In this document: positions 1 to 33,801 of the stretch, piece after piece
Numbering within the stretch: the stretch's first letter is position 1
How the letters are laid out: every line of letters begins with the position of its first letter
Notes under the pieces: generated by a model
The model's input: the letters and a program-made list of their open reading frames with translations, nothing else
Told to the model about the DNA's origin: nothing
Database searches by the model: none
Assembly (NCBI GenBank): GCA_026708285.1
Contig: JAPOVF010000216.1
Location: forward strand, 1 to 33,801
Direction: 5' to 3'
Length of the DNA: 33,801 nt
Source of the DNA: Acidobacteriota bacterium
Lineage (GTDB): Bacteria; Acidobacteriota; Thermoanaerobaculia; Multivoradales; Multivoraceae
Translations under genes and position numbers: made by a program

Positions 1-277
1 CGTGGAATCCCGGCAGCGCCCGGCACTCCTCCGGGGCGCCGTCGCCACCGGTGATGCGGCCGTCCTTGACCATCAGGTAGTACGCCGACATCTCGCGGCC
101 CCCCTCCAGCAGCCTCGCCGGCGGGTGGGTGTAGATCTCGCTGAATCCCCACGCGGTGTCGGGTGGCAGGTCGCCGTCTTGGAGGAGTTGGATTCCGTAC
201 CTGGCGCACGCCTCGCACCACGCCGTCGACCCGAACTCCCCGACCGGCTCGAGTTCGGCCACGTTGATCTCGCTCAC
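1..277 (-). CDS. Hypothetical protein, N-terminal part (runs off left edge)
   Basis: An open frame reads leftward from a GTG at 277-275 to the window edge without a stop, giving 92 codons. It begins V-S-E-I-N-V-A-E-L-E-P-V-G-E-F and contains W-C-E-A-C-A-R-Y-G, a proline-rich D-L-P-P-D-T-A-W-G-F stretch and Y-Y-L-M-V-K-D-G-R-I. A purine-rich stretch (GGGGAGAACGAGG on the minus strand) just upstream of the GTG supports this start. No signal peptide or transmembrane segment is visible, so it is probably cytoplasmic. I do not recognise the family. It is divergent from the TetR gene across 114 bases that hold a palindrome, so the regulator may control it too. The opposite-strand open frame over the same bases is low-complexity arginine-rich and looks like a shadow. 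Confidence 0.6.
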   Translation of the reverse strand, partial: MSEINVAELEPVGEFGSTAWCEACARYGIQLLQDGDLPPDTAWGFSEIYTHPPARLLEGGREMSAYYLMVKDGRITGGDGAPEECRALPGFH

Positions 278-336
278 CCTCGTTCTCCCCGGCACCACGC
301 CGCTCTTGTCAAGCTGCTCGCTGCAGCAACGAAACT

Positions 337-373
337 TGGAACAATGTACCATCTTCAGCAGGCCGCGTATGAT
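337..373 (+). promoter_or_regulatory. Candidate TetR operator overlapping a promoter
   Basis: TGGAACAATGTACCA at 337-351 is a 15-bp near-perfect palindrome: 7-bp arms around a central A, with one mismatched pair. A TATGAT hexamer at 368-373 resembles a -10 box, and with a 17-bp spacer its -35 would fall at 345-350, inside the palindrome. The site lies between the TetR gene (start 392) and the divergent gene (start 277). TetR-family regulators commonly bind such palindromes upstream of their own gene, so autorepression is the natural reading. The -35 hexamer itself (TGTACC) is poor. Confidence 0.45.
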
Positions 374-391
374 CTCTGAAACACCCGACCC

Positions 392-1123
392 ATGACGAAT
401 CCCGAAGCCAAGAGTCCCAAGGACAACCGGCCGGCGGGGCGGCGCGAAGCGAACGTCGCCGCGAGGCGGCAGCGCATTCTCGAGTCCGCCCGCGCTCTCC
501 TCCAGGAGGCGGGGCCTGAGGGCCTCTCGATGCGCAAGCTGGCCCGCCAGGCCGGTCTGAGCGTGACCACGCTGTACAACCTGCTGGGTTCCCGCGAGGC
601 GATCCTGCAGGCCTTGATCAAGGACTCGCAGCAGCGCCTCGAGGCGCCGGCCGCCGACGCCGGAAGAGCGCGCGACCCCCTCAGGAGGGCAGCGCGAGCC
701 ATGGACGGCATTCTCCGGTACATCATCGACAACGGAGACCTGCTACGGCCACTCATCGCGGCCGACTTCAGGTCCGGCTCCTGGACAAGACTCGGCCAGC
801 AGGACGAGGGAGAGCACTTCAGATCCTCCAAGGACGCGATCCGCGCCGCGCTCACCGAGGCCCTCGGCGACGGTCAACTGCGGAACGTGGTCGGCCTGGA
901 GTTCCTCGAGGTACAGCTCCACGTCGGCTGGGAGCTGGCGCTCGACCTGTGGGCGTTCGGCGTTCTCGACGACGAGGCCTTCCGGCTCAGGAGTCTCAGC
1001 GGCTTCTACGTGACCCTGCTCGCCTTTTCGGAGCCGCATGTGCGCCCCCGCATCGAGAAGGAGCTCCGCCGTCTCGAACGCAGGCACTCCGCGGTAGGTG
1101 CGCGCCGCAGGCGCGCCGAGTAG
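392..1123 (+). CDS. TetR/AcrR family transcriptional regulator
   Basis: A 243-aa DNA-binding regulator. Residues 22-80 form a TetR_N domain: a basic lead-in (A-A-R-R-Q-R-I-L-E-S-A-R), then L-S-M-R-K-L-A-R-Q-A-G-L-S and V-T-T-L-Y-N-L-L-G-S-R-E-A-I-L, the usual helix-turn-helix with the Y-N/Y-xF-xS-K/R-E-type end. The rest (about 85-230) would be the ligand-binding helical domain, where sequence gives no clue to the ligand. A 20-residue polar N-terminal extension precedes the domain. The ATG at 392 has no evident Shine-Dalgarno; the predicted leader is very short. Its stop is only 23 bases before the sugar kinase start, so it probably heads the operon, sensing a pathway sugar or intermediate (inference). 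Confidence 0.93.
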   Translation: MTNPEAKSPKDNRPAGRREANVAARRQRILESARALLQEAGPEGLSMRKLARQAGLSVTTLYNLLGSREAILQALIKDSQQRLEAPAADAGRARDPLRRAARAMDGILRYIIDNGDLLRPLIAADFRSGSWTRLGQQDEGEHFRSSKDAIRAALTEALGDGQLRNVVGLEFLEVQLHVGWELALDLWAFGVLDDEAFRLRSLSGFYVTLLAFSEPHVRPRIEKELRRLERRHSAVGARRRRAE

Positions 1124-1146
1124 CCAGGGTTGCCGGGTAGGCAAGT

Positions 1147-2115
1147 TTGAAAGGCCGCCTGGAGGTCGTTGGCCTCGGCCTCGCGATCGTCGATGTCGTG
1201 CTGCGGGTCGAACGCATGCCGGACTGGGAGGACCCCCGGGGTCTACTGGACTTCGCTCTCGGCGACGGCGGGCCCGCCGGCACGGCGTGCTTCGTCGCCT
1301 CGACGTTCGGACTACGCACCGGCTTCGTCGACACCGTGGGCGACGACGAACTCGGCGAGCACCGGCGGCGATCGCTCGAGCGGGCCGGGGTCGACACCAG
1401 CCGACTCGTACCCCGGGAAGGGCCGGAGGACCACGTGGTCGTCGTCTACGTCGACGCGGCAACGGGAGAGCGGGTGTTCTCGTTCCGGCGCGGCTTTCTC
1501 TCGCGGCCCCTGAGCGTCTCCGAACTCGACCGCGGCTACGTCGAGTCGGCGCGGATCCTCCATCTCGACGGCAGTCACGCCGCGGCGGCGCTCGCCGCGG
1601 CCCGCTGGATGAAGGAGTCGGGCGGCACCGTGGTGCTGGACGCCGCCGCCACCAGCCACAAGGTCCTCGAGCCGGCGCGGGCCCTGGTGGCCGAGACGGA
1701 CGTGCTGATCTGTGGCTCGGGCTTCGCTCCCATGCTCACGGGAGAAGAGGACGTCTGGAGGGCGGGCCGCGCCGCTCTCGACCTCGGACCGCGCGTGGTC
1801 GTGCAGACGGAGGGCGCGCGGGGCAGCTACTCGGTCGCCCGTACCGGGACGCGGGACGTCGAGTTCCACACGCCAGCGTTCGAAGTGGACGTCGTCGACA
1901 CGACGGGCGCCGGCGACACCTTTCATGGCGCCTACCTGGTGGGGCTCGCCAGGGGCTGGGATCTCGAGCGCTGCGCCTCGTTCTCGTCGGCGGTCGCGGC
2001 CCTGCACTGCACCGTGCTGGGCAACCGCAAGGGGATTCCTTCCATGGCGGAGGTCGAGGCCCTGATGGCCGCGCGGCCAGCGGAGAAGAAGACGGCCGCG
2101 GCGTCCACCTCGTAG
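1147..2115 (+). CDS. PfkB-family carbohydrate kinase (ketohexokinase-like)
   Basis: A 322-aa cytoplasmic ribokinase-fold sugar kinase that transfers the ATP gamma-phosphate to a sugar hydroxyl. The N-terminal signature G-G-P-A-G-T-A-C-F-V-A lies near residue 40, followed by T-G-F-V-D-T-V-G-D-D-E-L-G. The C-terminal PfkB signature is D-T-T-G-A-G-D-T-F-H-G-A at 251-262, with Asp257 the expected catalytic base and the GAG forming the anion hole. The start is TTG at 1147, preceded by GGGTAGG; there is no better in-frame ATG ahead of the first beta strand. The N-terminus (V-V-G-L-G-L-A-I-V-D-V-V-L-R-V-E) recalls ketohexokinases, which make ketose 1-phosphates. Fructokinase and 2-keto-3-deoxygluconate kinase are alternatives. 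It is followed 19 bases later by a ketose 3-epimerase and then an aldolase, which fits a ketose substrate. Confidence 0.88.
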   Translation: MKGRLEVVGLGLAIVDVVLRVERMPDWEDPRGLLDFALGDGGPAGTACFVASTFGLRTGFVDTVGDDELGEHRRRSLERAGVDTSRLVPREGPEDHVVVVYVDAATGERVFSFRRGFLSRPLSVSELDRGYVESARILHLDGSHAAAALAAARWMKESGGTVVLDAAATSHKVLEPARALVAETDVLICGSGFAPMLTGEEDVWRAGRAALDLGPRVVVQTEGARGSYSVARTGTRDVEFHTPAFEVDVVDTTGAGDTFHGAYLVGLARGWDLERCASFSSAVAALHCTVLGNRKGIPSMAEVEALMAARPAEKKTAAASTS

Positions 2116-2134
2116 CGGCTCAGGAGAGGGAAGC

Positions 2135-3124
2135 ATGAGCAGGATCGGAATCACCTTCAACTACTGGGGCAACGAGTGGATGGAGGACATCGAGGAGTAC
2201 GAGCGCCGGATGGCCCGGGCGGCCGCGATCGGCTTCGACCTGATGTCCTTTTCGCAGGACGTGCTCTTCCTGTACACCCCGGAGCAGAAGAAGCGCTTCG
2301 TCGCCTCGGCCGCGGAACACGGGATCCGGGTCAACTACATGGCGGGGCTCGGCCCCAAGCAGGACATCAACTCCGACTCGGAAGAGGACCGCCGCCGCGG
2401 CGTCGCGCACCTTCGCGCCCTCGCCGAGAAGGCGAGCGAGATGCAGCAGATGGCGGGCGGAGGCGGCGCCGACGTCGGCGGAGCGATCACGGGCGTCATG
2501 CGCCAGGGGCTCGACGGCCGCGACAAGGAGCGCTGCTGGGCGCACGCCGTCGGCGCCATGCGCGAGGCGATGAAGACCGCCGAGGATCTCGGCGTGACCT
2601 TCCACATCGAGGTCCTGAACCGCTTCGAGCACTTCCTCGTCAATACCTGCGACGAGGCCCTGCGCTTCCTCGACGACGTCGGCAGCCCGAACCTCAAGAT
2701 GATGCTCGACACGTACCACATGAACATCGAGGAGGACTCGCTGGGAGACGCGATCGTCCGCGCCGGCGACCAACTCGGCACCTTCCACATCGGCGAGAAC
2801 AACCGCCGGCCGCCCGGCCGGGGCCATATCCCCTGGGACGAGGTGGTGGCCGCGCTCCACGAGATCGACTACGACCGCGACACGGTGATGGAGCCGATCG
2901 TCCACATGGGCGGCGGCGTCGGCAACCTCCTCGCGGTGTGGCGCGACATGACCGGCGAGCGTGACCTCGACGAGGCGGCCCGCGAGGGGCTCGAGTTCTA
3001 CCGCGCCAAACTCGCTGCTGCACAAACTGGGTGCGCCGGCCTTCCGGCCGGCAGCCGGAGCGAAGCGACGGCCTCCGGTCGTTCCGGCGCGCCAGAATCG
3101 GAAGCGAACGGAGGCCACTCGTGA
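2135..3124 (+). CDS. Ketose 3-epimerase family (D-tagatose/D-psicose 3-epimerase-like)
   Basis: A TIM-barrel, metal-dependent sugar isomerase of 329 aa. It shows the full ligand set of the ketose 3-epimerase family: Glu159 in I-E-V-L-N-R-F-E, Asp192 in M-L-D-T-Y-H-M-N-I-E-E, His218 in H-I-G-E-N-N-R-R-P-P-G-R-G, and Glu253 in V-M-E-P. These families invert C3 of free ketoses (for example D-allulose and D-fructose) using Mn or Co, with the two glutamates as acid/base. No signal peptide is present, so it acts in the cytoplasm. AGGAGAGGGAAGC just before the ATG is a good ribosome-binding site. The family normally ends around residue 295; here about 30 extra residues from 298 on are translated from a palindromic repeat element (3026-3108). 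The stop overlaps the GTG start of the aldolase gene. Confidence 0.9.
   Translation: MSRIGITFNYWGNEWMEDIEEYERRMARAAAIGFDLMSFSQDVLFLYTPEQKKRFVASAAEHGIRVNYMAGLGPKQDINSDSEEDRRRGVAHLRALAEKASEMQQMAGGGGADVGGAITGVMRQGLDGRDKERCWAHAVGAMREAMKTAEDLGVTFHIEVLNRFEHFLVNTCDEALRFLDDVGSPNLKMMLDTYHMNIEEDSLGDAIVRAGDQLGTFHIGENNRRPPGRGHIPWDEVVAALHEIDYDRDTVMEPIVHMGGGVGNLLAVWRDMTGERDLDEAAREGLEFYRAKLAAAQTGCAGLPAGSRSEATASGRSGAPESEANGGHS
3026..3108. repeat. Palindromic repeat element inside the 3' end of the epimerase gene
   Basis: ACTGGGTGCGCCGG at 3026-3039 is identical to a 14-mer at 28674-28687 and nearly identical to anchors at 5100-5113 and, inverted, 4984-4997. It is followed by a strong hairpin (GCCGGCC/GGCCGGC around TTCC) and further GC-rich inverted segments. 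In all other places the element lies between genes. Here it is translated as the low-complexity C-terminal tail of the epimerase. Confidence 0.65.
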
Positions 3125-4146
3125 CCGCCGAGTCGACCCTGGCCGCGACCGCGCGCCGGATGGTCGCCCCCGGCAAGGGCATCTTCGCCGCCGACGTGCC
3201 GCTCAAGGGCCTGGTCCGCGGCTGGTGGGGCGAGTCGGCCCACGCCCGCACCGAAGACGAGGCGGCCGACTTCCAGGAGATGATCTGCCGCACCCCCGGG
3301 CTTGGCGAGCACCTGTCGAGCATCATCGTCTTCCCCGACGTGCTCGATCGGCGGGCCGGCGACGGCACGCCGCTCGCTGACCTCATCGGCGAGCGCGGCC
3401 TGCTGCTCGGCATCACGCCGACCACCGGCTGGCAGTTCCTCGGAGGCTCCGAGCACGAGTACGTGCCCCGCGGGCTCGACGGACTGGCGAAGCGGCTCGA
3501 AGACTGGCGCGAGCGCGGCGTGGCCTTCATCAAGTGGCGCGTGGCGGCGCGGGTGCGCCCCGGGCTTCCCACCGAGCGCGCGCTGGTCTCGAACGCCCGC
3601 AGCGTCGCCGAGGTCGCGGCGCTCGCGCACCAGTTCGATCTCGTCCCGATCGTCGAGCCAGAGGTCGAGATGAAGGGCGAGCACACGATCGATCGCCAGT
3701 TCGAGGTCACCGAGCGCTTCCTGCACCGGACCTTCGAGGCTCTGTACGAGCACGGCGTCGCGCCCGAGGAGATCGTGCTGAAGACGAACATGGTCGTCTC
3801 GGGCAGCGATTGTCCCGAGCAGGCCGGCGTCGACACCGTGGCGCGGGAGACGCTGCGCTGCCTGCGGCGGGTCGTGCCGCCCGCCCTGCCGGGGATCGGC
3901 TTCCTCTCCGGTGGCCAGTCGGACCTGGACGCGACGGCCCACCTCGACGCGATGAACCGGCTCGACCCGCAGCCCTGGGCGCTCAGCTTCTCGTTCGGCC
4001 GCGCCATCGGGCGCGCCCCGGTCGAGGCCTGGGACGGCAGGACCGACGAATCGAGCGGACAGGCGGCGCTGCACCACCGCGCCCGCATGAACGGACTGGC
4101 CACTCTGGGCGAGTGGTCGGTCGATCTGGAGACGGACGATGATTGA
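3121..4146 (+). CDS. Class I fructose-bisphosphate aldolase, divergent
   Basis: A 341-aa Schiff-base aldolase cleaving a ketose (bis)phosphate into dihydroxyacetone phosphate and an aldehyde. The family N-terminus T-L-A-A-T-A-R-R-M-V-A-P-G-K-G-I is clear. Catalytic residues in order: Asp25 (F-A-A-D), Lys138 (F-I-K-W-R), Glu179 (V-P-I-V-E-P-E) and the Schiff-base Lys221 (V-L-K-T-N-M-V), then the G-F-L-S-G-G-Q-S phosphate-binding loop. I chose the GTG at 3121 because GGAGG lies 8 bases upstream, it overlaps the preceding stop (GTGA), and the family homology begins there; the open frame further upstream is repeat-derived. Oddity: the usual A-A-D-E-S-T-G-S segment reads A-A-D-V-P-L-K-G, so phosphate recognition may differ. 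Preference for ketose 1-phosphates is plausible but unproven. Confidence 0.92.
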   Translation: MTAESTLAATARRMVAPGKGIFAADVPLKGLVRGWWGESAHARTEDEAADFQEMICRTPGLGEHLSSIIVFPDVLDRRAGDGTPLADLIGERGLLLGITPTTGWQFLGGSEHEYVPRGLDGLAKRLEDWRERGVAFIKWRVAARVRPGLPTERALVSNARSVAEVAALAHQFDLVPIVEPEVEMKGEHTIDRQFEVTERFLHRTFEALYEHGVAPEEIVLKTNMVVSGSDCPEQAGVDTVARETLRCLRRVVPPALPGIGFLSGGQSDLDATAHLDAMNRLDPQPWALSFSFGRAIGRAPVEAWDGRTDESSGQAALHHRARMNGLATLGEWSVDLETDDD

Positions 4147-4909
4147 CTTTTCAGGCCACAACGTGGTCGACCTCAGCCCGCGTATGGTCGGGCGCATCAC
4201 CCGGCTCGACGGCAGCGTCGAGGAGGGAAACAAGGACGTCTTCGGACTGCCGTGGATCCTCGAAGAGGGCCGGGTGCCCTACGACGACACGCTCTACACC
4301 CTGATCGGCGGCAAGGAGGGCGACGCCTACTGGCCGCCCGGACGGGTCAGCGGCCACTGCGGGGGATCGCACACCGAAGGCGGCAAGGGCCACATGGACC
4401 ACTGGGAAGGTCTGCCGGAGGGCATCCTCGGTCTCTGGGAGATGCCGCTCGACACGTTCTTCGGCCCGGCGGCGGTCTGCCACCTCGAGCAGCTCGAGCC
4501 GGTCGAGGAGGAGAACGAGGAAGGCGAACTGGTCAAGGTCGGCCAACCGATTCTCCCCGAGCACCTGTCCAACGTCGGCAAGGGCGACATCGTCATCCTC
4601 GGCAGCCCGTTCCGCGATAACGAGCAGCCGACCTTGCCCGCGGCAACGAGCAAGTGGCTCGCCGACACCGGCATCAAGCTGCTGGCGGTTGGCTACCCCG
4701 GCATTCGCTTCGAGTCGGACTTCCAGGCGCCGCAGCCCCACAACTCGCCGACCCACCGCAACATGCTGGGCAACAACATCCCGGTCTGCTACCCCCTCGT
4801 GAACGTCGAGAAGCTGAAGAAGGACCGCGCCTTCTACATCGGCATGCCGCTCAACGTGGAGCGGCTGGAAGCGACCTGGGTGCGGGCGATCGCGGTCGAG
4901 GAGGTGTAG
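4139..4909 (+). CDS. Cyclase-family protein (kynurenine formamidase-like fold)
   Basis: A 256-aa protein with the cyclase/formamidase layout: an N-terminal D-L-S-P-R-M segment, then S-G-H-C-G-G-S-H-T-E-G-G-K-G-H at 71-85, corresponding to the family motif HxGTHxDxPxH, and a late G-Y-P-G-I-R-F-E segment. Members are metal-dependent hydrolases acting on amides or lactones. His73 and His78 fit the metal site, but the canonical Asp is Glu80 and the proline is missing, so metal use or chemistry may differ. No signal peptide. The ATG at 4139 overlaps the aldolase stop by 8 bases, so it is translationally linked to the kinase/epimerase/aldolase set. A lactonase or dehydratase-like step in the same sugar pathway is inference. 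An acidic insert (V-E-E-E-N-E-E-G-E-L) lies near residue 122. Confidence 0.75.
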   Translation: MIDFSGHNVVDLSPRMVGRITRLDGSVEEGNKDVFGLPWILEEGRVPYDDTLYTLIGGKEGDAYWPPGRVSGHCGGSHTEGGKGHMDHWEGLPEGILGLWEMPLDTFFGPAAVCHLEQLEPVEEENEEGELVKVGQPILPEHLSNVGKGDIVILGSPFRDNEQPTLPAATSKWLADTGIKLLAVGYPGIRFESDFQAPQPHNSPTHRNMLGNNIPVCYPLVNVEKLKKDRAFYIGMPLNVERLEATWVRAIAVEEV

Positions 4910-5229
4910 GCAGGTTCACGAAGGAGCCGGCCTGCGGCCGGCGCGTGTCTCTGGCCGCCTTCGGCGGCAGCGGACCAGAAGGTCCGCGCACCCAGAGAGC
5001 GACCCCGGTTTGGCGGACTTCTCTACATGCGGTTGACATGACGCCGCTGCGGGCGCAACCCAACTGCAGCAGGGCATCCCGCAGAATCCCACGACCGTGC
5101 TCTGGGTGCGCGGACCCTTTGGTCCGCTTGGGGGCGGAGCCGCGAAGCGGCGCAGCCCCAGAAAGCAGCCGCCGGCCAACGGCCGGCGACCTTCCGCTGC
5201 ATCCGAGCGCCGCCGCGAAGCGGCGTACC
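4910..5229. repeat. Gene-free block of nested palindromes (inverted repeat pair)
   Basis: This 320-base gap holds no convincing gene. It contains two copies of a composite element in opposite orientation. Left copy: GCCGGCC/GGCCGGC at about 4926-4942, GCCGCC/GGCGGC, then CGGACC-AGAA-GGTCCG, ending in CGCACCCAGAG by 4997. Right copy: CTCTGGGTGCG from 5100, CGGACC-CTTT-GGTCCG, a GC-rich spacer, then CGCCGGCC/GGCCGGCG near 5180. The inner ends match as an inverted repeat of about 28 bases. Between them lies about 100 bases of unremarkable sequence. Short open frames here are repeat-derived. The hairpins could terminate both the cyclase operon and the convergent phosphoesterase gene. Confidence 0.7.
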
Positions 5230-5979
5230 CTACACGTACCCCTGCCGCGCAAACCGGGTCCAAGGTTCCCGTTCGCCGATGCCGTACCCACTGAGCAGTG
5301 CCTTCTTCAGCCACTCCCGGAACTCCGGAAACCCGTCGAGCGGCCCGACACGATCAAGCGCCTCGAGCCACGGACCGGGGTCGTACTCCACCTGGCGGTG
5401 ACGGAACACACCGTCCTCGATCACCCCATAGCAGGCCACTCTCCGGCCGCAGCGCGGCTGGCCGACGCTGCCTGGGTTGATGAACTCCTGGCCGCCGATC
5501 GCGCGCCGGAACTGGATGTGGGAATGGCCGAACAGCACCACGGGGCAGTCGGTGCCCCCGGCCAGGGCGGCCAACCGCTCGTCGGGCGTGTCGGGCAGCG
5601 CCTGCCGGGGCTCGTCAGGCAGCACGCCGTGGTGAAGAAACAGCCGCAAGCCGCCGATGGCGTACTCGCCCTCCGGCTGAAGACTGCGGAGCAGTTTCCA
5701 CCCAGGCGCGTCTAGTGTGCCGAGGATCCACCGCGTGTAGGCACGCCAAGGAGCCGGCCAGCCCTCGAACCGCTCCGGCTCGAACATCTCCACGTCGTGG
5801 TTTCCCTCGATCAACACCCCGTCGAGGCCCGCGAGCAGCGCCATCGTCTCGTTCGGCTGCGGGCCGGAGAGCACCGTGTCGCCGAGGAAGATCGTCGCGT
5901 CGGCGCCCTCTTCCTTCTCCAGCACCGCCGAGAGCGCCTCGGCGTTCCCGTGCACGTCGGCGATGACCAGGATCTTCAC
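5230..5979 (-). CDS. Calcineurin-like metallophosphoesterase (YfcE/MJ0936-like)
   Basis: A 249-aa cytoplasmic dinuclear-metal phosphoesterase. Metal motifs appear in family order: D-V-H-G-N (Asp8, His10), F-L-G-D-T-V, E-G-N-H-D, a histidine pair in L-F-L-H-H-G, and V-L-F-G-H-S-H. The GTG at 5979 starts exactly at the first strand (V-K-I-L-V-I-A-D). The frame stays open for another 74 codons upstream, but that stretch is arginine-rich, is antisense to the start of the divergent dioxygenase gene, and is unlikely to be translated. Small family members hydrolyse phosphodiesters or phosphomonoesters; the substrate here is unknown. Its 3' end lies next to the palindromic repeat block. Confidence 0.88.
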   Translation of the reverse strand: MKILVIADVHGNAEALSAVLEKEEGADATIFLGDTVLSGPQPNETMALLAGLDGVLIEGNHDVEMFEPERFEGWPAPWRAYTRWILGTLDAPGWKLLRSLQPEGEYAIGGLRLFLHHGVLPDEPRQALPDTPDERLAALAGGTDCPVVLFGHSHIQFRRAIGGQEFINPGSVGQPRCGRRVACYGVIEDGVFRHRQVEYDPGPWLEALDRVGPLDGFPEFREWLKKALLSGYGIGEREPWTRFARQGYV

Positions 5980-6052
5980 TTCGGGTTCCGCGAGGGTTGC
6001 ATGGAGCGCCGGTACGATACTCCCCGGCGACCCGATCCCGCGAGGTGACTCG

Positions 6053-6838
6053 ATGAACACACCCAAGTGGCAGCGACGTACCCTTCTCTTCGGCCTGCTC
6101 GGCGCCGCGGCCCGGAAGCTGACCGCGCTGCAGCCAGGCCGGCAACAGCGGGAGTCTCGTTTCACGTCCGGCCTGAAGCGGCGGTTCATCGAGACGGACA
6201 ACTCCGGTTTCGACCCGGTCAGTCACAGCTTCGAGGACTCCGGCCAGTGCGTCGTGACGGCGGGGGCAATGGAGGGGCCGTTCTACGTCGACGACCCGGT
6301 TCTGATGCGGAGCGACATCCGGGAGGACCGGGAGGGACTGCCGCTCGAGGTCGTCCTCCGCATCGTCGAGGCGGACGGCTGCACTCCGATCGCCGGCGCC
6401 GCCGTCGACCTCTGGCACTGCGACTCGCTGGGCTTCTACAGCCACTACACCGCCTATGACCCCAACGTCTGGCCGAGCGGCCGGGCCAATCCCTCCGACA
6501 ACGAGACCTTCCTTCGTGGCCGCCAGGTCTCGGACGAGGACGGCATGGTGCGGTTCCAGACGATCTACCCCGGCTGGTACACGCCCCGGGTTCAGCACAT
6601 CCACGCCCGGATCGTCCTCGAGCAGAAGGTCGCGGCCACCGTGCAGCTCTACTTTCCGGAGAAGCTGAACCGGGCCGTCGCGCTGCGGAAGCCCTACAAC
6701 CAGCGCCCGCCGTCGCCCTACAACAACCTGAACGACTTCGTGATCAGCCAGTCGAAGGGCGGCGACGGAAGCTGGCTCAAGATGACGGAGACCGACGGCG
6801 GCTATCGCGGCTCGCTGACGGTCGGCGTCAGGGTCTAG
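6053..6838 (+). CDS. Intradiol ring-cleavage dioxygenase-like protein, apparently exported
   Basis: A 261-aa non-haem Fe(III) dioxygenase-like protein related to the catechol/protocatechuate 3,4-dioxygenase beta fold. The four expected iron ligands are all visible: Tyr129 in G-F-Y-S-H-Y, Tyr176 in G-W-Y-T-P-R, and His182 and His184 in Q-H-I-H-A-R. The preceding V-D-L-W-H-C-D-S-L-G motif is also typical. The N-terminus W-Q-R-R-T-L-L-F-G-L-L-G-A-A-A-R-K resembles a Tat signal with a twin arginine and a short hydrophobic stretch, suggesting export with iron loaded. The ATG at 6053 follows GAGGTGA; the open frame further upstream is antisense to the phosphoesterase. It is monocistronic, divergent from the phosphoesterase; its stop abuts the stop of the convergent DUF3604 gene with no gap. 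Substrate is unknown. Confidence 0.86.
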   Translation: MNTPKWQRRTLLFGLLGAAARKLTALQPGRQQRESRFTSGLKRRFIETDNSGFDPVSHSFEDSGQCVVTAGAMEGPFYVDDPVLMRSDIREDREGLPLEVVLRIVEADGCTPIAGAAVDLWHCDSLGFYSHYTAYDPNVWPSGRANPSDNETFLRGRQVSDEDGMVRFQTIYPGWYTPRVQHIHARIVLEQKVAATVQLYFPEKLNRAVALRKPYNQRPPSPYNNLNDFVISQSKGGDGSWLKMTETDGGYRGSLTVGVRV

Positions 6839-8764
6839 CTAGGGGCTGTACCAGATCGGCGACGACCAGGCCCGCTCCCGGATGGTAGCCGGCATGTCCC
6901 GGCGTGGCTCGACGCCCTCTCGCAGCGCATCCCAGGTCGACCAGCGGCAGGTCGGGTTCTCGAGCACCCGCACGTAGTAGAAGGCCCGATGCGCCGGGTT
7001 GAAGTTCGGGTCGGTCCACACGGCCCTGAGTTCGTTGGCCCCGACGTCCGCGCTGATGGCGCAGGTGGCGAGATCGACGCTCGCCCCGTTGTCCGGGCAG
7101 CGGTGGGTGGCGGGGTCGACGGCCGCGCCGTCCGAACAGGCGACGTCGTAGACCGACTCCTCGCTGTTCCCGTTCTCCGACCAACCCTTGATGATCTGTA
7201 GCCGGTCGAGCGGTGCGGCGAGCGGATCGCGCAGCGCCCAGGCCGCGAAGGTTGGTGCGGCCCCGTTCGAAGTGGACAGGTCGCCACCCATCGGCACGCC
7301 TTCCGCGTAGGCCCTGGCAAGGAAGTCGGGATCCTCCAGATCGGCGCGGGTGGTCCCCGCCCGGGCGAAGAAGCGCACGCGAATGCGCGGACCCGACGTC
7401 GCGAAGGTCTCCTTGCGGCGAAGGGCCTGGAAGATCGCCTCGCGCGTGTTCTCCTCCGCCCAGACGCCGGCGAGGCCGGACGCACCCCAGGTGTGGTAGT
7501 AGGTGTCGCGGTAGGTCCGGCCGGAGCCGTCGTTGGTACGCATGGAGGATCCGGACTGCTCCGAGGGATCGCCGTAGGTGGCGATCACGCCCGTGCCCGG
7601 CACCGAACCGCGCAACCGCGGCGTGGCGTCCAGAATGCCCGTCTTGGACCAGTAGTTGTCCTCCTCGAAGGAGCCGCCCGCGACGTGGCTGTCGCTCGAC
7701 CCGATCAGGCCGAATTCGTACGGATTCATGACGCCGCCGTCCGCGATCTTGAGGCCCCGTCGATAGGCGTCACGCACGTAGCTGCCTTCCAGCGGCAGGC
7801 TGAGGACCACGGACCCGATCCTGTACGGCATGATCTCGAATCCGGCCCACTCGTCATTGCGCGACAGCGCCGGATGGGTGTCGGAGGTCCCCTTGACCTG
7901 CGTGATCTCGACCACCGGCTCGTTGCGCGAGCGCAACTCCGAGTAGGCATCGTCGATCGCACCACCGTCGTAGTACTCGAGCTCGAACATGCGACCCCCT
8001 GAGGCGTTCGAGTTGTGCGGAATGGCCAGCGAGTCGATGCCCCGGGCGCGCCACCCGTCCATTGCGGCCCAGAGAGCTTCAGGGTTGGAGGAGTCGACGC
8101 GGTTGAAGGGAAGTACGGGAGCCGCGGCGCCGCGGAAGATCACGTTGCGGTGCAGGTTGTTTCCCCCTTCGCCGGCGGAGGTGTATTCGTAGCCGATGAA
8201 GGCCGTGAAGGTCCCGGGATCGTTGTGCCGGTTGGCGGCCGCCTGGATCTCCTCCCAGGCGTCGCGCACGATCTCCATGTTCAGGTGCTCTTCGGTTCCC
8301 GGTTCCGCGTTCCAGTAGGGGCCTACGGCCATGAAGTTGCCGCGTCTCTCATCGGCGGAGCGAGCATTGCGCACGCCCTCGGCAATGGGGTGATCGTAGG
8401 CAGGTGAAGAGGGATCGGTCATCGCCGCGAGCATGCCGAGATACCAGCCGTGATCGGCCACGGCCTGAAAGTCGAGTGGCCGGTCGAGTTTCATCTCGAA
8501 GCCTGCCGGATGCAGGATCGCGCCGCCCTTGGCGAACTCGTAGGCCGCGTTGGGATCCGCCGTGGTGCCGAACACAAAGGCGTCGAGTGAGAAGCGTGTG
8601 TGGACATGGAGATCGCCGAAGTAGGCGTTCCGCGTCGGATTGGGTGTCGGGGCCGCGGCGTCGGGCAGGGAGTCCGCCACCGGCGCCTCGGCTGCCGGCT
8701 CCTCGCCGGAGCCGCAGCCGATGAGTAGAAGGGCCGCCGCCAGCAGACCCAACATGCATCTCAT
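6839..8764 (-). CDS. DUF3604 lipoprotein (PHP-like metal site)
   Basis: A 641-aa exported protein of the DUF3604 family. The lipobox L-L-I-G-C places the lipidated cysteine at residue 17, followed by an Ala/Pro/Glu linker. The core begins F-G-D-L-H-V-H-T-R-F-S-L-D-A (His53, His55), then V-A-D-H-G-W, G-Y-E-Y-T-S-A, I-P-H-N-S-N, V-K-G-T-S-D-T-H-P and G-S-S-D-S-H, the pattern of a PHP-type polynuclear metal hydrolase. The C-terminal third has a conserved cysteine-containing region (D-V-A-C-S-D-G, H-R-C-P-D-N-G, L-A-T-C-A-I-S, P-T-C-R-W-S-T-W). The ATG at 8764 is preceded by AGGGG at good spacing; a GTG two codons earlier is too close. It is last in the leftward exported operon and paralogous to the protein at 28814-30616. 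The family has no settled function; phosphoesterase-like hydrolysis is inference. Confidence 0.9.
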   Translation of the reverse strand: MRCMLGLLAAALLLIGCGSGEEPAAEAPVADSLPDAAAPTPNPTRNAYFGDLHVHTRFSLDAFVFGTTADPNAAYEFAKGGAILHPAGFEMKLDRPLDFQAVADHGWYLGMLAAMTDPSSPAYDHPIAEGVRNARSADERRGNFMAVGPYWNAEPGTEEHLNMEIVRDAWEEIQAAANRHNDPGTFTAFIGYEYTSAGEGGNNLHRNVIFRGAAAPVLPFNRVDSSNPEALWAAMDGWRARGIDSLAIPHNSNASGGRMFELEYYDGGAIDDAYSELRSRNEPVVEITQVKGTSDTHPALSRNDEWAGFEIMPYRIGSVVLSLPLEGSYVRDAYRRGLKIADGGVMNPYEFGLIGSSDSHVAGGSFEEDNYWSKTGILDATPRLRGSVPGTGVIATYGDPSEQSGSSMRTNDGSGRTYRDTYYHTWGASGLAGVWAEENTREAIFQALRRKETFATSGPRIRVRFFARAGTTRADLEDPDFLARAYAEGVPMGGDLSTSNGAAPTFAAWALRDPLAAPLDRLQIIKGWSENGNSEESVYDVACSDGAAVDPATHRCPDNGASVDLATCAISADVGANELRAVWTDPNFNPAHRAFYYVRVLENPTCRWSTWDALREGVEPRRDMPATIRERAWSSPIWYSP

Positions 8765-8781
8765 GGCCACCCCTGGATTCG

Positions 8782-9816
8782 TCAGTACCCCAGTTCCTTG
8801 TCGATCACGTTTCGCAGCGGACGGCCGTTGACGAAACGCTCGATGTTGTCGCGGAAGAGAATGACCCGCCGCTCGATCGAGTGATCGGACACCGTCGCAA
8901 TGTGTGGCGTGATGACCACGTTGGGCATCGACCAGAGGGGATGACCGTCGGGCAGGGGCTCGGGGTCGGTCACGTCGAGACCCGCCGCACGCACCTTGCC
9001 GGAGCGGAGCGCCGCCACGAGAGCGTCGGTGTCGATGATCGCGCCGCGTGACACGTTGACGACATAGACCCCGTCCTTCATCAGCGCGAACTGCTCCTTG
9101 CCGAGCATGCCGCGGGAGGCCGGCGTGTGCGGAACGCTGCTGAAGACGACGTCGGCCTGCGGCAGGAGCTCGTCGAGCTGGTCCGGCGTACCGACATAGT
9201 CAAGATCCCGGCCCATGGGAATGTCCTTTGGATCGACCGCGATGACGCGCATCTCGAAGGCCGCCGCGCGTTGCGCGATCTGGCTGCCAATGCCCCCCAG
9301 GCCGATGATGAGAGCCGTCTTGCCCCGCAACTCGATGATGGGAAGGTGGTTATCGCGGTTCCATGTCTCCTGCTTGTTGAAGAAGCGGATGTCGCGAGTG
9401 AGAGTCAGGAGCAGGGCAAAGGCGTGATCGGCGATCTCAGGCCCCTGGAGGATCTTTGTGTTCGTCAACACGACGTCCGAAGCCACGAGTTCCTCGAAGC
9501 GCACCAGTCTCTCGACCCCGGCGCTCGCGGTTTGCAGCCAGCGCAGGCGCGGCCCGGCACGGAGAACTTCGTCGAGGCCGGTTGGTGCCATGGCGATGAC
9601 GGCATCGCACTGCGCCACTCTCTCCACGAGCTCCGCGTGATCACCGAAACGAATCATGCGCGCGCCGTCCTGCTGCGCGACCACATCGGCCACCTGGTCG
9701 GCGAATCGCTCGGAAATGCAGAGTCCGACGTCTTGCGCGAGGGCGGGCGTCTGCACACAGAACGCGAGCGCAACAAGGCAGAGGCCTACGGACCTCACGG
9801 TCGGAAACAGTTTCAT
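8782..9816 (-). CDS. D-2-hydroxyacid dehydrogenase with an N-terminal signal peptide
   Basis: A 344-aa NAD-binding 2-hydroxyacid dehydrogenase. It has the Rossmann motif G-L-G-G-I-G-S-Q and the complete catalytic set Arg257 (N-V-S-R-G-A), Glu286 (D-P-E-P-L) and His305 (T-P-H-I-A). The N-terminus M-K-L-F-P-T-V-R-S-V-G-L-C-L-V-A-L-A-F-C, then V-Q-T-P-A-L-A-Q, is a textbook Sec signal with an A-L-A cleavage site. That is unusual for an enzyme using a cytoplasmic nucleotide cofactor. The chosen ATG at 9816 has AGGAGGAGAGCAACG before it; a duplicated in-frame start lies 18 bases upstream at 9834. It sits 32 bases after the PQQ dehydrogenase gene and 17 bases before the DUF3604 lipoprotein gene. 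Confidence 0.88.
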   Translation of the reverse strand: MKLFPTVRSVGLCLVALAFCVQTPALAQDVGLCISERFADQVADVVAQQDGARMIRFGDHAELVERVAQCDAVIAMAPTGLDEVLRAGPRLRWLQTASAGVERLVRFEELVASDVVLTNTKILQGPEIADHAFALLLTLTRDIRFFNKQETWNRDNHLPIIELRGKTALIIGLGGIGSQIAQRAAAFEMRVIAVDPKDIPMGRDLDYVGTPDQLDELLPQADVVFSSVPHTPASRGMLGKEQFALMKDGVYVVNVSRGAIIDTDALVAALRSGKVRAAGLDVTDPEPLPDGHPLWSMPNVVITPHIATVSDHSIERRVILFRDNIERFVNGRPLRNVIDKELGY

Positions 9817-9849
9817 CGTTGCTCTCCTCCTCATTGTTGCTCTCCTCCT
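9814..9849. repeat. Tandem 18-bp duplication of a ribosome-binding site plus start codon
   Basis: Two adjacent 18-base units, 9814-9831 and 9832-9849, differ at a single base (9817 versus 9835). On the minus strand each reads AGGAGGAGAGCAAC(A/G)ATG, so each carries a full Shine-Dalgarno and an ATG, in the same frame. The unit boundary coincides with the stop codon of the upstream PQQ dehydrogenase gene. Confidence 0.85.
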
Positions 9850-11669
9850 CAGTGACCCCCTGCGCCTTGTTGGGCAGACACTCTGCGCTCAGGCAGAGCG
9901 AAGACGAAGAGGGTGTTGCCCGAGCTCGGGCGCAGCTCGGGGGTGAGCGGCGAGCCAAGCGCCGCCGACCCAGGGCCGGTCGAAGCGACGACATACTGCC
10001 GTCCGTCGACCCCATAGCTGATCGGAAAGCCGGAGACCGCCGAGCCGAGATTGATCTCCCACAGGACGTCGCCGGTTTCCTGGTCCAGAGCCTTGAAACG
10101 CCCGTTCGCATCGCCCACGAAGACCAGTCCGCCGCCGCTCGCGAACAGCGCCTGGGTTCCGGCCCGCTGCTCGTGAGTCCAGACGATCTTTCCGGTCTTC
10201 ACCGAAACGGCGTAGACGCTACCCAACTGGTCGGTGCCGGGGGCGATCTGGTCATCCACGTTCAGAGCGTAGAGGGCGAGACGTTCCTCCAGGCTGGCCG
10301 TCATCTGCGCGCAGGTGTTGCGCAGGGGGAAGAACATGTTGCCGGTCAGCGGGCTGTAGGCGCCGGCCTGCCAATCCCTGCCGCCGAAATAGCTCGGACA
10401 GACGAGGATGGTCTGGCCGAGCTCGGTGAACACCGTCTCGACGTTCTCGGTCACCTCTCCGGTGGCGCCGTCGATGTCGCTGATCACGTTCTGCGTCACG
10501 GTGGGAGTGGCCCAGAGAAACTCTCCGGTCTCGCGGTCGAGGGTGTAGACCACGCCGGTCTTGCCTGGAATCCCGGTCGTCACCTTGCGCACTTCTCCCG
10601 GCTCGAGACGGGGGTTGATCCACGGCACCTCGCTCGGGTCGGGCGCGACCGCCGTGTCGACCAGGATGCGTTCGAAGGGATGGTCGAGATCCCAGTGGTC
10701 GATGAGATGCTGGTAGTACCAGGCGATCTCGCCGGTGGCCACCTCGAGCGCCAGGGTGGAGTTGTGGTAGAGGTGCCTGTTCTTCGCGCCGCCGAGGAGG
10801 AACTTCGGCGCCGGCGAGGTCACCGACGTTCCGATGTAGAGGAGTTCGAGGGCGGGATCGTAGCTCGGCACCATCCAGGTGCCGACGTGCCTGCGATCCG
10901 CGAAGGGCACCTCACCCCAGCTCTCGTCTCCCGGCTCGCCGGGCGCGGGAATGGTGCGCCGGCGCCACAGCTCCCTGCCGCTGTGCGGATCGTGGGCGGT
11001 GACGACACACGCCTCCGGCCCGGCGAGGCGCCGGCAACTGCGCCCGGAGATCACCTTGCCGTTGGCGATGATGGGACCGGAACTCTGGATCGCCGGATGC
11101 GTCCGGTAGTCGAGGATCTCCGTGTCCCAGACCAGCTCGCCCGTCGTCGCGTCGAGGGCGAAGATGTGCTCGTCGTAACTGGTATCGATGATCAACCTGT
11201 CGTAGATGGCCAGATTGCGGTTGTTGGCGCCGAGGCTGCCGACGTAGCTGGCAACGTCGTCGGGAAGGTCGCGGCGATGCTCCCAGATCAGGTCGCCGCT
11301 CACCGCGTCGATCGCCTGAATGACGTCCTTCGGGTTGGGCAGGTAGAGCACTCCGTCGTAGACCAGCGGAGTCCCCTGCTGGCGACCCTCGCTCATGCCT
11401 CGCGACCAGACGAGGCGCAGCTCGTTCACATTCCCGCGGTCGATCTGGTCGAGCGGGCTGTAGCCCCAGCCGTCGAGCGTGCGGCGCCACATGAGCCAGT
11501 CGTCATCGCTGGGGTTCTGCAGCATCCCGTCGGTGACGGCGATGAACTCCTCCGCCGCCCGAACCTGGGCGGCGACGGACGAGAGCGCCACCAGGACGAT
11601 CGAAACTGTGGCTAACCTGCCGGCCTGTCCAGCCCTGCGCCGACTACAGCCGGATGTCCAGGACATCAT
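9849..11669 (-). CDS. PQQ-dependent dehydrogenase-like eight-bladed propeller, periplasmic
   Basis: A 606-aa exported quinoprotein-type dehydrogenase. A signal segment (R-L-A-T-V-S-I-V-L-V-A-L-S-S-V) ends near A-A-Q-V-R-A-A-E-E-F. Repeated propeller-blade tryptophan motifs are seen throughout, such as A-V-S-G-D-L-I-W-E, A-T-T-G-E-L-V-W-D, V-K-T-G-K-I-V-W-T and Q-E-T-G-D-V-L-W-E. Y-Y-Q-H-L-I-D-H-W-D-L-D corresponds to the active-site region of PQQ alcohol dehydrogenases, with the aspartate expected as base. I do not see the adjacent-cysteine pair of methanol dehydrogenases, nor a C-terminal haem CxxCH. Known relatives oxidise alcohols or sugars and pass electrons to the respiratory chain. The start overlaps the isomerase stop by 26 bases and could be placed slightly downstream; its Shine-Dalgarno is weak. 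Confidence 0.85.
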   Translation of the reverse strand: MMSWTSGCSRRRAGQAGRLATVSIVLVALSSVAAQVRAAEEFIAVTDGMLQNPSDDDWLMWRRTLDGWGYSPLDQIDRGNVNELRLVWSRGMSEGRQQGTPLVYDGVLYLPNPKDVIQAIDAVSGDLIWEHRRDLPDDVASYVGSLGANNRNLAIYDRLIIDTSYDEHIFALDATTGELVWDTEILDYRTHPAIQSSGPIIANGKVISGRSCRRLAGPEACVVTAHDPHSGRELWRRRTIPAPGEPGDESWGEVPFADRRHVGTWMVPSYDPALELLYIGTSVTSPAPKFLLGGAKNRHLYHNSTLALEVATGEIAWYYQHLIDHWDLDHPFERILVDTAVAPDPSEVPWINPRLEPGEVRKVTTGIPGKTGVVYTLDRETGEFLWATPTVTQNVISDIDGATGEVTENVETVFTELGQTILVCPSYFGGRDWQAGAYSPLTGNMFFPLRNTCAQMTASLEERLALYALNVDDQIAPGTDQLGSVYAVSVKTGKIVWTHEQRAGTQALFASGGGLVFVGDANGRFKALDQETGDVLWEINLGSAVSGFPISYGVDGRQYVVASTGPGSAALGSPLTPELRPSSGNTLFVFALPERRVSAQQGAGGH

Positions 11670-12597
11670 TGAGGTACTGGACGTTGTGGTCCACGTAGTC
11701 GGCCACGCTTCCTTCCTCGGGGCGTGGTCTGCCGTAGTCGAGGCTCACCCAGCCACTGAACTTCTTTTCTCGAAGGATCTTCGTGAACGCCACGAAATCC
11801 ACACCGCCCGCGCCCATCCTCTTGTAGAGGCCGACTTGGCGGTGCTCCTCGCGAGTAGGTGAGGGGCCTTGGTACCCGCGGTACTTCGCCGGTATGTCCT
11901 TGAAGTGGATGGCCGCTACGCGGTCGTAGTGCTCGCTGAGGAACTTGACCGGATCCATGCCGGCAAGTGTCAGGTGCGCTGTATCCGCGGTCAGGTAGAC
12001 GTATCGCGGGTCGGTCAGCTCGAGGACGCGATCGACCTCCTCCTGCCGTTCGAAGGGTGACCAGAGGTGAGGGTGAGGGGCCAGCCTTACTCCAGCTTCG
12101 GCGGTGCGCTTGCCCAGCTCGTTCAGGGCCTTCGCCATCGTCCGCAGTTGCTCGTCGCCGATCGTCCCTCCCTCACGTTGGGGGCCCACGTTGATCTTGA
12201 AATGCGAACAACCGAAGTGGGCAAGGAAATCACGCGCAAACGTGGCGTGTGCGGCGATCGTCTCCTCCACCCTGGAAGGATCGGTGAAGTTGTCGGCCAT
12301 CGATGCGCCGCCATTGGAGCATGTCGCCATGCGAATGCCGGCCGCATCCAGCAGCTCCGCGAGGGCCTGCGGCCGGTCGACGTACTTGACGATGCTGCCC
12401 ATGTAGGGCTCGATGCCCTCGAAGCCCAGGCGACCGCACTCGCGTATCGCTTCCTCAACGCTGTCGGGCCAGATGTTGCCAACGTGGGCGACGCGGAACG
12501 TTCTCCCTGAGTCGGGGCGCGCAAACACCCTTCCCGGTGCGGAGTGGAGAACCGTCGCCGCCAGGCCCGAGGCCAGGAACTCTCTTCGGTTCATCAT
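11644..12597 (-). CDS. Tat-exported sugar phosphate isomerase/epimerase-like TIM barrel
   Basis: A 317-aa xylose-isomerase-like TIM-barrel protein. The N-terminus M-M-N-R-R-E-F-L-A-S-G-L-A-A-T-V-L is a classic Tat signal, so it is folded, probably with metal, before export. Core features: W-P-D-S-V-E-E-A-I-R-E-C-G-R-L-G-F-E-G-I-E, then Y-L-T-A-D-T-A-H and A-I-H-F-K-D-I-P, which supply the Asp and His metal ligands of the fold. GGGAGG lies 6 to 9 bases before the paired ATGs at 12597 and 12594. It is 14 bases after the long DUF3604 gene and overlaps the PQQ dehydrogenase gene. Tat-exported members of this family occur in periplasmic sugar oxidation and cleavage clusters in other bacteria; an isomerase or eliminase acting on an oxidised sugar here is inference. 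Confidence 0.87.
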   Translation of the reverse strand: MMNRREFLASGLAATVLHSAPGRVFARPDSGRTFRVAHVGNIWPDSVEEAIRECGRLGFEGIEPYMGSIVKYVDRPQALAELLDAAGIRMATCSNGGASMADNFTDPSRVEETIAAHATFARDFLAHFGCSHFKINVGPQREGGTIGDEQLRTMAKALNELGKRTAEAGVRLAPHPHLWSPFERQEEVDRVLELTDPRYVYLTADTAHLTLAGMDPVKFLSEHYDRVAAIHFKDIPAKYRGYQGPSPTREEHRQVGLYKRMGAGGVDFVAFTKILREKKFSGWVSLDYGRPRPEEGSVADYVDHNVQYLNDVLDIRL

Positions 12598-12611
12598 GTT
12601 GGCGCCTCCCC

Positions 12612-15203
12612 TCAGTTGGAATCGCCGGCGGGGCTCTCGCCCACCCAGAAGGGGCTCGACCACGCCATCGCGCCGTCAACCTGGCGCACCCGCACATAGT
12701 AGTAGTCGCCGGCCTGCGGATTGTCAAGATCGGCGTATCGAAAGTCCTGATCGAAGTCGCCCTGGTCGCTGACCACCTGGACCGAGAGGGCATCGGTGTG
12801 ATCCAGCACTCGAACCTCCCGTCGGTCGACCTGACCGCCGAGGCTTCCGAGCCGAAAGGTCTCGACCCGGGCGGGAAGCCGCTGCGGCTCGCGCTGGTCG
12901 CTTCCCGTTCCGCGTGTCTCCTGCGTCGACTCCATGTCCACGATCACGCGCGTGTCGGCGTCGGCGGCGCGCAGCCGAAGCAGAATCGCCGTAGTGCGCC
13001 CTCGCGTGAGCATTCTGAACCGGATCTCGTTTCCCGTCCGCTGCGTGGCGTAGGAACCCGGATGGCGGAACCAGGGGTCCCGGTGACCGATGACCTCCGC
13101 GCCCTCGACGCGAATGACGCCCAGCCACGGCCGACCGCCCCTTGGGCCCCGGCGATCGCCCACGACCTCTGTCGACGCCTCGAAGCTCACCTGCACGACC
13201 GCGGCGCTCGTCACCTCAGCTTCGAGGTACCGCCGCGAATACACGATGCGGCCGTTCTTGACCACATCGATGGCGTCGATCGGAGCCGTGCCGTACACCC
13301 GGCATTCCAGCTCTCTCCGGTTCGTGGCGGGCTGCTCCCGTCCCATGGGGACTCCGTTGAGCCACGCGTCGAGGACGATGCGTTCGCCGGTCGTCGCATA
13401 CGTCGCCCGACTGCGCAGCGCGTTGAAGATCGCTTCACCCGTGTTCTCCGCCGCCAGGACCGCGGCGAGCCCCCCCAGTTGCGTACCCGAAGACTGTCCG
13501 GGCCCGCCCATGAAGCCGTAGCCCGGATGCCCGGTGTGGTTGTCCGACGCGCCGACGAACCCGATCCGGAACCCGTTCTGCAGGTACCGGTTTCCGAACC
13601 AGTCGAATGTGCCGTGGCTGGACTGGATCTCGACCAGCTTCTGCATCTCGGCGTCGCTGCGGGTCCAGTCGCCCGGCTGGTGGGCGTGCGGAATGATCAG
13701 CACGTCGTCACTCCGGTTCGCCGCTCGCAGTTCCGCGTAGAGCTCGTCGAGCAGAGGCTTTTCCTGCGTGCCGACGCGTCGTCGTCCAGGCGTGTCGCGG
13801 AAGAAGACGTTGTGGTGTCCGCCGTCGGCCATCTGATTCGTCCACTCGAACCCGAGAATCGGCGTGAACCGCCCTGGAGCGCGGTACTCCTCGGCAAGCT
13901 CCTGCAGCGTCCGCCATTCGCCGTCGTCGAGCCAGCGGTCGTGCTCGGACAATGTGAGAAAGTCGAGTCGGGCCGCGTCACGCCCGAAGCGGAAGTAGCC
14001 ATCGGCGGAACCCTGTCCTTCCGCCATCCCGGTGTGACCGTGCGTCTCTCCCCAGTAGATGCGCCGAGCCGGATTCCTCTCGACGAGGACGGGGTTGCTG
14101 GCCCCTTGCAAGGTCCCGTCGGCGGTGCGCACCGCGAACCGATGGACGCCCTCGGAGCGGATGGCGACGTTCTCGAGCTGCACCAGCGCTTCCGACTCGG
14201 CCGAAAGCGTCCGGAAGGGCTCGCCGTCCAGCAGCACCTCCAGTTCGCCTGGACCGGCGGATGCAACGTTGCGAAAGCGGTCCTCGGCGCGAATCGTCAG
14301 GGTGAACTCCTCGCCCGGTTCGACCACCGACGGCGCAATCGCGTTGAGAAAGCTCGCTTTCTCCTCTCCGACGACCTCGAACGACGGCCAGTCGGGCCAA
14401 AAGAGCACGCCGTCTCCGTCCAGATCCACCAGGAACGGAAGTGGGACCTCGTCGTTGGACCACTCCTGCAGCTTCATGCCCGGCCCGCCGCCGGATCGAT
14501 CCCCGTACGTCACGGTCACCGTGTCTCCCTCTTGCAGCGCGGCGCCGCTCAGACGGAATCCGATCGCGGTTCCGGTCAGTCCAACCGGGTAGGTCGTCCA
14601 GGGCTCGACGGCGGAGAACCGGGCGTTCGGATTCGAAGAGCGGACGGTGACGAAGTCGGCGTCCGTGGCGCGCGTCGAGAGGGCGCCGGTTCGCCGCCCC
14701 TTGCCAAGGATCAGCCCGCCGCCTTCGGCGATCGGCCGGTCCCCGACGGAGTAGGTCTGCGTGACCGTGACGTACCCTCCCACCGGAAAGGGCCCCTCGG
14801 AAGAGATCGTCAGGCTGCCCAGGGCTCCAGAGGCCTCGTCCAGGACCTGGAGTTGCCGGACCATGTAGCCGATGAGATCCGAAATGCGGTCGACCGGGAT
14901 TGGTTGACTGATACGCCCACGCAAGGCCGGGTTCAGGAAGGACGCGTTCTGAGGGAAGTCATCAGGGATGCGGCCGCGCTCTCGCGCGTATGCGTTCCCC
15001 CATTCCCAGAGAGTCCGGAACCTGGAGATCAGTTCGTCGACGTCGCCGGTCGGAACAGCGGCCTCTTCCACCAGCGCGTCGACTCGGGCGCGCAGTTCTT
15101 GCGACAGGTAGTCGCCCGAAATGCGCCGGTCCTGAGCCGCTACGACACCGGCAAGAAGAGCCAGAACGGCGATGGACGCGACGCGAACGAATCTGGTGAA
15201 CAC
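12612..15203 (-). CDS. Large DUF3604 protein with a long N-terminal region, exported
   Basis: An 863-aa exported protein. From the GTG at 15203 it starts V-F-T-R-F-V-R-V-A-S-I-A-V-L-A-L-L-A-G-V, then V-A-A-Q-D, a Sec signal. Residues about 25-380 are not part of the DUF3604 core; they look beta-rich, with one Ig-like stretch (V-E-P-G-E-E-F-T-L-T-I-R-A-E-D) near 290. The core follows: Y-W-G-E-T-H-G-H-T-G (His388, His390), L-S-E-H-D-R-W, H-H-N-V-F-F-R-D, I-P-H-A-H-Q-P and G-A-S-D-N-H-T-G. The frame is open up to 15278, but that start would overlap the divergent gene; a TACACT box at 15223-15218 would leave an 8-base leader for the 15203 start. It is the first gene of the leftward exported operon. 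Biochemical function is unknown. Confidence 0.85.
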   Translation of the reverse strand: MFTRFVRVASIAVLALLAGVVAAQDRRISGDYLSQELRARVDALVEEAAVPTGDVDELISRFRTLWEWGNAYARERGRIPDDFPQNASFLNPALRGRISQPIPVDRISDLIGYMVRQLQVLDEASGALGSLTISSEGPFPVGGYVTVTQTYSVGDRPIAEGGGLILGKGRRTGALSTRATDADFVTVRSSNPNARFSAVEPWTTYPVGLTGTAIGFRLSGAALQEGDTVTVTYGDRSGGGPGMKLQEWSNDEVPLPFLVDLDGDGVLFWPDWPSFEVVGEEKASFLNAIAPSVVEPGEEFTLTIRAEDRFRNVASAGPGELEVLLDGEPFRTLSAESEALVQLENVAIRSEGVHRFAVRTADGTLQGASNPVLVERNPARRIYWGETHGHTGMAEGQGSADGYFRFGRDAARLDFLTLSEHDRWLDDGEWRTLQELAEEYRAPGRFTPILGFEWTNQMADGGHHNVFFRDTPGRRRVGTQEKPLLDELYAELRAANRSDDVLIIPHAHQPGDWTRSDAEMQKLVEIQSSHGTFDWFGNRYLQNGFRIGFVGASDNHTGHPGYGFMGGPGQSSGTQLGGLAAVLAAENTGEAIFNALRSRATYATTGERIVLDAWLNGVPMGREQPATNRRELECRVYGTAPIDAIDVVKNGRIVYSRRYLEAEVTSAAVVQVSFEASTEVVGDRRGPRGGRPWLGVIRVEGAEVIGHRDPWFRHPGSYATQRTGNEIRFRMLTRGRTTAILLRLRAADADTRVIVDMESTQETRGTGSDQREPQRLPARVETFRLGSLGGQVDRREVRVLDHTDALSVQVVSDQGDFDQDFRYADLDNPQAGDYYYVRVRQVDGAMAWSSPFWVGESPAGDSN

Positions 15204-15266
15204 GCTGGGTGTCTGCCAGTGTACTAGGCTGGAAGCCAGCCGACTCTGCCATCTGGAGGATCTCAG
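15204..15266. promoter_or_regulatory. Divergent promoter region with a 15-bp palindrome
   Basis: These 63 bases separate the leftward exported operon from the rightward secreted-protein gene. GGCTGGAAGCCAGCC at 15227-15241 is a perfect 6-bp-arm inverted repeat. On the minus strand TACACT at 15223-15218 resembles a -10 box; no convincing -35 accompanies it. GGAGG at about 15254-15258 serves the rightward gene. An operator shared by both directions is a guess. Confidence 0.3.
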
Positions 15267-16343
15267 ATGAGCCACCAAGCCGAGACCCGGGTCGCCTCGC
15301 TCCTCGTGGTCGTCGTGGCCGCGGTTGGGGTCGCCTCCGCGAGCGAGATCCCTCGAACCGCTAGCGGCAAGCCTGATCTCTCGGGGAACTACGACATCGG
15401 TACCCTGACGCCGCTGCAGAGGAGTCCCGAGTTCGGAAACCGTCTCTTCCTCACCGCCGCCGAGGCCGAAGAGATCAGACGGAGCGCGGCCGAGAGAACG
15501 GCTCAGCGCTCTCGCCCCAGCGATCCGAATCGCCCACCCCCGCCTTTCACCGGCCGGCTAGGCGGCTACAACGAGTTCTTTCATGATCGCGGCACCGAGG
15601 CGGTTGCGGTCCACGGCAAGTACCGCACATCGCTCCTTACCGATCCGCCCGACGGCCGCCTTCCACCCCTCACCGAGAGGGGGCGCGAGCGTCGCGAGGG
15701 CCTCTACGTACGTCGGAGTCTGGCGGACAGGAACGCGAACCCCGCCTGGTGGCGCGATCTCCAGGCCGGCCCCTACGACGGGCCTGAATCGCTGTCGATC
15801 GCCGATCGGTGCATCTTTACGCTCGAGGCGACGATCCCGGTGCTGCCGAAGAACTACAACAACCTCAAGACGATCGTGCAGACCGAGAGTCACGTGATGA
15901 TCCTCATCGAGTGGATGCACGAAGCGCGCGTCATTCGACTCAGCCCTTCGCGGGCCGAAGCCAGGCATCTGCCGCCGGAGATTCGCTCACGCAGCGGCGA
16001 TTCGGTCGGCTGGTGGGAGGGTGACACGCTGGTCGTCGAGACGACCAACTTCCTGGAGGAGAACTGGGGGACGGTCACCCTCTTCGGCGAGCCCTCCCCC
16101 GCGCACGATCAGCACGTCGTCGAGCGCTTCTCTCTCACCGACGAGAACACTCTTCTCTACGAATTCACCGTGAAGAGCGGTGACTGGGAGACGCCCTACA
16201 GCGGCGAGTACACCTGGCCCGCCACGAACGACAAGCTGTACGAGTTCGCCTGCCACGAAGCCAACTACTCGATGGGCAACACTCTCCGCGGCGCCCGCTT
16301 CCAGGAGAGGGAGGTCGCGGCGCAGACGAGAGCCAGCCGGTAG
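15267..16343 (+). CDS. Secreted protein of unknown function
   Basis: A 358-aa protein with a Sec signal (V-A-S-L-L-V-V-V-V-A-A-V-G-V-A-S-A-S). The mature part opens with I-P-R-T-A-S-G-K-P-D-L-S-G-N-Y, then L-T-P-L-Q-R-S. Later landmarks are D-R-C-I-F, I-V-Q-T-E-S-H-V-M-I-L-I-E-W, S-V-G-W-W-E-G-D-T-L-V-V-E-T-T-N-F, V-V-E-R-F-S-L and the ending F-A-C-H-E-A-N-Y-S-M-G-N. I recognise this layout from many copies in soil and marine genomes, especially Acidobacteriota, without an assigned function. Two cysteines in the mature region could pair. GGAGG precedes the ATG. It lies 164 bases before the TonB receptor gene and divergent from the exported operon, so a role in handling an imported or processed compound is possible. 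Confidence 0.82.
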   Translation: MSHQAETRVASLLVVVVAAVGVASASEIPRTASGKPDLSGNYDIGTLTPLQRSPEFGNRLFLTAAEAEEIRRSAAERTAQRSRPSDPNRPPPPFTGRLGGYNEFFHDRGTEAVAVHGKYRTSLLTDPPDGRLPPLTERGRERREGLYVRRSLADRNANPAWWRDLQAGPYDGPESLSIADRCIFTLEATIPVLPKNYNNLKTIVQTESHVMILIEWMHEARVIRLSPSRAEARHLPPEIRSRSGDSVGWWEGDTLVVETTNFLEENWGTVTLFGEPSPAHDQHVVERFSLTDENTLLYEFTVKSGDWETPYSGEYTWPATNDKLYEFACHEANYSMGNTLRGARFQEREVAAQTRASR

Positions 16344-16361
16344 CGTCCGCAGCCTGGCTGC

Positions 16362-16389
16362 GGGCCAGAATCCGCGCGGGGTCTGGCCC
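16362..16389 (+). terminator. Hairpin after the secreted-protein gene
   Basis: GGGCCAGA (16362-16369) pairs with TCTGGCCC (16382-16389) around a 12-base loop, 18 bases after the preceding stop codon. A smaller GCAGC/GCTGC hairpin sits just before it. There is no T-tract, so intrinsic termination is uncertain; it may simply protect the mRNA end. Confidence 0.3.
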
Positions 16390-16405
16390 GACTCTCCAAC
16401 AAGGA

Positions 16406-16435
16406 TTGAAGATCAAACAGGATTGGCGCTACACT
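16406..16435 (+). promoter_or_regulatory. Sigma70-like promoter of the TonB receptor gene
   Basis: TTGAAG at 16406-16411 and TACACT at 16430-16435 are separated by 18 bases, good matches to TTGACA and TATAAT. The region around them is locally A/T-richer than the surroundings. It would give a leader of about 65 bases before the GTG start at 16508. Confidence 0.5.
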
Positions 16436-16507
16436 GCTAGTTGCGCGGGGCCTCTGACAGCGCCCGCGGAGACCGAGGAGGAGAGACAGACCAAGGAGGG
16501 ACCAGCC

Positions 16508-19237
16508 GTGACCAGCAGCACTTCCAGGACCTGCATCTGGATTCTCGCCGTGAGCCTGTGTGCTCCGTTGCCGCTATGGGCCGACGGCCCGCAGACGGGG
16601 ACGATCGACGGTCGCGTTCTCGACGCCGAGGGGGAGGGCCTGCCCGGAGCCACGGTGACCCTCGAGGGTCCTCAGAGAACGACGACCACCATCTCCGATG
16701 CCGAGGGGCGCTATCGCTTCGCGTTGCTGCAGGCGGGTGACTTCACCGTCAGCGCGGTGCTGGAGGGGCTGGGAACGGCCGAGCTTGCGACGACGCTCAA
16801 TCCGGGTGAGCGCCGGGGAGTCGACCTGACCCTGCAAGGGGGCACCGTGGAAGAGATCACGGTCCTCGGCGAGGCGCCGCTGGTGTCGAAGTACGAGACC
16901 GGCTCCATCAGCGCCCTCAAGTCGGAAGTGGTCGAGAACGCCGCCTTCGCCACCCGCGCCTACAATGCCACCATCCGCGCGCTGCCGGGAGTGGTGAACA
17001 TCGGTCAGTTCGACACTTCTCCCGCGATCAACGGCGGCATTCAGAACGAGACGCAGGTCCTGATCGATGGCGTGGACACCTCGAACACCAGGCGGCTCGG
17101 GGAGGCGCGCCTGATCATGCCGGCGTCGGCGCTGTCGGAGACCAGTGTTGAATCGATGGGCTTCGGCGCCGAGTACGGCCGGGCGTCCGGCGGCATCATC
17201 AACTCGACCGTCAAGACCGGCACCAACGAGTTTCACGGCGATGCTCTCTACGTCGGCCAGAATCCGAAGTGGAGAGCGGAGAACCAGTTCGGGCTGGAGC
17301 GGCCGGACGAGCAGATCCCCAGCTACGAGGCGTCGCTGGGCGGGCCCATCTTCCGCGAAAAGGCGTGGTTCTTCGCCGCTCACGCCGACTTGAGCGACAA
17401 CCTGCTGGACCAATTGGCGAGCGGCGAGGTGGCCGACATCAGTCGCACATCGGTGCCGCGCATCCTCAAGCTCAACTACCAGCCCAACGATCGGCACCAG
17501 CTCGCGGGGACGTGGATCGATTCGCGCGGCGAAGGCATCGCGGCACCTTTTCGCACCGGTGACCTCAGAGCCATCACGAACCGTCCCCTCTACGCCAACG
17601 TACTGACTGCGAGCTGGAGCTTCGCCGCGACGAGCTCGACCTTCATCGAGGTCAAGGTGTCCGAGCGCAAGGATCTCTTCCCTCGCACTCTCAAGTACCC
17701 CAAGGACCCGGACGACCTGTGCCCCGAGTGCTCCGACGATCCGGTCGACAACAACTTCCGCTACCGCGATCTGGCGCATGCTCGTGCCGCTCGCTTCAAC
17801 GGCGTGACGAGCGGGAACGGGATCGGCTTCAACGACTTCCCTCGCGACACGGCCCATGGCTCGGCAACCATTTTCAAGGGGCGCAACGAGATCAAGTTCG
17901 GCATCGACATCCAGGACATCGCGTTCACCAACTTCGGCAACGTAGGCAAGGAGTATCGCGGCAGAGACTTCTGTCTTGAATGCCCCGGAGGCTACCTAAG
18001 ACCGCAGCGCGTGCGGATCTTCCAGGAGTCCCTGCCGTCCCACAGCGAGGGTGTCGAGAGCTCGGCCTATGTGCAGGACCGGCTCGACATCGGTGATCGC
18101 TGGAGCCTCCACATGGGCGTGCGCTACGACGCCGAGACGATCGACAACGACGTCGGCACGCGGGTCCACGATTCCGACAACCTGGCGCCGCGTCTGACGG
18201 TGGTCTACGACGTCAATGCCGACGGCACGCTGCTGGTGCGCGGCAGCGTCGGACGCTACTACCAGAACATCGGTCTGGACTTCGCCTTTCGCGAGTTCAG
18301 TGTGCTACCCACCGGGCAGCAGAGCTTCGACGAGTACAACTGGAATCCCGCCACCCTGCGCTACGACCGCTTCCGCTTGAGCAGGAGGCCGGCGGGCGAG
18401 ACCCAGACCCTGCAGCCGGTCGACCATCCGTACAAGGATCAGGTCGCGTTGGGAGTGGACTGGCAAATCTCGCGCAACTGGGTCTTCAAGTCGAACCTGG
18501 TGTGGCACGAGACCAAGGACATCTTCTTTGGCAACGACCAGTTCAGCGCTGACGGCATGGACGTCGTGCGCGTGGTGCGCAACTGGCCCGGCGCCTTCCG
18601 CGAGTACGAAGCCCTCAGTTTCGAGCTCAATCGCAGATTCCGCAACGGTTGGGCGCTTCGCTCCAACTGGACCATCGGCGATGCCACAGGAAACGCGGCG
18701 AACGCAAACTCCAACAACACCCTCTTCGAGGGCCTCGGCGGCATCGAGCTGCCGAATCAAGACGTGCAGGACGCGGGTATCTCACCTGGTGGAACCGACG
18801 TCACCACCAGATTCCGGGATGGGCGGCTGAGTCACGACGTCGATCGGATGAACATCGTCGCCATGAAACGCCTGGATTTCGGCAAGCACGCCCTGACACT
18901 GGGTGGCTTCCTGGCAACGACCACCGGCAGGTACTTCGGCCGGTCGGCTTCCACTACCGTTGCGCATCCGGTGACCGGTGTCGAGATCGACACCGTGACA
19001 TTCACCACGCCGCGGGACGGCCAGCAACTGGGGGACATCTTTACTCTCGACGTGTCGGCCATGTGGTCTTTCCCGATTCGTGGCGAATGGGAAGGGCAGC
19101 TCGGCTTCGAGGTCGCCAACGTCACCGACGAGCAGAAGGTGCTCGAGATCGATACGAATACCCTCGAGCCCATCAACTCGCTCGCGGCCTGGCAGCTTCC
19201 GCGCGAGCTTCGAGTGAAGGTGGGGTTCCGCTTCTGA
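16508..19237 (+). CDS. TonB-dependent receptor with carboxypeptidase-regulatory-like domain
   Basis: A 909-aa outer-membrane active-transport receptor. After a signal peptide (I-W-I-L-A-V-S-L-C-A-P-L-P-L-W-A) comes a carboxypeptidase-regulatory-like beta-sandwich at about 30-115 (G-T-I-D-G-R-V-L-D-A-E-G-E-G-L-P-G-A), then a TonB-box-like E-E-I-T-V-L-G-E-A, the plug domain (V-L-I-D-G-V-D-T-S, G-F-G-A-E-Y-G-R-A-S-G-G) and a beta-barrel ending in R-V-K-V-G-F-R-F with the terminal Phe needed for barrel assembly. The GTG at 16508 is chosen because AAGGAGGG lies 7 bases upstream; the earlier in-frame TTG is the promoter -35 box. It is Oar-like in layout. It has its own promoter and a strong terminator, so it is monocistronic. 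The cargo is unknown; the neighbouring sulfatases suggest sulfated oligosaccharides. Confidence 0.94.
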   Translation: MTSSTSRTCIWILAVSLCAPLPLWADGPQTGTIDGRVLDAEGEGLPGATVTLEGPQRTTTTISDAEGRYRFALLQAGDFTVSAVLEGLGTAELATTLNPGERRGVDLTLQGGTVEEITVLGEAPLVSKYETGSISALKSEVVENAAFATRAYNATIRALPGVVNIGQFDTSPAINGGIQNETQVLIDGVDTSNTRRLGEARLIMPASALSETSVESMGFGAEYGRASGGIINSTVKTGTNEFHGDALYVGQNPKWRAENQFGLERPDEQIPSYEASLGGPIFREKAWFFAAHADLSDNLLDQLASGEVADISRTSVPRILKLNYQPNDRHQLAGTWIDSRGEGIAAPFRTGDLRAITNRPLYANVLTASWSFAATSSTFIEVKVSERKDLFPRTLKYPKDPDDLCPECSDDPVDNNFRYRDLAHARAARFNGVTSGNGIGFNDFPRDTAHGSATIFKGRNEIKFGIDIQDIAFTNFGNVGKEYRGRDFCLECPGGYLRPQRVRIFQESLPSHSEGVESSAYVQDRLDIGDRWSLHMGVRYDAETIDNDVGTRVHDSDNLAPRLTVVYDVNADGTLLVRGSVGRYYQNIGLDFAFREFSVLPTGQQSFDEYNWNPATLRYDRFRLSRRPAGETQTLQPVDHPYKDQVALGVDWQISRNWVFKSNLVWHETKDIFFGNDQFSADGMDVVRVVRNWPGAFREYEALSFELNRRFRNGWALRSNWTIGDATGNAANANSNNTLFEGLGGIELPNQDVQDAGISPGGTDVTTRFRDGRLSHDVDRMNIVAMKRLDFGKHALTLGGFLATTTGRYFGRSASTTVAHPVTGVEIDTVTFTTPRDGQQLGDIFTLDVSAMWSFPIRGEWEGQLGFEVANVTDEQKVLEIDTNTLEPINSLAAWQLPRELRVKVGFRF

Positions 19238-19272
19238 GCGCGTCGAGCGACAGTGGGCTTCGTTGAGATTCC

Positions 19273-19309
19273 AAGACACCGGCGGCTCAGCCGCCGGTGT
19301 CTTTCTTTT
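19273..19309 (+). terminator. Strong intrinsic terminator of the TonB receptor gene
   Basis: A perfect 14-bp stem (AAGACACCGGCGGC at 19273-19286 with its complement at 19290-19303) around a TCA loop, followed by a T-rich run (TTTCTTTT, 19302-19309). It lies 35 bases after the receptor stop and just before the sulfatase gene, whose frame is open right through it. Confidence 0.93.
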
Positions 19310-19333
19310 GGACAAGCGCTCTCTCGACGAGAA

Positions 19334-20812
19334 GTGTTCAAGCGTGTGGGGCTCGGTGCCCTGGCCGTTGGCTGCACAGGCGGTGAAGAACCGCGTCCTG
19401 AAGGCCCGAACGTCCTGATGATCTCGATCGACGACCTGAACGACTGGATCGGCGTCCTCGATGGTCACCCGCAGACGCTGACACCGAACATCGACGCGCT
19501 CGCCGGGCGCGGCGTCACCTTCCGGCGGGCCTACTGCCAGGCGCCCGTCTGCAACCCCTCCCGGGCGAGTCTGATGACCGGCAGGCGCCCGACGACATCG
19601 GGGTGTTATCGCAACGGCGACGTCTGGCGCGACGCCATGCCGCGGGCCGTGACTCTGCCGCAGCACTTCATGCAGCACGGCTACGAAGCGATCGGCGGGG
19701 GCAAGACGTTTCACCAATCGCAGAATGACGCCGCGTCGTGGCACTACTACAACAGCTTCCGTGGCTTTCTGTGGGCCCCCGGCTACCCCGTGAGCGGACT
19801 CGACCGCCTCAACCTCGACTGGGGCGCCCTCGACGTCGACGACGAAGAGACGACCGATACCCAGCTCGCCAACTGGGCGGCCGAGTACCTGTCGAGAGAT
19901 CACTCAAGGCCTTTCTTCCTCGCCTGCGGTTTCTATCGCCCGCACCTGCCGTTCTACGCGCCAAAGAAGTACTTCGACAGGTTCCCCGAGGACGAGATCG
20001 AGCTGCCGCCCTATCTCGAGAACGACCTCGACGACGTGCCTGAGTCCGCGCCCTCGGAACTCGGTCTGGGCCACCACGAACTGGTGACGGCGGCCGGGCA
20101 GTGGAAGCGCGCCGTGGCGGCCTATCTGGCGTGCATCAACTACGCCGACGCGAACGTGGGGCGCGTGCTGAAGGCGCTCGACGAAGGGCCGCACGCCGAG
20201 AACACGGTCATCGTCCTGTGGACCGACCACGGCTGGCAGCTCGGCGAGAAGAACCAGTGGCGCAAGTACACGCTCTGGGAGCGCTCCTGCCGCGTGCCGA
20301 TCATCTTCGCCGGCCCCGGGATCGAGGCGAAGGGAGAATTCTGCGACCGGACCGCCGAGCTGCTCGACATCTACCCCACCCTGGCGGACCTCGCCGGGCT
20401 CCCCGGGCGCGAGGACCTCGACGGCGAGAGCCTGCGGCCGCTGCTCCAGGATCCCGAAGCGGAGCGGGATCGCCCCGCGATCACCTCCGAGGCGCCGGAC
20501 AGGAGCTCGATTCGCACCAAGCGCTGGCGCTACACCACCTATCCCGACGGTGAAGAGCTCTACGACCACGACCACGATCCGAACGAGTGGCGCAATCTGG
20601 CGAACGTCCCCGGGCACGCCGGCACGAAGCAGCGGCTCCGGGCCATGCTGCCGCGGAACCCTTCCCGCAAGAAGGTGCTGCAGGTCGTCGACCTGCCCGA
20701 GGAGGAGCGTCGCTTCACCGAACTCCTGCCGGGTCGCCTCGACAGGCTCCCGGGTCGCTCCCAAAGGGCAGGCGCGGCGAACGACGTCGGGCTCGATCCC
20801 GCACCGCCCTAG
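19334..20812 (+). CDS. Sulfatase, iduronate-2-sulfatase-like (paralogue 1)
   Basis: A type I sulfatase hydrolysing sulfate esters, 492 aa from the GTG at 19334. Metal-site start I-S-I-D-D-L-N; formylglycine motif C-N-P-S-R-A-S-L-M-T-G-R with Cys73 as the modified residue; later W-T-D-H-G-W-Q-L-G-E-K. The short N-terminus F-K-R-V-G-L-G-A-L-A-V-G-C suggests a lipoprotein. Start choice is difficult: the frame is open back to a GTG at 19253, but that crosses the terminator. The paralogue at 27179 starts with a TTG followed by a twin-arginine S-R-R-E signal; the matching TTG here (19308) is one base out of frame. The GTG at 19334 is the first in-frame start after the terminator. Its stop shares CTAG with the stop of the convergent FGE gene. 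Confidence 0.85.
   Translation: MFKRVGLGALAVGCTGGEEPRPEGPNVLMISIDDLNDWIGVLDGHPQTLTPNIDALAGRGVTFRRAYCQAPVCNPSRASLMTGRRPTTSGCYRNGDVWRDAMPRAVTLPQHFMQHGYEAIGGGKTFHQSQNDAASWHYYNSFRGFLWAPGYPVSGLDRLNLDWGALDVDDEETTDTQLANWAAEYLSRDHSRPFFLACGFYRPHLPFYAPKKYFDRFPEDEIELPPYLENDLDDVPESAPSELGLGHHELVTAAGQWKRAVAAYLACINYADANVGRVLKALDEGPHAENTVIVLWTDHGWQLGEKNQWRKYTLWERSCRVPIIFAGPGIEAKGEFCDRTAELLDIYPTLADLAGLPGREDLDGESLRPLLQDPEAERDRPAITSEAPDRSSIRTKRWRYTTYPDGEELYDHDHDPNEWRNLANVPGHAGTKQRLRAMLPRNPSRKKVLQVVDLPEEERRFTELLPGRLDRLPGRSQRAGAANDVGLDPAPP
20200..20415 (+). repeat. 216-nt tract identical to 28072-28287
   Basis: Read base by base, this stretch of the first iduronate-sulfatase-like gene is identical to 28072-28287 in its paralogue. 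It covers W-T-D-H-G-W-Q-L-G-E-K through the P-T-L-A-D-L-A-G-L segment. Silent third positions differ readily on both sides, so the tract points to recent gene conversion. Confidence 0.9.
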
Positions 20813-21771
20813 CCGACGTCGGCGGCGCAGCGAAAGCCCATGTGCCCGGCCGCGCTGTCGGGCGTGTTGTGGGTACGGGCCGACAGGCGGTAGCGACTGC
20901 AGTAGGAGACGTGGCAGAGGTACGACCCGCCGCGGGTGACGCGTGCGGTGCCGCTGGCGGGACCGCGCGGATTGCGGGTGCCCGGCGCGGCGGGACTGGG
21001 GCTCCACCAGTCGGCGCACCAGTCCCAGACGTTGCCGCAGACGTTGTAGAGGCCGAAGCCGTTGGGCTCGAAGGCATCGACAGGGCAGGTGCCGCGATGG
21101 CCGTCGAGCCCGAGATCGCGATCCGGAAAGCTGCCCTGCCAGACGTTGCAGCGATGCTCGCCATCGGGCTCGAGCTCGTCGCCCCAGGGCTGCGCCGTCT
21201 GCTCCACTCCTCCGCGCGCCGCGAACTCCCACTCCGCCTCGGTCGGGAGCCGGCATCCCGCCCAGGCGCAGTAGGCCACGGCGTCGTGGTGCGACACCTG
21301 GACGACGGGATGGTCCTGGCGCCGGGCGATCGACGATCCCGGTCCCTCGGGATGACGCCAGTCGGCGCCGCTGATCTTGCACCACCAGCGGGCGCCCGGC
21401 AGACGATCCTCGATCGCCGTGCGCCGGAGCCTGCGCGACAGGCGGCCCTCGAAGACGAAGGACCAGCCCAGCCGCTCGCTGTCGGTCCGGTAGCCGGTCG
21501 CGTCGACGAAGGCGGCGAAGTCGGCGTTGGAAACGGCACAGGCGTCGATGCGGAACGGGTCGACGAAGATCTTGCGGGCCGGGGTCTCGCCGTCGCCCGG
21601 TATGGCATCGGCCGAGTCGGTGCCCATGAGGAACCGGCCGCCGTCGAGACGCACCATCTCGCGGCCGTTGGGTCCCGGGGCCGGGGCCGGTCCCGAGGCC
21701 GGGGCTGCGGCGGCCGGAGCCGCGCCGTCGGCCGGCCGTTCGGGATCACGCGAGGGTGCGCAGCAGGTCAT
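20809..21771 (-). CDS. Formylglycine-generating enzyme (sulfatase-modifying factor)
   Basis: A 320-aa enzyme that oxidises the active-site cysteine of sulfatases to formylglycine. The FGE signature is complete: M-V-R-L-D-G-G-R-F-L-M-G-T, R-L-P-T-E-A-E-W-E-F-A-A-R-G-G, G-N-V-W-D-W-C-A-D-W, and G-G-S-Y-L-C-H-V-S-Y-C-S-R-Y with Cys286 and Cys291 spaced by five as in the copper-dependent catalytic pair of known FGEs. There is no signal peptide, so it acts in the cytoplasm before its targets are exported. The N-terminus M-T-C-C-A-P-S-R is notable: C-A-P-S-R itself matches the sulfatase C-x-P-x-R recognition motif. An Ala/Pro/Gly linker (about 17-35) joins it to the catalytic domain. It is flanked by five sulfatases with C-x-P-x-R sites, which are its obvious substrates. 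Confidence 0.95.
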   Translation of the reverse strand: MTCCAPSRDPERPADGAAPAAAAPASGPAPAPGPNGREMVRLDGGRFLMGTDSADAIPGDGETPARKIFVDPFRIDACAVSNADFAAFVDATGYRTDSERLGWSFVFEGRLSRRLRRTAIEDRLPGARWWCKISGADWRHPEGPGSSIARRQDHPVVQVSHHDAVAYCAWAGCRLPTEAEWEFAARGGVEQTAQPWGDELEPDGEHRCNVWQGSFPDRDLGLDGHRGTCPVDAFEPNGFGLYNVCGNVWDWCADWWSPSPAAPGTRNPRGPASGTARVTRGGSYLCHVSYCSRYRLSARTHNTPDSAAGHMGFRCAADVG

Positions 21772-21796
21772 GGAGCCCGCATGATACGGAGCTTCT

Positions 21797-23236
21797 TCAA
21801 CCCGCGTAGAGGCGCTCGGCGACGGCGGTCAGCTCCCTGACGATGCCGGAGTTGCCGGTGTCGTCGATCACGTTGTTGAACTCTCCTGGATCGGCCTCGA
21901 GGTCGTACAACTCCGACCGCGCCCAGCTCAGGTAGTTGAGCTTCCACTTGCCGGTGCGCACCATCAGGATGGGCGGCTTGCCGACGTAGCGGTCGTCCAC
22001 CGTGAAGCTGCGATGGCAGAAGTAGTACTCCGAGTAGGCGTGCTCGCGCGGCGTGTACGCCCCGCCCTGGACCAGGGGCGCGAAGCTCCGGCCGTCAATC
22101 CCGGAGGAGGGACTCCCCAGCCCGCACAGCTCGGTCAGGGTCGGGAGCAGATCGGTGTGCTCGATGAGCTGCGTGCGGGCGGTTCCGGCTTCCATCCGGT
22201 CCGGCATGCGCACGATCAACGGCACGCTGACGCTCTGCTCGTACATGTTGTGCTTGGTCCACGTGCGGTGCGCGCCGGCCATCTCACCGTGGTCCGAGGT
22301 GTAGACGACCACCGTGTTCTTGTCGAGCCCCAGCTCGCGCAGCGTGTCGAACACCCGCCCGACGTTGGCGTCCATCTGGGAGGTGTTGCCGTAGTAGCCG
22401 CGGATCGCGTCGCGCAGGTCGTCGTCCTTCTGGTCGTACCAGCCGCGCTGCCTGGCGCGAATCAGGTGCCCCTCGAAGCCGTCCTGCAGCTCCCGGTCGG
22501 AACGCTCGGGCAGACTGAGAGTCACTCCGTCGTACATGTCCCAGTACTGCTTTGCCGGCACCAGTGGCGTGTGCGGCATGTAGAACGACGACCAGAGGCA
22601 GAAGGGGCGGTCCTTGTTCTCGCGCAGGAAGGCGACCGACTCCTCGGCGTAGAAGGTGTCCTGGAAGTACCTCTCCGGCAGAGTCGAGGCGGAGCCGCTC
22701 AGCCCGGTCGCGTACCCGCCGTCCGCGGGGTACGCCGCGTACTGATCGTCCCGGAACGCCTGCTGCTCCGCCTGGGTGAGCCGCTTGTCGTGATCGGCTC
22801 GATAGAACCTGTGGTCGAAGCCGTGCCGCCGGGTCTCGTCGACGAAGTGCATCTTGCCGATCGCGCCGGTGACGTAGCCGTGATCCTTGAAGTAGTGGGC
22901 GACCGTGCGCGCCTCGTTGGGCAGCGGGTCCCGCAGGATCTTCGCCCCGTGCCTGCAGGGGTGGAGGCCGGTGATGATCGACCCGCGGGAGGGGACGCAG
23001 ACGGGCGCGTTGCAGTAGGCGCGGTCGAAGCGGACGCCGTCGGCGGCGATCTCGTCGATGTGGGGCGTCTGGGCCTCGTTGCTGCCGTAACAGCCGGACG
23101 CGGCGGTCTGATGTTGATCCGAACACAGGAAGAGCAGATTCGCGCGGTTCGTCTTCGCGAAACTGAAGGCGGCCCCTACGGCGGACCCCACCGACGCGGC
23201 GGCCACGCTCTTGACTGCCTGTCGTCGTGTGATCAT
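21797..23236 (-). CDS. Tat-exported sulfatase (choline-sulfatase/arylsulfatase-like)
   Basis: A 479-aa type I sulfatase. The N-terminus M-I-T-R-R-Q-A-V-K-S-V-A-A-A-S-V-G is a Tat signal. Metal-site start L-L-F-L-C-S-D-Q-H; formylglycine motif C-V-P-S-R-G-S-I-I-T-G with Cys80; I-G-K-M-H-F; and Y-T-S-D-H-G-E-M-A-G-A-H-R-T-W-T-K for the second metal cluster. The D-Q-H variant at the metal site and the G-H-E/G-A-H region resemble choline-sulfatase-like and related subfamilies, but the substrate cannot be read from sequence. The ATG at 23236 is chosen to begin the Tat signal; the open frame upstream is antisense to the divergent sulfatase. It lies 25 bases after the FGE gene in the same direction and may share a transcript with it. 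Confidence 0.92.
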   Translation of the reverse strand: MITRRQAVKSVAAASVGSAVGAAFSFAKTNRANLLFLCSDQHQTAASGCYGSNEAQTPHIDEIAADGVRFDRAYCNAPVCVPSRGSIITGLHPCRHGAKILRDPLPNEARTVAHYFKDHGYVTGAIGKMHFVDETRRHGFDHRFYRADHDKRLTQAEQQAFRDDQYAAYPADGGYATGLSGSASTLPERYFQDTFYAEESVAFLRENKDRPFCLWSSFYMPHTPLVPAKQYWDMYDGVTLSLPERSDRELQDGFEGHLIRARQRGWYDQKDDDLRDAIRGYYGNTSQMDANVGRVFDTLRELGLDKNTVVVYTSDHGEMAGAHRTWTKHNMYEQSVSVPLIVRMPDRMEAGTARTQLIEHTDLLPTLTELCGLGSPSSGIDGRSFAPLVQGGAYTPREHAYSEYYFCHRSFTVDDRYVGKPPILMVRTGKWKLNYLSWARSELYDLEADPGEFNNVIDDTGNSGIVRELTAVAERLYAG

Positions 23237-23273
23237 GATGGTCGGAACCCTAACGCAGATGGAGAAACGGGCC

Positions 23274-24758
23274 ATGACGACGCACCGCTTCGGGACCGCC
23301 GCCCTCGCTGTCGCGCTGGGAGCGCTGACCTCGCTTCCCCTGCACGCAGCGGAGCCGCCGAACATCCTCTGGATCATCGTCGACGACATGTCGGCCAATC
23401 TCTCTTCCTACGGAGAGACGGCGATCGAGACGCCGCATCTCGATCGCCTGGCGAGCCGCGGAGTGCGATTCACGAACGCGTACGTCACGGCGCCGGTCTG
23501 CTCGCCCAACCGCTCGGCCTTCATCACCGGGATGTACCAGACCTCCATCGGCGCTCATCACCACAACAGCAGCCAGGGGGAACTGAAGATCCACCTGCCT
23601 CCCGGCATCCGGCCGATCCCCGAGCTGTTTCAGGAGGCCGGCTACTACACCGCGATCACCGGGTGGCCCAACACGGACCGAGCCACCATAGGAAAGACGC
23701 ACTACAACTTCGAGTGGGACCCGGCCATCTACGACGGTCCCGACTGGAGTCAGCGTCAACCCGGCCAGCCCTTCTTCGCCCAGGTTCACCTCCCCGGCGG
23801 AAAACACCGCGGCCGATCGCTCGAGTCGTTCCGGCAGATCAGCGATCGGGTCGAGAAGCTGTTGGGAAGCAGGACAGAACCATCCAGCGTGAAGCTCCCT
23901 CCCTACTACCCGAACGATCCGGTCCTGCTGGCGGACTGGGCGGCCTACCTCGACTCGGTGCGGCTCACGGACAAGTTCGTCGGCGACGTGATCGAACGGC
24001 TCGAAGCCGAGGGCGACCTCGAGGACACGGTCGTTCTCTTCATGACCGACCACGGAATCAGTCATGCCAGGGGGAAGCAGTTCCTCTACGACGAAGGGCT
24101 GCACGTGCCCCTGGTCATCGCCGGACCGACGATCGAGCCCGGGCAGGTACGCGACGACCTCGTGGAGCACATCGACATCGCGGCCCTTTCGCTCGCACTC
24201 GCCGGAATCGAGATTCCCGCGCACATGCACTCTCGCGACATCCTCGGCGAGGACTACGAGGAGCGGACAGCGATCTTTGCCGCGCGCGACCGCTGTGACG
24301 AGACGGTCGACTACATCCGAGCGCTACGGACGACGCGCTTCAAGTACATCCGCAACTTCCTGCCCAACCGCCCCCATCTGCAACCCAACCTCTACAAGGA
24401 TGGGAAGAGCATTCTCATCGCGCTGCGTGAGGCTCATGCGGCCGGGACGTTGAACGAGACACAGCAGCTTCTGTTCGCTCCCACCCGCCCCGAGGAGGAG
24501 CTCTACGACCTGACCAAGGACCCGTTCGAGGTCAGGAACCTGGCCGGCGATCCGAAGCACCAGGCGCAACTGAAGAAACTCAGGAAGCGCATGGACGATT
24601 GGATCGAGCGCACGAACGACCATGGCGCGGAATCAGCAGCCATGTACGACAGCGAAATGGCCGCGTACTCCGCGCGCGTGAGCGCGAACCCCGAATCGGC
24701 TGCCATCCTCAGCCGCAACATCGCCCTGATGAAGCGCTGGGCGGCCGAGGGCAGGTAG
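23274..24758 (+). CDS. Sulfatase, N-sulfoglucosamine sulfohydrolase-like, exported
   Basis: A 494-aa sulfatase with a Sec signal (F-G-T-A-A-L-A-V-A-L-G-A-L-T-S-L-P-L-H-A). Metal-site motif I-I-V-D-D-M-S; activation motif C-S-P-N-R-S-A-F-I-T-G-M at Cys76, keeping Cys, Pro and Arg but with Asn in the position usually Ser, Thr or Ala; I-G-K-T-H-Y; and M-T-D-H-G-I-S-H-A-R-G-K-Q. The C-S-P-N/S-R with Y-Q-T-S-I-G-A-H-H-H and the short D-H-G-xxxxRGK loop resemble heparan N-sulfatase-like enzymes. The ATG at 23274 has GGAG 9 bases upstream; an ATG at 23259 is an alternative. It is divergent from the Tat sulfatase with only 37 bases between starts. Confidence 0.91.
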   Translation: MTTHRFGTAALAVALGALTSLPLHAAEPPNILWIIVDDMSANLSSYGETAIETPHLDRLASRGVRFTNAYVTAPVCSPNRSAFITGMYQTSIGAHHHNSSQGELKIHLPPGIRPIPELFQEAGYYTAITGWPNTDRATIGKTHYNFEWDPAIYDGPDWSQRQPGQPFFAQVHLPGGKHRGRSLESFRQISDRVEKLLGSRTEPSSVKLPPYYPNDPVLLADWAAYLDSVRLTDKFVGDVIERLEAEGDLEDTVVLFMTDHGISHARGKQFLYDEGLHVPLVIAGPTIEPGQVRDDLVEHIDIAALSLALAGIEIPAHMHSRDILGEDYEERTAIFAARDRCDETVDYIRALRTTRFKYIRNFLPNRPHLQPNLYKDGKSILIALREAHAAGTLNETQQLLFAPTRPEEELYDLTKDPFEVRNLAGDPKHQAQLKKLRKRMDDWIERTNDHGAESAAMYDSEMAAYSARVSANPESAAILSRNIALMKRWAAEGR

Positions 24759-24762
24759 GCGC

Positions 24763-25692
24763 TCAGTCGAACAGGCCGCTGGGCGAAGTCTTCGCGCCCG
24801 TGAAATCCGGCCCTTCTTCACGCCAGCCGTTGAAGATCTTCTCTCCCATCAGACGGGCAAACCGGGGCTCGTCGGCATAGCGCTCGAACACCTCGGGGTA
24901 CCGCGTATCGCCGCGTCGCTCCTGTGTCGAGAGATGCGGCCGGCAGAAATAGGCTGCGAGATTGATCCGCGCGCCAGGCAACTCCCGCCGCCAACCGCCG
25001 TGCCACGAGTTGCCATGCCAGATCGCGGCATCTCCCGGATTGAGGTCCATGGTCACGGCACCTCGTGGCACCGTCCACTCGAGGGCGTCCAGTTCTTCCG
25101 GATCGAGCTTCTTCGCCATGATCTGCGGAACGGTTTCGTGGCCCGCCATCCAGTTCTCGTGAGCCGTGGGCTGGCGCTGCTTTCGATGGCTGCCCGGGAA
25201 GAGCACCAGCGCGCCCGCTTCCCGGCTGTAGGGCGTCAGAGCGTAGTTGCAGTTGGCGACCAGGGACGTCTCGGTCATGCCGACCCGAACCCCATCGGCG
25301 TGCACCGACAAAGGCATGCCGCCGGGCCCACGAAAGTGACTGCCCATGGAAGACAATACGCAACTCTCACCAAGCAGCCAGGTGATCATCGCGAGCGGCT
25401 TCGGCTCCAGCAGGATCTCGGGGAAGACAGGGTCCTCGAAGATCAGGTAGTGCTGATACGCCATGCCGCTGAAGTCGTCGGACGTGGCCGTCTCGGGATC
25501 GACTTTCTTGCCCGTCGTCCTTTCAACGCGCCGCAGGATGGCCGCCTTGGCGCGCTCGATCCGGTCTTCGGACAGCACGCCCGGGAGCACCGTGTACCCG
25601 TTGGTCTCGAGCTCGAGCAGGTTCTCGTTGAGACCGAGCTCCGCGATGTTTGCCAGCACCCGCTCGCGCGCTTTGTCGTCCTTGCCGGCCAT
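24763..25692 (-). CDS. Phytanoyl-CoA dioxygenase (PhyH) family oxygenase
   Basis: A 309-aa Fe(II)/2-oxoglutarate-dependent dioxygenase. The iron facial triad is visible as His131-x-Asp133 in S-V-H-A-D-G-V and His231 in S-W-H-G-G-W-R; the arginine in G-A-R-I-N-L-A-A-Y fits 2-oxoglutarate binding. The N-terminus L-E-T-N-G-Y-T-V-L-P-G-V-L-S is typical of the family. No signal peptide, so cytoplasmic. The ATG at 25692 starts M-A-G-K-D-D-K; an upstream in-frame extension would run into the leader of the divergent sulfatase gene. Bacterial members hydroxylate diverse small molecules; the substrate here may be the desulfated product of the neighbours, which is inference. Confidence 0.9.
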   Translation of the reverse strand: MAGKDDKARERVLANIAELGLNENLLELETNGYTVLPGVLSEDRIERAKAAILRRVERTTGKKVDPETATSDDFSGMAYQHYLIFEDPVFPEILLEPKPLAMITWLLGESCVLSSMGSHFRGPGGMPLSVHADGVRVGMTETSLVANCNYALTPYSREAGALVLFPGSHRKQRQPTAHENWMAGHETVPQIMAKKLDPEELDALEWTVPRGAVTMDLNPGDAAIWHGNSWHGGWRRELPGARINLAAYFCRPHLSTQERRGDTRYPEVFERYADEPRFARLMGEKIFNGWREEGPDFTGAKTSPSGLFD

Positions 25693-25736
25693 CTGGGCGA
25701 CTCTACAACTGCTACGGTCTAAAGGAGGAGGAGCCA

Positions 25737-27182
25737 ATGAGAGAGACGTTCGTAGCCCTTCTGCTCGCCACTGTCGTGTCCTCCCCGGCAGTCTCGGAAT
25801 CCCCCAACATCGTCATCCTGCTCGCCGACGACCTCGGCTGGACGGGGACCTCGGTGCAGATGGACGAGCGCGTCCCCGGCTCGAAGAGCGACCTCTACCG
25901 CACACCCAATCTCGAGCGCCTGGCGTCGCAGGGAATGCGGTTCTCCAACGCCTACTCACCGGCGCCGAACTGTTCGCCGACCCGCATGTCGATTCAAACG
26001 GGGAAGACCGCAGCACGGCTCGGAGCCACCGACATCATCGACGTCGTGCCCGACGAGACCGGCCGTGCGGTGTACCAGTTCTTCTACGACGACTTCTACC
26101 GCAACAAGCCGATGCACGTGCCGCTCCCGATCTCCGATCTGGCCGATGAGGAGCTGACGATCGCAGAGTTTCTCAAGCAGCAGGATCCGCGTTACGTCGC
26201 AGGCCACATCGGCAAGTGGCACATGGGCGGCGGCTCGCCGGCCCGTCATGGCTACGACGAGCACGACGGCCTCACGACGAACGCGCCCGGCAGGCAGGGC
26301 ATGCCCGATCCCAAGCGCACCGGTGAGATCACCGAGCGATCTCTCGCCTTTCTGGAGAAGCACGGGGCGTCCGGGCACCCCTTTCTACTGCAAATCTCCT
26401 ACTACGCGGTCCATACGCCGGTCCTGGCGAAGCCGGAGACGGTTTCGCGCTATCACGGCTATTCGAGCGTCATTCACTCGAACAACACCTACGGCGCAAT
26501 GACCGACGAGCTGGACCAGAGCGTCGGCAAGATCCTCGACAGGATCGACGCTCTCGGCATCGCCGGCGACACCTATGTCATCTTCACCTCCGACAACGGC
26601 GGCGAATCCGACCGCCCCGTGACCAGCAACGTTCCGCTGTCGATGGGCAAGACGCATGTGTGGGAAGGCGGCATTCGCGTACCGCTCATCGTGCGGGGTC
26701 CCGGTATCGCCGCGGGTAGCCAGAGTCACGTGCCGGCCATCGGCTACGACTTCCTGCCGACGATCGCCGAGTGGCTGGGTGCGGGAGATCGGCTTCCCGA
26801 CCATCTCGACGGCGGCAGTCTGGCGGGCGTGCTGGCCAACGAGGGAGCTGGCGAGGTCGATCGAGGTACGGAGCCTCTCATCTGGTACTACGGCGCCTAT
26901 CGCAACATGAAGCACGTCACGCCTCAGACAGCGATCCGTCTCGACCATCACAAGCTCATCCGCGAGCTGGAGTCCGGGCGCGAGGTCCTCTACGACCTCG
27001 ATCTGGATCTCGCGGAGACCACCGACCTCAGCCGGTTTCGTCCCGAGGTCGCTCGCCGGCTTTCACGCATGCTCGACGACTATCTCGCCAGCGTGGATCT
27101 CGAGTTGCCAACGCCGAATCCCGAGTACGATCCAACCAGGGACTCGGGACTGATCTCGGTTGGCGGAAACGGCTCGCCTTGA
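25737..27182 (+). CDS. Arylsulfatase A-like sulfatase, exported
   Basis: A 481-aa sulfatase with a short Sec signal (F-V-A-L-L-L-A-T-V-V-S-S-P-A-V-S). Metal-site motif I-L-L-A-D-D-L-G-W; activation motif C-S-P-T-R-M-S-I-Q-T-G-K with Cys79; G-K-W-H-M-G-G; and F-T-S-D-N-G-G, all typical of the arylsulfatase A-like group. The ATG at 25737 is supported by AAAGGAGGAGGAG, the strongest ribosome-binding site in the island. Its TGA overlaps the TTG start of the next sulfatase, so the two are translationally coupled. It is divergent from the PhyH gene with 44 bases between starts. The substrate is unknown. Confidence 0.93.
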   Translation: MRETFVALLLATVVSSPAVSESPNIVILLADDLGWTGTSVQMDERVPGSKSDLYRTPNLERLASQGMRFSNAYSPAPNCSPTRMSIQTGKTAARLGATDIIDVVPDETGRAVYQFFYDDFYRNKPMHVPLPISDLADEELTIAEFLKQQDPRYVAGHIGKWHMGGGSPARHGYDEHDGLTTNAPGRQGMPDPKRTGEITERSLAFLEKHGASGHPFLLQISYYAVHTPVLAKPETVSRYHGYSSVIHSNNTYGAMTDELDQSVGKILDRIDALGIAGDTYVIFTSDNGGESDRPVTSNVPLSMGKTHVWEGGIRVPLIVRGPGIAAGSQSHVPAIGYDFLPTIAEWLGAGDRLPDHLDGGSLAGVLANEGAGEVDRGTEPLIWYYGAYRNMKHVTPQTAIRLDHHKLIRELESGREVLYDLDLDLAETTDLSRFRPEVARRLSRMLDDYLASVDLELPTPNPEYDPTRDSGLISVGGNGSP

Positions 27183-28663
27183 GCGGAACGCTCTCGCGAC
27201 GCGAACTGCTCGGGGGCCTGGGGCTCGGCGCGCTGGCCGCGGGCTGCGCAGGCAGTCGAGAGCCGCGCGCCGCCGGTCCGAACGTCCTGATGATCTCGAT
27301 CGACGATCTGAACGACTGGATCGGCGTCCTCGACGGTCACCCGCAGACGCTCACGCCGAACATCGACGCGCTCGCGGAGCGCGGCGTCACGTTCCGGCGG
27401 GCCTACTGCCAGACGCCCGCCTGCAACCCCTCGCGGGCGAGCCTGATGACCGGCCGGCGCCCGACCACCTCGGGCTGCTACGGCAACGGGGACGTCTGGC
27501 GCGACGCCATGCCGCGGGCCGTGACCCTGCCGCAGCACTTCATGCAGCACGGCTATGAAGCGATCGGCGGCGGCAAGACGTTTCACCAGAGCCAGAACGA
27601 AGCCGCTTCGTGGCACTACTACCACAGCTTTCGTGGCTTCCTGTGGCCCCCCGACTACCCCTTGAACCAGCTCGACCGTGGCGGCTTCGACTGGGGCTCC
27701 CTCGACATCGACGACGAAGACACGACCGACACGCAGCTCGCCAACTGGGCGGCTGAGTACCTGTCGAGAGACCACTCGGGGCCGTTCTTCCTCGCCTGCG
27801 GCTTCTATCGCCCGCACCTGCCGTTCTACGCCCCGAAGAAGTACTTCGACAAGTTCCCCGAGGCCGAGGTCGAGTTGCCGCCCTACCTCGCGAACGACCT
27901 CGACGACGTGCCGGAGTCCGCGCCCACGGAGCGCGGTCTGGAAGACCACGAGCTGGTGACGGCGACGGGGCAGTGGCGGCGCGCCGTCGCGGCCTATCTC
28001 GCGTGCATCAACTTCGCCGATGCGAACGTGGGGCGGGTGCTGAAAGCACTCGACGAAGGGCCGCACGCCGGGAACACGGTCATCGTCCTGTGGACCGACC
28101 ACGGCTGGCAGCTCGGCGAGAAGAACCAGTGGCGCAAGTACACGCTCTGGGAGCGCTCCTGCCGCGTGCCGATCATCTTCGCCGGCCCCGGGATCGAGGC
28201 GAAGGGAGAATTCTGCGACCGGACCGCCGAGCTGCTCGACATCTACCCCACCCTGGCGGACCTCGCCGGGCTCCCCGGGCGCGAGGAGCTCGACGGCGAA
28301 AGTCTGCGTCCGCTGCTCGAAAACCCCGAGGCCGAGTGGGATCACCCCGCGATCACCTCCGACGCGCCCGACAGAAGCTCGATCCGCACCGAGCGCTGGC
28401 GCTACACCACCTATCCCGACGGCGAAGAGCTCTACGACCACGACAGCGATCCGAACGAGTGGCGCAATCTGGCGAACCTCCCCGAGCACGCCGAAACGAA
28501 GCAGCGGCTGCGGGCCATACTGCCGCGGAACCCTTCGCGCAAGGAGGTGCTGCAGGTCTCCGATCAGCCCGAGGAAGCGCGGCGCCTCACCGAACTCCTG
28601 CCGGGCCGCTCCCACCGGGCCGGCGCGGCGAACGACGTCGGGCTCGATCCGGCGCCCTACTAG
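27179..28663 (+). CDS. Sulfatase, iduronate-2-sulfatase-like (paralogue 2)
   Basis: A 494-aa type I sulfatase, close paralogue of 19334-20812. The TTG at 27179 overlaps the preceding stop (TTGA) and begins L-S-G-T-L-S-R-R-E-L-L-G-G-L-G-L-G-A-L, followed by A-A-G-C: a twin-arginine signal ending in a lipobox, so probably a Tat-exported lipoprotein. Motifs: I-S-I-D-D-L-N, C-N-P-S-R-A-S-L-M-T-G-R with Cys82, G-G-G-K-T-F-H, and W-T-D-H-G-W-Q-L-G-E-K. Iduronate-2-sulfatase-like enzymes act on sulfated uronic acids, but the exact specificity is unknown. The region 28072-28287 is identical in DNA to its paralogue. The end of the gene runs into a repeat element that includes its stop codon. Confidence 0.93.
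   Translation: MSGTLSRRELLGGLGLGALAAGCAGSREPRAAGPNVLMISIDDLNDWIGVLDGHPQTLTPNIDALAERGVTFRRAYCQTPACNPSRASLMTGRRPTTSGCYGNGDVWRDAMPRAVTLPQHFMQHGYEAIGGGKTFHQSQNEAASWHYYHSFRGFLWPPDYPLNQLDRGGFDWGSLDIDDEDTTDTQLANWAAEYLSRDHSGPFFLACGFYRPHLPFYAPKKYFDKFPEAEVELPPYLANDLDDVPESAPTERGLEDHELVTATGQWRRAVAAYLACINFADANVGRVLKALDEGPHAGNTVIVLWTDHGWQLGEKNQWRKYTLWERSCRVPIIFAGPGIEAKGEFCDRTAELLDIYPTLADLAGLPGREELDGESLRPLLENPEAEWDHPAITSDAPDRSSIRTERWRYTTYPDGEELYDHDSDPNEWRNLANLPEHAETKQRLRAILPRNPSRKEVLQVSDQPEEARRLTELLPGRSHRAGAANDVGLDPAPY
28072..28287 (+). repeat. 216-nt tract identical to 20200-20415
   Basis: Partner of the identical stretch in the first iduronate-sulfatase-like gene, 7.9 kb away in the same orientation. Direct repeats of this length could also support deletion of the intervening sulfatase/FGE segment by recombination. 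Confidence 0.9.
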
Positions 28664-28810
28664 CGCGGCAGGAACTGGGTGCGCCGGACTGACATCCGAC
28701 CGCCCGAAGACGGGCGCTCGGACTGTGACGCGGCTGGCGCGAGGACGCGCCAGCCGGGTTCTGGCCGGCATCCGGCGCGCCGCGCCGGCTTCCGGGGATC
28801 CTGCCGCGCT
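28662..28810. repeat. Intergenic palindromic element bounded by 12-bp inverted repeats
   Basis: AGCGCGGCAGGA at 28662-28673 and its exact complement TCCTGCCGCGCT at 28799-28810 bound 125 bases that contain the shared 14-mer ACTGGGTGCGCCGG (28674-28687), a CGCCCG-AAGA-CGGGCG hairpin and a GCTGGCGCG-AGGA-CGCGCCAGC hairpin (about 28734-28755). It separates two convergent genes, so it may act as a bidirectional transcript end. It has no coding capacity and overlaps the sulfatase stop codon. Confidence 0.75.
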
Positions 28811-28813
28811 CGG

Positions 28814-30616
28814 CTAGCTGCCGGGAGAGATCCAGATCGGCGACGACCAGGCCCGCTCCTGGATCGTCGCCGGCAGGGAGACGCGCGGCGCCACGCCGGC
28901 TTTCACGGCATCCCACGTCGACCAGCGGCACGTCGGGTTCTCCAGTACGCGAACGTAGTAGAACGCGTGATGCGCGGGGTCGAAGTCGGGGTCGCGCCAG
29001 GTCGCTCCCAGCTCGGCGTCCCCCGCGTCCTGGCTGATGGCGCAGGTGGACAGGTCGACGGAAGCGCCGTTGTCCGGACACCGGTGGGTCCCGGGATCCG
29101 GCTCCAGCCCGTCGGAGCAGGCGACGTCGAAGACCTGCTCCTGCCGCTCACCGCCCTCGACCCAGCCCTTGACGATCTGGAGACGCTGGAGCGGGGCGCG
29201 AGACGGGTCGCGCAGCGCGCGGACCGCGAACGCCGGACCGCCGCTTCGGTCGGCGTCGATCTCGCCTCCCATGGCGACGCCGCGCTCGTAGCCCACCGCC
29301 GCCATGTCGTCCCGGGTGTGAAGGTCGGCGGGCAGGCCATGGCCGGCGAACATCCGCACCCGGATGCGCGTGCCCGAGGTGGCGAAGGTTTCCTTGCGAC
29401 GCAGGGCCCCGTAGATGGCCTCCCGGGTGTTCTCCTCCGCCCAGACCCCGGTCAGGCCCGAGTTGCTGTAGTAGCGGCGGAAGACCTCGCGATACGTCGG
29501 CACGCCATCGACGACGTCGGCCGGGACCGAGCCCCTGCTGACCGGGTCGAAGTCGTGCACGCCGACCTTGCCGGTGTGCTTCTCCTCGTCGAACACAAAA
29601 CCCGAGTTGTGGGTGTCACTGGCGCCGACGAATCCCAACCGATACGGGTTGAAGCCCTCCTCGCTCTGAAACGCGATGCCGTCCAGCAGCGCCTGGCGGA
29701 CGTAGCTGCCCCTGGGTCGGCTCTTGGCCCACATGCCGACGCGGAAAGGGAAGATTTCGAAGTCGGCCCACTCGTCGTTGGGCGACAGAAAGGGATGGGT
29801 CTCGGACGTGCCCTTGACCTGCGTGATCTCGACGACCGGCTCATTGCGCATCCGCTTCGTCGCATAGTCGGCGTCGAGCGGGCCCCCGGCGAACGTCTCG
29901 GTCTGGAACATCCAGCCGTCCGAGCCGTTGGAGTTGTGCGGGATCGCCAGTGCCTCGATGCCCTCGTCGCGCAGGCGATCCATCCAGCTCCAGAGGTCTT
30001 CGGGATTGGCCGAATCGAGTCGGCTGAACGGTACCTGCGGCGCGCCGCCCCTGAAGATCACGTTCCGGTGCAGGTTGCCGCCCTCCCGCGAGGGCGTGTA
30101 CTCGTAGCCGATGAAGGTCGTCAGGGTGCCCGGCCGGTAGTGGCGCTCCGCGGCGGCGACCATCTCCTGCCACGCCGTCCGGAGCAGTTCTGGATCATCG
30201 TGCCGGGCCACGAACTCCGAGGCGCCCGGCAGGTAGCCTCCCCGCGCCTTGACCGTCGTCGCGTCGACGTAGCGCTTCACCTCGGGGTCGTCCGCGAGCG
30301 GGTGGCCGGGGTCGGCGAGGGCGCGCAGGACCCCCAGGTACGCCGCGTGGTCCGTCACGGCGTAGAAGTCGAGAGGCCGGTCGAGCTGGATCTCGTTTCC
30401 CGAGGGATGCCTGATCGCCTCTCCGGCGGCGAAACGGTACGCGTCGTCGGGCGTCGTCCGCGTGGCGAACGAGAAGGCATCGAACGAATAGGCGGTGTGC
30501 ACGTGCAGGTCGCCGAAGAACGCCGAGCGCTCCTCCCCTGCGACAGGCGAGAGCGGCGCGACCGCCGGGAGAGTCCCCAGGAGGATCGCCGGGAGAAGGC
30601 GTCGAGGTGGTCGCAT
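28814..30616 (-). CDS. DUF3604 protein, exported
   Basis: A 600-aa exported DUF3604 protein with a Sec-type N-terminus (M-R-P-P-R-R-L-L-P-A-I-L-L-G-T-L-P-A-V-A). The metal-site pattern matches its paralogue at 6839-8764: F-G-D-L-H-V-H-T-A-Y-S-F-D-A (His38, His40), V-T-D-H-A-A-Y, G-Y-E-Y-T, I-P-H-N-S-N, V-K-G-T-S-E-T-H-P and G-A-S-D-T-H-N-S. The C-terminal cysteine-bearing region (V-A-C-S-D-G, H-R-C-P-D-N-G, P-T-C-R-W-S-T-W-D-A) is also shared. It lacks the lipobox of the paralogue. GGAG 7 bases before the ATG at 30616 supports the start. It is the last gene of a leftward run, 32 bases after the PQQ-like propeller gene. Biochemical function is unknown. Confidence 0.9.
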   Translation of the reverse strand: MRPPRRLLPAILLGTLPAVAPLSPVAGEERSAFFGDLHVHTAYSFDAFSFATRTTPDDAYRFAAGEAIRHPSGNEIQLDRPLDFYAVTDHAAYLGVLRALADPGHPLADDPEVKRYVDATTVKARGGYLPGASEFVARHDDPELLRTAWQEMVAAAERHYRPGTLTTFIGYEYTPSREGGNLHRNVIFRGGAPQVPFSRLDSANPEDLWSWMDRLRDEGIEALAIPHNSNGSDGWMFQTETFAGGPLDADYATKRMRNEPVVEITQVKGTSETHPFLSPNDEWADFEIFPFRVGMWAKSRPRGSYVRQALLDGIAFQSEEGFNPYRLGFVGASDTHNSGFVFDEEKHTGKVGVHDFDPVSRGSVPADVVDGVPTYREVFRRYYSNSGLTGVWAEENTREAIYGALRRKETFATSGTRIRVRMFAGHGLPADLHTRDDMAAVGYERGVAMGGEIDADRSGGPAFAVRALRDPSRAPLQRLQIVKGWVEGGERQEQVFDVACSDGLEPDPGTHRCPDNGASVDLSTCAISQDAGDAELGATWRDPDFDPAHHAFYYVRVLENPTCRWSTWDAVKAGVAPRVSLPATIQERAWSSPIWISPGS

Positions 30617-30648
30617 GGTGGGCTCCGATTCAGCCGGTTCTCCGAGCG

Positions 30649-31992
30649 TCACTCGTAGTCCGCCTGGTCCAACGACACGGAGATCATCTCCTCGTCGTTT
30701 CTGATGTAGACGTGCTTGTTGGCGTAGGCCGGGTGAACCCAGCTCACGTAGCGCAGTTCCCGCCGGTTGCCGGGTCTCGACGTGGGGGTGATGAGGTGCG
30801 TCCGGCTGACTTCCTCGTAGCCGGAGGGACTCAGTCTGGCGATGATCAGGTCGCCGCGATCGTTGTTGATGAAGACCCGGTCGCCGTTCTGGACGAGGAA
30901 CCCGGAGACCCAGCGCCGTCGTTCTCCGGTCGCTTCCTGCGTTTCCCAGAGGCGCTCGCCCGTTTCGGCGTTCAGGCCACGCAACTGGCCGTAGCTGCAG
31001 ATGCCGTAGATGGTCCCTTCCTCGATGACCGGTGTCGCCAGGACGGCGTGCAGCCCGTCGGTCTGAATCTCGCTGTTGCTCGAGCCCTTCCAGGCGACGG
31101 TGGCGCCGGGCCGGTCCTGGTTGAGCGTCAGCATCAGGGGTCCGTCGTAGAACGTCGTGAAGAACAGTTGCGATCCGACCTGCACCGGCGTCGCTACGGT
31201 CATCGCGCCGCCAACCGTGTAGGGCTGCCGCCAGTAGAACTCGCCGTTCTCCGGATCGAGTGAGACGACTTCTTCCGGGTTCCAGACGATGAGCTGACGC
31301 GCGCCGCCGGCCTCGATGATGATCGGCTGCGCGACGCCGAGGTCCGCTTCACTGTCCAGCGCGCGCCAGATCTCCTCGCCGGTCATCTTGTCGAACGCCA
31401 CGACCCGTGCGTTCTCCGGGCCGCCGACGAAGCAGATGAGCCGCGGGCCGTCGACCAGCGGCGCGCTGGCGAAGCCCCAGTCGAACCCCCACTGCAACCG
31501 GTCGACGCTGTAGTCCTCCGCGTAGTCCTTTCGCCAGAGGAGAGCGCCGGTCTCCACGTCGAAGGCCGACAGGACGCCCGTGCGCCCCAGGGTGTAGACG
31601 CGGTCGCCATCGACCGTCGGGGTCGCGCCGGGGCCCGTTTCCCACTGGATCCCGGCGTAGTCCGCCTCCCACTCTCGCGTCCACAGGATGCGACCGGTTG
31701 CCTCGTCTAGTGCGAGCGCCCGCTCGGTTCCGCGCATGCCGTGGGTGGCTTCGAAATCGGTGATGAAGACGCGACCGTCGGCCACGGCGGGGCCAGCGAA
31801 CCCTGCCTTGATCGGGGTCCGCCAGAGCGCCTTCAGGCCATCGGCGGGGAACTCATCCAGGATGCCGGTCTCGTGCCAGACGCCGAGGCGGCCCTTGCCT
31901 CGGAACTCCGGCCAGTCGTCTGCGCGTAGCTCCGTCGTACCCACAAGGAGGGAAGCGACGCACACGAAGTAGGCCACGAGTCTGCTGGTCAT
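30649..31992 (-). CDS. PQQ-like beta-propeller protein, exported
   Basis: A 447-aa exported propeller protein. After a signal peptide (L-V-A-Y-F-V-C-V-A-S-L-L-V-G-T) the mature protein opens with D-D-W-P-E-F-R-G-K-G-R-L-G-V-W, the usual start of PQQ-binding-like (BamB-type) propellers. Blade motifs recur: D-E-A-T-G-R-I-L-W-T, V-E-T-G-A-L-L-W-R, K-M-T-G-E-E-I-W-R, A-E-T-G-E-R-L-W-E. It lacks the active-site region of true PQQ dehydrogenases, so it is probably a scaffold or binding protein rather than an oxidase. GGGAG about 7 bases before the ATG at 31992 supports the start. It lies between an MBL-fold hydrolase gene (gap 10 bases) and a DUF3604 gene. Confidence 0.86.
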   Translation of the reverse strand: MTSRLVAYFVCVASLLVGTTELRADDWPEFRGKGRLGVWHETGILDEFPADGLKALWRTPIKAGFAGPAVADGRVFITDFEATHGMRGTERALALDEATGRILWTREWEADYAGIQWETGPGATPTVDGDRVYTLGRTGVLSAFDVETGALLWRKDYAEDYSVDRLQWGFDWGFASAPLVDGPRLICFVGGPENARVVAFDKMTGEEIWRALDSEADLGVAQPIIIEAGGARQLIVWNPEEVVSLDPENGEFYWRQPYTVGGAMTVATPVQVGSQLFFTTFYDGPLMLTLNQDRPGATVAWKGSSNSEIQTDGLHAVLATPVIEEGTIYGICSYGQLRGLNAETGERLWETQEATGERRRWVSGFLVQNGDRVFINNDRGDLIIARLSPSGYEEVSRTHLITPTSRPGNRRELRYVSWVHPAYANKHVYIRNDEEMISVSLDQADYE

Positions 31993-32002
31993 GCGCGGCT
32001 CC

Positions 32003-32959
32003 CTACCTGTTCGCCAGCTCGTCATAGATCGCCTCGATGTTCGCTCTCGCGTGTTCCATGCTGTAGTCCTTGTAGCGCTCAGGCAGCGCGAGGCTCGCCG
32101 CCGCTTCCTCGACGCTCAGGCCGGCTCGGAAGGCTCTCTCCGCGGCCGCCAGAAAGTCGCGGTTGAAGTCGGCGTACTCCTTGAGATCGTCCCACGTCAT
32201 GAACCCCGCCCAGGGACGGTTCACACCTGTCTCCCGGCGACCCCGCCCGGCGTACGTCACGGGAGGCTGGCCGTGGCCGGTGATCACGATCCTCACGCCC
32301 GGGATCCCGGCGACCGCCTTCGCCAACGTGTCGGGAAAGGCCACGCCGCTCCCGCCGTTCTGCGTATCGATGACCGGCGTCGCTTTCGAAGGAAACAGGC
32401 CTCCCAGGTACGCCACTCCCTTGGCGGGGAAGACGACGATGACATCGCCATCGGTGTGGGCCGGGCCGAAGTGGTACAGCTCGATGCGATCGATGTCCTC
32501 GAGCAGCGAGAACCGGTCGGTGAACGTCTTCGTGGGCAACCCCGCCGCGTCCGCACTCGAGTAGAGGTCCATCCGGGCCATGTTCGCTCTGGTGTTCTCG
32601 TGCGCCACGATCAAGGCGGCGGCCCCGAACTCGTCGTTGCTGCCGGCATGATCGGGATGCGCGTGGGTGTTGATGATCGTCGTCACCGGGAGATCCGTCA
32701 CCCCGTCCAGGGCGTCCCGCACCGGCTGGCCCCACCCCGGTGGCTTCGTGTCGATCAACACGACGCCGCCGTTGATCTCGTCGATGAGCGCCAGCGAGTT
32801 GGCGCCGCCGCCCGAGAGGTGGTAGAGGGTGTCCATCACGCTCAAGGTGTCGATCCGGACCGTCTTCGGCTCCTGCGCCTGGCCGTTCGCTGGCAGGGCC
32901 GCGAGCGACACCAGCGACAGAGCCACGAGCCTCACTTCCAGTCTCACGCACCGTTTCAT
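32003..32959 (-). CDS. Metallo-beta-lactamase-fold hydrolase, exported
   Basis: A 318-aa periplasmic zinc hydrolase of the MBL superfamily. Signal peptide: V-R-L-V-A-L-S-L-V-S-L-A-A-L-P-A-N-G-Q-A. The metal motif is H-A-H-P-D-H at 99-104, followed by a later H in H-F-G-P-A-H-T-D-G-D and G-H-G-Q-P for the remaining ligands. The architecture resembles quinoprotein relay-system zinc metallohydrolases and other broad MBL hydrolases; a beta-lactamase role is not implied. The C-terminal 90 residues form a helical tail. The ATG at 32959 has GGAGGAAG upstream. It heads a leftward run with the propeller and DUF3604 genes, and is divergent from the VOC gene across 40 bases. Confidence 0.9.
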   Translation of the reverse strand: MKRCVRLEVRLVALSLVSLAALPANGQAQEPKTVRIDTLSVMDTLYHLSGGGANSLALIDEINGGVVLIDTKPPGWGQPVRDALDGVTDLPVTTIINTHAHPDHAGSNDEFGAAALIVAHENTRANMARMDLYSSADAAGLPTKTFTDRFSLLEDIDRIELYHFGPAHTDGDVIVVFPAKGVAYLGGLFPSKATPVIDTQNGGSGVAFPDTLAKAVAGIPGVRIVITGHGQPPVTYAGRGRRETGVNRPWAGFMTWDDLKEYADFNRDFLAAAERAFRAGLSVEEAAASLALPERYKDYSMEHARANIEAIYDELANR

Positions 32960-32999
32960 CAGCTTCCTCCCCGGGGAACGTGTGGCAAGGTAGCAAACA

Positions 33000-33801
33000 A
33001 TGTCCACAGGCAGCTCGATGGATCGACGCCGCTTCCTGGAGGGAGCAGTCGTCACGGCCGGGGCTTGCCTGGGAGTGGGTTCGGCGCGGGCGGCGACAGG
33101 CGCCGACATCGTGTCGCCCTCCGACTTCGCCCACCTGGCGGTGAGAGTCGGCGACCTGAAGGAGGCAGTGGCCTTCTACGACACCGTCCTTCGTTGCCGT
33201 CCCCACCACGTCGCCAGCCGGCCGGACGCACCTTCGCGCGGCGGCGCCTGGTGCTCCTACGACATCGAGCATCATCGCGTCTCGATCTTCGGGCGAGGCG
33301 GCAAGCCCGTGCCCGAAACCGGTCTTCTCGGCTGGGACCGCTTCACGTTCAGCTACGACTCCCTCACCGAACTCGGCGCGAACTACCACGCGCTGAAGGC
33401 AGGGGGAATCGAGCCACGCGCGGCCAGACGCTACGGCGACAGCGTTTCACTCCTCTACACCGACCCCAGCGGCAATCGCATCGAGATGCTCCTCGACCGA
33501 TTCGATCGAATCGAGGACCTCGAGCCCTACCTGGGGGAAGCGGCAGGTCTGGAGAAAGCCGCCGGAGTCGACTTCGATCCGGCCAGTCTGCCGGCTCCGG
33601 GCGGTGCGGCGTCCGCGGAGACCGAAACCGTCGCACCCTCCGAACTCGTCCACACCGTCATTCGCACCAGGCAACTGGAGCCCATGGTCGACTGGTACGT
33701 GCAGGCGCTGGGCTGCGAGATCGCCGAACGCAGCGAGAAGCTGGCCCTGCTCCGCTTCGACCACCGCCTTCTGCGCATCCTGCTCGTCGAAGACAGGAAG
33801 C
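33000..33801 (+). CDS. Tat-exported VOC-fold (extradiol dioxygenase/glyoxalase-like) protein, partial
   Basis: An open frame runs from the ATG at 33000 to the window end with no stop, giving 267 codons. N-terminus: M-D-R-R-R-F-L-E-G-A-V-V-T-A-G-A-C-L-G-V from residue 7, a Tat signal. Two VOC modules follow: F-A-H-L-A-V-R-V-G-D-L-K-E-A-V-A-F-Y-D, closing with L-Y-T-D-P-S-G-N-R-I-E-M-L-L, then a second starting E-L-V-H-T-V-I-R-T-R-Q-L-E-P-M-V-D-W-Y. The first module's His and Glu fit metal ligands. This two-module layout is that of type I extradiol dioxygenases and related enzymes. The 40-base gap to the divergent MBL gene must hold both promoters; the ribosome-binding site is weak. Activity cannot be assigned. 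Confidence 0.82.
   Translation, partial: MSTGSSMDRRRFLEGAVVTAGACLGVGSARAATGADIVSPSDFAHLAVRVGDLKEAVAFYDTVLRCRPHHVASRPDAPSRGGAWCSYDIEHHRVSIFGRGGKPVPETGLLGWDRFTFSYDSLTELGANYHALKAGGIEPRAARRYGDSVSLLYTDPSGNRIEMLLDRFDRIEDLEPYLGEAAGLEKAAGVDFDPASLPAPGGAASAETETVAPSELVHTVIRTRQLEPMVDWYVQALGCEIAERSEKLALLRFDHRLLRILLVEDRK

What the first reader, a model, noticed from the sequence alone, without database searches (positions are those of the whole stretch)
1147..4909. Possible undescribed ketose pathway: kinase, 3-epimerase, class I aldolase and cyclase in one TetR-led operon
Four genes overlap or nearly touch (gaps of 19 bases or less). The epimerase carries the full D-tagatose/D-psicose 3-epimerase ligand set, the kinase looks ketohexokinase-like, and the aldolase is class I. 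Together they could convert a rare ketose to a ketose 1-phosphate and then to dihydroxyacetone phosphate plus an aldehyde, without a phosphofructokinase, like the animal liver fructose route. The cyclase-family gene has no place in the known route and may add a lactone or acid-sugar step. No transporter is encoded alongside.
Basis: partly seen in the sequence, partly recalled or inferred. Interest (0 to 1): 0.75.

Follow-up and report, generated by a model that had tools for sequence, protein, structure and literature searches.

The report
Ketose 1-phosphate pathway with remodelled aldolase
A four-gene bacterial operon probably breaks down an unusual sugar by reshaping it, adding one phosphate and splitting it with an aldolase that seems to have lost the usual second phosphate-binding site; which sugar it handles, and what its fourth enzyme does, are still unknown.

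Summary
Four genes (PfkB kinase, ketose 3-epimerase, PF00274 class I aldolase, cyclase-fold protein) lie end to end at 1147-4909 in an Acidobacteriota genome. Their order is kept in 11 of 11 same-genus regions fetched. One relative lacks all four enzymes but keeps the TetR; another has epimerase and aldolase in one reading frame.

The main new result is the aldolase. Its clade (relatives down to 57% identity) keeps the Schiff-base lysine and C1-phosphate residues. The lysine recalled to hold the distal (C6) phosphate in FBP aldolases is threonine in 62 of 62 clade rows and lysine in 162 of 162 ordinary relatives; most neighbouring distal-site residues are changed too. The kinase's closest solved relative is sulfofructose kinase, a C1 ketose kinase. 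A separate FbaB-type aldolase exists in the genome. This supports: ketose, 3-epimer, ketose 1-phosphate, DHAP plus aldehyde. Matching contig lengths suggest that kinase, aldolase and cyclase are also linked outside the genus (in Dehalococcoidia: kinase and aldolase only).

Substrate, fate of the aldehyde and the cyclase's reaction are unknown. The epimerase's distal pocket differs from tagatose epimerase, and the TetR's role is doubtful. New variant of a known kind; no activity was tested.

The parts
392..1123 (+). TetR-family regulator gene; adjacent in the 11 regions fetched, but kept in G014, which lacks the four enzymes, so its link to them is uncertain
   Evidence: PF00440 40.3 bits; 69-96% identity in relatives; retained in G014 (L195 3174-3824)
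1147..2115 (+). PfkB-family sugar kinase, proposed ketose 1-kinase
   Evidence: PF00294 145.1 bits; best solved relative sulfofructose kinase 7ag6 E=2.5e-28, with a profile 1.2e-38 against 1.2e-30 for the next, a ribokinase
2135..3124 (+). ketose 3-epimerase of the D-tagatose/D-psicose 3-epimerase type
   Evidence: NCBIfam D-psicose 3-epimerase 279.7 bits (cut-off 300); PDB D-tagatose 3-epimerase E=1.9e-59; metal and O1-O3 residues kept, distal pocket changed
3121..4146 (+). class I (PF00274) aldolase with a changed distal phosphate site, proposed ketose 1-phosphate aldolase
   Evidence: PF00274 292.1 bits, NF033379 323.1 bits; residue tallies; one side of a branch, support 100/100
4139..4909 (+). 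cyclase-fold (PF04199-like) putative metal-dependent hydrolase, reaction unknown
   Evidence: PF04199 21.1 bits, below cut-off; predicted model matches metal-dependent hydrolases, kynurenine formamidase and isatin hydrolase, best E=1.5e-11, TM about 0.5

Best explanation
A catabolic operon for a neutral ketose. The epimerase inverts C3 to give the configuration that the aldolase accepts. The PfkB kinase phosphorylates C1. The aldolase, a PF00274 class I enzyme that no longer binds a distal phosphate, splits the ketose 1-phosphate into dihydroxyacetone phosphate, which enters glycolysis, and an unphosphorylated aldehyde (glyceraldehyde, glycolaldehyde or similar). The cyclase-fold protein probably hydrolyses a lactone, ester or amide before or after these steps. 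SHOWN by sequence: families, gene order, retained catalytic residues, changed distal-site residues, a separate FbaB-type aldolase gene. INFERRED: C1 regiochemistry, direction, neutrality of the substrate, and the cyclase's role.
For: (1) Aldolase residues (rabbit numbering and roles recalled): Schiff-base K229 63 of 63, E187 64 of 64, K146 62 of 62, C1-phosphate S271 64 of 64 and R303 64 of 64 kept; distal K107 is T in 62 of 62 against K in 162 of 162 ordinary relatives; S35 is Ser in 1 of 61 (Thr in 4) against Ser in 162 of 162. (2) The clade is one side of a branch, support 100/100, stem 0.52. (3) Kinase nearest sulfofructose kinase, which makes a ketose 1-phosphate (PMC9594981 passages); two of its database relatives bear that name from a source (P0323, P0356). 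(4) Order kept in 11 of 11 regions; 4-base epimerase-aldolase overlap in 11 of 12 loci, own included, and one open frame in the twelfth. (5) G014 lacks all four enzymes between conserved flanks. (6) Kinase, aldolase and cyclase clusters share identical longest-contig lengths more often than shifted lengths do. (7) A separate FbaB-type aldolase in the genome.
Against: No activity is known. The epimerase's distal pocket (F7 to T, W113 region, F248 to I) differs from tagatose epimerase, so its substrate is open. No dehydrogenase or triokinase for the aldehyde is in the operon. The kinase passes no NCBIfam equivalog cut-off, and most database relatives with a name are called ribokinase. Residue roles in the aldolase were recalled; three paper searches found no source for them. 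R148 is kept in the clade, and the columns of S38, K41 and R42 lie beside an indel; R42 is kept in 6 of 61. The aldolase passes the FBP aldolase cut-off. The epimerase was not tested in distant lineages. Linkage outside the genus rests on matching contig lengths, not on read DNA. In G008 the epimerase match is split in two, and the kinase matches in G002 and G010 include a TAG.
Confidence: 0.62

Rival explanations
1. A special case of the same chemistry, on a pentulose: the epimerase interconverts D-ribulose and D-xylulose, the kinase makes xylulose 1-phosphate, and the aldolase gives DHAP plus glycolaldehyde. (It overlaps with the best explanation, so the odds do not add up to one.)
For: The altered epimerase distal pocket and the altered aldolase distal site would allow a shorter ketose; tagatose 3-epimerases are recalled to accept pentuloses.
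Against: No glycolaldehyde-handling gene in the operon; nothing separates five from six carbons by sequence.
Confidence: 0.25
2. A sulfo-sugar route: a 6-sulfo-ketose is phosphorylated at C1 and split to DHAP and sulfolactaldehyde, as in the sulfo-EMP pathway.
For: Closest solved kinase is sulfofructose kinase; the window holds a sulfatase gene and a sulfatase-modifying-factor gene and more sulfatase-like ORFs by eye.
Against: The sulfo-EMP aldolases described in PMC9594981 are PF01791 or PF01116 (passages), not PF00274; the aldolase clade lost positive charges at K107 and K41 and mostly at R42, which argues against an anionic end group; no sulfoquinovose isomerase or sulfolactaldehyde reductase in the operon (not searched genome-wide). 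Sulfonate-binding kinase residues (recalled) do not look conserved in the alignment.
Confidence: 0.06
3. The aldolase is simply an FBP aldolase for glycolysis and the neighbours are incidental.
For: Over the NCBIfam FBP aldolase cut-off (323.1 against 250 bits); no class II aldolase in 21 genus genomes; phosphofructokinase in 19 of 21.
Against: FbaB-type aldolase elsewhere in the own genome (610 bits against cut-off 327), with PF01791 matches in 21 of 21 genus genomes (only the own genome's was typed further); G014 has phosphofructokinase but lacks this aldolase; distal-site residues changed.
Confidence: 0.06
4. A biosynthetic use: the aldolase condenses DHAP with an aldehyde to build a rare sugar phosphate, the other enzymes tailoring it.
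For: Aldolases are reversible (recalled); no inner-membrane transporter was seen among the window genes given to Pfam.
Against: A free-sugar 3-epimerase and a sugar kinase point to intake of a free ketose; no later biosynthetic enzyme recognised beside them.
Confidence: 0.08

Closest known systems
Liver fructose route (ketohexokinase, aldolase B, triokinase) (recalled)
   Same: C1 phosphorylation, then PF00274 class I cleavage of a ketose 1-phosphate to DHAP plus aldehyde
   Different: Aldolase B also cleaves FBP (recalled); here the distal phosphate residues are changed, a 3-epimerase and a cyclase-fold protein are added, no triokinase in the operon
Sulfo-EMP pathway of E. coli (YihS, YihV, YihT) (PMC9594981, passages)
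   Same: PfkB-family C1 ketose kinase plus dedicated 1-phosphate aldolase giving DHAP
   Different: Aldolase from PF00274, not PF01791; 3-epimerase instead of the YihS isomerase; distal site less cationic
D-tagatose / D-psicose 3-epimerases
   Same: Metal quartet and O1-O3 residues
   Different: F7, W113 region and F248 equivalents changed; below the NCBIfam equivalog cut-off
Kynurenine formamidase / isatin hydrolase / cyclase family PF04199
   Same: Predicted fold and a histidine-rich motif
   Different: 13-19% identity in the 33 best structural matches; Glu where the HxGTHxDxPxH motif (recalled) has Asp; Pfam score below cut-off

Membership tests
Class I FBP aldolase (PF00274 / NF033379) | Schiff-base lysine and catalytic residues (roles recalled) | tested here: met
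   K229 63 of 63, E187 64 of 64, K146 62 of 62 in the clade
Class I FBP aldolase (PF00274 / NF033379) | Curated model score | tested here: met
   323.1 bits, cut-off 250
Class I FBP aldolase (PF00274 / NF033379) | Distal (C6) phosphate site, K107 and S35 (roles recalled) | tested here: not met
   K107 0 of 62, S35 1 of 61 in the clade; 162 of 162 each in ordinary relatives. R148, invariant in both sets, is kept
D-psicose/D-tagatose 3-epimerase | Metal ligands E152, D185, H211, E246 and O1-O3 residues E158, H188, R217 (roles recalled) | tested here: met
   All aligned and identical
D-psicose/D-tagatose 3-epimerase | Distal pocket F7, W113, F248 (roles recalled) | tested here: not met
   T, G beside a gap, I; W15 is kept
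D-psicose/D-tagatose 3-epimerase | NCBIfam equivalog score | tested here: not met
   279.7 bits, cut-off 300
Sulfofructose kinase | PfkB family and closest solved relative | tested here: met
   PF00294; 7ag6 best
Sulfofructose kinase | Sulfonate-binding residues | tested here: inconclusive
   Recalled positions do not look conserved in the alignment; structure paper not held
Ketohexokinase | Closest solved relative is ketohexokinase | tested here: not met
   Best ketohexokinase E=8.6e-12 against 2.5e-28 for sulfofructose kinase
PF04199 cyclase | Pfam curated score | tested here: not met
   21.1 bits, cut-off 23.1; the G015 homologue has no Pfam match at E 0.001
PF04199 cyclase | Fold | tested here: met
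   33 PDB chains at E <= 0.001: metal-dependent hydrolases, kynurenine formamidases, isatin hydrolases, a cyclase-phosphotriesterase, a PF04199 cyclase and MJ0783; TM 0.45-0.58 to the query, rmsd 8.5-12.7; model mean pLDDT 80.1
Sulfo-EMP pathway | Aldolase of PF01791 or PF01116 | tested here: not met
   Operon aldolase is PF00274; families from PMC9594981 passages
Any ketose pathway | Demonstrated activity of the enzymes | not testable with these tools
   needs assays

The most novel reading that the evidence does not exclude
A ketose 1-phosphate pathway not yet described, shared by Acidobacteriota and Chloroflexota (Dehalococcoidia), built on a PF00274 aldolase clade that gave up bisphosphate binding to specialise on a neutral ketose 1-phosphate, and needing a cyclase-fold hydrolase (for instance a lactonase or formamidase step) as an integral enzyme.
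Probability: 0.37. Interest if true: 0.66.

Novelty: new variant of a known kind. Interest (0 to 1): 0.5.

Why it matters
Where sources name relatives of these proteins, the names are mostly fructose-bisphosphate aldolase, ribokinase and kynurenine formamidase, so models built from annotation would place them in glycolysis, ribose use and tryptophan breakdown. If right, a clade of class I aldolases has changed specificity by altering its second phosphate site, which can be tested directly with purified enzymes, and lineages known mostly from metagenomes have a sugar route that has not been assigned.

Tried and rejected
Viral contigs: the aldolase profile found 36 loci, at most 44% identical in their best segment; 30 of them were long enough for the tallies and all 30 have K107. 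The cyclase profile found none there. Plasmids: no cyclase match. Cyclase in a sample of the class of the SAR86 genome (321 genomes) and of the phylum of a Gemmatimonadetes genome (200 genomes): none at E 1e-20, but those searches had no positive control. PHROGs: no match for aldolase or cyclase.

The idea that the aldolase is the glycolytic enzyme was set low. The sulfofructose idea was kept as a low rival. Hybrid proteins P0040 (transporter start joined to aldolase) and P0208 (binding-protein piece joined to cyclase) look like assembly or rearrangement chimeras and were not used as evidence for a transporter; P0040 and some fragments remain as rows in the and 83 tallies. In one search two length matches, P0046-P0191 and P0057-P0123, may be chance because their identities disagree. 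All 60 aldolase rows P0001-P0060 and all 120 listed kinase rows, but only 81 of the 120 listed cyclase rows, were typed into.

Papers: ten searches. Judged by listed titles and starts of abstracts, none describes this gene set. Only PMC9594981 was opened, for passages. This is not proof that it is not in print. The structure-prediction job for the aldolase was not used.
Full report
WHAT IS THERE. The window is contig C253 of a genome of 4.99 Mb in 402 contigs. Its closest named protein relatives come from Acidobacteria, Acidobacteriota and Holophagales bacteria, and a genome of the same genus (G013, locus L021) is named Thermoanaerobaculia bacterium. Four genes run end to end on the + strand: PfkB kinase 1147-2115, epimerase 2135-3124, class I aldolase 3121-4146, cyclase-fold protein 4139-4909, after a TetR gene at 392-1123. 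Gaps are 19, -4 and -8 bases. The cyclase scores under its Pfam cut-off, but its AlphaFold model (mean pLDDT 80.1, weak at residues 32-42 and 56-74) matches 33 PDB chains at E <= 0.001, nearly all described as cyclases, metal-dependent hydrolases, kynurenine formamidases or isatin hydrolases, with modest TM scores (0.45-0.58) and 13-19% identity.

CONSERVATION IN THE GENUS. I fetched about 20 kb from 11 of the 18 other genus genomes with an aldolase match; in 11 of 11, TetR, kinase, epimerase, aldolase and cyclase follow in this order on one strand. In G002 (L157) a 0.9 kb insert separates kinase and epimerase, and a gap of that size also shows in G010. Counting all 21 genus genomes, own included: aldolase 19 (G020 a fragment), kinase 19 (G008 a fragment), epimerase 18 (G008 in two pieces). 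The cyclase search sampled 15 of them and found 14. Two absences look like contig ends: G020 has the cyclase and the end of the aldolase at the end of a contig, and the G011 kinase sits 13 bases from a contig end. The kinase matches of G002 and G010 include a TAG. The epimerase and aldolase overlap by 4 bases in 11 of 12 loci, own included; in G015 (L154) both lie in one open frame of 716 aa, which may be one protein or two coupled starts. In three loci the aldolase-cyclase gap is 71-144 bases, and the projected kinase start is TTG in 9 of 12.

A COHERENT ABSENCE. G014 (7 contigs, 96% complete) has none of the four enzymes. Its site still has the two upstream genes, the TetR and the downstream phosphoesterase (L195). 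Between TetR and phosphoesterase lie a short stretch matching the start of the kinase gene and a PF01636-family gene that is 93% identical to the one sitting between kinase and epimerase in G002. The simplest reading is that the kinase was lost on one side of that gene and the epimerase, aldolase and cyclase on the other, as expected if the four work together. It also shows that the TetR outlives the enzymes, so its role as their regulator is doubtful.

BEYOND THE GENUS. In 396 genomes sampled from the phylum the cyclase was found in 1 of 210 genera. Among 98 relatives the only aldolase matches outside the genus were four at 43-45% identity. Yet the protein database holds aldolases at 57-81% identity, then a drop to about 50% and lower (only the best 120 are listed). 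Longest-contig lengths of aldolase, kinase and cyclase clusters coincide exactly in 14 aldolase-kinase, 10 aldolase-cyclase and 6 kinase-cyclase pairs, against means of 0.51, 0.46 and 0.76 (at most 3) over 100 shifted comparisons. Eleven of the 14 aldolase-kinase pairs have aldolase identity of 80% or less, and four sets share all three lengths, three of them at 67-71% aldolase identity. One aldolase-kinase pair, P0043 and P0352, is named Dehalococcoidia; its cyclase was not among the matches. This is indirect evidence of linkage; the DNA was not read. The epimerase was not tested this way.

THE ALDOLASE. It lies in a group that is one side of a branch with support 100/100 and a stem of 0.52 (79 rows: 34 of the group, 45 others). 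Tallies use 65 clade rows, gaps left out, and 162 ordinary rows, with three sister rows (P0063, P0066, P0079) set aside. Catalytic and C1-phosphate residues are kept (D33 in 60 of 61, the exception being the hybrid P0040). K107 is threonine in 62 of 62 and lysine in 162 of 162. S35 is serine in 1 of 61 (threonine in 4) and in 162 of 162. K41 is kept in 0 of 61 against 155 of 162, R42 in 6 of 61 against 162 of 162, and position 38 is Leu, Phe, Met or Gln in 61 of 61 against Thr in 162 of 162; an indel makes these three columns less sure. R148 is kept in both sets. The three sister rows also lack K107 (serine there). That K107, S35 and S38 hold the distal phosphate, and S271 and R303 the C1 phosphate, is recalled; no paper found confirmed it. 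The simplest inference is a substrate with a C1 phosphate and a neutral far end.

THE KINASE AND EPIMERASE. The kinase's best solved relative is sulfofructose kinase (2.5e-28; profile 1.2e-38), then ribokinase; the best ketohexokinase has 8.6e-12. Sulfofructose kinase makes sulfofructose 1-phosphate (PMC9594981 passages). NCBIfam prefers 5-dehydro-2-deoxygluconokinase and ribokinase, far below cut-off, so the substrate cannot be named. The epimerase keeps the metal and O1-O3 residues of tagatose 3-epimerase, but F7, W113 and F248 are changed, so the ketose may differ in length or end group.

PLACE IN METABOLISM. No class II FBP aldolase was found in 21 genus genomes (control rang in 11 of 14). 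A PF01791 match is present in 21 of 21, and in the window's own genome one of them is an FbaB-type FBP aldolase and the other a deoxyribose-phosphate aldolase. Phosphofructokinase is in 19 of 21. So glycolysis need not depend on the operon aldolase. No transporter is in the operon; an outer-membrane TonB-dependent receptor gene lies at 16406-19237, too far to assign, and not every flanking gene was typed.

VERDICT. The substrate, the fate of the aldehyde and the cyclase's reaction remain open. It is a new variant of a known kind of pathway.

Noticed in passing
L154 8261-10411 (G015): Epimerase and aldolase lie in one open frame of 716 aa, with roughly 80 aa between the two domains.
   Followed up: partly
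L195 3957-4823 (G014) and L157 7582-8442 (G002): A PF01636 phosphotransferase-family gene sits between kinase and epimerase in G002 and alone at the emptied site in G014.
   Followed up: partly
P0063, P0066, P0079: Sister lineage of the aldolase clade also lacks K107 and S35 (S and G) and has Ala for G302: possibly a second group of aldolases with changed specificity; P0079 lies on a 6.1 Mb contig.
   Followed up: partly
window 19253-28663: A sulfatase gene (19253-20812) and a sulfatase-modifying-factor gene (20809-21771) by Pfam, with more sulfatase-like ORFs by eye; DUF3604 gene at 6839-8770, similar-looking ORFs at 12612-15278 and 28814-30652 by eye.
   Followed up: no
window 11644-12663: Second PF01261 (xylose isomerase-like) gene, near a 2-hydroxyacid dehydrogenase gene and a PQQ-type ORF, kept downstream in L155 and L157.
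   Followed up: no
window 3025-3115 and 4925-5230: GC-rich repeat-like sequence in the epimerase's C-terminal tail and after the cyclase gene, seen by eye only.
   Followed up: no
window 1-277, - strand: Start of a divergent gene (about 210 aa in relatives, no Pfam match), read by eye here; a conserved stretch near AASTTGRAACARTGTAMCRT lies between it and TetR.
   Followed up: partly
L115-L150: 36 IMG/VR contigs encode PF00274-type class I aldolase relatives.
   Followed up: no
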